NCBI GenBank assembly: GCA_024663395.1 | Contig: JANFAH010000079.1 | Location: 1-64,000, forward strand | Length of the DNA stretch: 64,000 bases | Direction: 5' to 3' | Source: Pisolithus tinctorius | Lineage: Eukaryota > Basidiomycota > Agaricomycetes > Boletales > Pisolithaceae | Shown here: positions 1-64,000 of the stretch, piece after piece | Numbering within the stretch: the first letter of the stretch is position 1 | Layout: every line of letters begins with the position of its first letter | The notes under the pieces: model-generated | What the model saw: the letters and a program-made list of their open reading frames with translations, nothing else | Database searches by the model: none | What the model was told of the DNA's origin: nothing | Program-made: the position numbers and the translations under genes

Positions 1-3000
1 GGTAGCATGAAAGGACGTTACGGAGGATTTCACAGGAGATGAGTGCCGCAGCGCTGTTCGTCATTAAATATTGCAAAAAGAAGAACATCTGTAGGTCCTA
101 TGGTCGTGACCCGTCCTGATCCGCTTCAGTGTGCTGATGTGATACATCGTCAGTGATAAGAATAGGGGACAGCCTTGTTTCCGACCCGCAGACGTCGCCC
201 GTGGCCACATCAAGAATCTGGGTGACCTGATGCAACAATATCGAGATCGCGCGATACGGGACATCCAGATCAACATGTCCCACGTGCTTGAAGACCTGAA
301 CCTCGAAGGCATGGCTTACGCAGCTGGTGCGGGCCTGAATACGACCAAGAAATGCCTCGACGGTACCAGGACAGAAATTTTGAAAGATATCACCAACTGG
401 ATCACCACATGTGACGTCAATGCCCCTCGTATCTTGTGGCTCCACGGGCAGCCCGGAAGAGGAAAGTCTGCCATTGCCCATACAATCGCATCGTGGATCG
501 AGGACGTGGGAGCTCCCGGCGCCTGTTTCTGCTTCGCACGCGACAGGCAGGCCGAACGGCGGGAGGAAAAGATTCTGACTACTATCGCCCGTGATCTGGC
601 GGATTGTGATCCGGCGTTTCGACGAGCATTGTCGAATGTGGTGTCAAATAACCACACTCTCAAGACCACATGCGATGTGTGCAGCAGTGGAAACGATTCA
701 TCTTGGAGCCACTGTCGAAGATTAATGAGAGATAGTTGGGAATGTGGTCGTGGTAATCGATGCCTTGGATGAAAGTGGGCCGGAGACATCGAGAGGGAAA
801 TCTTGGGCCTCCTGAATTCATCAGAAGCTGCGCATCTGCCAGCCAATTTCCGGATCCTTTTGACGTCCAGACCATTGCCGGACATCGAACGCGTCATGAG
901 GGTTCCACACGTGAAGGCAACCTCATTGGACGACGTCCCTCGGGAGTTGGTGGAACGTGACATCCAGCTATATGTTTCCAAGGAACTTGACCGTTTCCCC
1001 ACATTGGAGTACAGAACTCCAGAATGTCGTCAAAAAATCTGATGGTCTGTTCGAGTGGGCTCGTCTGGCTTGCGAGTTCATCAGGCCAGGTAAAGCTGGA
1101 GAAACTTCAAAAGAACGCTACGATAATCTGATGTCTCTCGAGTCAAAAGAAGGAAGAACACTTTTGGACACGACTTACTTCGAAATCCTGAAGGGGGGCA
1201 TACCTGAATCTGGGAGAGGCCTGGAACGTACCACTCCGTGATGCGGCAAGTCATAATGACGCTCGAACCCTTCCTATGGCAGCCTTGAACTCGATGCGTG
1301 GAAAATTCCCAAGCAAGCAGGATCACTATGATATTTTTCTCATCCTCGAGTTCATGTCTCCGGTGCTGGGTGGCATCGGGACCGTGTCTCTGCTGTGCGG
1401 CCCCTTCATGCATCCTTTTATGACTTCCTGACGGATCATTCACGGAGTGGTATCTACTTCATTGATACTCCAACACCAACATACAAGAGACCTAGCCTTC
1501 GCTTCATTGCAGATTCTTCATGATAACCTTCAATTCAACATCTGCGAATTAGAAAGCTCCTACCTTGCCAATTCTGAAGTTTCTGATCTATCAGAGAATC
1601 AAGGAGAAGATTCCACACCATCTCTCCTACTCCTGTCGATTCTGGGCACATCTGTGGAAGACAGGATTTGACTTGGAACTTGCAGGGTTGGTGAAGGCTA
1701 TTGTTGGAAGTGAAAAGATTCTGTTCTGGCTGGAGGTATTAAGTCTTCTGGAGATGGCTGGGAAGGGTGTGGATGCTCTTGGTACTGTTGCAACATGGCT
1801 ACAGGTGAGTACCCTATGTATGTATTGATGACATCTGACACAGCAATGAAGTCAAGATGGCTGAGGATACATTGGCATTGGTAAAAGATGGAATCAAGTT
1901 AATTCAGAATTTTGGCAGTGTGATAGTGCACAGCACTCCACACTTGTATGCTTCTGCATTGCCATTTATTCCTTCCAATGCATTGCTATCAATGATGCTC
2001 TTGCCAAAATTCCCAAGGCTGGCTAGAGTTGCTGTAGGAGGGTTGAAGGGTGGCCAGTGGAACAACAGCTACTGCATGGCCACACTTCTGAAGTTTCATC
2101 AGTTGCATTCTCCCCTGATGGGAAGAGGATTGTCTCAGGCTCTTCAGACAAGACTGTGAGGGTCTGGGATGTTGAGGGAGGTGTGCAGATTGGCAGCCCT
2201 CTTGTGGGCCATACAGATGGAGTTCAATCAGTTGCATTCTTCCCTGATGGGAAGAGGATTGTCTCAGGCTCGGGACAAGACTGTGAGGGTTGGGATGTTG
2301 AGAGAGGTGTGCAGTTTGGCAGCCCTCTTGAGGGCCATACTGATGGAGTTGAATCAGTTGCATTCTCCCCTGATGGGAAGAGGATTGTCTCAGGTTCAGG
2401 GACAAGACTGTGAGGGTCTGGGATGTTGAGGCAGTGTGCAGATTGGCAGCCCTCTTGAAGGCCATACTTTTGGAGTTTCATCAGTTGCATTCTCCCCTGA
2501 TGGGAAGAGGATTGTCTCAGGCTCAGGGGACATGACTGTGAGGATCTGGGATGTTGAGGCAGGTGTGCAGATTGGCAGCCCTCTTGAAGGCCATACTTCT
2601 GGAGTTGAATCAGTTGCATTCTCCCCTGATGGGAAGAAGATTGTCTCAGGCTCTTGGGACATGACCATAAGGGTCTGGCATTTTGAGGAGGTGTGCAGAT
2701 TGGCAGCCTCTTGAGGACTGTACTTCTGGAGTGTTTTCAGTTGCATTCTCCCTTGATGGGAAGAGGATTATCTCAGGCTCATGGGCAAGATTGCAAGGGT
2801 CTGGGATGTTGAGGAGGTGTGCAGATTAGCCCTTGATGGCTATACTTTGGAGTCTATTCAGTTGCATTCTCCCCTGATGGGAAGAGGATTGTTGGGCTCA
2901 ATGGACAAGACTGTGAGGATCTGGGATGTTGAGGGAGGTGTGCAGATTGGCAGCCCTCTTGAGGGCCATGGATGGAGTTTCATCAGTTGCATTCTCCCCT

Positions 3001-4342
3001 GATGGGAAGAGGATTGTCTCAGGCTCAGGGGACAGACTGAGGGTCTGGGATGTTGAGAGAGGTGTGCAGATTGGCAGCCCTCTTGAGGGCCATACACATG
3101 CAGTCTATTCAGTTGCATTCTCCCCTGATGGGAAAGGATTGTCTCAGGCTCTTGGGACAAGACTGTAAGGGTTGGGGATGTTGAAGGAGGTGTGCAGATT
3201 GGCAGCCCTCTTGAGGGCCATAATTCTGGAGTCTTTCAGTTGCATTCTCCCCTGATGGGAAGAGGGTGTCTCAGGATCAAGGGACAAGACTGTGAGGGTC
3301 TGGGATGTTGAGGGAGGTGTGCAGATTGGCAGTTTCAAGGGCCATACAGGTGAGTCTTTTCAGTTGCATTCTCCCCTGATGGGAAGGGTTGTCTCAGGCT
3401 CGGACAAGACTGTGAGGATCTGGGATGTTGAGGAGGTGTGCAGATTGGCACCCTCTTAAGGGCCATACAGATGAGTTTCATCAGTTGCATTCTCCCCTGA
3501 TGGGAAAAGATTGTCTCAGGCTCTTGGGACAAGACTGTAAGGGTCTGGGATTTGGGAGGTGTGCAGATTGGCAGCCCTCTTCAGGGAGTTTCTGGAATTT
3601 CTTCAGTTGCATTCTCCCCTGATGGGAAGAAGATTGTCTCAGGCTCTTGGGGACTGTAAGGGTCTGGGATGTTGATGGAGGTGTGCAATTGGCAGGCCTC
3701 TTGGGGCCATACAGAAGAAGTTTCATCAGTTGCATCTCCCCTGATGGGAAGAGGATTGTCTCAGGCTCAAGGACAAGACTGTGAGGGTCTGGGATGTTGA
3801 GGGAGGTGTGCAGATTGGAAGCCCTCTTGTGGGCCATACAGATGCAGTTGAATCAGTTGCATTCCCCTGTGGGAAGAGGATTGTCTCAGGCTCAAGGGAC
3901 AAGACTGTAGGGTCTGGGAGAATGAGCAGTTGGCACTGATTGCATCCCCCTCCAGCATGCTTCATCCATTCCCCCTTGCAGATGGTATGTACCTCCACCT
4001 GTGACCTATCCTTATTTCACTTAATAAAAATGCAGATGTCAAGAGTTATCCCATTTGCTTTTCATTTGACCCTCACATGCACTGCATAATAGTAATCCAC
4101 TTGTTGATGGGTTTGTGCAACAGGGGGCTATGCTAAGCCAAGCAGTCAAGTTACATGATGATGGCTGGATCAGAGGCCCAAAGGGACAACTACTACTTTG
4201 GATCCCCCCAAAACTTAGGAGTCCATTTTACTCAATGTGGACCATACAAGTCATTCCTAGAGGTTGCTGCACAGAGTTGGACTTGAGTCAGATGGTCCAT
4301 GGCAAGGAGTGGTGCAAATGTTTCCAATCCAGTGAACAATGA
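1..4342 (+). pseudogene. NACHT-WD40 (NLR-like) gene copy 1, decayed and cut by left edge
   Basis: This is a paralogue of the gene at 59303-64000; position 1 aligns with about 60030 there, so the N-terminal exons lie outside the window. Such STAND proteins act as cytosolic non-self or danger sensors in fungi. The P-loop is present near 448-475 (GQPGRGKS) and the Walker B region near 745-775. Compared with copy 2 there are many small deletions, for example one base near 193, one near 677 and one near 727, so no frame stays open. The intron at about 1805-1853 is still recognisable. Fifteen degraded WD units follow, and an intact-looking C-terminal exon (4115-4342) has the DGWIRGPKGQLLLW and PRG..ELDLS signatures typical of the end of agaricomycete NACHT-WD40 proteins. 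The lesions are almost all short deletions, often in base runs, so uncorrected sequencing error is a weaker alternative to true decay. Confidence 0.88.
2090..3930 (+). repeat. Degenerate WD40-repeat array of NLR copy 1 (about 15 units)
   Basis: The conserved core encoding [15 protein letters not shown] recurs about 15 times at spacings of roughly 120-129 bp. In copy 2 the spacing is exactly 129 bp. Most units here have lost 1-9 bases, which breaks the frame repeatedly; units near 3230-3460 and 3840-3925 are the most eroded. The number of units matches what is visible in copy 2, so loss was by small deletions within units rather than loss of whole units. Confidence 0.85.
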
Positions 4343-5025
4343 TGTCTTAAGTTGTATTTTATGTTGGGTATACCTGCTGCTGTACTGCCACATATTAGTT
4401 CATTCCCTATGCATTTCCATGATCATTTTACCTGCTAATTGTACTGATGTCCTCTGATATCACATACCACATGTTATACACCCCACTTCAATCACAATTC
4501 ATGTCCTACCTGGTGAGAAGTACATGTCACAGCCAAGCACACCATAATAATTCACCAAGGGGATCCCCTTAACTAGTCACCATGCCCCCTAGTCAATATT
4601 CTCTCCCATCCCTCTGCCCCCTCTGGTATTGACAAACTTGGCAGTGCTCACTACTTACAATGATTTTCCCCAGAAAGCTGTTGCATACTGTCAAAAGTCC
4701 CTTGAGCCCTGTGTCATCCTCCTGATCATGGTCCCTACCCAGTTGGTGTCCTTATACCACTCCAGCACCTCATCATAGTATACAGCTCTTAATTTCATGT
4801 TTCTGTACCATTTCCTCTTGATTTCTGTAGATTGACCCAATGAATTGGTACATTCACCAGCATGTAGGGCATTGTGAATGTGAAGGCATGTGGTTATGGT
4901 CAGTGTTCTCAATGTCTAATGTAGCCATGGAGGTTGCAGTGTTGGCACAGCTCAACAGTCTTATCATAGCTGGTTGCTGGGAATCACTACTTGCACTACT
5001 CCTGATTCCAGATGATATGGATATT
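4343..5025. other. Spacer between NLR copy 1 and transposon nest; no gene recognised
   Basis: AT-rich sequence with no recognisable gene. A minus-strand ORF of 73 codons (4691-4912) contains a WYKDTNW-like stretch but matches no family I can name. The stretch ends at ATATT directly before the TGTCATAG start of the first LTR. Confidence 0.4.
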
Positions 5026-5357
5026 TGTCATAGTTGTGTCTCAACCCTGGCTGGACTCAGCCTTGTGTTCACTCAGTCCAGCCTCAGCCTTGTGTTCACT
5101 CATTCCAGCCTTGGCCTCATGTTCACTCAGTCCAGCCTCAGCCTCATCAATCCCTTATCCCCAGATAGTCTAGTGCAGTATACACTGCTTTGCAGTGCAT
5201 GTCACTTTGGTTAAACCCTGCTTGGTCTTGTCCCTGGTCTGCCCTGTCCTGGTCTCCATCATCTTTGTCATACATTACTAATACTTGTCTTACCAATCAT
5301 CTTAGCAATCTTTGCGAGACTGGCATTACCAGTCTCTGTACTATAGTTGCCTCTAGT

Positions 5358-5403
5358 ATATAAACCTGCAGATACTTGGCCTGTATCTCCTCAGTCTGAA
5401 ATC
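5358..5403 (+). promoter_or_regulatory. LTR A core promoter: TATA box and predicted transcript start
   Basis: TATATAAA at 5358-5365 is followed about 29 nt later by AGTCTGAAAT at 5394-5403. The same spacing between a TATA-like box and an AGTxxGAA-like start is seen in LTR families B, C and F. The start site is inferred from spacing and from complementarity to the primer-binding site, not measured. Confidence 0.55.
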
Positions 5404-5550
5404 AAATAAGTTCTATCTGTAATCCTTGGCCTCAGACTTGGACTGTGACCCATGCAAGGGAATAGTGCTGTAGCCTCAGTTGCTAAGTCCAATCAGTCCA
5501 CCCCCTGTACCTTTGTCTTTCCTCCTGACTCTGACCCCTCAGCCTTGCAC

Positions 5551-7758
5551 TGTGAGTCAAAGTGCAGAAAGGTGGTGAAAACCAACCAAAACCAACACCA
5601 AAGACAAATATGAGTGAGTGGTGGTGTGCCTCTGTGGAACTGGAGGGCAGAGAAACCTAAATGTGGGGGGGGACTTCAAGTGGAGGTGCTCCTGGCACAA
5701 GTTGTTGACAAGTTATGCAGGAGAAGACAAGTGAGTGATGACTGGATGGGGGATGCTGAACAGAGTGAAGGTGTTCAGCTGAAAGGACTTCTGAAATGGA
5801 CTTTGATAAAATGTGCTCCTGGCACAAGTTGATGATGAGTTATGCAGGAGTGGAGGGATGACTAAGCAGGTTTGCTGACAAAGCACAGATGATACTTCAG
5901 ATAATGAATGAAGGTAGATAGACCCTTGATGGAGCCTCAACTACCTAGGATGATGAATGGGACAGTTAGACTCTTCCAAATGAGCCTCAACTGTTGACAA
6001 TGAGATATGCACTGAAAGAGCTGAACTGACTTCTGGATTGCTTCTTGATTGCTTGGGGGTAGCTAAGTACATGGGGGTTTATATACTGTGGGGGGAGCAC
6101 AGCTTATGACAAACAAGGCACAAACACTTGGTAAGTAATGAGTAAGGACTGAGTAATCATGATGAGTAAGCAAGAAATGAAAAATAAGCAAGCAAAGAAG
6201 GTTAGTAAGTATTGGCAATAAACAAGTCAAGGATAGTCAAAATATCACAGAATGAGTCAAATAGAATCAGAAACTGAGTAAGCACACTGATATCACATTA
6301 GGGGGTGGCAATGCAAGTCAGATCTTGGCAGAGACATCTCTAGATTCAAAGATGGCATGACAGATGGACAGTGTTTCCAGATAGGGAAATATTAATTCCA
6401 GAATTGAAGGGCATGAGTCAGGCATCAAAGGGGGCTAAGGCATTGGGGATCTGTGGGGCAATGGGAGCATATGCAATCATGTCTCCCACCCTTTCATCCT
6501 CCCAGTGAAGTTAACAAAAACTTCATGGATGGGGCTCTGATGGAGGAGGAGGAGAAGGGGGGGACATCTTCTGCTGGATCTTGCAGTAAGAAGGCAAGAT
6601 GCATGTCATACTCATCATGAATGTGATCAGGGAGGCTGGAGAACAGTAGATTATGCTGCAGCTGTTGCAGTGTGGTGTAGGAAAAGAGAAAAAATGGGAG
6701 AGAGTGAGGGGTAGGGTGAAATCTGAGGGGAGAGAGTAAGCCAAAAGGGGCTTCTATAGCCTGGGACTGGATCCTGGTAGTCATCTGAAGGCTTCTATGG
6801 CTGTCTGGGTGCAGGGAAATGACCTGCTTGAACTTGTCTCTCATCTGTGGTAACTCATCTCTTATTTCTAAAGGAAAAACCATACACATGTAGCACTACT
6901 GCTGACTAAGCAACCAAAAATGCGAAACCTGAGTGCAACTTATAGAAAAAAGTATTTGGAATGAAAATGAAGTAAAACAAGCAAAATAAGGCAATTCCCC
7001 TGGTAGGGAAATTACATTCCCTACAGTGGGAAGAATGATGGATGAGATTGGAATAAAGACAGTGCAGGGAGCAGGGAGGAATGATCCATATGCTTCATCA
7101 AGAGGGGAGACTGAAATGACCCCATAATACCTTTCTAACTGAGTGACAGACCTGAGGTGACCAAGGAATGTCCTTCTGGAAGTCATACTGACAAGGAGAA
7201 CATGCTGACCAAGCTGCATGGGATGAGATGGGCTGATGATGACAGGATGAACCAGGGGGCTTCAGGATGGAAGCTGGTGGGGATGCTGGCAGATCTACAT
7301 AGCCACTGTCTCTGGCAAATAAGACAAGCAAGATGATCAATGAAGAGGTGGCCATGATTGATGGACTTAGTGAAATGAGTGTCTGATGGATAGAGTGCTG
7401 TAGAAATGTGTAGGGTGTGAGGATCCTCTCCAAATTTGGAAGGCAGAATTGTGTGGCTGAGCACTTCAAGCAAGTGTGAGAACAGAGTTGATATCTTTGG
7501 AAATGGTGGAGATACAACAGAAACTGGAATGCTGTACATGGGCACTAAAAACTTTTAATGCACACTTAACTCGCTTCCTCTTTTCTCTTTAGCACTGACA
7601 ACTCATTCTTGTGTGAAGGATGACTGCTCACATCTGGCAGTCTTTCTATGCATGAGGCCTTTAGTCTTCATCTGCATGCATGGGCATTGCACACAACTCA
7701 TTGACAAGTTGGGCAGAGTCAGCTGTAACCATGTCCACAACACCTTTGGTATGTGACA
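5551..7758 (-). mobile_element. E1: LTR-like non-autonomous element in the A1 5' LTR
   Basis: On the plus strand it begins TGTGAGTCAAAG and ends TGTGACA, and it interrupts the LTR between a degenerate 4-bp duplication (GCAC at 5547, GTGC at 7759). Three copies occur in the window (E1, E2, E3); without the 350-bp insertion at 6676-7025 E1 is 1858 bp, close to E2 and E3. A TATA box reads on the minus strand near 6080-6090 (GTATATAAAC), so the sense strand is minus. No reverse transcriptase or gag is seen. It may be a very long solo LTR or a non-autonomous LTR element; minus-strand ORFs (7098-7545) resemble those in the other copies. Confidence 0.75.
6676..7025 (-). mobile_element. 350-bp solo-LTR-like insertion (family G) inside E1
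   Basis: E2 and E3 lack this stretch. It begins TGTAGG, ends CCTACA and is flanked by GTGG on both sides (6672-6675 and 7026-7029), which reads as a 4-bp target-site duplication. Its right end (ATTCCCTACA) resembles the ends of the segments at 16611-17057 and 19471-19921. Confidence 0.65.
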
Positions 7759-7813
7759 GTGCCCACTTCAGTCTCTGGTCTGGCCTCAACCTGGACAACC
7801 CAAACTTGACAGT

Positions 7814-7823
7814 ATTTCAGACT
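7814..7823 (+). other. Self-complementary primer-binding site of A1
   Basis: Two bases (GT) after the LTR end lies ATTTCAGACT, the exact reverse complement of AGTCTGAAAT at 5394-5403. No match to the 3' end of a usual primer tRNA is apparent. This is the arrangement of Tf1-type self-priming elements. Confidence 0.6.
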
Positions 7824-7849
7824 CACTACTTGTGTGGGTCTAACACATT

Positions 7850-9196
7850 ATGGCAACCAAGACTCATTTCCAATCTCCCCATGGCTGTTCTGCCACCAAC
7901 CCCAACTCTGCCTCAGCCAGTGGAACTTGCCACAAGACAGCACTAGCTGCCTTTGGCACCACTAGGTGCTTCCCAGATCCCATTAGTCCTTTCAGGGGCT
8001 TTTCAGCCTGGACATCCAATACCCCCACCCCATGTCATCCCACTGCTCCCATCCCCAAGGATGACCCTGGCAATGATGGGCTGGGCGATGATGATAATCC
8101 TGATGATGATGACCCTGGCAATGGTCCCAGTGATGATGGGCCTGGTGATGATAATCCAGATGAGAATGATCCAGAGGACAAACCAGACTTCCTGGACCTG
8201 GACACCAAACCTGTGGTTGTGGTCTTCAACAGTCTCACAAAGGCCATCAAACTGTTGGCTCACAATGCCCACACTAGTCCTGAGTCTTCAAGCAGGACCA
8301 AGTTATGTGAGCCTGATACCTTTGATGGTACCAACCCCAAGAAGCTTCATGCTTTCTTCATCCAGTGTGAGCTTAATTTTCAAGACTGACTGCACCAAAG
8401 TCACCTTCATGCAATCTTACCTCAAGGGCATGGCTCTTGAATGGTTTGAGCTGGACTTGCTTGGACTTGATGACCCAATGACTGGCCTCTCTGGATGGAC
8501 TCCTGGAGGGAGTTCATCCTAGAGTTACAAACTACCTTCAGCCCCCATGACCTGGTTGCTGATGCCAAGAGTCAGCTTGACCATTTACATATGAAGGATA
8601 GCCAGTGCATTAATAAATATGTAGTGGACTTCAACCAGCTTGCTTCACAAGTCCAGGGCTATGGAGATGGTGTGCTGCACCATCACTTCTACTCTGGCCT
8701 CCCAGACTGAATCAAAGATGAGGTCTGTTCAGTTGGCAAGCCCTGGACTCTTCATGAGCTCTGCCACCTCACCCAGGAGATAGATGCATGCTATTGGGAG
8801 TGAAAGGAAGAAGTCCAATGGGCAAGTAAGCATCAAGGCTTGTCCACATCCAGCAACAATAAGTCCAGTGGATCCAGCAGCAACAATCAGCCCAAGACTG
8901 GTCAAGAGAAAGCCAAGACCAGCAGAAACAACAACTCCAGATCTTCCCCCAAGCTGGGAAACAATAATAGCAATTCATCTAAGCCTGAGCCTAGCAAACT
9001 TGGGAAGGATGGAAAGCTCACCCCAGAGGAACACAAGCATTGCATTGAGGGCAACCTCTGCATGTTCTGCAGAGGCCCTGGCCACTTCACTGAGAAGTGC
9101 CCCAAGAAGACTGGAAAGGCCAAGGCTCATGCTGTGGCCACCACTGAGGCTGCACCAGCCTCAGGCTTGGGTTCTACCCCCAAGACAAAAAAATAG
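7850..9196 (+). pseudogene. gag: A1 gag (capsid/nucleocapsid), frame broken
   Basis: The first part (7850-8389) has an acidic Asp/Gly/Pro-rich segment and the EPDTFDGTNPKKLHAF motif typical of gypsy gag. Near 8384 a deletion relative to element B shifts the frame, and the rest continues through 8495-8710 and 8840-9196. The zinc knuckle CMFCRGPGHFTEKC (CX2CX4HX4C) lies near 9058-9101 and would bind element RNA. Gag forms the virus-like particle. The stop (9194-9196) is preceded directly by seven A residues. Confidence 0.82.
9187..9193 (+). promoter_or_regulatory. Probable -1 frameshift site at A1 gag-pol junction
   Basis: A heptamer of seven A (A AAA AAA in the gag frame) immediately precedes the gag stop TAG at 9194. 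The protease reading frame is open in the -1 frame across this point. Identical or near-identical arrangements occur at 21851, 38460 and, on the minus strand, 48903. Confidence 0.6.
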
Positions 9197-11707
9197 GTAG
9201 CAGCTCCCAGGACTCTGCACAATCTGGGAGCTGCATTGACTCTGGTTGTGCAAACTTGGAGGCTAGACTCAATGTGTCTGCTCTTTCCAGTCCAAATTCA
9301 TTAACCCCATACATCACTATAGCAAACCATGATTTACCTCAGCTTCATACTTTAGTGGACCCTGGTTCCACTCATTGTTTTATAGATAATCACTTTGCTA
9401 ATCAACACTCTTTTATCCTGTACTCAGTCTCACCAATCCAACTCCAGCTTTTCAATGGAATGTCCATGTTCACTATAACCCAAGCAGTAGATGTCAATAT
9501 CTGCTTCATGTCCAGTGATGTCACCCCAGTAACCCTGTTTTTAGCCCCATTGGATTCTGAGTGTAAGATAGTCCTCAGACATGACTGGCTCACCTGCTAC
9601 AATCCATTGATTGATTGGGTACTGGGCAGTCTAACATTCTGGACTCCTGCACAAGGAATGCCAACCCTGTTGACACCCCCTGTAAGCCCAGTTCCCACCA
9701 GTCTTCCTGACCCTGGTCCTAGTGACCAATCTGGCCTTGTGCCACCTGTACTGGTCTCCAACTCCCCAGCTTGCACCCCCCTGAAGGCCCCTCTTGTTTC
9801 CCTAATCAATGCAGCTGCCTTGTGTGCACCTGCAAACTAGAAGGGTCTGTCCAGTTCCAACTTCAGCTCCACCCCTCAGACTCAGTTCAAGCCTGATTGG
9901 CCTTGGTTTCCCCTCCTCTGGCCTTACCCAATGTACTGGAAGAGTATCATGACTTTGCTGATGTATTCAGCAAGGTCAAGGCCTCAGCACTCCCACCACA
10001 CTAGGAGTATGACCTGAAGATAGAGCTTGAAGAAGGAACAACCCTGCCTCTTGGCACCATCTACTCACTGTCCCCAGTTGAGCTCCAAGCTCTCTGGACT
10101 TTCATCAATGAAAATCTCACTACTGGTTTCATTTGTTCAACCTCTTCCCCCTATGCTGTGCTGGTCCTCTTTGCCAAAAAGAAGGATAGCTCCCTCTGGC
10201 TCTGTGTAGACTTCTGCAGCCTCAACAAAATCACTAAGAAAGACCGATACCCAGTACCACTCATCTCTGACCTCTTAGACTCACCAAGCTGAGCCAAGAT
10301 CTATACTAAGATTGATCTTTGGCATGCTTACCATCTTGTCCAGATTGTGCCAGGTGATGAATGGAAGATTGCCTTCTGGACTCAGTATGGTTCCTACAAG
10401 TGGTTAGTGATGCCCTTTGGCCTCACCAATGCCCCAGCCACTTTCCAGTGCTTTGTCAACACTATCTTTGTGGATATGTTGGATGTCTGTGTAGTTGTCT
10501 ACCTTGATGACATCCTAATCTACTCCAGAGATAAGGAGTCCCACAAGCAGCATGTCTGAGAGGTCCTCTGCTGGCTTTGGCTTCATGGCCTTTATGCAAA
10601 GCCAGAGAAATGTGAGTTCCACTCAGACTTGGTTGAGTACCTCAGTTTCCACCTCTCCCCTGCTGGCCTCACAATGTCCAAGGAAAAGGTCCAGACTATC
10701 TGTGATTGGCCCAAGCCTCGCAAGGTCAAGGACATACAATCTTTCCTTGGCTTTGCTAACTTCTACCACCAGTTTATCTTTAACTACTTGGACATCATCA
10801 TACCCTTGACCTGGCTTACTTGCAAAGGTGCCCCTTGGAACTTCTCCAAGGAGTGCCACTGGTCATTCAATAACCTCAAGGCTGCCTTCACCACTGTGCC
10901 AGTCTTAACTCATTTCATCCCTGGGGTCCCCATCACTGTTGAGACTGATGCATCAGACTATGCCATTGCCAGCATTCTATCTATCACCTGCAGCAACAGC
11001 CAGATTCATCCAGTTGCCTTCTACTCCTGGACTCTGACTGCCCCAGAGTTGAACTATGATACCCATGATAAGGAATTGCTTGCAATCTTTGAAGCATTCC
11101 AGACCTGGTGCCATTACCTTGAGGGCTTGGCCTCACCAGTCAACATTGTTACTGACCACAAGAATCTCAAGTACTTCTCTACCTCTAAAGTACTCACCCA
11201 CTGCCAAACTTGCTGGTCAGAATTCCTGTCTCAATTCAATATGGTCATCAGATTCAGACCAGGTAAGCTTGGGGCTAAGCCCAATGCCCTAACTAGATAA
11301 TGGGACATCTACCCCAAAGAGGGGGATAGTGGCTATGCCTGAGTGAACCTGCAAAATCTGAGACCAGTCTTCACCCAGGAGCAACTAGTGGTCTCCCTTT
11401 GTGCAACATACCTCAAGTACCCAGTCTTACAAGCAGTTGCCTTAATGGATATAGAAAAGCTCCACAGTGATATCCTGACTGCACTGCTGGATGACCTGGT
11501 CTCACAAATCTGCCTGTCTGACATGTCTGATCCCTGGTGGTCAGTAGATGACATTGGCTTCCTTCATCTCGATGGAAGGATCTATGTGCCAGACTCAAAT
11601 GATCTCTGCCTTAGGGTCTTGTGGCTTAAGCATGACCACCCCCTGTCTGGCCACTTTGGCCAAAACTGTACTTTAGAACTCATCTGGCATGAGTATACCT
11701 GGCCCAG

Positions 11708-13525
11708 TGTGAGTCAAAGTGAGGTTCAGTGGTGGAAACCAACCAAAACCAACACAAAAGACAAAAAGAGCAAGTGGTGGTGTGCCTATGCGGTACCTAG
11801 ATGGTAGAACCTTTGATTTGGGTGGGTTTTTGTGAGCTACAACACTCAAAGACAAGTGCTGAGGATTGGGGATGCTCCTGACAAAGAAGGAGCAGGAATG
11901 TGAGAGGATGTGATGGGGTAGACTGCTGTCAGCCTACAGATGGATGGATGATGACTTAATTCGATGTCCTAGGCTGCACTGATCTCAGGAAGGGCTTGGA
12001 GCAAAGTATATTGATGATAGACAATGATAAGTGAAGTAGACAATAGCTAGACCCTTAATAAAGTCTCAACTATCAAAGCTGACAAATGATTTACTGAGAG
12101 ATGATAAAATGTGAGCAAGAGGGGCTCTCTGATGTCTTCTTTTTTTTTTCAGCTATCTAAGTACAGTGATTTATATACAGTACAGGGGCATTGCCTATGG
12201 AAAACAAGGTGCAAACACTTGGTAAGTGATTGGTAACTGATGAGTAAGGAATGTAAGCAATGGGTAATTGTCTTAGAAAGCATTGGTAAGCATTGGTAAG
12301 GATAAGTAAGCCAAAAAGCGAAGAATCAGTAAGCAAGGTCAAAAGATTGGTAAGTATTGGCAATAGGTGAGTCAAAGACAGTCAGAATGTCAAAGTATGA
12401 GTCAAGTAATGTCAGGAACTGGGAAAGCACACTGGAATCACATTAGGGGGAGGCTGTGCATGTCACATCTCGAAGAGATCTCCTTTGGGCCAAAGTGGGA
12501 TGACAGAGAGGCAGCACTGATCTGATGCTGATATAGTACATCCAAAAGCAGACAGGGTGAGTCAGATGTCAACAGGGGTCAAGCTTTGGGGGTCTGTGGG
12601 GTGACAGGAGCATAGGGGATTGCAACTTTCCCCCCCAAACCATCCTCTCAGTGAAGCAAATAGATACTTCATGAATGAGGCTCTGTTGGAAGAGAGGATG
12701 AAGGGGGAGCATCTTCTGCTGTATCTTGCAACAAGGAGGCAAGATGTGCATCATACTTGTCATGGATGCGATCAGGGAGAGTGGAGAACAGTAGATGATA
12801 CTGTAGCTGTCACACTTTTGGGAGAATGATGGATGAGACTGGTATGAAGATGTTGCAGGGAGCAGGGAGGAAGGATCCATATGCTTCTTGGACTGGAGAG
12901 ACTGAAACAACCACATAAGACCTTTCCATATGAATGACAGACCTGAGGCAACCAAAGAATGTCCTCCTAGAGGTCATACTGACAAGAAGAACATGCTGTC
13001 CAAGCTGGATGGGCTGGGAGGGGGCAGATGAGGATGGGATGTACCAGGACACTTCAGGACAGAAGCTGGTAGGAACTCCTGGTAGATATATGTAGCCATG
13101 GTCCCTAGCAAAGGGGACAAGAGAAATGATTGACATGGGGGTGGCCATATCAGAAGAATTAGCAAAATGAGCATCTTTTGGAGGGAGTGCTGTAGAAATG
13201 TGTGGAGTGTGCAGATCCTCTCCAATTTTGGAAGGTAGGATTGTGTGGCTGAGCACTACAAGCGAGTGTGGGAATGGTTTTGGTATCTGCAGAAATGGCA
13301 GAGATATGTCAAAAACTGGAATGCCATACACAGGCACTTAAGAATTTTAACCAGCACTTAACTCACTTTCTCCTTTTCTTTTCTTTGGCATTGACAACTC
13401 ATTCTTGTGTGAGGGATGACTGCTGGCATTTCTGGCTGTCCTTCCTCGCATGAGGGCTATGGTCTTCATCTCCATTCATCAGCTATATCCATGTCCACCT
13501 CACCAAACACCTTTGGTGTGTGACA
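11708..13525 (-). mobile_element. E2: LTR-like non-autonomous element in A1 integrase
   Basis: It begins TGTGAGTCAAAG and ends TGTGTGACA, flanked by CCAG (11704) and CCGG (13526), a 4-bp duplication with one transition. Removing it rejoins the integrase reading exactly as in A2 near 25270. A minus-strand TATA (CTGTATATAAA) lies near 12170. A minus-strand ORF of 175 codons (12810-13337) is the longest intact version of the conserved E reading frame. Confidence 0.8.
12810..13337 (-). CDS. Conserved hypothetical ORF of family E (best copy)
   Basis: I do not recognise this protein. The 175-codon minus-strand frame contains HTILPSKIGEDLHTPH, HGYIYLPGVPTSFCPE, LLVSMTSRRTFFG and SFLPAPCNIFIP. The same stretches recur in E3 (53221-53778 and 53606-53884) and, with frameshifts, in E1 (7098-7545). 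After the stop the same frame continues with LLFSTLP and LLQDTAEDAPP, matching the E3 ORF end, so the ancestral protein was probably about 240 residues or longer. It has no transmembrane run and no known catalytic motif that I can see. Conservation over three copies could reflect coding constraint or only recent common origin. Confidence 0.4.
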   Translation of the reverse strand: MPVYGIPVFDISLPFLQIPKPFPHSLVVLSHTILPSKIGEDLHTPHISTALPPKDAHFANSSDMATPMSIISLVPFARDHGYIYLPGVPTSFCPEVSWYIPSSSAPSQPIQLGQHVLLVSMTSRRTFFGCLRSVIHMERSYVVVSVSPVQEAYGSFLPAPCNIFIPVSSIILPKV

Positions 13526-14918
13526 CCGGCCTCAGGACATTTGTCAAAGACTATGTCTGGTCTTGCATGGCCTGCACTTGGGCTAAGGTTCCCCACCATC
13601 AGCCTTATGGCCTTCTCAAGCAACTTCTGGTGCTGGAGAAACCATGGAATTCCATATCTATGGATTTCATTGAGCACCTCCCAGCCTCATCCAGCTTCAT
13701 GGCCATCCTTGTAGTAGTTGACTGGCTTGCCAAGCAGGCCATTTTCATCCCAACCCACAACACCATCATGGCCCCAGAACTTGCCAAACTCTTCTTACTC
13801 CATGTCTTCTCTAAGCATGGAGTACCAGCCCATGTAACCTCAGACTGAGGCTCAGAGTTCATTTCTCACTTCTTCTGGTCACTTGGTAAGGCCTTGGACC
13901 TGCGTCTACATTTCACATCAGGCTACCACCCCAAGGGTGATGGTCAGACTGAATGGACTAACCAGACCCTGGAACAATACCTCTGAGTGTACTGCAACTA
14001 CCAGCAGGACAATTGGGCCAACCTACTACCTTTGGCTGAGTTTGCTTACAATAATGCCCCTAGTGCCACTACCAGTGTCTCCCCTTTCTTTGCCAATAAG
14101 GGATACCATCCTAGTATCTTGGTGTACCTGGAGCATGATCTCACCTCTGCATGGGCTTGTGACTATGCAGTCAACTTAGACTCACTGCACCAATACCTAT
14201 GTGAGGAGATGACTCTCACCCAACAATGGTACCAAGGCCCAGCTGATGCCAAATGCATGCCAGCCCTGGACTTCAAGGTTGGTGACCAAGTATATGTCAA
14301 AGCCAAGTACTTCCAGTCAACCTGGCCTTCCAAGAAGCTCTTGGAAAAGAGCCTTGGACCATATCCAGTCATAGCTCAGGCCAGTACCCATTCATTCACA
14401 CTGTGCCTGCTGGACTCAATGTGTGCAGTCCATCCAGTCTTCCACATCTCCCAACTTGAGCTGGCCATCCCTAACACTGTCCCAAACCAGACTCAGCTAC
14501 CACCCCCACCAGTTGAAGTTGATGGTGAACTAGAGTTTGAGGTGGCTGAAATCCTTGACTCCAAGGTTGACTGGTGTCACTGGTGTTGGCTTCAATACTT
14601 AGTCCATTGGACTGGCTATGAGGGGACTGACGAAGAAACTACTTGGGTACTCACCACTGAGCTAGACAATGTGTCTGAACTTGTAAAAGAGTTCCACTCC
14701 TGTGACCCTGGTAAACCCAGCCCTTTCTGATAAGGACTGGCCTTGACTGGCTGTGATTGGCCTCAGTTTTCCTTTCTGTTTCCTATCAGTATCTAGTTTT
14801 CCTTTGATCTCTTACTTACCTTGTCTTTTCTTCATTGTTCCCCTTACTTTACTGTATGAGACTGGACACCAGACATGACATTTGCAAAGGAAGAGAAGAA
14901 AGGGTCCTACACTAAGGC

Positions 14919-15979
14919 CTACTTGGCTTCAGACATGTCCTCATCACCCTCCCCAGCCTCCCTACCCTTGGTCTGCAACCACTCCACCTCCTTGTGCATC
15001 TTGTTGGTGTTGAGTTCAGATGAACCCAAGTCCAATGGGGAGACTGGCATCCTGTATCCATACAATTCATCCAGAATCACTTCAAGGGCATCAGTGATCC
15101 AGCCTGAGTTGTTGACTGTGGTTTTATGCAGGTTGTAGAGGCTAGCCAGGTTGTTGGCTATCATCCCTGTGGTGTTGATCAATCATTCAAGCTTCTCTTC
15201 TAAGCCTGAAAAGTACCCTGCACCAGCCTTCCTTGCCCCACTCCCACTGGCCTTGGGCTTGTCAATGTCCAGCACCTCGACTGACTTTGATTTTGCCCAC
15301 TTCTTCTTGCTGGGCCTGGGCTCAGGCAACTCTTCATTGGCCTTCTGCTTCTTCCCCTTGTCAACCTTGGTAGTGGCCTTGGGACCAGTCTTGGTGTCCT
15401 TCCTGTCTCCAGGCCACTGGCACTTGCCCTTTGACTGGTTGCACCATATGCAGGTGACCTGCTTCTTATTACCATCCATGAGAAACTCACAGACAGTCTT
15501 TGCCTGGGTACAGTGGGTACAGCTAAGAGTGGGCTTCAGACAAAACATGCAAGAGTAGAAAAGGTTACTCACCTGGGTTCCATGACCACCTTTTCCACCC
15601 CAGCAGCCTCACTACTACCAGCCCCAGCTTCATCACCCTTCTCGGCCTTGGCCTTATGTTTTTGCTCAGCCTCCTTCTCCTCCTCAGACCTACACCTCCT
15701 CTCCTCCTTGCATGCCCTCTCTTATTTGGCCTCACATGCTGCCCTCTTGGCCTCAACCCTCTCTCTCTCCACCCTTTCGGCCTCCAGCCATGCCTGCTCC
15801 TCCCACCAGGCTTGCTTGGCTGCCTTGCACCACTTCCTCTCTTTGGCCTTGGCCCTCATTGTCTCTTCCTCATTGTTGGTGTCATACTTGATGGCATCAT
15901 CCAACACCTGGGTCCAGTCAACCATGACCTGGCCTTCACTGTTGTTGTCAGTTGTGGTGATTGGTCTTGAATCAGACAT
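14919..15979 (-). pseudogene. A1 antisense accessory gene (coiled coil, Zn2Cys6-like cluster), damaged
   Basis: The gene runs against gag-pol between pol and the 3' LTR. Exon 1 (15573-15979) starts MSDSRPITTT and encodes an Arg/Glu/Lys/Ala-rich coiled coil; a stop lies near 15722. The intron (15523-15572, 50 nt) has donor GTGAGT and acceptor CTTAG. Exon 2 (14919-15522) has cysteines spaced CX2CX6CX12CX2CX6C (CTHC...CEF...CIWC...CQW), which is the spacing of Gal4-type Zn2Cys6 clusters, then Lys-rich segments, a helical stretch (NNLASLYNLHKT) and an acidic tail. The role is unknown; DNA binding or regulation of the element is inference. Partners in A2, B and C show it is an established part of these elements. 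Confidence 0.7.
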
Positions 15980-16116
15980 GATGGTTGAGATACAAAGAAA
16001 AGACACAAAGGGCTTAGTGGCCCACAAGTATCATTTTTTCAAACTCAGACAGTTTTCAGACTCAGCCTACCACTCTCACAGGGGTCTCATGGGTTCAACC
16101 CCTAAGAGGGGGATAC

Positions 16117-16610
16117 TGTCATAGTCATGTCTTGACCCCAGCTGGACTTGGCCTTGTGTTCACTCAGTCTGGCCTCAGCCTCATCAATCCCTTATCCCCA
16201 GATAGTCTGGTGTGGTATACACTGATTTGCAGTGTGTGTCACTTTGGTCAAACCCTGCCCAGTCTTGTCCCCAGTCCACCCTGTCCTGGCCTCTGTTGTC
16301 TTTGTCATACATTACTAATACTTGTCTTACCAATTGTCTTAGCAATCTTTGTGAGACTGGCATTACCAGTCTCTGTACTATAGTTGCCTCTAGTATATAA
16401 ACCCATAGATACTCAGCCTGTATCTCCTCAGTCTGAAATCAAATAAGTTCTATCTGTAATCCTTGGCCTCAGACTTGGACTGTGAGCCACACAAGGGAAT
16501 AGTGCTGTAGCCTCAGTCACTAAGTCTGATCAGTCCACCCCCTGTACCTTTGTCTTTCCTCCTGACTCTGACCCCTTGGCCTCACACCCACTTTGGTCTC
16601 TGGTCCAGTG
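16117..16610 (+). repeat. 3' LTR of A1 (right end missing)
   Basis: It starts TGTCATAGTC after the purine-rich tract and matches the other A LTRs up to GGTCTCTGGTCCAG. The last roughly 50 bp, ending AACTTGACA in other copies, are missing; the TGTAAG segment follows directly. Confidence 0.85.
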
Positions 16611-17057
16611 TAAGTTAGGTATTTAGCAAACCTAGGGACTGCAGGGGACTCCTAGGGCTTGATAGGAATGGGTCTAGTTTGACCCAAAGGGACTCTGAGC
16701 TTGGATTGGTGAAAAAGAGACAAATGAGTGACTGGAGTTGGTCAAAATGAATGGAGTGGGGAAATGAGTGAATAATGGCATCTGGAGGTCATCTGGGAGT
16801 GCTTCAGTGAGGGCTTGTCACAGTCTCTCTTTCACAGTCTTGGATTTTGCAGTCTTCGCAGTCTGGTTCTTCCTTCCTTTTTTTTGTTGTGTACTGTAGA
16901 CCTACACTAGTGTGCAAAAATGCTGACTAAGCTACCAAAAATGCGCCACAAAGGTAGGCTAAGTATTACTAATGTAAATCAAAGCAAAAACACAATAGAA
17001 AGGATAAAATAATTAAATCACCTCAGTAGGGAGTACTTATTCCCTACACCAGATGTC

Positions 17058-17460
17058 AGTCACTTTTTGTCATGTACTCTTGTATTCCCTAGAATAGTGT
17101 AGATGTAAGTAAAGCATCTTGAAATCAAAACAAACCTCTGAGCCGTCAAGCTCAGTACATGCACTTGCTGCGCCTTGTCTCCATTGAACACCACTTCTAG
17201 CCTTGCATGGACATCACTCTGCATTCAGTGCCATCATCGTTGTCTCTTGTATCATGATTGTCTGGGTGTCAGTTGCTCTTTGTCAAATATAGCCATTTCC
17301 CCTAGAATAGAGTATCTGTAAGTAAAATGCTATGGAATTGAAATGAAACCTTGGGCCTTTGAGCCCAGAACCCATGCTTGTCACACTCCATTTCCATAAC
17401 ATGACACTTCTTATCCCATATGGCTGTTGATCTGCACTAAGTATCATTGTCATCATTGTT
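17058..17460. repeat. Diverged tandem duplication, about 200-bp unit
   Basis: The unit starting near 17067 (GTCAGTCACTTTTTGTCA, CCCTAGAATAGTGTA, GTAAGTAAA, CACTTC) recurs near 17268 with the same order of blocks (GTCAGTTGCTCTTTGTCA, CCCTAGAATAGAGTA). Identity is moderate. No gene is visible in it. Confidence 0.5.
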
Positions 17461-17861
17461 GCTGTCACTCTGTTCAATGCTGCTTTCACCCTCATTCTGG
17501 TTGCTGTTGCTCAAAACTGCAGTACCTTGCACATGGTATGTCATTCACCCCATTCTTCACATCCTTTGATTGCTGCGATCTTGTGTAGTCAGCCTATAAT
17601 GCTAGATTTGTCAGTATGTAGTACTACTGTGTGCACTGCCTTGACGTGCAGAGCAGTCACGTGACTCTGCTTAGTCAACACTGCTGGACTTTCTGTACAA
17701 GTCCCAACATTGAGTGTGTGCATCAATTCACTTGATGAATCCTTGAATAAAACATTTATTGCTGACACTGTGCAGCTGTGGAATACTTCGAGTGCAAGGG
17801 CATCTATCCTCACTGTGTGCCTCAACATTTCGACCTGTAAAGACTCTTCCAGTGGCTGCCT

Positions 17862-18788
17862 TCATGTGACAAGCCTCAATGGCTCCTCAATCTTGATCCT
17901 TCTTGCAATAACCTTTGTCTCAGTATGACTTATGCACTGTGGTGCTCTGTGTGAGTCAGTGATCTCTTTGTATGCCAACCTTTTTGTTTCAAGACTGCCT
18001 GCGAGTGTTTTGAGCTCTTCAACTTCAACTCTTGTGGGTTTTGCATGTTCTTCAAGCCTTTCTGTTTCAAATTCAAGTGGAATCTTTGACATGAATAGGT
18101 CATTGGTTAACTGATGCATATTTCTGCTGACTGCAGGAACTCCGAGGCTGCCTCTTTCATTGCCTTGACCTCCTAGATAGGACTCCTTGAATTCAATTGG
18201 GACCTTCATATTGTGTGGTTCCTCCACCAATGCTGGTTTGACCTGCTCAAGCTCTACCACTTCCTGTAACTCAGTAGTCAGTATTCCATTTGTACTTGAA
18301 GAAAACTCTCTTGTCTCAAAACAGGTTGCTGTGGCTGCTTTGACAAGCCTGCCAGGGCTTTGGTCCTCACTGTTTGTCTTCTCAGGTGGGCTGTGTGGCT
18401 GCACATGACTTGTCAAAACTAACTTTGGTACTTTCTCATATTCTATGTATCCTGACAACTCTGTAGATCCCTGCATATTGGTCATCAGCGAGTCATGTGC
18501 AGGCATAGTTGGAAAAGACCTAATAGGTAGTTGTTGCTTGTCTGAACTCAATTCTTGGTTGCTTTGAGGCTTGTAGTAGTCTTCCATGCTCATTTGTGCT
18601 CGCTCTGAGCAAAACCCTTTGCATAGTAGTTGTGTAGCTGCATATGTTACTTGCTGCTTGGGCCATGGATCATCTGAATGTTGCTGTTGATCATTGCACC
18701 GCATTTTCCGAATGATTTTGCACCAGAATTCCTTGTCAAAACCCTGTAAATAAAGGCATCCAAGTTCATCAGCCTCAAGTTGCTTCAA
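17862..18788 (-). pseudogene. Gag-like ORF of the reversed LTR remnant
   Basis: The 308-codon minus-strand frame begins KQLEADELGCLYLQGFDKEFWCKIIRKM, here shortened to its key parts LYLQGF and FWCKII, which resemble the end of a retrotransposon capsid domain. Upstream, the minus strand to about 19330 gives further capsid-like segments with stops and frame changes. The C-terminal two thirds are Glu/Ser/Thr-rich and low in complexity. No zinc knuckle and no protease are seen. Assignment to gag rests on weak similarity and on the flanking LTR-like ends, so a host-derived fragment cannot be excluded. Confidence 0.4.
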
Positions 18789-19921
18789 AACCCAAAGATA
18801 TGTTGCTAAATCTAGAAAATAAAGTCTGTAGATTGTCAGTTCTTCCTCTGTATGAATTCTCTTCTTGCTTGGCTGTCAATGAGGCTGTAGAGGTCATTCC
18901 TCAAATACTGTCAATCCATTTTCCAGGACCCAGGATACAAACATGCAATAGCCACCATGAACTTGGGCCAAATCAACTGATCTTCAATGAATTCATACCA
19001 TGAGTCAGAGACTTTGCTGCCTGCATACCAGCAAGCCCATTTTGCCCATTCTTGGTCATTGAAGCAATTCTTGCACTCGCAAAGACTTCAAACCTCTTCG
19101 AAATACCCAAAAAGGTCAGATATGCACCCTGAGAACCATGGTGCATCCCTCGAATGCCTCAGTGGCATTCCCTCGAGCTCTCTCAGCGCATTCTCATGGC
19201 TTCTTCGCAAAAATTCGACTATTGATTTTCCTTTGGACTTGCTTCTCAGCTTGAGGGATCTTCAACTCAGATACTTGCTTGACATTTGCTGCTTGAAAGA
19301 TAGCTCTGAAAATTTCCCAAATTCCTGAGTGTAGACTGTAGCTAGAATCGAAATTCTGAACACTTAGCTTGTCCTACTTAATCCAGCAAAAATTTCATTC
19401 AGTGATAAAAGGGTGGCTTCTTTCCCCAAAACAGACAGAACCCCCCTTGTGGGTGGGCTCCAGATGTAGGAATAGGTAATAAGAAGTACCTAGAAATAGT
19501 AATTGTCAATTAGTGGGTGAGTATATTGCACTTGACCCAAAAGGGAGATTCTGTTTTGGAGAAAAGAAGTGTAGTAAAGGTGTAAAAATTGCGAACTGAA
19601 ACAAATACTCAGCTCTGCCTGTGCAATACCTTCTGCCAGTCCTCCTGGCACCTTGGGTACTCCCCAAAGTAATAAATCTAACTTCAAAAACTCGCCAAAT
19701 TGTGAGATGAAATCACCCTACTACTGGGGGCCTGTGACATGAACTGGTAAACTGAACTTGCACAAACACAGTGCACATGCTTAGTCAGTAACATGACTGC
19801 TCACCACTAAGTCCAGTGGTACAGACACAAAAACAAATGCAAGAAAACAAAACAAGTTCCCTGACCCCTAAACTCCTGACCAAGACAATTTCTCCTAGGG
19901 AACTCAAACCCATTCCCTACA

Positions 19922-20420
19922 ACATGCACTGCATGGTCCAGTGCCTGGACTGTTTCCTTTTTGGGGTGTTCTATGTTACCCATTTGTATGTCCTCTGTCT
20001 ACCCTTCATTTGTCATCTAGGAAGTTTTACTTGAAAATTCCTGGGTCTCTGTATGTCAGTTCCAATTCCGGTTACTGTACCTCCATAGTAGTATAAAAGC
20101 ATGTATCATACTCCACCATTCCTCAGTATGAATATCAACTTAGTTCCTACTCCTTCTGTCTCCATCTTCTGTCTGTCAGAGTTATCTCTGACTCTCTATC
20201 TGTACTCTCCCTCTGAAATACAAGGGCTGAGATTGTGCAAGGGGGTAGCACATGAGCTAAACCTGATTCCCTCAATCTGTTCACCTTTGTCTTGGCAGAC
20301 TTCATTCCTGCCACCACTCTGCCAGTTGGAGTTCTGTTCCCTTGTGTCAGACTTGCTTCTGAACCACTCTCTAGACTTTGTTTAGCATCAGAGTTGGTTG
20401 GAGTAGGCACAGACTTGACA
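19922..20420 (+). repeat. Truncated family-B LTR (sense plus)
   Basis: This matches the reverse complement of the B LTRs at 37257, 41975 and 50236, from GCATGGTCCAGTGCC through the TATA-like AGTATAAAAG near 20091, the start AGTATGAATAT near 20126 and the end GACTTGACA at 20420. The first roughly 200 bp of the LTR are missing. Confidence 0.8.
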
Positions 20421-21531
20421 CTCTTCTTCAAAACATTGATTGCCACATAGAAGATTTGCTAGGGAAACAGTTCATTGACAGCCATCTGGTATTGGACACA
20501 TGCACCTTGGAGATATCAGCCAGCTTGTTACCATCTGAAAAAGTGACATGAATAACTTGGTTGAAGTGTGAGGTTTTGCCAGCAAGGAAAACTTGCAACA
20601 CTGTCATTGTCAAAGGTGAGAAGTGACAACATTCACAGCAATTGTTTGTCAAACAGTGACTCACTACTTCTTCACATTGGCTTCAATCTGTTGCCCAAGT
20701 GCCTTTACAATCACCTTTAGGTCCCCAAAGATGTGCTTGCCCCAAAAACCATGCCCATAATGCAGCTGGTCAAAGCTGCAGGTGAGGTGGAGATCAGAGA
20801 ACCCAATCATCCAGAACACATTTTGCATCCCATTAAATATTAGTTTGTTGACAGTGATTTGTCAGTGGAAACTTACTTCAATCAGTCATAAACCTAACCA
20901 CTTCAGCAATTCTTCACCTTTGACTTGATTCATTGCATGAACACATAATGCATCAATGCCCTGGGTGTGCATACAAGGTTCAAAAGTCCTGGAGAGGTCA
21001 TGGAGTAGCTCTGATGGTACAAGACATACAGGGCAAGGGCATTTGCCACTGTGACCATGAGTGAGTGCCATCATGCATCTGTAGTAGGCCATTGAGTTAG
21101 TTCAAAATTGGCAGACAGTATCATAAGACTCAGAAAGAGCCAATGGGTAACCTTGTCATGTGAAGATGTATGTGCATACCCAGTCTTCAACTACTGCTCA
21201 ATCTCCAGAAGTAACTTTTTGAAAGATTTGTGCCAAACGACACGCTTGAGGGTTGTGTAGCCTAGCTTTCCCTCTTCTTCAGCATCTTCAGGGACCTGAA
21301 ATGTTCTTAGTCTATATGAATATCTAAACAGTGGATGTCATTCACAATAGGCAGCCAGCCAACAATGGTACCCCTGCCAACAACATTGCTATTCTGAATC
21401 TCAACTGGTAAGTTTGCACAGAGCACGACAATGGGGTAACTCTTGGTAGTGCCAAAAGATGATAGGTTGGACTTGTCAGCATAAAGGATCAGGCCAAACA
21501 GCACAGTGTTCTTGATATCTGGTAGACTCAA
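20421..21531 (-). pseudogene. Plavaka/CACTA-type transposase fragment
   Basis: The minus strand encodes, in order, ILYADKSNLSSFGT, CANLPVEIQN, VGWLPIV, EDAEEEGKLGY, LKRVVWHKSF, MALTHGHSGKCPCPVCLVP and SELLHDLSRTF, which are hallmarks of the Plavaka family of agaricomycete CACTA-like DNA transposons. Frames shift several times and stops interrupt, so only a decayed internal fragment remains; the terminal inverted repeats and both protein ends are missing. It abuts the middle of A2 gag at 21534, so it either replaced or was joined to the lost 5' half of A2. Confidence 0.72.
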
Positions 21532-21533
21532 CT

Positions 21534-21860
21534 AGCAACAATAAGTCCAGAGGCTCTGGCAATAACAGTCAAGCCAAGACTGGCAACAACAACAACTCCA
21601 GGTCTTCCCCAAAGCCAGGCAATAGTAATAGCAGCAACTCATCCAAGCCCAAGCCTAGCAAACTTGGAAAGGATGGGAAGCTCACCCCAGAAGAATGCAA
21701 GCATTGCATCAAGCACAATCTCTGCATGTTCTGTGGAGGCCCTGGCCACTTTGCTGAGAAGTGTCCCAAGAAGACCAGAAAGGCCAAGGCTCACACTGTG
21801 GCTACCACTGAAGCCACATCAGCCTTGGGCTTGGGTTCTACCCCTGAGACAAAAAAATAG
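21534..21860 (+). pseudogene. gag: A2 gag, 3' part only
   Basis: Only the nucleocapsid end remains: a Ser/Asn/Lys-rich linker and the zinc knuckle CMFCGGPGHFAEKC near 21724-21765. It ends at TAG (21858-21860) directly after seven A (21851-21857), the same proposed -1 frameshift site as in A1. The 5' half of gag is absent. Confidence 0.8.
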
Positions 21861-24800
21861 GTAGCAGCTCCCAGGACTCCACACAATCCAGGAGCTGTGT
21901 TGACTCTGGCTGTGCAAACTTGGAGACTCATCTCAACATGTCCACTCTTTCCAGTCCAAACTCATTAACCCCATATATCACTATAGAAAACCCAGAATTA
22001 CCTCGGCTTTGTACTTTAGTGGACTCAGGTTCCACCCATTGTTTTATAGATAACCAATTTGCTAATCAACACTTGCTTACCCCATACTCAGTCTCCCCAA
22101 TCTGACTCTGGCTCTTTGATGGAATGTCCACCTTTACTATAACTCAAGCAGTAGATGTCAATATCTGCTTCACATCCAGCAATGTCACCCTGGTAACCCT
22201 GTATCTAGCCCTGTTGGATTCTGAGTGTAGAATAGTCCTTGGACATGACTGGCTCACCCACTACAATCCATTGATTGATTGGGTATTGGGCAGTCTAGCT
22301 TTCTGGACTCCTGCACAAGGGATGCCAACCCCATCAACACCCCCTGTAAGCCCAGTCCCCACTGGCCTTCCTGACCCTGGTCCTAGTAACCAACCCAGCC
22401 TTGCACCATCTGTACCAGTCTCCAACTCCCCAGCTCACACCCCCCTGAAGGCCCCTCTTGTTTCCCTAATCAATGCAGCCACCTTTGTGTGTGCCTGCAA
22501 ACTGGAAGGGTCTGTCCAGTTCCAACTTCAGCTCCACCCCTCAGACTCAGCTCAAGCCCAATTGGCCTTGGCTTCCTCTCCTCCAGCCTTACCAAATGTC
22601 CCAGAAGAGTCCCATGACTTTGCTGATGTATTCAGCAAGGCCAAGGCCTTGGCACTCCCACCACACCAGGAGTATGACCTGAAGATAGAGCTCAAAGAAG
22701 AAATAACTCTGCCTCTCTGCACCATCTACTTGCTTTCCCCAGTTGAGCTGCAAGCTCTCTGGACCTTCATCAATGAAAACCTTACTACCAGATTCATTTG
22801 GCCTACCTCCTCCCCTTATGCTGCACTGGTCCTCTTTGTCAAAAAGAAGGATGGCTCCCTCCAGCTTTGCATAGACTTCTGTGGCCTGAATGAAAATCAC
22901 TAAGAAGGATCACTACCCACTCCTGCTCATCTCTGACCTCTTGGATTCACCAAGCCATGCCAAGATCTATACAAAGATTGACCTTTGGCATGCCTACCAT
23001 CTCATCCAGATTGCCCTGGGCAATGAATGGAAAACTGCCTTCCAGACTTGGTATGGATCCTATGAGTGGTTAGTGATGCCCTTTGGCCTCACCAATGCCC
23101 TGGCTGCTTTCCAGTGCTTTGTCAACACTATCTTCACAGATATGTTAGACATCTGTGTGGTCATCTACCTAGATGACATTTTAATCTACTCCAGAGATAA
23201 GGAGTCTCACAAGCAGCATGTCTGAGAGGTACTTTGCCAGCTTTGGCTTCATGGCCTTTATGTGAAGCCAGAGAAATGTGAGTTCCACTCAGACTTGGTT
23301 GAATACCTCAGATTCCACCTCTCCCCTGCTGGCCTCATGATGTCAAAGGAAAAAGTCCAGACCATCTGTGATTGGCCCAGGCCTCACAAGGTCAAAGACA
23401 TACAATCCTTCCTTGGCTTTGCTAACTTCTACTGCTGGTTTATCTTTAATTACCAGACATCATCATACCACTGACTTGGCTTACCCACAAGGTGTCATAT
23501 CCATGACTCTCAGACTCAATCCCAGTCCAGTCTGGACCCCTAGCCCCTATCTCCGGTCAAGCCTGGTCCTGGTCTGGCCTAGAAAACCCAACTCCAGTCC
23601 TAGATAACCCAACCCTGGCCTGAATAACTCAAGTCCAGTCTTTTACCCCTATCTCCGGTCCATTCTGGCCTTCCAGCCTTGCGCTGCTCCACCCCAGTCC
23701 TCCCAGGTCCATGTCCAGGTCACCCAGACATAACTCTGGTCTGTTTTCCTTTGTTTGTACTATATTTAGTCTGGCCTTTTGTCTGACTTTGCTTACTGTA
23801 CAAATCCTGTGTCTGACCCCAGTATGCTGGTCACCCAGGCTTTGGCCATTAGCCTCTGCATAGCCACTGTGGCTATCTACTCTCTTGCTAATCTTCTTGC
23901 TAATAGCTTATTAACAAGTCCAGCTCTATGTTTGTTATCCCAGACCAGCCTCATGTATTTAACCCCTGTACATACTTTGTAGCACCTCAGTCAGAATATC
24001 AATTAAGTATTACCCTCAACTCCTGTACTACACCCCAAGACTACTCCATAGCTAAGGCCAAGCCTTAAGCTATCCCTGGCGCCTGTCCTGGACCTCTCCC
24101 TGGCTTGCATAAGGGTACAGTGCATAAGCTGAGACCAAGGGAGGTAGATCCAACCCCAGACTGGCTTCCCCCTGTGCACACTCCAACACCGGTCAGTTTC
24201 CCACGCTACCGGTCTTGTTCCCACGCTCCTGGCCTTAAGTCTGGTCCTCCAGACTTAGCCCCTAACCTCTGGCCTCAACTCCAGTCCAACCAGACTTGGC
24301 CCCTGTCTCCCAGCCTTGACTTTGGCCACTCAGACTTAGCCCCTGTCACCTGGTCTTGAAGCCTGGTCACCTGAGGGTAAACCTGTACTTGACACAAGGG
24401 GGCTCCTTGGAACTTCTCTGAGGAGTGCCACTGGTCATTCAACAACCTCAAGGCCGCTTTTACTACCCCACCAGTCTTAACTCATTTCATCCCCAGGGTC
24501 CCCATCACTGTCAAGACCAATGCATCAGACTACACCATCGCTGGCATTCTGTCTATCACTTGTGGCAATGGCCAGATACATCTGGTCACATTCTACTCCT
24601 GAACTCTGACTGCCCTGGTGTTGAATTATGATACCCACAATAAGGAACTGCTTGCTATTTTCAAAGCATTCCAGACCTGGCACCACTACCTTGAGGGCTT
24701 GGCCTCACTGGTCAACATTGTTACCAACCACAAGAATCTTGAGTACTTCTCTACCTCTAAAGTACTCACCCACCACCAAGCTCACTGGTCTGAATTCCTT

Positions 24801-26477
24801 TTGCAATTCAATATGATCATCAGGTTCAGGCCTGGTAAGCTTGGGGCTAAGCCCAATGCCCTAACTACACGATGGGATGTCTACCCCAAAGAGGGGGATA
24901 GTGGCTATGCCCAAGTGACCTGCAGAACCTGAGACTGGTCTTCACCCAGGAACAACTAGCAGTCTCCGTGCCACATACCTTGAGTACCTGGTCTTATGAG
25001 CAGTTGCTTTAATGGATGTCAAGAGGTTACACAATGATATCCTGACTGCACTGCCAGACAACCCAGTCTCACAAGTCTGCCTGTCCAACATGTCTGATCC
25101 CTGGTGGTCAGTAGATGACATCAGTTTCCTTTGGCTTGATGGAAGGATCTACGTGCTGGACTCAAATGACCTTTGCCTTAGGGTCTTGTGCCTCAAGCAT
25201 GACCACCCCCTATCTGGCCACTTTGGCCAGAACTGAACCCTAGAACTCATCTGGTGTGAGTATACCTGGCCCAGCCTCAGGACATTTGTCAAAGACTATG
25301 TCTGGTCTTGCATGGCCTGTGCTTGGGCTAAGGTTCCCCACCATCAGCCCTACAGCCTCCTCAAGCAACTCCTGGTGCTGGAGAAGCCATGGAATTCTAT
25401 CTCTATGGATTTCATTGAGCAACTTCCAGCCTCATCCAGCTTCATGGCCATCCTCATCATAGTTGACCAGCTTTCCAAGCAGGCCATATTCATCCCCACC
25501 CATGACACCATCACAGCCCCAGAACTCACCAAGCTATTCCTACTCCATGTCTTTTCAAGCACAGAGTGCTGGCCCATGTAACCTCAGACTGAGGTTCAGA
25601 GTTCATGTCTCACTTCTTCAGGTCACTTGGTAAGGCCTTAGATATGTGCCTACACTTCACCTCAGGCTACCACCCTGAGGGCAATGGCCAGACTGAGAGG
25701 ACCAACCAGACACTAGAACAGTATCTCTGAGTCTACTGTAACTACCAACAGGACAACTGGGCTGACCTACTACCTCTGGCTGAGTTTGCTTACAACAATG
25801 CCCCTAGTGCTACCACTGGTGTTTCACCCTTCTTTGCTAAGAAGGGCTACCATCCCAACATCTCAGTATACCCAGAGCATGATCTCACCTCTGCTCAGGC
25901 TTGTGACTATGCAGTTGACTTAGACTCACTGCACCAATACCTATGGGAAGAAATGACTCTTGCTCAACAACAATATCAAGGCCTGGCCAATGCCAAATGC
26001 ATGCCAGCTCCAGACTTCAAGGTTGGTGACCAAGTATATGTCAATGCCAAATACTTCCAGTCAACTTGGCCTTCCAAGAAGCTCTCAGAGAAGAACCTTG
26101 GACCATACCCAGTCATAGCTCAGGCCAGTACCCACTCTTTCACACTGCACCTGCCAGACTCAATGCATGCAGTCCATCTGGTCTTCCATGTCTCCCAACT
26201 CAAGCTGGCCATCCCTGATACCATCCTGAACTGGACTCAACCACCACCCCCACCAGTTGAAGTCGATGGTGATCTAGAGTTCAAGGTAGCAGAAATCCTC
26301 AACTCTAGGGTTGACCAGCATCACTGGTGTTGGCTTCAGTACTTAGTCTGGTGGACTGGCTATGAGGGGACTGATGAAGAAACCACTTGGGTACTAGCTA
26401 CAGAGCTAGACAATGCTTCTGAACTCGTGCAAGAGTTCCATTCTTGCTACCCTAATAAACCCAGCCCCTTCCAATGA
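21861..26477 (+). pseudogene. pol: A2 pol (protease to chromodomain, broken; split by F LTR)
   Basis: Protease has an intact DSG ([12 protein letters not shown] near 22013). RT (about 22700-23460) carries [11 protein letters not shown] near 23160. An F-family LTR at 23493-24394 separates RT from RNase H. Integrase has a CX2C-like zinc part and the catalytic region at about 25312-25760, with SD*GSEF (Arg to stop) as in A1. The C-terminal frame 25953-26477 is open and includes a chromodomain-like YLVWWTGYEGTDEETTW. Several stops and frameshifts make it inactive, but fewer than in A1. Confidence 0.85.
23493..24394 (+). mobile_element. Solo LTR of family F in A2
   Basis: It begins TGTCATATCC, ends GTACTTGACA, and is flanked by CAAGG on both sides (23488-23492, 24395-24399), a perfect 5-bp duplication. 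A second copy lies reversed at 47188-48070. A TATA-like TATTTAA near 23956 precedes AGTCAGAATAT (23989-23999), the predicted transcript start. The LTR has several short internal near-repeats such as CCCCTATCTCCGGTC. Confidence 0.85.
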
Positions 26478-26662
26478 GGACTGGCTTCAACCAGCCTCAG
26501 CTTTCTGTTCTGTTCTCTATCAGTATATAGTTCCTTTTGATCTCTTACTTACCTTGTTTTCCTCTTTTCTTGATCATTGCTACTTACTATATAACACCAA
26601 GACTGGACACCAGACACATGACATTGGCAGAAGAAAGAACTACAAGACTGCTATGCTATGGG

Positions 26663-27761
26663 TTACTTGGTCTCAGCCATGGTCTCATCCTCCCCTCTGG
26701 ACTCCTCCTCTTTGTCCTCACCATGGGTTTTCAACCATTCAGCCTCCTTGCACAACTCATCAGAGTCAAACTCAGATGAGTCCAAGTCTGGGGGTGTGAC
26801 CGACATCCCATACCCATAGGACTCATTGAGTAATGACTCAAGAGCATTGGCAATCCAGCCTGAGTTCTTGACTGCAGTTTCATGAAGTTTGAACAGGCTG
26901 GCCAAGTTGTTGGCAATCAGCCTCACTGCATCAATAAGGTGCTTGGGCTTGTCTTCCAAGCCTGGGTACCTGTCTACACTGGTCTCCCTCAGCCTGCTCC
27001 CACTGGCCTCAGGCTTGTCGAGGTCTAGGACCTCAGTCAACCTCACATTTGTCTTTGCCTGCTTCTGTTTGCTGGGCCCAGCCTTGGCATTCTCCTTGTC
27101 AGCCTTTCGCTTCTGGCCCTTGGCAACTCCCCTGGCTTTGGGAATGGCCTTGGTGTCCTTGCCATCACCAGGCCAGTGGCATTTGCCCTTCGACTGGTTA
27201 CACTGGACACAGGCAACCTGTTTTTTGTTGCTGTCCACAAGAAACTTGCAGATGACTTGAGCCTGGGTGCAATGAGTACAACTAAAAAGGAGGTTAGAAG
27301 AAAAAACATGCACAAAGGTGAAAATGATACTCACCTAGGGTCCATCACCACCTTCTTCACTTCACCCCTGGCCTCACCACTGGCACCACCAGCACTGGCC
27401 TCATCACCCTTGCCAGCCTCAGCCTTGTGCTTATGCTTGGCCTCCCACCTCTCCTCCTCTTCATGCACCTTCCTCTCCTTGGCCTCCCTCTCTGCTCTCT
27501 TGGCCTTGGCTCTCTCCCTCTCAGCCCTCTTGGCCTCAGCTTGCTCCCTTGCCCACTCTCAGCCTCAAGCCAAGCCTGCTCCTCCTGCCAGGCTTGTTCA
27601 GCCACCTTGTGCCTTTTCCTCTCCTTCAATTTGGCCTTCATCACTTCCTCCTTGTCATCGGTGTTGTACCTAATTTCATCGTCAGGTACTTGGGTCCAGT
27701 CAACAATGGCATGGCCCTTGTTGTTGTTATTGGTGGCAATGACCAGTCTTGAGTCAGACAT
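26663..27761 (-). pseudogene. A2 antisense accessory gene (coiled coil, Zn2Cys6-like cluster)
   Basis: Exon 1 (27335-27761) starts MSDSRLVIAT; a frameshift after EQAWLEAE puts the true frame, a charged coiled coil ending KKVVMDPR, out of register. The intron (27282-27334, 53 nt) has donor GTGAGT and acceptor TTTTTAG in phase 2, at the same place as in A1. Exon 2 (26663-27281) is fully open: CTHC, six residues, CKF, twelve residues, CVQC, six residues, CHW, which is Zn2Cys6-like spacing. Then follow Lys-rich segments, a helical NNLASLFKLHETAV and an acidic Ser/Asp/Glu tail. It lies between pol and 3' LTR, opposite to pol. A transcription-regulator role is inferred only from the cysteine pattern. 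Confidence 0.75.
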
Positions 27762-29016
27762 GAGGAGGAGGATGGGAATGAAAGATGCAAAGGGCTTAGC
27801 AGGTCACAAGTACCAGTTTTTCAAACTCAGCCAATTTTCAGACTCAGCCTACCACTCTCACAGAGGTCTCATGGGTTCAACCCCTAAGAGGGGGATACTG
27901 TCATAGTCATGCCTCAACCCTGGCTGGACTTGGCCTTGCACTTGTTCAGTCTGGCCTTGACCTTGCCTGTCCCCTATCCCCAGCTAGTCTAGCACAGTGA
28001 ACACTGCTTTGCAGTGTCTGTCACTTCAGTTGAAGCCTGCCTGGTCCTGTCCCTGGTCCACCCTGTCCTGGTCTCTGTCATCTTAGTCATATGTTACTAA
28101 TCCTTGTCTTACCAAGCATCTTAGCAATCCTTGCGAGACCAGCATTACCAGTCTCTGTACTATAGTTGACTCTAGTATATAAACTTGTAGATACTTGGCC
28201 TGTACCTCTCAGTCTGAAATCAACCAAGTTTATCCTGTTAACCCTGTCTCAGCCTCAGACTTGGTGTGAGTCAAAGTGTGGAAAGCTGGTATAAACCAAA
28301 CAAATCCAACACAAAAGACAAATAAGAGCAAGTGGTGGTTTGCCTCCACAGAACCTGGAGTGCAGAAAAACCTAAATATGTGGGGGGGACTTCAAGTAGA
28401 GGGCTCCTGGCACAAGTCATCAACGAGTTATGCAGGAGTAGACAAGCAAGTGATGACTGGATGGGGGATGCTGAACAGAGTGAAGGTATTCAGCTGAAAG
28501 TACTCTGGTGTGATGATCTTTTGGATGTGCTCCTGGTGCAAGTTGTTGACAAGTTATGCAGGAGTAGATGGATGACTAAGCAGGTGTGCTGACAAAACAG
28601 ATGATACTTCAGATAATGAATGAAGGTAGATAGACCCTTTTGTAGAGCCTCAACTACCAATGATATGAATGAAGACAGATAGACTCTTCTGAATGAGCCT
28701 CAACTGTTGATGACAAGGTATGCTGAGCTGACTTCTGAGTGAATGGCTTCTGGTTCACTTTTGGGGTAGCTAAGTACATGGCAGTTTATATACTGTGGGG
28801 GGAGCACAGCTTGTGACAAACAAGGCACAAACACTTGGTAAGTAATGAGTAAGGACTGAGTAATCATGATGAGTAAGCAAGAAATGCAAAGTATGCAAGC
28901 AAAGAAGATTGGTAAGTATTGGCAATGAATGAGTCAAGGACAGTCAAAATATCACACAATGAGTCAAATGGAGTCAGAAACTGAGTAAGCACACTGATAT
29001 CACATTAGGGGGTGGC

Positions 29017-29503
29017 TGTCATATACTGAGAAACCCATGGTTCAGTCTTAGGTTCTGAACACCAGGTCAATACCAAATGCTGAGACAAGGTCTGTCCCTT
29101 ACTATACTTTTCTATTTAGCCTTTGTACTGCCCTCACTTGTGCCAAGGCGGTGTCTGTCTTCAGCTCTCCAATCCCTGCCTTCTCATTTAACCTTTAGTT
29201 AGTTCCTTGCACAGCTATTTAGTTCCTCACTGGTAACCCCAGCCTTCGGGTTGCCAGTCTTCGGTATATATACTCTATGTATGTTGTACTTAGTCCCTCA
29301 GTCTGAATATCAACCTAGTTCACCCCAAGTTCCCAGCTTAAGCCCAAGTCAACTCTCAGCTTTTGCTCCTGACCCCCCTTGGCCCTCTCTCTGACTTCAA
29401 CCCAGCTTGCACAAGGGTCTAGTGCACAAGCTAAGACCAAGGGTTGTTGCACCTGGCACTTGGCCTTTGGCCTTCAACCCCCAACCTAGTCATGAACTTA
29501 ACA
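29017..29503 (+). repeat. 5' LTR of element C
   Basis: 487 bp, starting TGTCATATACTGAG and ending CATGAACTTAACA. A TATA box (GGTATATATAC near 29271) lies about 27 nt before AGTCTGAATAT (29300-29310), the predicted transcript start. Differences from the 3' LTR are mostly transitions. Confidence 0.92.
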
Positions 29504-29505
29504 GT

Positions 29506-29516
29506 ATATTCAGACT
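29506..29516 (+). other. Self-complementary primer-binding site of element C
   Basis: ATATTCAGACT begins two bases after the LTR end and is the exact 11-nt reverse complement of AGTCTGAATAT at 29300-29310. Confidence 0.65.
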
Positions 29517-30193
29517 ACCACTTGTGCAAGTCACTCACCACCCATGACCAGAACCTGCACCCAAGCTCGAGCAGACCATGCTTTAGAATCTGCCTCTGCC
29601 TCAAGACCAACTCAACCTGAAACCTCAGATGACCTGCCACCAGTCAGCCCTTAGTTCCCTTGCCAGTCACCACCAGACTTCTGCAATCATGCAGCAGTTC
29701 CAAGGATTCTCAGCCCATCATTCCGGTACTACACTGGCTTCCAATGATTGAGGTACACCAACACCAGCCAGTTGTTGGCCTCCCACTCCCTTTGGCAACC
29801 CTGGAGGTGATGGTGATGATGACCCAGATGACTCTGACCATCACTCCAGTGATGACAACAATGATAACAACAATGATCCTTTTGGGCCTAATCCTGAGGA
29901 AGGTGAACATGAGGAAACTGAAGGAAACCTGCAAACCATGAGAGTCTTAGATAGTCTCACCAGGGCCATACAGTCTCTCACCTGGTCTTCCCACTGAGAC
30001 ACCAAGGGAAGCTCAGGATCATCCAAGGTCTGGGAGCCAGACACCTTTGATGGCACTGACCCAAAGAAGCTCTGACAATTCCTCATCCAGTGCGAGTTGA
30101 CTTTCCAGAATAAACCCCAAACCTTCTGCGATGACCACCAAAAGGTAACCTTCACTCAATCCTACCTCAAGGGAATGGCACTTGAATGGTTTG

Positions 30194-30645
30194 TGTTACG
30201 TTTCACCCCTAACTTTTCCTTTTCTGTCGAACGTTTACCTTGTTCTTGATCTGTTGGACTTAGTTTCCTTTTAGAGCCATCTTCTCTCTGATCCAACGGC
30301 TCTCTGTTTCCACCACTAGCGTTACTAGCTCATTACATGCTTAGGACATGTGTTGTCGTTGTTCAACCAATGGCGTAGTTACCTCATTACATGCGGACGC
30401 CTCATGGTCTGTCTCTGTGTAGTATTTAGACTGTTGGCCCAAGTCCTGGAAACCCAGACTTGAGCTGCTCAATTATATGCAGTGTTCTCAGAACTTCGCC
30501 TTCAGAAGTCCTTTATAAGGACTACTCTTACCGGCGTTGCCTTAAATCCTCTGTCGTTTACAGAGGTTACCGCAGCCGTTGCTCGGTAGAAACCTTAGTC
30601 TGCGTTTGAGCTCTCCCTATGTCTTGACTTCGGTCGAGCGTAACA
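30194..30645 (+). repeat. 5' LTR of element D
   Basis: 452 bp. A TATA-like TATTTA (30424-30429) lies about 27-32 nt before AGACTTGAGCT (30456-30466), the predicted start of the transcript. Confidence 0.93.
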
Positions 30646-30647
30646 AA

Positions 30648-30658
30648 AGCTCAAGTCT
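30648..30658 (+). other. Self-complementary primer-binding site of element D
   Basis: AGCTCAAGTCT lies two bases after the LTR end and is the exact 11-nt reverse complement of AGACTTGAGCT at 30456-30466, although the sequence is unrelated to the sites of families A, B and C. Confidence 0.7.
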
Positions 30659-30731
30659 ACAGCCTTTGGCCAAATCGGTCACTGCTTAGTGAACCACCAC
30701 GAACCCCCGAAACAACCGACGTTGGGCGCCG

Positions 30732-31844
30732 TTGCGACCCACTCATGAAGAATCGTCGTCTGACGAGGAACAGGAGAGCACTGTCACTGACACCTCCTCC
30801 AACGAACCCGAACAGCCAGATAGAGGTTTTACCTCTGGAATTCTCTCAAATCTCTTCTCCCAGTCACTCGCGTCGCTTGGTACCCCCATCCAACCAAGTC
30901 CTCCACCACCCTTCCCTACACCTCCACCCCCACCGCAGATTATGATGTCTGGCTCATCGTCGAAGGCGCCGGTTGGCAATGCCACCAAAGCCACCGAACT
31001 GAAGATTGGCGCTCCATCTGATTTTGATGGAAACCAAAAGAACGCCATGAGCTGGCTGTACTCTGTACAGACCTACCTCTTGGTCAACGAAGAATTGTAC
31101 GACTCCGACACCAAGAAGGTTGTTTATGCGCTGTTGTACATGAAGAAAGATGTCGCCCGCTCCTGGGCTGCCACCTTCCAGAAGACGTCTCTGGAAAAGA
31201 ACCCCCCGAGTTTCAGCACCTTTGCCGATTTCATAAAAGATTTCAAAGCTTCATTTACCTCCGCGGACACCGCGGGTACTGCCATCGCCAAACTACGTAC
31301 CCTAAAACAAAAAGAATCGGTCAAACAATATATCACCGACTTCTGAACTGCTGCCGCTGACTCTACCATCACGGAAGACGTCGCTTTGATTGAGTTCTTC
31401 TCACAAGGACTCAAGCCTTTCATCGCGAACCGAATCCACATGATGGAAACCACTCCCACCAAAATTACGGAGTGGTACACCCAAGCGCAAAAGTTCGACG
31501 CTAAATGGAGAAAAGTCAATGAAACTTTTGGAAGGAAGGAAAAGAAAACGTTCCACCCCAGGAACAATTTTGCTGAAGAAAAAGATCCAAATGCTATGGA
31601 CATGGATGGAGTGAGACTTTCCAAGGAAGAACGAGACCGTCACATCAAAGAAGGAAGATGTTTCGGATGCAGAAACAAGGGACATCTCTCCCAAGAATGT
31701 CCAGATAAAGGGAAAACCCCTCAGAAGAAGGTAAAGAAAATCCACAAAATTGTGGAGGTAGAAGAAAGCGATGACGAAGAAAAGGTCGCTGGTCCATCCA
31801 TCGCTCTAGTTAACATTGCTAGAGCCCTTGGGAAGGATTTTTAA
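30732..31844 (+). pseudogene. gag: Element D gag with one in-frame TGA
   Basis: The frame opens without an obvious ATG near 30732 and runs to TAA at 31844, about 370 codons. It has a Pro-rich segment, a retrotransposon capsid domain (LKIGAPSDFDGN, MSWLYSVQTYL, ARSWAATF, FADFIKDFKASF) and a zinc knuckle CFGCRNKGHLSQEC (31660-31701). The single TGA at 31344-31346 lies in ITDF-stop-TAAAD, where CGA (Arg) would fit, consistent with a CpG transition. Gag would package element RNA. A start upstream or a lost ATG is possible. Confidence 0.85.
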
Positions 31845-31858
31845 ATGGGAACTCTGCG

Positions 31859-34800
31859 TTGATGCCAGATGTTCCCCAAACTAAGGACAGTTTAGTTTCT
31901 GTTGCCCCTGTACTTGTAACGTCTACACCAGAACGTACTATGCAGATTCCCATCTCCCTTTACGCATCAGGAACCACTCAGAAAGTCATCAACACTACCG
32001 CTCTGGTTGACTCCGGAGCAGAAATTTCTTGCATCGACTGGGGCTTTGTGCAAAAGCACTGAATCCCCACTCAATGCCTCGCTGAACCCATCCTCGCAAA
32101 GAATGCCAATGGAACCCAAAACTCTAAAGGAAGAATACTGTTTTCCGCCACTCTCTACTTCAAGGTTAAAGGACTCATCCATCAGTCCTTTTTCCATGTC
32201 ATCAATTGTGGAACGGAAAACGTCATTTTGGGTCTCCCCTGGCTCCAAGAAAACAACCCTATTGTGGACTGGAGGATGGGCACGTTGTCTATCGACGAGA
32301 AAACCGATAGATCAAAAGAGCTAAGACGCAACATCTCTTCCATTGTCGTCGAAGAACCAACTGTGAATCTTGTATCCTCTGCTGAAAAGAAGGGGATAAA
32401 CAAATTCATGGATTACGAAGAACCAGAAGACGAAACCATCCAAGCACACTTCGTGATGTCGGTTGGAAAACTTGTCGAAGAAGCAAAGAAGATTAATCCC
32501 AACAATAGTCTTCTTCGAAAAATCACCACAGCTACGGAACTGGCCCAAGAAGAACATAGGAAAAGACCGAAGGCTGTCCTTCCTGAAGAGTACAAAGACT
32601 TCACCTCGGTTTTCGAGAAACCATCTGACGGAGTTTTGCCTCCGTCACGACCATACGACCATGCCATAAACCTTGTAGAAGACTTCGTCCCCAAGGTGGC
32701 CAAGGCATACCCTCTCTCTCCCTCTGAACAAGAGTCTGCAGAAAAGTTTATCGAAGAAAACCTTCGAGAAGGAAAAATCCGTCCCTCGAAATCTCCCCAA
32801 GCCACCCCCTTCTTCTTCATAGGAAAGAAGGATGGCTCCCTGCGACCCTGCCAGGACTATAGATATCTGAACAAAAATATGGTGAAGGATGCCTATCCCC
32901 TTCCCCTCATTTCAGATCTTGTCAATAAACTGAAAGGAGCCTCCGTCTTCACAAAGATGGATGTCAGATCCGGCTACAACAATGTCCGCATCAAAGAAGG
33001 AGACCAATGGAAAGCGGCGTTTATCACACATAAAGGACTTTTCGAACCCACTGTCATGTTCTTCGGTCTCTGCAACTCCCTGGCCACCTTCCAGCGATTC
33101 ATGAATGACTCTTTCCAAGACATGATCGCTGAAGGATGGTTAGTCATCTACATGGATGACCTCCTCATCTTCTCAAACGACCCTGAAGAACACAAACGAA
33201 GAACCCATCGTGTCCTCGAAAGAATGAGAGAACTCTCTCTTCCCCTGAAACTGGAGAAATGTCACTTTGACCTTGCTGAGGTGGAATACCTTGGCATGAT
33301 TATCAAAGAAAACACCATCGCCATGGACCCCGTCAAAGTCCAAGGCATCGCTGAATGGCCCGTCCCTAAGAAGGTCAAGGACGTGCGATCCTTCCTAGGA
33401 TTCGCAAACTTTTACAGAAGATTTGTCCCCTACTACTCGGACATTGCACGACCACTCATTGACCTTACCAAGAAAACGGTCGATTGGAGTTGGTCAAGAA
33501 AATGTCAGGACGCCTTTGAGCTCCTAAAAAGAATCTTCATGGCACAACCAACTCTTCGGATGCCTGATACCTCTCGACCATTCGCAATTACTACTGATGC
33601 GTCCAAATACGCAACAGGAGGAATCCTCCTTCAAGAAGATTCGAATGGACAATGGCAGCCCTGTGCCTTTCTGTCCCAATCGTTTAACCCCGCAGAAAGG
33701 AACTACGACATATATGACAGAGAACTGCTTGGGGTTATTCGAGCATTAAAATCTTGGAGACATTACCTCCATGGATCCCCTTTCCCGGTTAAGGTCTTCA
33801 CAGACCATAAAAACCTGACATACTTCAAATCACCGCAAAACTTGAATTGTTGCCAAGCCCGCTGGCTCCTCGACCTTGCAGACTTTGATTTGCAATTAGA
33901 ACACGTCCCAGGCAAAGACCTGGCAGCACCAGATGCGCTCTCCCGCCGCCCTGATCATATCCCCGAGGATGATGAAGACAACAAAGGAGTTACCCTCCTT
34001 CCACAAACCTTGTTTGTCAACCTTATTGACACCAACCTTACTCAGAAAGTCGCATCATCCTCTGAGAAGGATCCTGTAGTCCAGACGGCACTTTGTGCCA
34101 TTGAAAACGTCGACATGCCACTCCCGTTTAAATCCCATCTCTCTGATTGGAGGTTTGACAGCGGAGTTTTACTTTACAAAGAACGGGTGTATATCCCCGA
34201 TGACCCCATCCTCCAATGGACTGTCGTATCCAACCACCATGATCATCCCTCTGCCGGACACCCTGGTGTCCTGAAAACTCGACAGCTCGTCTCGTCTGAG
34301 TTCTGGTGGCCTGGACTTGCATCCTTTGTCCGAAAATACGTTGAAGGCTGTGCTGTGTGCCAGCAAAATAAAGCAAATACCCACCCCACGACACCACCTC
34401 TTACGCCTATTTCCTCCACCTCGACCCGCCCCTTCCAACAGATCTCTTGTGATCTGGTCACCGACCTACCCGTTTCTAATGGCTATGATTCCCTTTTGGT
34501 TGTGGTAGACCATGGGCTTACAAAGGGGGTAATCTTAACACCGACCAAGAAAACTGCTTCCGCTGCCGATATCGCGGCGTTGTTTTTCAAGAAAGTCTAC
34601 TCCTGCTTTGGGTTGTATGACAAAATCATATCAGATCGAGGCCCTCAGTTCGCCTCCACCTTTGCAAAAGAACTCACCTCCCTTTTAGGATATTCCCTTG
34701 CCCTGTCAACGGCATATCATCCACAAACCGACAGAGAGACAGAACGAGTAAACCAAGAGGTGGAGACCTATCTCCGCATATTTTGCCAAAACGACCCCAC

Positions 34801-36547
34801 CTCGTGGGTGAACAATCTACCAATGGCCGAATTTGCACACAACCATCGCCCACACTCTGTCACTCATCAATCTCCATTCTACCTCATGTATGGATATGAA
34901 CCGAAACCTCTTCTGTCCCTGATCATGGAAACCCACCTTCCCGCCACTGAGTCTAGACTCGAGGAACTCCGAAAAGCTAGAGAAGAAGCCCTTGCGGCCC
35001 ACGACCTAGCCAGAAAAACGATGAAAGACCGCTCATCACGACCCTTCTCCCCGTTCCAGAAAGGTGATAAGGTTTGGCTAGAAGCATGCAATTTGAAATG
35101 CTCCTATGAAAATAGAAAGCTGGAACCAAAACGAGAAGGACCCTTCACTGTCTCTGACGTCTTATCTCCGATAACGTATCGCCTCTCCATTCCTGCACGC
35201 TGGAAGATTCACAACGTTTTCCATGCTTCCCTCCTATCGCCCTATCGCGAAAATGATGTTCACGGACCGAACTTCCCAGCTCCACCACCTGACCTAATCA
35301 ACGAAGAAGAAGAATACGAAGTTGAGGCGATAGTCAGCCATAAAAGATCCGGCCGTGGACACGCCTTCTTAATCAAATGGAAGGGTTACCCTTCTTCCGA
35401 AAACTCATGGCAGAAAGAGTCACACCTTGAACACGCAGATGACATGCTCTCCACCTATAAGAAACAATTCCCCAAAGACTTCCCCCTAAAGAAACAACCC
35501 ACTCGACACTCCACTCGTACCATCAGAAACATTACTCTTGAAATGCCTCCTCGTCGTTACACCTACCCCCGTGAACCCTCTCGCCGCCATACCCCATTCG
35601 CTTGTCGACAGAGACAACCCGCCAGTGATCAGATGATCGCTTCTTACCGACTCTTCGTCGCTGACCCCGCCGTCATCAGCACCGTCTACCACGAAGTAGA
35701 CGAGGACTCTCCACTTGACCTTGTGTATCACGCAACTATCCAGGCCCTTCAGCTCGAGGAACTCTCCCGCTATGTCAATCGCCAAAATCCCCTCCTTTCC
35801 CCCGCTCGCACTATCCTAGGTGAAATCGCTCTCCAGCAGGTTCCCTTGCTTCTTAAACTTTTTGATGTCCTTGGAGGCGCCAACCTCATTTATAATGTTC
35901 ACCAGTATCCAACGTTGATCGCACCTCCCCTGCCTGGGTCTAGAAGGCCCTCGACTGCAACCTCTCCTCCGGTTTCCTCCGCGTCGTCCTCCCCTCCCGC
36001 ACCATCGTTGTTGTCATCCTCCCATTCATCCCGCTCTCTTCGTAGAGCCGATAGACCTCACGCCTGCTGCTTATCAGGCCCGAACCCTCAACCCTGCGAG
36101 TCTCATAGCTCGCCGTCCGAAGTAGACCCCGAGACTGCCTTTGGTGTCTCCCATGCAGAACTCGACTACACGTTAAACATTGTCGAAAACCTTGCACAGC
36201 TACCGCTGTCTCCTGTGCTGAATGCTTTGACCGAGTTTGACATACCTCTTACTCCATCTGACCCACGCTATCGTCAAGCGTGTTACATCTGCCACCATCT
36301 CAGCCATATCCGCGTCAACTGTGGACTGTATGAATGTCCCCTTTGCCACGCCACTCGTCCCGGGCATACTCAAGCCCAGTGTCCTTCCATCCACCCTTGC
36401 TGTCCTTTACAGGACAGAATAGCTACCCCCGCCTTGGTAGATGATCGTACCCTCGTTGGGAGCGAGGATAATGACTTGTACGACAATAATTTTGACTTCG
36501 ATGACTCCACCATCAGCAACATGACTGGAGAACCTTATGGAGAGTAG
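31859..36547 (+). CDS. pol: Element D pol polyprotein with chromodomain and C-terminal zinc knuckles (one TGA)
   Basis: Protease near 32005-32040 (LVDSGAEISCID) is followed by one TGA at 32060, probably from CGA; from there the frame is open for over 1439 codons. RT has IYMDDLLIFS near 33149. RNase H has TTDASKYATG and DRELLGVIRAL. Integrase has an HHCC region (HHDHPSAGHPG, CAVCQQNK near 34350) and a DDE core: D in SCDLVTDLP, D in ISDRGPQF, E in ERVNQEVETY. The usual TDGQTE before that Glu reads TDRETE. A chromodomain follows near 35310-35460 (FLIKWKGYPSSENSW). About 350 further residues include Ser/Pro-rich parts and, near 36280-36400, two zinc knuckles: CYICHHLSHIRVNC (CX2CX4HX4C) and CPLCHATRPGHTQAQC. 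The frame is -1 relative to gag. Confidence 0.9.
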
Positions 36548-36584
36548 TTGAAGTCGGGGACTTCAACACTTAAAGAGGGGGTAA

Positions 36585-37036
36585 TGTTACGTTTCACCCC
36601 TAACTTTTCCTTTTCTGTCAAACGTTTACCTTGTTCTTGATCTGTTGGACTTAGTTTCCTTTTAGAGCCGTCTTCTCTCTGATCCAACGGCTCTCTGTTT
36701 CCACCACTAGCATTACTAGCTCATTACATGCTTAGGACATGTGTCATCGTTGTTCAACCAATGGCGTAGTTACCTCGTTACATGCGGACACCTCATGGTC
36801 CATCTCTGTGTAGTATTTAGACTGTCGGCCCAAGTCCTGGAAACCCAGACTTGAGCTGCTCAATTATATGCAGTGTTCTCAGAACTTCGCCTTCAGAAGT
36901 CCTTTATAAGGACTACTCTTACCGGCATTGCCTTAAATCCTCTGTCATTTACAGAGGTTACCGCAGCCGTTGCTCGGTAGAAACCTTAGTCTGCGTTTGA
37001 GCTCTCCCTACGTCTTGACTTTGGTCGAGCGTAACA
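36585..37036 (+). repeat. 3' LTR of element D
   Basis: 452 bp, preceded by a purine-rich tract TTAAAGAGGGGGTAA. About 97 percent identical to the 5' LTR. Confidence 0.93.
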
Positions 37037-37256
37037 GTTTGAGTCAGACCTTCTTCTCACCAGTGAACCTGAGGACCCACCCCTGTGGATGGACAGCTGG
37101 CACAAGTTTGTCATCAAACTCCAGTCAACCTTCAGTCCCCATGACCCAGTAGCAGAAGCTGAGAACCAGCTCGACTACCTAACCATGAAAGAAACCCACC
37201 ACATCAACAAATACATGGTCAAGTTCAACAGGCTAGCTACCCAGGTCTGGGGATAC

Positions 37257-37970
37257 TGTCAAGTCCGGGCCTACTCCGACCAACTCCGACACTAAACAAG
37301 GTCTAGAGGAGGGTCCGGAAGCAAGTCCAACACAGAAGAACAGAACTCCAACTAGCGGAGTGTCGGCAGAGACGAAGACCGCCGAAGCAAAGGCAGAGCA
37401 GAGTGAGGGCATCGGGTTTAGCTCGTGCGCTACCCCCTTGCATGATCTCAGCCCTCATATTTCAGAGGGAGAGTACAGATGGAGAGTCGGAGATAACTCC
37501 AACAGACAGAAGACGGAATCAGAGGGAGTAGGAACTAAGTTGATATTCGTACTGAAGAACAGCGGAGTACAGTACATGTTTTTATACTGCTATGGAGGTA
37601 CAGTAACCGGAATCGGAACTGACATATGGAGACTCATAAGTTTTCAAGTAAAATTTCCTGGATGACGAATGAAGGGTAAATGGAGGACATATGAACAGGT
37701 AACACAGAACATCCAGAAAAGGAAACAGTCCAGGCACTGGACCATGCAGTGAGTGTGCTGCAGAGTACCTGACTGTGAAGGTAGTCACATGACCCCTCAG
37801 AGAATGGACCGCTCGGTCCGGTAGGAGAGCAACACAAGTCCGACAGCAGTCAGAGTGGAGATGGTTCGCAACCAACAGAAGTTGGGCGGAGTTGGTGTGG
37901 AGTGAGCGGATGACTGGTGGAAAAGGTTGCGGAGTGAGCAAAGACTTATGACGAATGCATGGTTATGACA
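37257..37970 (-). mobile_element. Solo LTR of family B in element C gag
   Basis: 714 bp, the same length as the LTRs of element B, with plus-strand ends TGTCAAGTCC and GGTTATGACA. It is flanked by a perfect 5-bp duplication GATAC (37252-37256, 37971-37975). Sense is minus, judged by the TATA (AGTATAAAAAC near 37583-37593). CpG is more frequent than in the B element's own LTRs. Confidence 0.92.
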
Positions 37971-38459
37971 GATACAGCAATGGGGCTCTCTGCCACTTCT
38001 TCTATGCTGGTCTTCCCAACTGAATCAAAGATGAGATAAGCCAGGTAGGCAAACCCTGCACCCTTGAAGACCTTCACCATCTAGCTCAGAACATAGATGT
38101 CTGCTACTGGGAACAATGTGAGGAGGTCCAATGCCAGAACCAGTCTTCCAGTATCCAGAACTCATCAAAGACCAGCAATAGAGACTCAAACACCAACAAA
38201 GGGAAAACCTCAGCATCCAACACCTCCCAACCTCCTGCTGCACCAAAGACCAGCAGTGCCAACACTGGGTCTTCAAAGCCCAAGCCAGCCAGCAACAAAC
38301 TTGGCAAGGACAGAAAGTCAACAGCTGCCAAATGAAAGCAATGCCTTGACCTGAAGCTCTGTATGTTCTGCAGAGGGGAAGGTCATGTAGCCAAGGAATG
38401 CCCCAAGAAGGTGGCCAAGGCTAGAGCAGCTGCAGCAGCTCCAGAAGCCACACTGAGGC

Positions 38460-38466
38460 AAAAAAA
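38460..38466 (+). promoter_or_regulatory. Probable -1 frameshift site of element C
   Basis: Seven A residues directly before gag TAG; the protease frame (KLNMSAL and on) is open in the -1 frame across the site. Confidence 0.6.
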
Positions 38467-41400
38467 TAGTCAGCAGTCCTCAGAACCTCACACACCCCAA
38501 GGACTGCATTGACTCTGGTGGTGTGCTCTCAGAGGTTAAGCTCAACATGTCTGCTCTTTGCAACCTGAATAGTCTTATGCCTACCATTTCTCTAGCATCC
38601 TATGATGAACCAGCATTCCCAGTACTCATTGACTCTGGCTCTACACACTGTTTTATAGATACAAAATTTGCAAATAAAATCTCTGTTCCCCTTTACTCCA
38701 TCCCACCAGTCCAGCTTCAGCTGTTTGACAGCACATCCAACTCAGTCATCACCCAGGCAGCAGATCTCATCTTCATTTTTCCCTCTGGTGATGCAACCCC
38801 AGTCACCCTCTATGCAACCCCACTGGACTCTGAGTGCAAGGCAGTCTTAGGATACAACTGGCTCACCCAACACAATCCATCAATTGACTGGGTCTCAAGC
38901 AGTATTAGATTCCAGATGCCTGTACAATGAGTGCCAGACCCCCCAACATCACTCCCTGACCCCAAGCCCTTGGCTCCTGGCCCAACCACCCTCGGCTCTA
39001 ATGAGCATCTGACCCTGCAATTAGAGAAACTGGCTGCGCTGGGCTTGACTTGCCCACCTATTGCCTTCATCAATGCCATGGCCTATGTCCAGGCATGTAA
39101 ACTCAAAGGGTCTTCTCAGTTCAGCCTCCAGCTCCATCCCTCGGCTCTCACCTCCCTTCAGTCTTCAAAAGTAGAAGACACACCGAACCTCTCCAGTGTT
39201 CCACCAGAGTACCATGAGTATGCCAACGTGTTCAGTAAATCCAAAGCCACTACCCTAGCACCCCACTGAGAACATGATCTTAAGATCGAGCTGGAAGGAG
39301 ACTCATCACCACCCCTCGGCCCTATCTACTCCCTGTCACCAGTAGAGCTTGAAGCTCTCCAGGCCTTCCTAGACGAGCATCTGGCTACCAGATTCATCTG
39401 ACCGACCTCTTCCCCCCACAGAGTGCCAGTCTTCTTTGTCAAGAAGAAGGATGGCTCCCTTCAGCTTTGTGTTGACCTCTGGGGCTTGAACAAAATCACT
39501 AAAAAGGACTGATACCCACTCCCCCTCATCACTGACCTCCTGGACTCACCATCCTGGGCCAAGGTTTACACCAAAATCAACCTCAGACATGCATATCACC
39601 TGGTCTGGATCGCTGATGGTGATGAATGGAAAACCACATTCCACACTCAGTATGGGTCCTTTGAATGGCTTGTCATGCCTTTTGGCCTGTCCAATGCCCC
39701 GGCAGCATTCCAACACTTCATCAACACAGTGTTTGCTGACCTCCTAGACATATGTGTCATGGTCTACCTGGATGACATACTCATCTACTCCAATGATGAG
39801 AACTTGCACCAGCAGCACATTAAAGAGGTTCTGTGCTGACTCCAGAAGCATGGCCTGTATGCCAAACCAGAAAAATGTGAGTTCCACTCCAAGTCAGTAG
39901 AGTACCTAGGCTACTGCCTTTCACCAACTGGCCTCACCATGTCAGGTGAAAAGATCAAAGCCATCTGTGACTGGCCTGAGCCCCAGAAGGTCAAGGACAT
40001 CCAATCCTTCCTAGGCTTTGCCAACTTCTACTGGCATTTCATCTATAACTACTTGGACATCATTGTTCCCTTAACCTGCCTTACACGAAAAAACATACCC
40101 TGGAACTTCTCTGAGGAGTGCTGATCAGCCTTCAATAAGCTCAAAGAAGCTTTCACCACTGCTCCTATCCTTACTCACTTTGTTCTGGGCACTCAACTCA
40201 CAGTGGAGACCAATGCTTCGGACTATGCCATCACCAGCATACTGTCCACCACCAGTGAAGACAACCAACTTTGCCTGGTCACCTTTTACTCCTGGACACT
40301 GTCTGTGCTGGAACTCAACTATGACACCCATGATAAGGAGTTGCTCGCTATCTTTGAGGCCTTCCAGGCCTGGAGACATTACTTGGAGGGTGCCCCTCTA
40401 CCCATTGATGTGGTCACTGACCACAGGAACCTCAAATATTTCTCAACCTCTAAGGTATTCACATGCTGGCAAGCCTGGTGGTCCAAGTACCTGTCACAGT
40501 TCAACCTCATCATCCATTTCTGCCTGGGTAAGCTCAGTGCTAAGCCTGACACTCTCACTAGACAATGGGACATCTACCCCAAAGAGGGGGATAGGGGCTA
40601 TGCCCAGGCAAACCCCCATAACCTCTGACCAGTGTTCATGCAAGAACAGCTGGCCTCGGCTCTCCATGCCACATGCTTGGAGTATCCTGTACTATGTGCC
40701 AGCCTTCTAATGGATGTAGAGCAACTCCACAACAAAATACTCACCACACTACCCTCAGACCCACTGTCCCAACACCGACTCACAGACACCTCCAACCCTC
40801 AGTGGTTGGTTGACAGCACCAGTCTGCTGTGCCTCAATAACCGGATCTATGTACCAGATGCCAATGACCTTCAGCTCAAGGTCCTTTGGCACAAACATGA
40901 TCACCCATTGTCAGGACACTTTGGCCAGAATCGGACATTGGAACTGATCTGGCAAGAGTACACCTGGCCCAGCATCCACACCTTTGTCAAGGAATATGTG
41001 AGGTCCTGTACTACATGCACGAGAGCCAAAACACCCAGACACCGACCATACAGCACCCTGAAACAACTGCTGATACTGGAAAAGCCATGGAATTCCATTT
41101 CTATGGATTTCATTGAACACCTACTGGCATCCAGTGGTCACACTGCTATCCTGGTGGTCATGGACTGACTGTCCAAGCAGGCTATATTCATACCCACCCA
41201 TGACACTGTTACTTCCCCTGAGCTTGCTAAGCTCTTTCTACTCCATGTATTCTCAAAACATGGTGTCCAGGCACATGTAACCTCCAACTCAGGCTCTGAA
41301 TTTGTCTTGCACTTCTTCTGGTCCTTGGGTAAAGCACTGGATATGTGCCTACACCTCACTTCTGGATACCACCCAGAAGGAGATGGCCAGACCGAACGAG

Positions 41401-41974
41401 CAAACCAGATCTTGGAACAGTACCTCCAGGTATATTGTAACTACCAACAGGACAACTGGGCCAAGTTACTTCCATTGGCTGAGTTTGCCTACAACAATGC
41501 CCTGAGTGCCACCACCAGTGTTTCCCCTTTCTTTGCCAACAAGGGCTACCACCCTAACCTCTCAGTCTTCCCTGAAAGGGACTTGTCCTTGGCCCAGGCT
41601 AGGGACTACACCATGGACCTAGACAAACTACACCAGTTCCTACAGGAAGAGATGGCACTAGCCCAAGCTAGGTACCAAGGTCCGGCAGATGCAAAAAGGC
41701 TACTGGCACCCGAGATCAACCTTGGCGACCAGGTCTATGTCAAAGCCAAGTACTTCCAGACCACAAGGCCATCACAGAAACTCACAGACAAGAACCTAGG
41801 CCCTTACTTGGCAATGGCCCAGCCTGGCACCCACTCATTCACCCTTTGCCTCCCAGACTCCATGTGAGCAGTACACCCAGTGTTCCACATATCACAGTTA
41901 GAACTGGCACACCCCAACACTATTCCAAACTGAATTCAGTCACCACCACCTCTGGTCGAGGTTGATGGTGAACC

Positions 41975-42688
41975 TGTCAAGTCCGGGCCTACTCCGACCA
42001 ACTCTGACGCTATATAAGGTCTAGAGGAAGGTCCAGAAGCAAGTCTGACACAGGAGAACAGAACTCTGACTAGCGGAGTGGTGGCAGGAACGAAGTCTGC
42101 TGAAGCAGAGGCAGAGCAGAGTGAGGGCGTCAGGTTTAGCTTGTGTGCTACCCCCTTGCACAATCTCAGCCCTCATATTTCAGAGGGAGAGTACAAACAG
42201 AGAGTTGGAGATAACTCCAACAGGCAGAAGACGGAATCAGAGGGAGTAGGAACTAAGTTGATATTCATACTGAAGAACAGCAGAGTACAGTACATGTTTT
42301 TATACTGCTACAGAGGTACAGTAATCAGAATCGGAACTGACATATGGAGACTCATAAATTTTCAAGTAAAATTTCCTGGACGATGAATGAAGGGTAGATG
42401 GAGGACATACGAATGGGTAACACAGAGCATCCAGAAAAGGAAATAGTCCAGGCACTGGACCATGCGGTGAGCACACTGCAGAGTACCTGACTGTGAAGGT
42501 AGTCACATGACCCCTCAGAGAACGGACCACTCAGTCTGGTAGGGGAGCAACACAAGTCCAACAGCAGCCAGAGCGGAGATGGTTCACAACCAACAGAAGT
42601 TGGGCGGAGTTGGTGCAGAGTGAGTGAATGACCAGTGGAGTAGGGTGCAGAGTGAGTAAGGGCTTAGTGTGAATGCATGGTTATGACA
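41975..42688 (-). repeat. 3' LTR of element B
   Basis: 714 bp. The minus strand carries AGTATAAAAAC near 42300 and AGTATGAATAT near 42265, which matches the primer-binding site at 50223 perfectly. Confidence 0.92.
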
Positions 42689-42860
42689 GTGCCCCCCCCT
42701 TAGGGCCTGAACCCCTGAAGGCTGCATGTACGGAACGAGATCAACATGAGTTGATCATTTGAAATTACTTTGATGCCTCGAGGATAATGGCTTTAGCCAT
42801 GGTGGAGCTCCATTGGAGCTCGAAGTTCCGCTTAAAAACACGTGTTAGGGTACCAAACCT

Positions 42861-44117
42861 TTGTCCCTTCCCCCCATCATCATGCCTTCCCAGTGCCAGA
42901 GCAACACCCTCCAGCCAACCCCCAGCCACATTCGCAACTACTCCCAGGTTGCGGATGAAGAACTGGTCATCCTCACCGACGACTCCACTGACACCAAGCA
43001 GGAGAAGTCCGTGGAGAAGGCATGCCAACAAGAGGAGACTGAGTGGAGAGAGAGAGAGTGCGAGGCAGAGCACAAGGCCAAGTGTGAGGAGGCCAAGAGG
43101 CGGAAGGCGGAGGAGGAGAGGTTGGAGGCGGAGCGGAGGAAGAGAGCGGAGGAGGAAGAGGAGGCTCGAAGGAAGAAGGCGGCAGAGGAGGAGGCAGAAA
43201 GGCAAAGGCAGAGAGCGGCAGAAGAGGCAGAGAAGCAGAGGCAGAGGGCCCAGGCCAGGTGGGATGAGGCCGTGCAGAGGTGAGTGACAGAACCCTATGA
43301 GTCAGGCGGAGCTGACTTGTATTTTCATTTCAGGTTAAGTGGTGCAGTCTATGATGTCAACACCGCCCAGAGGGTCCCTGGGACCTCTATGGTGGTCACT
43401 GCAACCAGGCAGCCCCCCTGCACTCGCTGCATAGCAAGTCTGATGGCAGGCCAGTGTGAGCCAGGACAAGGCAAGACCAGGGCCTGTGTGCCCTGTCATA
43501 ACAAAAAGAAGACCTGCAGCTGGACATGGGAAGAGGTGGTGGCGGGGCCTTTGTGGAAGAGAGCAGGGACAGGGAGCTCCTGAGGCGAGAAGAAGAAGAG
43601 GATGCAAGGGAAGGGAAAGGAGAGAGCAATGGAGATGGAGGAAGCAGATGATGAGCAGGAGGCAGGTGGAGAAGATGAGGAGGAGCCAGCAACACTGCAC
43701 GAGGGACCCTTAGAAGTGGGGGTCTCCTCCTGGTGGACGGAGTGGGAGCGGGAGCAGCAGCTGCAGGCTGCAGAGAGGTACATGGCGGTGCACAAAAAGG
43801 CTGCAACAGCCTTCGAGAGGATGGCAAGGGCAGTGGAGCGGATGGTGGAGGCGGCAGAGTGGACAGCCAACGAGTGGGGGCTGTACCACAAGTGGGCAGA
43901 GATGAGGAGGAGGGAGGACACATGCAAGGCCAGGATGGCCAAGTTCGAACACACAGGAGGAGGATGGAAGAGGCTGCAGTCAGAGGCGGCAGAGGGCAGG
44001 GAAGATGAAGCGGATGAAGGTGCAGAGGGGGATAACGAGGAAGAGGAAGAAGTCAGAGGAGAGCAGGGAGGTGAAGAAGAACAGGAGGGTGGTGGAGGAC
44101 AAGCAATGGAAGAGTAG
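42861..44117 (+). pseudogene. Element B antisense accessory gene (coiled coil, six-cysteine cluster), one stop
   Basis: The gene runs opposite to B pol, between pol and 3' LTR. Exon 1 (42861-43279) starts MPSQCQSNTL and is mostly a long Glu/Arg/Lys/Ala coiled coil. The intron (43280-43333, 54 nt, phase 2) has donor GTGAGT and acceptor TTTCAG. Exon 2 (43334-44117) has cysteines CX2CX8CX9CX2CX6C (CTRC, CEP, CVPC, CSW), close to Zn2Cys6 spacing, followed by a helical segment (AAERYMAVHKKAATAFERM) and a Glu-rich acidic tail. One TGA at 43581-43583 interrupts an otherwise open frame and could derive from CGA. The stop of pol on the other strand lies at 44297, so the two genes converge. Function unknown. 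Confidence 0.75.
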
Positions 44118-44296
44118 AGTAGTAGTTTTTTTTTTTTTTTCTTTAGTTTGTATATTTTGTACTACTATGAGATAGACTTGTGACTTTGTTTGTGACTCAG
44201 AAGAGAAACAGATAAGCAGAGAAAATTCTAAAGTACATAAGGTAGTTTGGTAAGAGGCAGAGTTGGCCTGCGGAGGAGGATTATGTAGGTGGAGTA
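44118..44296. terminator. Convergent intergenic gap of accessory gene and B pol
   Basis: A run of about 17 T (near 44128-44144) follows the accessory stop, then AT-rich sequence including TATATTTTG. Both genes would end here. Assignment as a shared 3' end region is inference. Confidence 0.3.
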
Positions 44297-47200
44297 TTAT
44301 GGCGGAGGTTGGTACAGGCCAGGTTTGTGTGGATAGCGTTCATGGAAAGTGGAGACTATGTTGGAAGCGTGATCTAGCTCAGTTGCAAGCAACCAAGAGG
44401 TTTCTTTGTTGGTGTTCTCATAACCAGCCCAGTGGACTAGATACAAGAGCTGACAATGGTGGTGATGGCGGTCCACCTTAGAGTCGAGTATCTCTGATAC
44501 TTTGTACTCAAGGTCACCATTGACATCCACTGGCAGAGGCGGAGGTTGTTGTCAGTTTAGGAAAGGGTTAGTCGCTGTGGCTTCCAGTTGTGAGACATGG
44601 AAGACGGGATGTACTGAGCGCATAGAGTCAGGGAGTTTAAGGGTGATGGAATGCATACCTGGCCTGGCCAAGATGGTGAATGGACCTAAGTACTTTTTGG
44701 AGAGTTTCTCTGAAGGACAAGTGGAGCGGAAGTACTTGGCTTTGACATAGGCCTGTTCACCAACCTTGAACTCAGGCAGAGGTATGCGCTTGGCATCTGC
44801 TGGACCCTGGTAGCGCTGCTGAGCAGCAGACATTTCGGAGTGGAGGAAGTCATGAAGGGCGGAGAGTTCAACAACATAGTCATGAGCCCTTGGAGAAGTG
44901 AAGTCTTGGTCAGGGACCACAGACAGGTTTGGATGGTATCCCTTGTTAGTGAAGAAGGGAGAAACTCCAGTAGTCACACTTGGTGCATTGTTGAAAGCGA
45001 ACTCTGCTAGAGGTAACAGCTCAGCCCAGTTGTCTTGTTGGTAGTTACAGTAGACACAAAGGTACTGTTCAGGGGTCTGGTTTGTTCGCTCGGTCTGGCC
45101 ATCACCTTCTGGGTGGTAACCCGAAGTGAAGTGAAGATGCATATCTAGGGCCTTTCCTAGAGAGCGGAAGAAGTGTGAGACGAACTCAGGACCTCTGTCA
45201 GAGGTGACATTAGCTGGAACTCCGTGCTTGGAGAAGACATGGGTTAGGAAGAGCTTAGCAAGTTTGGCGGAGGTGATGGAGTCGTGGGTGGGGATGAACA
45301 CCACTTGCTTTGAGAGGCGGTCCACTACCACAAGTATGGCAGAGTAGCCATCAGAGTTGGGGAGGTGTTTGATGAAGTCCATGGAGATGGAGTTCCAAGG
45401 TCTCTCTGGGACGGGGAGTTGCTTCAGTAGACCATAAGGGCAGTGACACAGAGTTTTGCTCTGTCCACAGGCGGTGCAAGACCTGATGTATTCTTTTACG
45501 TCAGAGCGGAGGTTGGGCCACACGTAGTCCCTGTGGACGAGTTCTAAGGTGTGGTTTTTGCCTGAAATGGCCTGCTAGAGGATGATCATGCTTGAACCGA
45601 AGCACTCAGAGGCAGAGGTCATCAATGTCAGGGACAAAGACATGCCCGTCAAGGCGGAGTAGACCGTCAGAGTCCAGGGACCACCGAGGCCTAGTCAGAG
45701 TTGGGAGATGGCTGGTGGAGACAGGGTTGGAGGGTAGGGTGGAGATGATGTCGGAGTGCAAGCACTCAACATTGAAGACCATGGCAGCACGGAGCACAGG
45801 TGCCATGAGGGTAGTGGTATGGAGGGACAACGCAAGTTGCTCCTGTGTAAACATAGGGCGGAGATTGTGAGGATTTACCTGCATGTAGTCCCTATCCCCC
45901 CCTTTTGGGTAGACGTCCCAACATCGTGTAAGTGCATCGGGTTTGGCTCCTAAGCAGCCAGGTCAGAAGCAGATAGAAAGATTAAACTGGGAAAGGTACT
46001 CCGACCAGTGGGCCTGTCGACAAGTGAGAACCTTAGAGGTGGAAAAGTACTCAAGGTTTTTGTGGTCTGTCACCACATCGACAGGTAAGGTGGAGCCTTC
46101 CAAGTAATGCTGCCAATGGTGGAAGGCCTTGAAGATAGCCAACAGCTCCTTGTTGTGGGTATCATAGTTGAGTTCTGGTGTGGTCATGGTGTGGGAGTAG
46201 AAAGCGACTGGGTGGAGTTCACCATCAGAGCAGGTGATTGACAAAATGCCAGCAATGGCATAGTCGGAGGTGTCAGTTTCAACTGTAAGCAGAGCATCAG
46301 GGACCCAATGAGTGAGAATGGGAGCAGAGCTGAAGGCATCCTTCAGGTGGAGGAAAGCAGAGTGGCACTCCTCAGAAAAGTTCCAAGGAGCACCCTTTCG
46401 CATGAGGCAAGTGAGCGGAACGACGATGTCGGAGTAGTTATTAATGAATTGTCTAGAAATTTGTGAAGCTGAGGAAAGACTGGATGTCTCACACCTTTCA
46501 CAGCTCAGGCCAGTCGCAGACTGCCTGAACCTTCTCAGTGGACATGGTGAGACTGGAGAGAGAAAGAACATAACCGAGGTACTTGATGGAGTCAGAGTGA
46601 AACTTGCACTTCTCTGGCTTGGCATAAAGGCCATGCTTTCGAAGGCGGCAGAGTACCTCTTTTACATGTTCACGATGCGACTCTATGTCCTGCGAATAGA
46701 TTAGGATGTCATCGAGGTATACCACGATGCAGACATCGAGCATGTCTGCAAAGATGCTATTGACAAATTGCTGGAAAGCCACAGGCGCATTAGTCAGACC
46801 AAATGGCATTACCTGCCACTCGTAAGAACCATAACGAGTGTGGAAAGCCATTTTCCATTCATCTCCATCTGCTATGCAGACTAGATGATAGGCATGGTGG
46901 AGATTGATCTTGGTGTAGACTTTAGCGTGGCTTGGAGAGTCGAGTAGGTCAGAGATGAGCGGCAGTGGATAGTGATCTTTTTTCGTGATTTTGTTGAGTC
47001 CTTGATAGTCTATGCAGAGGCGGAGTAAACTGTCTTTCTTCTTCATGAAGAGGACAGGGGCACCGTGAGTGGAGGTGGATTGTTTGATGAAACCATAGCC
47101 AAGGTGCTCGTCAATGAAGGTGCAGAGAGCCTCAAGCTCTGGCAGAGAAAGAGAGTAGATTGTACCAATGGGCAGAGAAGCTCCTTCTGTCAAGTACAGG

Positions 47201-48899
47201 TTTACCCTCAGAGTGACCAGGCTTCAAGACCAGGTGACAGGGGTCAAGTCCGAGTGGCCAAAGTCAAGGCCAAGAGACTGGGGCCAAGTCCAGTTGGACC
47301 AGAGTTGAGGCCGGAGGTTAGGGGCTAAGTCCAGGGGACCGGACTTAAGGCTGGGAGGGCGTGAACAAGGCCGGTAGTGTGGGAAACCAACTGGTCTTGG
47401 AGTGCACACAAGGGGAAGCCAGTCCAGGGTTGGATCTACCTCCCTTGGTCTCAGCTTATGTGCTGTACCCTTATGCAAGCTGGGGAGAGGTCCGGGACAG
47501 GGGCTGGGGATAGCTTAAGGCTTGGCCTTAGCTATAGAGTAGTCTTGAGGGGTAATACAGGAGTCGAGGGTAATACTTAATTGATATTCTGACTGGGGTG
47601 CTACAAAGTATGTACAGGGGTTAAATACATGAGGCTGGTCTGGGATAATGAACATAGAGCTGGACTTGTGAATAAGCTATTAGTGAGATGATTAGCAAGA
47701 TGAGGATAGCCACAGTGACTATGCAGAGGCTAATAGCCAAAGTCCGGGTGACCAGCATAACCAGGGTCGGACACAGGATTGTACAGTAAGCAAAGTCTGA
47801 TGAATGGGCTAGACTAAATATAGTACAAACAAAGGGAAACAGACCGGAGTTATGTCCGGGTGACCTGGACATAGACCTGGGAGGACCAGGGTGGAGCAGT
47901 GCAAGGCTGGAAGGTTGGAATGGACTGGAGATAGGGGTAAAAGACTGGACTTAAGTTATTTAGACCGGAGTTGGGTTTCCTAGGGCTGGACTAGGACCGG
48001 ACTTGACTGGAGATAGGGGCTAGGGGTCCGGACTGGACTGGGACTGAGTCTGAGAGTCATGGATATGACACCTTCCTCGAGGTCGATCTTGAGATCGAAT
48101 GAGCAGTGTGGCAGAAGTTCTGTGGCCTTGTCTTTACTAAAGATGTCGGCAAACTCGTGATACTCAGGAGGAACTGAGGAGAGGTCAGGAGGCGGAGATG
48201 AAGCGGAGGACACACGAAGCTTCACATCATCAGTGGAGAGCTGTAAGTGGAACTGTCTGGAGCCAGGGAGAGCACAGGCTCTGACATATGCAGCAGCATT
48301 GATGAGTGAGATGAGTGGAGTGGAGTGCGGCAAGTCTGTCAGAGGTGCAGTCAGAGCTGCAAACGGAGTGGAGGGTGTCAGATCCGGGGTGGAGGTCACA
48401 GCGGAAAGTGACAAAGGCACCTGGGGTGTTGGCATTCCCTGTAACAATGGTTTGAATGATATACTGCCCAGTACCCAGTCAATCGACGGATTGAAGCAGG
48501 TGAGCCAGTTGTGTCCTAACACCAGTGAACATGAAGAATCCAATGGAGTAACATAAAACGAAACAGAATTGACATCACCAGAAGGGAAGTGGAGGGAAAG
48601 ATCTACTTCTTGGGAGATGACAGCATTTGTACTACTGTCAAACAAGCAGAGCAGAATTGGCAGAGAAATGGAGGAAACAGAAATAGCATATTTTTTAATT
48701 ACAGACAGGTCTATGAAGCAATGAGAAGAACCAGAATCAATCAACGCAGAAAAAGTATCAACAGAATAATCTGGAAGAGTTACAGACAGAAGTAAGGAAT
48801 TGGGACTAGAAAGAGTGGATGTGTTGAGTTGGATGTCTGGTTGCACACAGTTGGGTTCAACGCTTCCTCCAGGCTGTGCGAGCTCCCTGGAGGAGCAGA
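44297..48899 (-). pseudogene. pol: Element B pol (protease to chromodomain; frameshifted, F LTR inside)
   Basis: Protease (LIDSGSSHCFID near 48730) is in the -1 frame after the gag slippery site and is open through about 48071. A solo F LTR (47188-48070) then interrupts. RT (46498-47193) has [10 protein letters not shown] near 46690 and ends in a frameshift near 46497. RNase H (45963-46440) and a linker (45606-45884) follow. Integrase (44552-45523) is open: CTACGQSK, D in SMDFIKHLP, D in VTSDRGPEF, E in NQTPEQY. The chromodomain frame (44297-44530: YLVHWAGYENTNKETSW) is separated by a further shift. Nearly intact domains but not a continuous polyprotein. Confidence 0.87.
47188..48070 (-). mobile_element. 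Solo LTR of family F in element B pol
   Basis: 883 bp, reversed copy of the LTR at 23493-24394, with a perfect 5-bp duplication CCTTC (47183-47187, 48071-48075). It is the innermost level of the nest: A2 LTR, E3, C, B, F. Confidence 0.88.
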
Positions 48900-50174
48900 C
48901 TAATTTTTTGGCTCTGCCTGCTCTGCAGGCAGAGTTCCAGCTGTAGCTGCACAGGCTTTGGCTGCATGGGAGGTGGACTTGGGACAGTCCTTGGCGGAGT
49001 GGCCAGCCTCGCCACAGAAGAGGCAGGGGTTGTTTTTCATCCTGCACTGGTGCTCAGCAGAGGTGAGTTTGCCATCTTTACCCAGAAGTTGGGCAATATC
49101 GGACTTGGATGCATTGGACTTGGGTGGATCTTTCTGTTTGCCCTTGCCCTTGGCATTGGACTTTTGAGCAGAGGCAGAGGATGACAATTTAGACTTGTTG
49201 TCAGAGTTGGAGGGCTGCAACTTGTCAGAGGTGGACTTGGTGGTACGTGAGATTTCCACTTTGCGCTCCCAGTAGTGTGCATTGATGGTCTGGGTGAGTT
49301 CGTGGAGTTGTGCGAGGGTAGAGGGTTTTCCGACATGAGTGATCTCATCCTTGATGTGGTCTGGAAGTCTGCTATAGAAGCGGTGGTGGAGTGCACTGAC
49401 ACCATAGTCCTTGACTTGTGAAGCCCAGCAATTGAACTCCATGACATATTTGGTAATTCGAGAACCGTCCTTCATGGTAAGGTTCTCAAGTTGTTGGACA
49501 GCATCTGCTATAGCATTGTGCGGACCGAAATTAGCTGTGAGCTCTTGTAAGAACTCGTGATAGTTGTCCATCCAGAGCAGGTGGTCATAGTTGTCGGGGT
49601 TTAGTAGGTCTGGCTTGAACCAAGCCAGGGCCATCCCCTTAAGATAAGATTGAGCGAAGGTAACCTTTGCTCTGTCAGAGCGGAATGCACGAGGGCAGTC
49701 TTGGAAGTTCAACTTGCACTGAACGAGGAACTCACAGAGTTTTTTAGGGTCGGAGCCATCGAAGGTGTCAGGCTCGCGGACTTTGGTTTTTGGAGCAGAG
49801 TCCTCAGTGTGCAAACTAGACCGTGCAAGTGCATGGAGAGCTCTAGCAAGAGCTACGAGGGGATCCTCTGGCGGCTCAGCCAGGTCTTCGGGGATATCCC
49901 CGTCACTGCTGCCCCCACCATCAGGATCACCATCAGGATAGTCAGGGTTGGGGTTGGGTCCATCATCTCAGTTACGAGGAGATGGAGTATGGAAAGTTGT
50001 TGGGTGGAGGTTGGAGCGACCAGCCTGTGAAGCACTTTTGCCTTCAGTGCGAGAGTGGCATTGAGTGGAGAATGATTGGAACTGTTCGACAACAGAAGGG
50101 AGTTGACGCGGATTAGCTAGCACAACAGCGAGGTTCTCAGCAACCTCTCTCTGGGATTGAGCTCAAGTTCTCAT
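48900..50174 (-). pseudogene. gag: Element B gag with two TGA codons
   Basis: The frame starts at ATG 50174, meets TGA after three codons and again near 49970, then is open to TAG at 48900. It shows a Asp/Gly/Pro-rich acidic part, EPDTFDGSDPKKLCEF, SYLKGMALAWF and the zinc knuckle CLFCGEAGHSAKDC near 48990-49031. The end EPKN-stop overlaps the slippery heptamer A AAA AAT (48903-48909), and protease is open in the -1 frame. A start after the first stop is possible. Confidence 0.82.
48903..48909 (-). promoter_or_regulatory. Probable -1 frameshift site of element B
   Basis: On the minus strand A AAA AAT immediately precedes gag TAG. It is a variant of the all-A heptamer in A and C, still a plausible slippery sequence. 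Confidence 0.55.
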
Positions 50175-50222
50175 AACAGTGTAAGTTTTTTGGAAGACAG
50201 AAAACAAGATTGTACAAGTGCA

Positions 50223-50233
50223 AGTATGAATAT
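50223..50233 (-). other. Self-complementary primer-binding site of element B
   Basis: On the minus strand ATATTCATACT lies two bases after the LTR end. It is complementary to AGTATGAATAT, the predicted transcript start in the 3' LTR (near 42265); the 5' LTR itself has one C/T change (AGTACGAATAT near 50525). Confidence 0.65.
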
Positions 50234-50235
50234 AC

Positions 50236-50949
50236 TGTCAAGTCCAGGCCTACTCCGACCAACTCCGATGCTATATAAGGTCTAGAGGAAGGTCCAGAAG
50301 CAAGTCTGACACAGGAGAACAGAACTCCGACTAGTGGAGTGGTGGCAGGAACAAAGTCCACCGAAGCAGAGGCAGAGTGGAGTGAGGGCATCGGGTTTAG
50401 CTCATGCACTACCCCCTTGCACAATCTCAGCCCTCGTATTTCAGAGGGAGAGTACAAACAGAGAGTTGGAGATAACTCCAACAGGCAGAAGATGGAATCA
50501 GAGGGAGTAGGAACTAAGTTGATATTCGTACTGAAGAACAGTGGAGTACAGTACATGTTTTTATACTGCTATGGAGGTACAGTAATCAGAATCAGAACTG
50601 ACATATGGAGACTCATAAATTTTCAAGTAAAATTTCCTGGATGACGAATGAAGGGTAGACAGAGGACATATGAACAGGTAACACAGAGCATCCAGAAAAG
50701 GAAATAGTCCAGGCACTGGACCATGCAGTGAGCACGCTGCGGAGTACCTGACTGTGAAGGTAGTCACATGACCCCTCAGAGAATGGACCACTTGGTCCAG
50801 TAGGGGAGCAACACAAGTCTGACAGCAGTTGGAGTGGAGATGGTTCGCAACCAACAGAAGTTGGGCGGAGTTGGTGTGGAGTGAGTGAATGACTGGCGGA
50901 GTAGGGTGCAGAGTGAGTAAGGGCTTAGTGTGAACGCACGGTTATGACA
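50236..50949 (-). repeat. 5' LTR of element B
   Basis: 714 bp with minus-strand TATA (AGTATAAAAAC near 50555-50565). Differences from the other B LTRs are mainly transitions. Confidence 0.92.
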
Positions 50950-51278
50950 GAACCAGAGTATGAGATCACCAAGATCCTCGACTCAAAGGTAGACTGACAC
51001 CGAAGGTGTAAGCTACAGTACCTGGTACACTGGGCTGGCTATGAGGGCACCGATGAAGAAACATCCTGGCTACCAGCCACCGAGCTGGGCAATGCCGAGG
51101 ACCTACTCACTGCTTTCCATGCCAGTTATCCCAGTAAACCCAGTCCAGTCACTAGTTAAAAACATACCTTTCTCTTCTTTCCCTCTTGTTTCCTTACCCT
51201 TGTTTTCCCTTACTATACCAAGAATGGTTCATTACACTGATACTATGTACATACATCAGTGTTCAGTCCTACTGGCTT

Positions 51279-52373
51279 TCACTTGGAGTCCCCCTTGAAC
51301 ACCTCCCCATCGCTTTCCCAGAGCTCCCTCTCCTCCCCACTCCCCAAGTCAGACCACTGACCCTTCATGTGCATGTCCTCAGGCTGGTGCATGATCCCCT
51401 CATCCAACTCCACCCCTGCTCCTTTGCAATCTGACTGGAGGCTCTCAAGCTCCAGGTCTGCCACATCCAAGTGCAGCTCTTCACTGGACTCAGATGACAG
51501 GGTGGACGGGCAAAGAGCAAACTTGAACTCACCCAGTAAATCACCCAGCTGACTGTTGAATCAGCACTGGGTCTCCCTCCTGGCTCACATGTTGGTGGTC
51601 TGACAGTCCATGGCTGCTGCAATCAGCTCAAAACCTTTGACCACTGCCACAACCAGAGGGTCAGAGGAGGCAGTGGTGGGCACAACCACTGCCAAGGGGC
51701 CAGCTTCTGACTCACCAGGCACCCCAGACTTGGTTTGGGTGACTTTCTTCTTTTCCCTGGCCCTTGGAAACATAACATCCTCCAGCACTCTCTTCTTCCC
51801 AGCCTTTGCCCTGACCTCTTCAGTCTCAGGCTCCACTCCCTTGGGCAACTCGCACCTGACCTTCATTTCAGTGCACCAGTTGCATGTCCTCTTCTTGCAC
51901 TTGCTCTGCTGCATGTGACCAAAGGTGCATGGCACCCGACCCTTCTTGCACTGTTGGCACAACTTGGTGCTCACAACACTGACAGTCTTCTCCTGCTCCT
52001 TGCCTTTCAGCTCCAGCTGCACCTGGCTCTCTCATTCTCAGCACTCGGCTTCCACCTGTTCCTGCTCCTTCCTCTTGGCCTCCAACTGCTCCTGCTCCCA
52101 CTTTTCGGCCTCCACCTGCTCCCTTTCATGCTGCTTGGCTTCCAACTGCTCCCTCTCATGCTGCTTGGCCTCCAGTCACTCTCTCTCAAGCCTTTCCACC
52201 TCCAACCAAGTGGCCTCTTCCCTCAACACCTTGCACCGCTTGCACTTGGCCATCTTAGCCTGGATGTCAGCCTCCTTGTCATCACTGGTGATCTGGAGTT
52301 CAGGCGTGGTGGTCTTCTGAAAGCTGGATGGGTTGTTGGGTACGTGCAGGGAAGCTTGACAAGTAGAAAACAT
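51279..52373 (-). pseudogene. Element C antisense accessory gene (coiled coil, six-cysteine cluster), broken
   Basis: It starts MFSTCQASLH at 52373 on the minus strand. After an acidic stretch (TSDDKEADIQAKM) comes a coiled coil of heptad-like LEAKQHEREQ repeats with stops (TGA) near 52175 and 52035. The cysteine cluster CX2CX6CX14CX2CX6C (CQQC, CTF, CNWC, CEL) follows near 51950, with no intron before it, then basic residues (KKRVLEDVM, REKKKVTQ) and, after a frame change, an acidic end (51279-51470). Position and order match the A and B genes, so it belongs to the same accessory family, with a longer central gap and an added Cys. Confidence 0.68.
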
Positions 52374-52516
52374 GATGATGGGATCAGGAGAAAACAATTC
52401 TTCACAAAAGACACACCTTTTTAACCCTGGGGAACACATGTTCTGTTGGCACAGCGACTGCCAACCTCATGTACCTTAGGGCAGGTCTCAAGGGCTCGAC
52501 CCTAAGGGGGGGATAC

Positions 52517-53003
52517 TGTCATATACTGAGAAACCCACAGTTCAGTCTTAGGTTCTGAATGCCAGGTCAATACCAAACACTGAGACAAGGTCTGTCCCTT
52601 ACTATACTTTTCTAGTTAGCCTTTGTACTGCCCTTGCTTGTGCCAAGGCAGTGTCTGTCTTTGGCTCTCCGATCCCTGCCTTCTTGTTTAACCTTAAGTT
52701 AGTTCCTTGCACAGCTATTTAGTTCCTCACTGGTAACCCCGGCCTTTGGGTTGCCAGTCTTCAGTATATATACTCTACATACATTGTACTTAGTCCCTCA
52801 GTCTGAATATCAACCTAGTTCACCCCAAGTTCCCAGCTTAAGCCCAAGTCAACTCTCAGCTTTTGCTCCTGACCCCCCTCGGCCCTCTCTCTGACTTCAA
52901 CCCAGCTTGCACAAGGGTCTAGCACACGAGCTAAGACCAAGGGTTGTTGCACCTGGTGCTCAGCCTTCAGCCTTTGACCCCTGACCTAGTCATGAACTTA
53001 ACA
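52517..53003 (+). repeat. 3' LTR of element C
   Basis: 487 bp, after the purine-rich tract AAGGGGGGGATAC; same length as the 5' LTR. Confidence 0.92.
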
Positions 53004-54267
53004 GTGGCAATGCAAGTCAGATCTTGGTGGAGACATCTCTAGATCCAAAGATGGCATGACGGATGGATGGTGTTTCCAGATAGGGAAGTATTAATTCCAG
53101 AATTGAAGGGCATGAGTCAGGTGTCAAAGGGGCTAGGGCATTGGGGGTCTGTGGGGCAATGGGAGCATACACAATCACATCTCCCACCCTTTCATCCTCT
53201 CAGCAAAGTTAACAAAAACTTCATGAATGGGGCTCTGATGGAGGAGGAGGAGAAGGGGGGACATCTTCTGCTGGATCTTGCAGTAAGAAGGCAAGATGCA
53301 TGTCATACTCATCATGGATGCAATCAGGGAGGCTGGAGAACAGTAGATTATACTGCAGCTGTTGCAATGTGAGAAGAATGATGGATGAGATTGGAATAAA
53401 GACAGTGCAGGGAGCAGGGAGGAACAATCCATATGCTTCACCAAGAGGGGAGACTGAAATGACCACATAAGACCTTTCTAACTGAGTGACAGACCTGAGG
53501 TGACCAAAGAATGTCCTTCTGGAAGTCATACTGACAAGGAGAACACACTGACCAAGCTGCATGGGATGGGATGGGGCTGATGATGATGGGATGAACCAGG
53601 GGGCTTCAGGACAGAAGCTGGTGGGAATGCCTGGCAGATATATGTAGCCACTGTCTCTGGCAAATGATACAAGTGAGATGATCAACAAAGAGGTGGCCAT
53701 GATTGATGGACTTAGTGAAATGAGCATCTGATGGATGGAGTGCTGTAGAAATGCATAGGGTGTGAGGATCCTCTCCAAATTTGGAAGGCAGAATCATGTG
53801 GCTGAGCACTTTAAGCAAGTGTGAGAACTGAGTTGATATCTTTGGAAATGGTGGAGATATGACAAAAACCAGAATGCTGTACACAGGTGCTAAAAACTTT
53901 TAATGTGCACTTAACTTGCTTCCTCTTTTCTCTTTAGTACTGATGACTCATTCTTGTGCAAAGGATGACTGTTAATGTCCAGCAGTCTTTCTATGCATGA
54001 GGCCTCTAGTCTTCATCTGCATGGCATGGGCATTGTGCACAACTCATCAATGAGTTAGGCAGAGCCAGCTGTAACCATGTCCACAACACCTTTGGTGTGT
54101 GACATCAGACTGAGACCCACACAAGGGAATAGCACTGTAATCTCAGTCACTAAGTCCAAACAGTCCAACCATCTGTATCTTTGACTCCCCTCCTCATCCT
54201 GACCCCTCAGCCTCATGCCCACTTTGGTCTCTGGTCCAGCCTCAACCCAGACACCCTGAACTTGACA

Positions 54268-55407
54268 GCCACAGCTTATCTGAGAATAAATGAAAGTCAG
54301 ACTCAGCAGGTTCATTGACAAAAAAATATCCTGTATCTGTACAGTGAGCTTTGGGCACTCAAGGCTGTGATTTGAGTACTGATGCTCTCACAGCTTGATG
54401 GTGGGCAGCTGAGTTAATAATTGAAGCCAGAAACCATTAGATTGAGTCTGCCTGTGCTATGCACCAATTCACATACCCCATTGTTTCTCTTTGTACTGAT
54501 GTTCAAAAGTTACATGCTCCCTCTCATCTTCTTTGTGCTTCCTGCAACTCACCTCATGCTGCTTGAAACTGGTTTTCTGAAATTTCCTGTTGCAGTGTGG
54601 GCATTGGTGGAAAACAGCATGATTCCATTCAGCATTTTGACAGGTCAAAGCTGAACAGGTGGTATGGGAGGGAGCCATGAGAGAAGATGTCTTGTAGCTG
54701 ACTGATAGTTGTCAGACACACTGCATATGCTCTGTTTGGCTGATGTAAGACAAATGTCATGCCATAATATCAGTCATTATCAGATCATTATCACTTGGTA
54801 ACTCGGGTAACTCCCATCCAATGAAACTTCTTCCCTTGGCACTGCCCCCAAGTGGTTGACATATCATTACCAGACCATTTTAATGACCCTAATAAGGAAA
54901 CTTGTGAGCATTGTCAGCCAGCAGCATTATCAGGTGCCTCGAAAATTTGCAACATGGAATCAAGACAGATTAAGCACATCATAGTTTTGCTGAGGTACCA
55001 TCTTCGTCAACACATGCATGATCCTATGTATGATGATGTGACGTCAGCTGCTTACTGAAATCATACCCATATTCAGTCGTTCTCCGTCTACGGACGGATG
55101 AACCCTTAGGAAGTTCTCAATGGCATTCACCATCTGCTTATACTGCATGTCGTTACTGTCATCCGGTGTATCCTGTGCTGTCCCAGAGCTTTTGACCCAA
55201 ATCAGCGTTATTTGTCTAACACTTTTATAACATGGGAGATGATTGGCCTCAGCCGCCTATCACTCTGCTATACCAGCCACGGTGAAGAAAAGCAAGCCAT
55301 TGAGGCAGCATCGGAGGGAGTCAAACTTAGGAGAAACTCGGCGAACCCGACATTTCTATGACCGTGTTATATTACGGGATGGACAGCGCCAAGAGGCGTG
55401 GAAGTAG
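54268..55407. other. Right flank of the nest; mostly no gene seen
   Basis: AT-rich in the left half, becoming CpG-rich after about 55060. The only notable frame is the zinc-finger-like minus ORF at 54469-54678. A minus-strand coding-like stretch near 55085-55215 (SSGTAQDTPDDSND, AIENFLRVHPSV) has no visible start or stop context and remains unassigned. Confidence 0.4.
54469..54678 (-). pseudogene. C2H2-like zinc-finger ORF fragment, possibly a transposase N-terminus
   Basis: The 69-codon frame starts MAPSHTTCSA and contains CPHCNRKFQKTSFKQHEVSC, a CX2C...H...C finger followed by a charged stretch (RKHKEDEREH). Short fingers like this begin many Plavaka-type transposases in agaricomycetes, so it may be the start of such a gene, but nothing downstream continues it. 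A free-standing small protein is the alternative. Confidence 0.3.
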
Positions 55408-55863
55408 ATCAACCCACCGAGTGGATGCACGCCTGCAATTGCTCTATGTAAAGAGCCGTCAGAGGGGCATCGCTCATTATTGAGCGAATTAGTGGATGTC
55501 AGTGCAGATGTGAATGTTATTGGCGAACAGAGCTACAAGGCACTGGACTACACTGCGTTCAACGCCGATACGGCTATGGAAATGCTCGTGCTTTCAGGGC
55601 TCCGTCGGAAGTTGGGTTGCAATGTGGAAATCAAAGTCGCTTGCCGACAGCGTGAGGCAAAGCTTCGGAATGGCTACCGGGAACTCTTCCAGGACAAACT
55701 ACGCCGGGTACTGCTCAGTAGCAGTAACAGTAAGAATGCTTTGCAGGACTTACGATGCGTATATGCTTACGCATTCGCTGCGGACATGGAGAAGGCTGAT
55801 CTATGCGACGTGCTCAAGTTCGGGCGCTGTACAGAGATCCTGAGTTTCGGAAAGATATCGTGA
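55408..55863 (+). CDS. Hypothetical ORF, weak ankyrin-like start
   Basis: An open frame follows a stop at 55405 and runs to TGA at 55861-55863. I do not recognise the whole. The part SELVDVSADVNVIGEQSY and ALDYTAFNADTAMEMLVLSG has the spacing of one ankyrin repeat; the rest (VACRQREAKLRNGYRELFQDKL, LQDLRCVYAYAFAADM) is charged and helical. There is no clear ATG; an upstream exon may be missing. CpG content and codon use look like host DNA, not like the nest. It could be a remnant of a larger ankyrin or NLR-type gene. Confidence 0.35.
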   Translation: MNPPSGCTPAIALCKEPSEGHRSLLSELVDVSADVNVIGEQSYKALDYTAFNADTAMEMLVLSGLRRKLGCNVEIKVACRQREAKLRNGYRELFQDKLRRVLLSSSNSKNALQDLRCVYAYAFAADMEKADLCDVLKFGRCTEILSFGKIS

Positions 55864-56311
55864 CCGAGTGACACACCACCAGGATCGGACGACTGAGGAT
55901 CAAAGGTAGCTTCGAGACGTCGAACACTCGTAACGCGTTGAGGGCACCATGCCGTTGCCAGGTCAGCTGAGTGGCATCCTGCGATGCGAATGCAACGACG
56001 ATAGCAACGCCGACAAGGTGCCGCGACTCCTCATGCGACAATCCAGGGCGGCCTCATTCACCATTCGTCAGGTCTCGGGCCGGAGAGCTGTTGTCATATC
56101 ATCATCATATGGTCTTGGCAGCCCCAGTCCGAGGCCTCCGTTACTCCCACTTGATGAAATCCACTGGCGGAGCGGTTCCGCGGCGTTGTCCGGTGTCTTC
56201 GTGGCCACAACGTCCGTGACTCATATTCAGAATCCGCGTCGGAGTTCGCATGACGGACACACTTCTCTAATCACGTGCCTCTTCTCGTTGTCGTCGTCGT
56301 CGTCGTCCACG
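55864..56311 (+). other. Upstream region of CFIm25; TCG microsatellite
   Basis: CpG-rich sequence without a convincing gene; an open frame at 55949-56335 reads into the start of the next gene in another phase and is not supported. A short TCG triplet run lies at about 56289-56307, a few bases before the CFIm25 start, probably in its 5' leader. Confidence 0.4.
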
Positions 56312-57274
56312 ATGTCCAACACGATCCCCCTGTGAGTGCAGGCCACGTTGTTACCTTGAAGCGCTGACGATCCACACAGCTATCCCCTTTCCAACTTCAC
56401 ATTCTGGTATGCAACAGAGTTATTGTCGTCTGCGACAGACACACTCACACCCGGAGTTGATTAGCACAAAGGAAGCCCAGCCAGAGGAAGACCCATCTGT
56501 CTCGGCGCGTCTGCAGCGTCTACAAAACAACTATGAGGATTTTGGAATGCGTCGGACGGTAGAGGGCGTGTTGGTGGTACACGATCACGGCCACCCGCAT
56601 ATCCTCATGTTACAGATTGCCAACGCATTCTTCAAGCTGTCAGTACCCCCCATCTTCACGCGCATATATGCATGCGTGTCCTTTATTCAATGTGTGTTTG
56701 GATAGCCCAGGCGATTACCTCAAACCAGGTGAAGACGACGTCGAAGGTCTCAAGCGAAGACTCGACGAACGACTCGCGCCACCTCCAGAATCCAAGCAAT
56801 TCAACGCGTCTCACGGCATCGACAACGAATGGGAAATCGGAGATTGTCTCGCACAGTGGTGGAGACCCAACTTCGAGACGTTCATGGCGAGTCTGCGCAT
56901 CCATGGCATGCTTATTTCTGTCGCGAGGGGCTGACGGCGGATACCTACAGTACCCATTCATCCCTGCGCACATCACCAAACCGAAGGAGTGCAAAAAGTT
57001 GTTCTTGGTACATATGCCTGAACGAAGTTCGTCCTTCTACCCTGTGCTAAATCGTTTCGTGTGTTCATGCGACATTCAGAGGTCCTCGCCGTTCCCAAAA
57101 ACATGAAGCTGCTCGCTATACCACTCTTTGAGCTATACGACAACGCTGCTCGGTACGTCTATCGTCTCCTTAGTTCCCTTTATTTATCTCTGACCTTGTA
57201 ACGATGGCAGGTACGGCCCGCAGTTATCTGCTATCCCGCATTTGCTGTCAAGGTATAACTTTATATACCAGTGA
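56312..57274 (+). CDS. NUDT21: CFIm25 / NUDT21 homologue, pre-mRNA 3'-end cleavage factor subunit (7 exons)
   Basis: This is the small subunit of nuclear cleavage factor Im, which binds UGUA in pre-mRNA and guides poly(A) site choice; its Nudix fold binds RNA rather than hydrolysing nucleotides. Exons: 56312-56331, 56380-56406, 56465-56638, 56706-56886, 56951-57026, 57080-57152, 57211-57274, giving 204 residues; the human protein has 227. Visible blocks: YPLSNFTF, GMRRTVEGVLVVH, FFKLPGDYLKPGED, WWRPNFE, YPFIPAHITKPKECKKLF, VPKNMKLLAIPLFELYDNA and the end LLSRYNFIYQ. All introns are short (48-67 nt); the fourth (56887-56950) has a GC donor (GCGAGT). The frame is unbroken with these splices. 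Splice sites are read by eye and fitted to the family. Confidence 0.93.
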
Positions 57275-57679
57275 CTTCGCGCGCGCAAAGAGAGGGCAAT
57301 AGACTGTATCCTTAGAATTTGACCATGAGCGTGTCTCTCGTGTGCACTCCTCTCCTTGACCGTGTTACCGACACTTTGTATCTTCTTGTCTCGAGGTTGC
57401 AACGCGCCAATCCTCTTATCTCGGAGCCATACTCGGTGCAGCTATTGCACCGTTCTTGGCAGAAATGTCAGCACCCTGAGTCCAGATCATGAGAATATGT
57501 ACTGCCCCAGACCTTGAGCAATGAATAGACGTGCAGCTATTGTATATTCCATGCAAAACTACCTAGCTCCTGCATTCAAATGCAGAAGTAACTTACGAGG
57601 GTCGACGGGGTATTCCAAAATTGCCTCCAATATTAGTAGCCCCATCCCACTCTCTCAGAATGCTCTTCTCCAACTGCAA
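57275..57679. other. Intergenic region between convergent CFIm25 and Rab18-like genes
   Basis: The two genes end towards each other. I see no further coding signal here; the stretch should hold both 3' ends. Confidence 0.5.
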
Positions 57680-58940
57680 CTAACACGCACACCCAACCCC
57701 CCCATCGTCTTCTTGAGCCGACCGCCCATTCAAATCGATCGTCCCCGGCATCCCATCTTCCCCATCTCCACGTTTCCCACCCCCAGATTTGGGTGTCACA
57801 GGTGCCCACAACTCTGGTGTCTCGAGTATCCGTTTCACGAGCTCCTCGAAAACCTCGCGTACACCAACAGAGGTTTTAGCGCTTGCTTCTAGGAAGAGGC
57901 ATTCTTTGCGGGTAGCGAACGTCTGCCCTTCAGAGATAGATACCTGACGGGAGTGTTCCTGTTAGTTGGGTTATGTTAAGTATGCTCGTCCGTTCCACTG
58001 TATGCATATAAGGTGCAAGGATAGCGTGGAACACGACTAATGAGAGCGAAACGAAGGAGATGGCGGGAGAAAGAAATGAGAAATGACCTTGTCTAGTTTA
58101 TTGCCAACGATGATCTTCGGCACCAATGACGAGACATACGTATCTATCTCCGTAAACCACTTGGGCAACGCATCATACGTTTCTCTATTCGCGACGTCGT
58201 ATACTACCCGTGGATTGGACCGAGAGATTCAGCACCGAAAACCAGGTGACGGGAGACGGGAGACACGTGAATAAGTCAAGACGAGAAGAAGGGGTACCGA
58301 CGTACCGACTATGATGCCCTGAGCACCCCTATAATAGGACGACGTAATCGTCCGAAAACGTTCTTGTCCTGCTGTGTCCTGTGGCACATCAGGCGCCAAG
58401 TTACATATGGGCGGGAAGATCAATGTGGTGTACGCCGTAAAGACGAGCGCATGATGAAGCACAGAGCGCAAGTTCAACGAAGGAAACGCCCCGTCAGTCA
58501 ACGGGCAAGCCAGAAAGAAAGAGAAACCGACCCATATGCTGAGCTTGACCTTTCGGCCGTTCACTTCCATCTTGTGGACCTACGTGAGGAAAAGAGTCGT
58601 TAGCGCGAAGCCGTTGCACATATGAATCTCGTCACCCCTATGCAGCTGGGGCGCCAAACAACTTGTCGGATACGCTGGGACTCTCGAGAAGATCTCCAGT
58701 ATCACTGCCTACAAAACAACCCTACAAAACAAGACTCACCCTTAAATCCACTCCGATAGTTGCAGTCGCCTCGTCCTCGGGTGTTCACTGCTCGTCTGAG
58801 AACCGCAACAGAAGACTACTCTTGCCCACAGATGCATTGCCAATTAGGAGGAGCTTGACGTTGACGGGTGATGATGAGGCGACCGGTGTCGTCGTCGCTA
58901 CTGGCGGGCCGCCATCTGTGGGTATGACGACTCGTGGTGG
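57680..58940 (-). CDS. RAB18: Rab18-like small GTPase, with an apparent premature TGA
   Basis: Rab GTPases switch vesicle and lipid-droplet traffic; Rab18 acts at ER and lipid droplets. Exons on the minus strand: about 58740-58930 (P-loop [17 protein letters not shown]), 58532-58579 ([16 protein letters not shown]), 58306-58378 ([20 protein letters not shown]), 58088-58203 ([23 protein letters not shown]), 57680-57958 (EASAKT, ending GCAC, a CXC prenylation site). Introns have GT-AG ends. In the first exon TGA at 58785-58787 stands where relatives have Trp (DEQ-W-PED), and the next GVDF reads GVDL, so this allele may be dead, or the base may be wrong. The true ATG is not resolved. The family call is firm; the Rab18 subtype is likely. 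Confidence 0.82.
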
Positions 58941-59302
58941 GGGAGGGGAGAGAAGGGAAGGGAAGGAGTGCGAGTGTGAGGTGTGGCTGGCTGACTCTTC
59001 TGCAATTGAAGGTATGTACTACATACAGCTCCCACTGCATAGCAAAAATGTTCGTAGACTTGGCGTCGACGTTCTGTTCAATGCGAGCATGAAGGAGTCG
59101 AATTCCTTATCATAAGCATTAGATATCGAGGATAGCGTCACTGCGTATGTATCTGGCCCGCACGCCAGGCCTCCAGCAGTGCCACCTGCAACGTGTCCAC
59201 AGCATGTCAGCGCTTTCAACACCTGAGCCTGACAACTGTCTGATTTACACCTCTCAACCTCGAATCCAGCCTACCAAGCCTACACAAAATACAGATTTCT
59301 CA
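58941..59302. other. Divergent intergenic region: Rab18-like and NLR copy 2 promoters
   Basis: The two genes start away from each other across this stretch. It may include the 5' exon of the Rab18-like gene. No clear TATA box is seen. Confidence 0.45.
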
Positions 59303-62300
59303 ATGGCTCGCAAGCAACTGAAGAAACATCGTCTGTTTAGCTCCGAAAGGCCCAGCTCGACCGCACCTAACATTCCCTCGGTACACATTTTATACCTTGC
59401 ACGCGATGGTATTTATTGATCTCTGCCCAAACAGTCGGAAGGAGCGTCTCTCCCATCTGCCGACGCTCCCTCGGTCGCTGGACCGTCGGCAAAAACACCT
59501 CGAAAGCTGTTCTCCAGGATGGGACACCTCTTCCATCGGTCGAACCAGACTCGATCAGAGCCTCTTACTACTGAGACAACCGACACCGGAATTGGCAGCC
59601 AGGTCAATGATGCACAACAAGCAATGGTCGAGATGAAGCCCATCCCCCAAGTATTGCAAACAGCTGTGGGTCTTGTTGGGCAGGCCGATACCGCGGTGAC
59701 GCAGATTCAAAGTATCGAGAGGATCCTCCAGCCTCTCAAACTGTTCAACTCCTTTGTTACCACCCTATCGAATGTAGGTGCCTTAACCCACCGTCGCCTG
59801 CACGCTCTGATGAAAGCGCACAGGTCCACCCTTATGTCCAGTTTGCGCTAGGGATTCTCACCGCTGCTTCTCAAGTATATCACCCTTCTCTCTCATGCAT
59901 CCTTCGCTTATATAGTCCTCATCAGTTGCTCATCAACCAAGCAAACCTGGACAACGAGGTGTTTGGCCTCCTCAATACCGTGAAGGATCTCTACGCATTT
60001 CTTATGGAAAAGGATACCATTGAGAATATGGATAGCATGAAAGAGACGTTACGGAGGATTTCACAGGAGATGAGTGCCGCAGCGCTGTTCGTCGTAAAAT
60101 ATTGCAAAAAGAAGAACATCTGTAGGTCCTATGGTCATGGTCCTCTGATCTGCTCCAGTGTGCTGATGTGATACATCGTCAGTGATAAGAATAGGGGACA
60201 GCCTTGTTTCCGACCCGCAGACGGTCGCCCGTGGCCACATCAAGAATCTGGGTGACCTGATGCAACAATATCGAGATCGCGCGATACGGGACATCCAGAT
60301 CAACATGTCCCACGTGCTTGAAGACCTGAACCTCGAAGGCATGGCTTACGCAGCTGGTGCGGGCCTGAATACGACCAAGAAATGCCTCGACGGTACCAGG
60401 ACAGAAATTTTGAAGGATATCACCAACTGGATCACCACATGTGACGTCAATGCTCCTCGTATCTTGTGGCTCCACGGGCAGGCCGGAAGAGGAAAGTCCG
60501 CCATTGCCCACACAATCGCATCATGGATCGAGGACGTGGGAGCTCCCGGCGCTTGTTTCTGCTTCGCTCGCGACAGGCAGGCCGAACGACGGGAGGAAAA
60601 GATTCTGACTACCATCGCCCGTGATCTGGCGGATCGTGATCCAGCATTTCGACGAGCATTGTCGAATGTGGTGTCACATAACCTCGCTCTCAAGACCACA
60701 TGCGATGTGGTGCAGCAGTGGAAGCGATTCATCTTGGAGCCGCTTTCGAAGATTAATGGAGAGATAGTTGGGAATGTGGTCGTGGTCATCGATGCCTTGG
60801 ATGAAAGTGGGCCGCACGAATCGAGGAAGAATATCCTGAGCCTTCTGAAATCGCCAGAAGCTACGCATCTGCCAGCCAATTTCCGGATCCTTCTGACGTC
60901 CAGACCATTGTCGGACATCGCACGTGTTATGAGGGATGCTCCACATGTGAAGGCAACCTCATTGGATGACGTCCCTCTGGAGTTGGTGGAACGTGACATC
61001 CAGCTATATGTTTCCAAGGAACTGGACTGTCTTCCCAGCATTGGAGCAACAGAAGTCCGGAATATCGTCAAAAAATCTGATGGTCTGTTCGAGTGGGCTC
61101 GTCTGGCTTGTGGGTTCATCGGGCCAGGTAGAGCTGGAGAAACTTGGGAAGAACGCTATGCCAATCTGATGGCGCTCGAGTCGGAAGAAGGGAGAACGCT
61201 CCTGGACACAACTTACTTTGCGATCCTGAAGGGGGGCATACCCCGGTCTGGGAAAGGCCTGGAACGGTACCGCTCCGTGATGCAGCAAGTCGTGATGACG
61301 CTTGAACCTCTTCCTATGGCAGCCTTGAATTCTATGCGTAAAAAATATCCAAACGAACAGGATCACTATGACATTATTCTCATCCTCGAGTTCATGTCTC
61401 CGGTGCTCGGTGGCATCGTGGACCGCATCTCTGCTGTGCGGCCCCTTCATGCGTCCTTTTATGACTTCCTGACGGATCATTCACGGAGTGGTATCTACTT
61501 CATTGATACCTCTAACACACAACATACAAGAGACCTAGCCTTTGCTTCATTGCAGATTCTTCGTGATAACCTTCAATTCAACATCTGCGAATTAGAAAGC
61601 TCCTACCTGGCCAATTCCGAAGTTTCTGATCTGTCAAAGAGAATCAAGGAGGAGATTCCACACCATCTCTCCTATGCCTGTCGATTCTGGGCTCAGCATC
61701 TGTGGAAGACAGGATTTGACTTAGAACTTGCAGGGTTGGTGAAGGCTGTTGTTGGAAGTGAAAGGATTCTGTTCTGGCTGGAGGTATTAAGTCTTCTGGG
61801 GATGGTTGGGAAGGGTGTAGATGCTCTTGATACTGTTGCAACATGGCTACAGGTGAGTACCCTATGTATGATATTTGATGACATCTGACACAGCAATGAA
61901 GGGTCAAGATGGCTCCAAGGATATATTGGCATTGGTAAAAGATGGAATCAAGTTAATTCAGAATTTTGGCAGTGTGATAGTGCACAGCACTCCACACCTG
62001 TATGCTTCTGCATTGCCATTTATTCCTTCCAATGCATTGCTATCAATGATGCTCTTGCCAAAATTCCCAAGGCTGGCTAGAGTTGCTGTAGGAGGGTTGA
62101 AAGGGTGGCCAGTGGAACAACAGCTACTGCATGGCCATACTTCTGGAGTTGAATCAGTTGCATTCTCCCCTGATGGGAAGAGGATTGTCTCAGGCTCAGG
62201 GGACAACACTGTGAGGGTCTGGGATGTTGAGGGAGGTGTGCAGATTGGCAGCCCTCTTGAGGGCCATACAGATGCAGTCTATTCAGTTGCATTCTCCCCT

Positions 62301-64000
62301 GATGGGAAGAGGATTGTCTCAGGCTCTTGGGACAACACTGTGAGGGTCTGGGATGTTGAGGCAGGTGTGCAGATTGGCAGCCCTCTTGAGGGCCATACAG
62401 ATGCAGTCTATTCAGTTGCATTCTCCCCTGATGGGAAGAGGATTGTCTCAGGCTCTTGGGACAACACTGTGAGGGTCTGGGATGTTGAGGCAGGTGTGCA
62501 GATTGGCAGCCCTCTTGAGGGCCATACAGATGCAGTCTATTCAGTTGCATTCTCCCCTGATGGGAAGAGGATTGTCTCAGGCTCTTGGGACAACACTGTG
62601 AGGGTCTGGGATGTTGAGGCAGGTGTGCAGATTGGCAGCCCTCTTGAGGGCCATACTTCTGGAGTCCTTTCAGTTGCCTTCTCCCCTGATGGGAAGAGGA
62701 TTGTCTCAGGCTCAGGGGACAACACTGTGAGGGTCTGGGATGTTGAGGGAGGTGTGCAGATTGGCAGCCCTCTTGAGGGCCATACTTCTGCAGTCATTTC
62801 AGTTGCATTCTCCCCTGATGGGAAGAGGATTGTCTCAGGCTCTTGGGACAACACTGTGAGGGTCTGGGATGTTGAGGGAGGTGTGCAGATTGGCAGCCCT
62901 CTTGAGGGCCATACAGATGGAGTTGAATCAGTTGCATTCTCCCCTGATGGGAAGAGGATTGTCTCAGGCTCAGGGGACAACACTGTGAGGGTCTGGGATG
63001 TTGAGGGAGGTGTACAGATTGGCAGCCCTCTTGAGGGCCATACTTCTGCAGTCTTTTCAGTTGCATTCTCTGCTGATGGGAAGAGGATTGTCTCAGGCTC
63101 AGGGGACAACACTGTGAGGGTCTGGGATGTTGAGGGAGGTGTGCAGATTGGCAGCCCTCTTGAGGGCCATACTTCTGCAGTCTTTTCAGTTGCATTCTCC
63201 CCTGATGGGAAGAGGATTGTCTCAGGCTCAGGGGACAAGACTGTGAGGGTCTGGGATGTTGAGGGAGGTGTGCAGATTGGCAGCCCTCTTGAGGGCCATA
63301 CAGATAGAGTCTTTTCAGTTGCCTTCTCCCCCGATGGGAAGAGGATTGTCTCAGGCTCTTGGGACAAGACTGTGAGGGTCTGGGATGTTGAGGGACATGT
63401 GCAGATTGGCAGCCCTCTTGAGGGCCATACAGATGGAGTCTTTTCAGTTGCATTCTCTGCTGATGGGAAGAGGATTGTCTCAGGCTCAAGGGACAAGACT
63501 GTGAGGGTCTGGGATGTTGAGGGAGGCATGCAGATTGGCAGCCCTCTTGAGGGCCATACAGATGGAGTCAAATCAGTTGCCTTCTCCCCTGATGGGAAGA
63601 GGATTGTTTCAGGCTCAAGGGACAAGACTGTGAGGGTCTGGGATGTTGAGGGACATGTGCAGATTGGCAGCCCTCTTGAGGGCCATACAAATGGAGTCTT
63701 TTCAGTTGCATTCTTCCCTGATGGGAAGAGGATTGTTTCAGGTTCTTTGGACAACACTGTAAGGGTCTGGGATGTTGAGGGAGGTGTACAGATTGGCAGC
63801 CCTCTTGAGGGCCATACTTCTGGAGTCCTTTCAGTTGCCTTCTCCCCTGATGGGAAGAGGATTGTCTCAGGCTCAGTGGACAACACTGTGAGGGTCTGGG
63901 ATGTTGAGGGAGGTGTGCAGATTGGCAGCCCTCTTGAGGGCCATACAGATGGAGTCAAATCAGTTGCCTTCTCCCCTGATGGGAAGAGGATTGTCTCAGG
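59303..64000 (+). CDS. NACHT-WD40 (NLR-like) STAND protein, copy 2, intact, cut by right edge
   Basis: Exons: 59303-59380, 59435-59773, 59824-59874, 59926-60121, 60183-61852, 61902 to beyond 64000; introns of 49-61 nt are GT-AG and in phase with the protein. Start ATG at 59303 gives MARKQLKKHR. The N-terminal 220 residues (LKLFNSFV, VHPYVQFALGILTAASQ, ETLRRISQEMS) form the helical domain usual before NACHT in these proteins. NACHT has Walker A GQAGRGKS (near 60478) and Walker B VVVVIDALDES (near 60778), plus LLTSRP. A winged-helix-like part and the linker PHLYASALPF precede the WD40 array. At least 1470 residues are visible with no stop. Fungal NLRs of this type bind ligands through the repeats and trigger defence or incompatibility; the ligand here is unknown. 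Copy 1 at 1-4342 is its decayed paralogue. Confidence 0.9.
62133..64000 (+). repeat. Highly uniform WD40-repeat array, 129-bp units (14 complete, 15th cut)
   Basis: Units of exactly 43 codons begin GHT and contain [15 protein letters not shown] and TVRVWDVEG. Units 2, 3 and 4 (from about 62262 to 62648) are identical at the nucleotide level. Variation concentrates at a few residues: after GHT (S, D, N), the next (G, A, R), the residue after V (E, Y, L, I, F, K) and the one after SGS (G, W, R, L, V). Such high internal conservation with a few variable surface sites is known from fungal NWD genes such as het-d and het-e of Podospora. Confidence 0.93.

What the first reader, a model, noticed from the sequence alone, without database searches (positions are those of the whole stretch)
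42861..44117. Antisense, intron-containing accessory gene with Zn2Cys6-like cluster carried by three gypsy families
Elements A1, A2, B and C each have, between pol and the 3' LTR and on the opposite strand, a gene with one plan: short head, charged coiled coil, six cysteines, basic stretch, helix, acidic tail. The cysteine spacing (CX2CX6CX12CX2CX6C in A) is that of Gal4-type fungal zinc clusters. A and B keep a small phase-2 intron despite living in elements that move through spliced-off RNA; antisense placement explains how the intron survives. A retrotransposon with its own fungal-type DNA-binding regulator, for LTR control or target choice, would be new to me. The presence and plan are seen; function is inference.
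Basis: partly seen in the sequence, partly recalled or inferred. Interest (0 to 1): 0.88.

Follow-up and report, generated by a model that had tools for sequence, protein, structure and literature searches.

The report
Retrotransposons carrying a backward zinc-cluster gene
Three related families of jumping genes in a mushroom carry, on the opposite strand, an extra gene that selection has kept as a protein and that seems to make a rearranged fungal DNA-binding zinc-cluster protein, so these elements may encode their own gene regulator.

Summary
The window lies in Pisolithus tinctorius. Element B (41975-50949, minus strand), a chromodomain-type Ty3/gypsy element, carries a plus-strand gene (exons 42882-43279, 43334-44117) between pol and 3' LTR; families A and C carry relatives in the same slot (profile E 7e-12 A-B, 6e-15 A-C). 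In 33 aligned B copies the donor GTGAGT and acceptor AG are intact, intron length is 54/58/68/69, and 21 of 24 exon indels are multiples of three. pN/pS is 0.27-0.28 (transversions 0.21-0.26); the pol end has 0.20 (0.11). The antisense frame is the lowest of six where compared (B and A exon 2, C). Cysteines: 198/198 (B), 107/108 (A), 48/48 (C). So it is a selected, probably spliced protein gene, though the window copy has a stop. Antisense genes in this slot are known (plant aORF-3R, Botrytis brtn). New is the cluster: below the Pfam Zn_clus cut-off as it stands, its halves fit Gal4-class proteins better in swapped order, suggesting a circularly permuted Zn2Cys6 (weak scores, not proven). I favour a dimeric DNA-binding regulator of the element; an inverted repeat before the gene is perfect in 21/21 copies. 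Transcription, metal and DNA binding are untested.

The parts
41975..50949 (-). Element B, nested Ty3/gypsy element with both LTRs; 5-bp target duplication GAACC at 41970-41974 and 50950-50954, inside element C's chromodomain-like frame
   Evidence: LTR pair 92.5% identical, ends and flanks
50236..50949 (-). B 5' LTR
41975..42688 (-). B 3' LTR
44297..49814 (-). B gag-pol: Ty3 capsid, protease, RT, RNase H, integrase, Tf2-type SH3 (Pfam), then a chromodomain-like stretch (read by eye); interrupted by stops in this copy
   Evidence: Pfam hits; end of the frame
42739..42756 (.). Perfect inverted repeat GATCAAC-N4-GTTGATC in the presumed antisense promoter
   Evidence: arms perfect in 21 of 21 copies; one match in the window at up to 2 mismatches, 0.16 expected
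42830..42850 (+). TATA-like TTAAAA and CACGTG-like motif, conserved, about 30-50 nt upstream of the ATG
   Evidence: promoter role is inference
42882..43279 (+). Antisense gene exon 1: head and charged coiled coil
   Evidence: long helix with pLDDT mostly above 90 in the model of a relative, P0001
43280..43333 (+). Phase-2 intron, GTGAGT...CTGAC...CAG
   Evidence: GTGAGT 33/33, AG 33/33, CTGAC 33/33, lengths 54/58/68/69
43334..44117 (+). Antisense gene exon 2: Cys cluster, basic stretch, long helix, acidic tail; in-frame stop at 43581-43583 in this copy
43419..43517 (+). Six-cysteine cluster of B, CX2CX8CX9CX2CX6C
   Evidence: 198 of 198 cysteines kept in 33 copies
14919..15979 (-). Family A copy 1 antisense gene (cluster 15420-15521)
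26663..27761 (-). Family A copy 2 antisense gene (cluster 27179-27280)
51279..52373 (-). Family C antisense gene, intronless (cluster 51852-51959); element C LTRs 29016-29505 and 52516-53005 on +

Best explanation
Shown: three related Ty3/gypsy families of Pisolithus tinctorius share a protein-coding accessory gene, antisense between pol and the 3' LTR, kept by purifying selection of the same order as on pol; in A and B it bears an intron with conserved splice sites. Inferred: it is transcribed from its own promoter in the polypurine-tract-to-ATG interval and spliced. Its protein dimerises by the N-terminal coiled coil and folds its six cysteines into a two-zinc cluster whose halves are in reversed order relative to Gal4 (a circular permutation). 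The lysine-bearing half and the basic stretch after it contact DNA, and the acidic tail recruits transcription machinery. It binds the element's own control DNA, the inverted repeat beside the 3' LTR being the first candidate, to set the balance between antisense and genomic transcription, much as retroviral antisense regulators do.
For: Copies and placement; of 20 B copies fetched with flanks, 20 have the 3' LTR and 18 the pol end in the expected opposite orientation. Coding selection: pN/pS B exon 1 0.27 (95% 0.21-0.33), exon 2 0.28 (0.22-0.35), transversions only 0.21 and 0.26; pol end 0.20, transversions 0.11; the other five frames of B exon 2 are 0.42-1.33; A exon 2 0.29 (18 copies); C 0.34 (8 copies). 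Indels: 21 of 24 B exon indels are multiples of 3, p 6e-8. Splice sites 33/33 and 19/19. Homology of A, B and C by profile. Cluster: for the profile of 9 A and 3 C clusters, 5 PDB sequences reach E<=10 and all 5 are Zn2Cys6 (Leu3, Ppr1, Put3, best E 0.031); in the 3 alignments shown (2 Leu3, 1 Ppr1) both halves align in swapped order. Pfam Zn_clus scores rise on swapping: A 16.8 to 20.2, B 12.0 to 18.1, C 14.9 to 25.0 bits, cut-off 21. Inverted repeat perfect in 21/21.
Against: No RNA or binding data. The AlphaFold cluster regions have pLDDT about 37-51 and no useful fold match. The PDB matches are weak (best E 0.031) and family by family weaker: B finds nothing, A ranks thanatin above Leu3, C finds AlcR at E 0.61 followed by two unrelated chains. 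One of four swapped constructs had no Zn_clus match, and the joining loops in those constructs were my choice. One window copy (A1) matched Zn_clus across both halves in native order, though under the cut-off (11.7 bits). On transversions the gene is less constrained than pol (0.21-0.26 against 0.11). No inverted repeat is shared by A, B and C. CGGAG is enriched in the B LTR but similarly in the pol end, and GCGGA in the gene, so it is not an LTR signal.
Confidence: 0.45

Rival explanations
1. Integration or nuclear-import cofactor: the protein coats cDNA or chromatin and helps the pre-integration complex enter the nucleus or choose sites, alongside the chromodomain; it does not regulate transcription.
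For: Chromodomain in A1 by Pfam and chromodomain-like frames in B and C by eye; basic stretch after the cluster; some plant aORF-3R proteins are nuclear with unknown role (PMC7264820).
Against: Cluster resembles sequence-specific DNA binders; a conserved inverted repeat sits by the gene. None of this is decisive.
Confidence: 0.2
2. RNA-binding or packaging protein: the cysteines are nucleocapsid-like and the protein binds element RNA.
For: Cysteine and lysine rich; would work in trans from a separate transcript.
Against: gag of B already has a CCHC knuckle match (E 4e-4, just under the cut-off); the cluster keeps six cysteines and no equally kept histidine ligand in A and C (B does keep one histidine beside the fifth cysteine); the combined A+C profile finds only Zn2Cys6 proteins in PDB.
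Confidence: 0.1
3. The antisense transcript is the functional product (dsRNA or siRNA control of the element); the protein is a by-product.
For: Antisense transcripts of LTR elements are proposed to feed silencing (PMC7264820).
Against: Protein-level selection in the antisense frame in A, B and C, and frame-keeping indels in B. An RNA role in addition is not excluded.
Confidence: 0.05
4. Counter-defence: the protein dampens host silencing (RNAi, methylation) instead of regulating the element's promoter.
For: Uneven, often heavy CpG loss among copies suggests host methylation (LTR CpG counts 2 to 55); the protein differs strongly between families while pol DNA stays 70-73% identical in aligned stretches.
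Against: No similarity to a silencing suppressor came up in the Pfam scans; none was specifically searched for.
Confidence: 0.12
5. Decaying passenger: a host gene captured once and carried along.
For: Window copies are broken by stops or a frameshift; 27 of 33 B copies have at least one stop.
Against: pN/pS far below 1, no bootstrap of the whole exons reaching 1; present in three families at the same place; the listed database hits outside P. tinctorius are only 4 P. orientalis proteins, though that search sees near relatives only and I did not check each hit for lying in an element.
Confidence: 0.03

Closest known systems
aORF-3R: antisense additional ORFs between pol and 3' LTR (maize Grande gene23, rice RIRE2, Silene Retand ORF4/TRP28, PvRetro13)
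   Same: Same slot, same orientation, present in most copies, conservation similar to other element proteins, some nuclear or predicted DNA-binding (PMC7264820 parts 1-2 of 3; PMC11963269 passages)
   Different: Those are plant elements (Retand is a non-chromovirus lineage, PMC11963269 abstract start) with other domains; no cysteine cluster and no conserved intron is described in what I read
brtn of Boty-like retrotransposons, Botrytis cinerea
   Same: Fungal LTR element with an additional antisense gene (title of Zhao et al. 2011 seen in a reference list; placed among aORF-3Rs by PMC7264820)
   Different: Ascomycete; the brtn paper itself was not read and its sequence not compared
Gal4/Leu3/Ppr1-class Zn2Cys6 DNA-binding domain (Pfam PF00172)
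   Same: Six cysteines in two CX2CX6C-like halves, one half with lysines before its last cysteine, in a protein with coiled coil and acidic region
   Different: Halves apparently in the opposite order; below Pfam cut-off as found; spacing outside the Gal4 range in B (X8) and C (X14)
HTLV-1 HBZ and related antisense retroviral regulators
   Same: Regulator encoded antisense; nuclear (PMC11963269 passage); spliced antisense mRNA near the 3' LTR and leucine zipper are recalled, not from a call
   Different: bZIP, not zinc cluster (recalled); no sequence relation claimed or tested

Membership tests
aORF-3R (antisense additional ORF of LTR retrotransposons) | Lies between pol and 3' LTR | tested here: met
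   B in window; 3' LTR in 20 of 20 and pol end in 18 of 20 fetched B copies; C
aORF-3R (antisense additional ORF of LTR retrotransposons) | Antisense to gag-pol | tested here: met
aORF-3R (antisense additional ORF of LTR retrotransposons) | Conserved like the element's other proteins | tested here: met
   pN/pS 0.27-0.28 against 0.20 for the pol end; less close on transversions, 0.21-0.26 against 0.11
aORF-3R (antisense additional ORF of LTR retrotransposons) | In most copies of the element | not tested
   copies were found by the gene itself, not counted from pol
aORF-3R (antisense additional ORF of LTR retrotransposons) | Own antisense promoter and transcript | not testable with these tools
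   no RNA data; conserved TATA-like and inverted-repeat interval only
Pfam Zn_clus PF00172 (Gal4-type Zn2Cys6) | Score above curated cut-off (21 bits) in native order | tested here: not met
   11 of 59 A, 2 of 13 C, 0 of 32 B members match at E<=1, best E 0.022; the window B piece E 0.85; best native-order cluster segment 16.8 bits
Pfam Zn_clus PF00172 (Gal4-type Zn2Cys6) | Spacing CX2CX6CX5-12CX2CX6-8C (recalled) | tested here: not met
   met in A; not met in B (X8 in first half) and C (X14 between halves)
Pfam Zn_clus PF00172 (Gal4-type Zn2Cys6) | DNA-contacting half first | tested here: not met
   order appears reversed; native-order Zn_clus stretches fall on our second half in 5 of 6 listed cases, the sixth (A1) ran in order
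Pfam Zn_clus PF00172 (Gal4-type Zn2Cys6) | Two-metal cluster fold | tested here: inconclusive
   pLDDT about 37-51 over the cluster; no usable fold match
Ty3/gypsy chromovirus (host element) | gag, PR, RT-RH-IN order and chromodomain | tested here: met
   B: Pfam domains in that order, chromodomain-like frame read by eye, not Pfam-scanned; A1: Pfam Chromo; C: chromodomain-like frame split by B, by eye

The most novel reading that the evidence does not exclude
A retrotransposon lineage has acquired and kept a circularly permuted Zn2Cys6 transcription-factor domain, hidden antisense so that its gene can keep an intron, and uses it as a self-encoded regulator of its own LTR or antisense promoter; the permuted cluster is a DNA-binding domain type that the Pfam model does not catch.
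Probability: 0.4. Interest if true: 0.85.

Novelty: new variant of a known kind. Interest (0 to 1): 0.66.

Why it matters
The function of antisense accessory genes in LTR elements is an open question (PMC7264820). This case has dozens of copies in one genome, three diverged families, selection of the same order as on pol, an intron that would report splicing directly, and a candidate DNA site, so the question becomes testable. If the cluster is what it seems, it is a zinc-cluster DNA-binding domain with its halves in the order opposite to Gal4, under the Pfam cut-off, and a fungal counterpart to retroviral antisense regulators.

Tried and rejected

The B set keeps one identical pair (L024, L025); leaving L025 out gives 0.278 for both exons. 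The pol control (20 rows: 19 copies and the window) includes L017, whose match lay on the same strand at 77% identity. Profiles used 32 of 73 B, 59 of 135 A and 13 of 22 C database proteins, as deposited, some with odd gene models. The cluster profiles used 9 of 19 A, 6 B and 3 or 6 of 8 C segments, picked without stops.

Full report
What is there. The window is contig 79 of a 92.5 Mb assembly. Database proteins identical over the queries I made from L002 and from the window's A2 gene are Pisolithus tinctorius, and a listed contig length, 6,752,466, equals that of contig C1, so the host is that ectomycorrhizal mushroom. The focus element B is a nested Ty3/gypsy element on the minus strand: LTRs 41975-42688 and 50236-50949, 92.5% identical, flanked by GAACC on both sides, inserted into the chromodomain-like frame of element C, whose own LTRs are 29016-29505 and 52516-53005. 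B encodes Ty3 capsid, protease, RT, RNase H and integrase by Pfam and a chromodomain-like frame by eye. Between pol (stop at 44297) and the 3' LTR the plus strand holds the gene: exon 1 42882-43279, intron 43280-43333, exon 2 43334-44117.

It is a real coding gene. 40 places were scored for each of B, A and C, the cap. I aligned 33 B copies (median identity 0.841). Donor GTGAGT, acceptor AG and a CTGAC branch-like site occur in 33 of 33, while intron length is 54, 58, 68 or 69, differences that would break the frame if it were not removed. The ATG and the final stop are kept in the 33 rows printed. Exon indels: 9 of 11 and 12 of 13 are multiples of three (p 6e-8 pooled). In C 7 of 12, and in A exon 2 8 of 15, are multiples of three, weaker and partly due to ragged ends. 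6 of 33 B copies are open throughout.

Selection. Pooled pairwise pN/pS is 0.266 in exon 1 and 0.282 in exon 2; transversions only, which avoid the CpG decay, give 0.207 and 0.261. The other five frames of exon 2 give 0.42 to 1.33 (0.61 to 2.08 on transversions). The integrase-to-chromodomain end of pol in 20 rows gives 0.204 (0.105 on transversions) over 330 codons (0.236 and 0.140 over the longer stretch). So the accessory gene is constrained to a similar degree overall and less than pol on transversions. A exon 2 gives 0.291 (18 copies), C 0.335 (8 copies), both lowest of six frames. The most similar B pairs (pS below 0.1, 30 pairs) show 0.42, as expected if young insertions drift. In the 34-codon B cluster pN/pS is 0.109; its transversion figure has too few events to use.

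One family in three element families. Profile comparisons give A-B 97.5% (E 7e-12), A-C 98.4% (E 6e-15) and B-C 94.8% (E 5e-8). The A-B match includes the head (DYSQV.DEEL against DWTQ..DD.I) and the cysteine cluster. Low-complexity coiled coil may inflate these numbers, and the B-C alignment does not pair the cysteines correctly.

What the cluster is. A has CX2CX6CX12CX2CX6C, B CX2CX8CX9CX2CX6C, C CX2CX6CX14CX2CX6C. Pfam Zn_clus is the family most often touched in A and C, under the cut-off; B database members give none and the window B piece E 0.85. Of six native-order stretches listed, five put our second half on the profile's first half; one (A1) ran in order. UniProt calls some A and C members 'Zn(2)-C6 fungal-ty...' (name listing). 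A profile of 9 A and 3 C clusters finds 5 PDB sequences at E up to 10 among 177,635: Leu3 (two), Ppr1, Put3 (two), all Zn2Cys6. In the three alignments shown, our second half aligns to their first half and our first to their second; for Put3 the table shows our first half on their second. Scoring the halves in swapped order raises Zn_clus from 16.8 to 20.2 (A), 12.0 to 18.1 (B) and 14.9 to 25.0 bits (C, over the cut-off of 21); doubled halves score 13.1 and 12.1; a second A variant, swapped, had no match, and its native order was not run. Single-family profiles are weaker: B none; A thanatin before Leu3; C AlcR at E 0.61 with both halves swapped, then two unrelated chains. In Gal4 the two halves are related by a pseudo-twofold axis and share the metals symmetrically (recalled), so exchanging their order is structurally easy. 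I regard the permutation as likely but not proven.

Control region. The interval from the polypurine tract to near the ATG is better conserved than the adjoining LTR end (99 of 166 invariant columns against 41 of 89, 21 copies) and holds GATCAAC-N4-GTTGATC with perfect arms in 21 of 21 copies, then TTAAAA and CACGTG-like motifs. The repeat occurs once in the window at up to two mismatches, 0.16 expected. The A and C intervals looked at have no matching palindrome. C has TTAAAA and a CACGTGTT in the same interval in L012.

Reading. The best-supported mechanism is a nuclear, dimeric, DNA-binding regulator. Shown: gene, splice signals, selection, homology. Likely: two-zinc cluster with swapped halves. 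Inferred: antisense promoter, nuclear location, target site, effect on transcription. Compared with print: antisense genes in this slot are known from plants and from Boty of Botrytis, function undetermined (PMC7264820 parts 1-2 of 3; PMC11963269 and PMC8365987 passages). P. tinctorius is reported to be rich in Gypsy elements, chromodomain-bearing ones the most abundant, with clades almost exclusive to it (PMC5689174 passages). I found no paper on this gene family with the searches named under Tried and rejected.

Noticed in passing
window 60033-64000 and 3-3890: Two copies (90% identical) of an NLR-like gene: NPHP3_N/NACHT domain at 60182-61888 (+), followed by about 129-bp tandem repeats (right-hand copies 90-97% alike) that by eye look like WD40 repeats on the + strand; only the opposite strand was Pfam-scanned there, without a match.
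   Followed up: partly
window 30194-37036: Another LTR element (LTRs 96.9% identical) within the span of element C, with a 1439-aa open reading frame whose first 591 residues hold RT and RNase H; looks young.
   Followed up: partly
B copies L020, L024, L027, L030; locus L012: CGGAG/GCGGA words are several-fold over-represented in the B LTR, pol end and accessory gene; the L012 locus (family C) is instead rich in GCCGA/CCGAG. Reason unknown.
   Followed up: partly
window 43280-43333 and copies: The B intron holds a conserved near-palindrome AGTCAGGCGGAGCTGACT, overlapping the presumed branch site.
   Followed up: no
B-type LTRs in L013-L032 and the window: CpG content of 22 LTR copies ranges from 2 to 55, showing very uneven CpG decay.
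   Followed up: partly
G000 contigs C145/C22 and others: Small contigs carry copies identical to (L024/L025) or scoring the same as copies on large contigs, suggesting that alternative haplotypes remain in the 92.5 Mb assembly.
   Followed up: partly
L012, interval upstream of the C gene: CGG-N6-CCG and CGG-N11-CCG spacings (Gal4-class site geometry, recalled) occur within an inverted repeat upstream of the C gene; single locus, could be chance.
   Followed up: no
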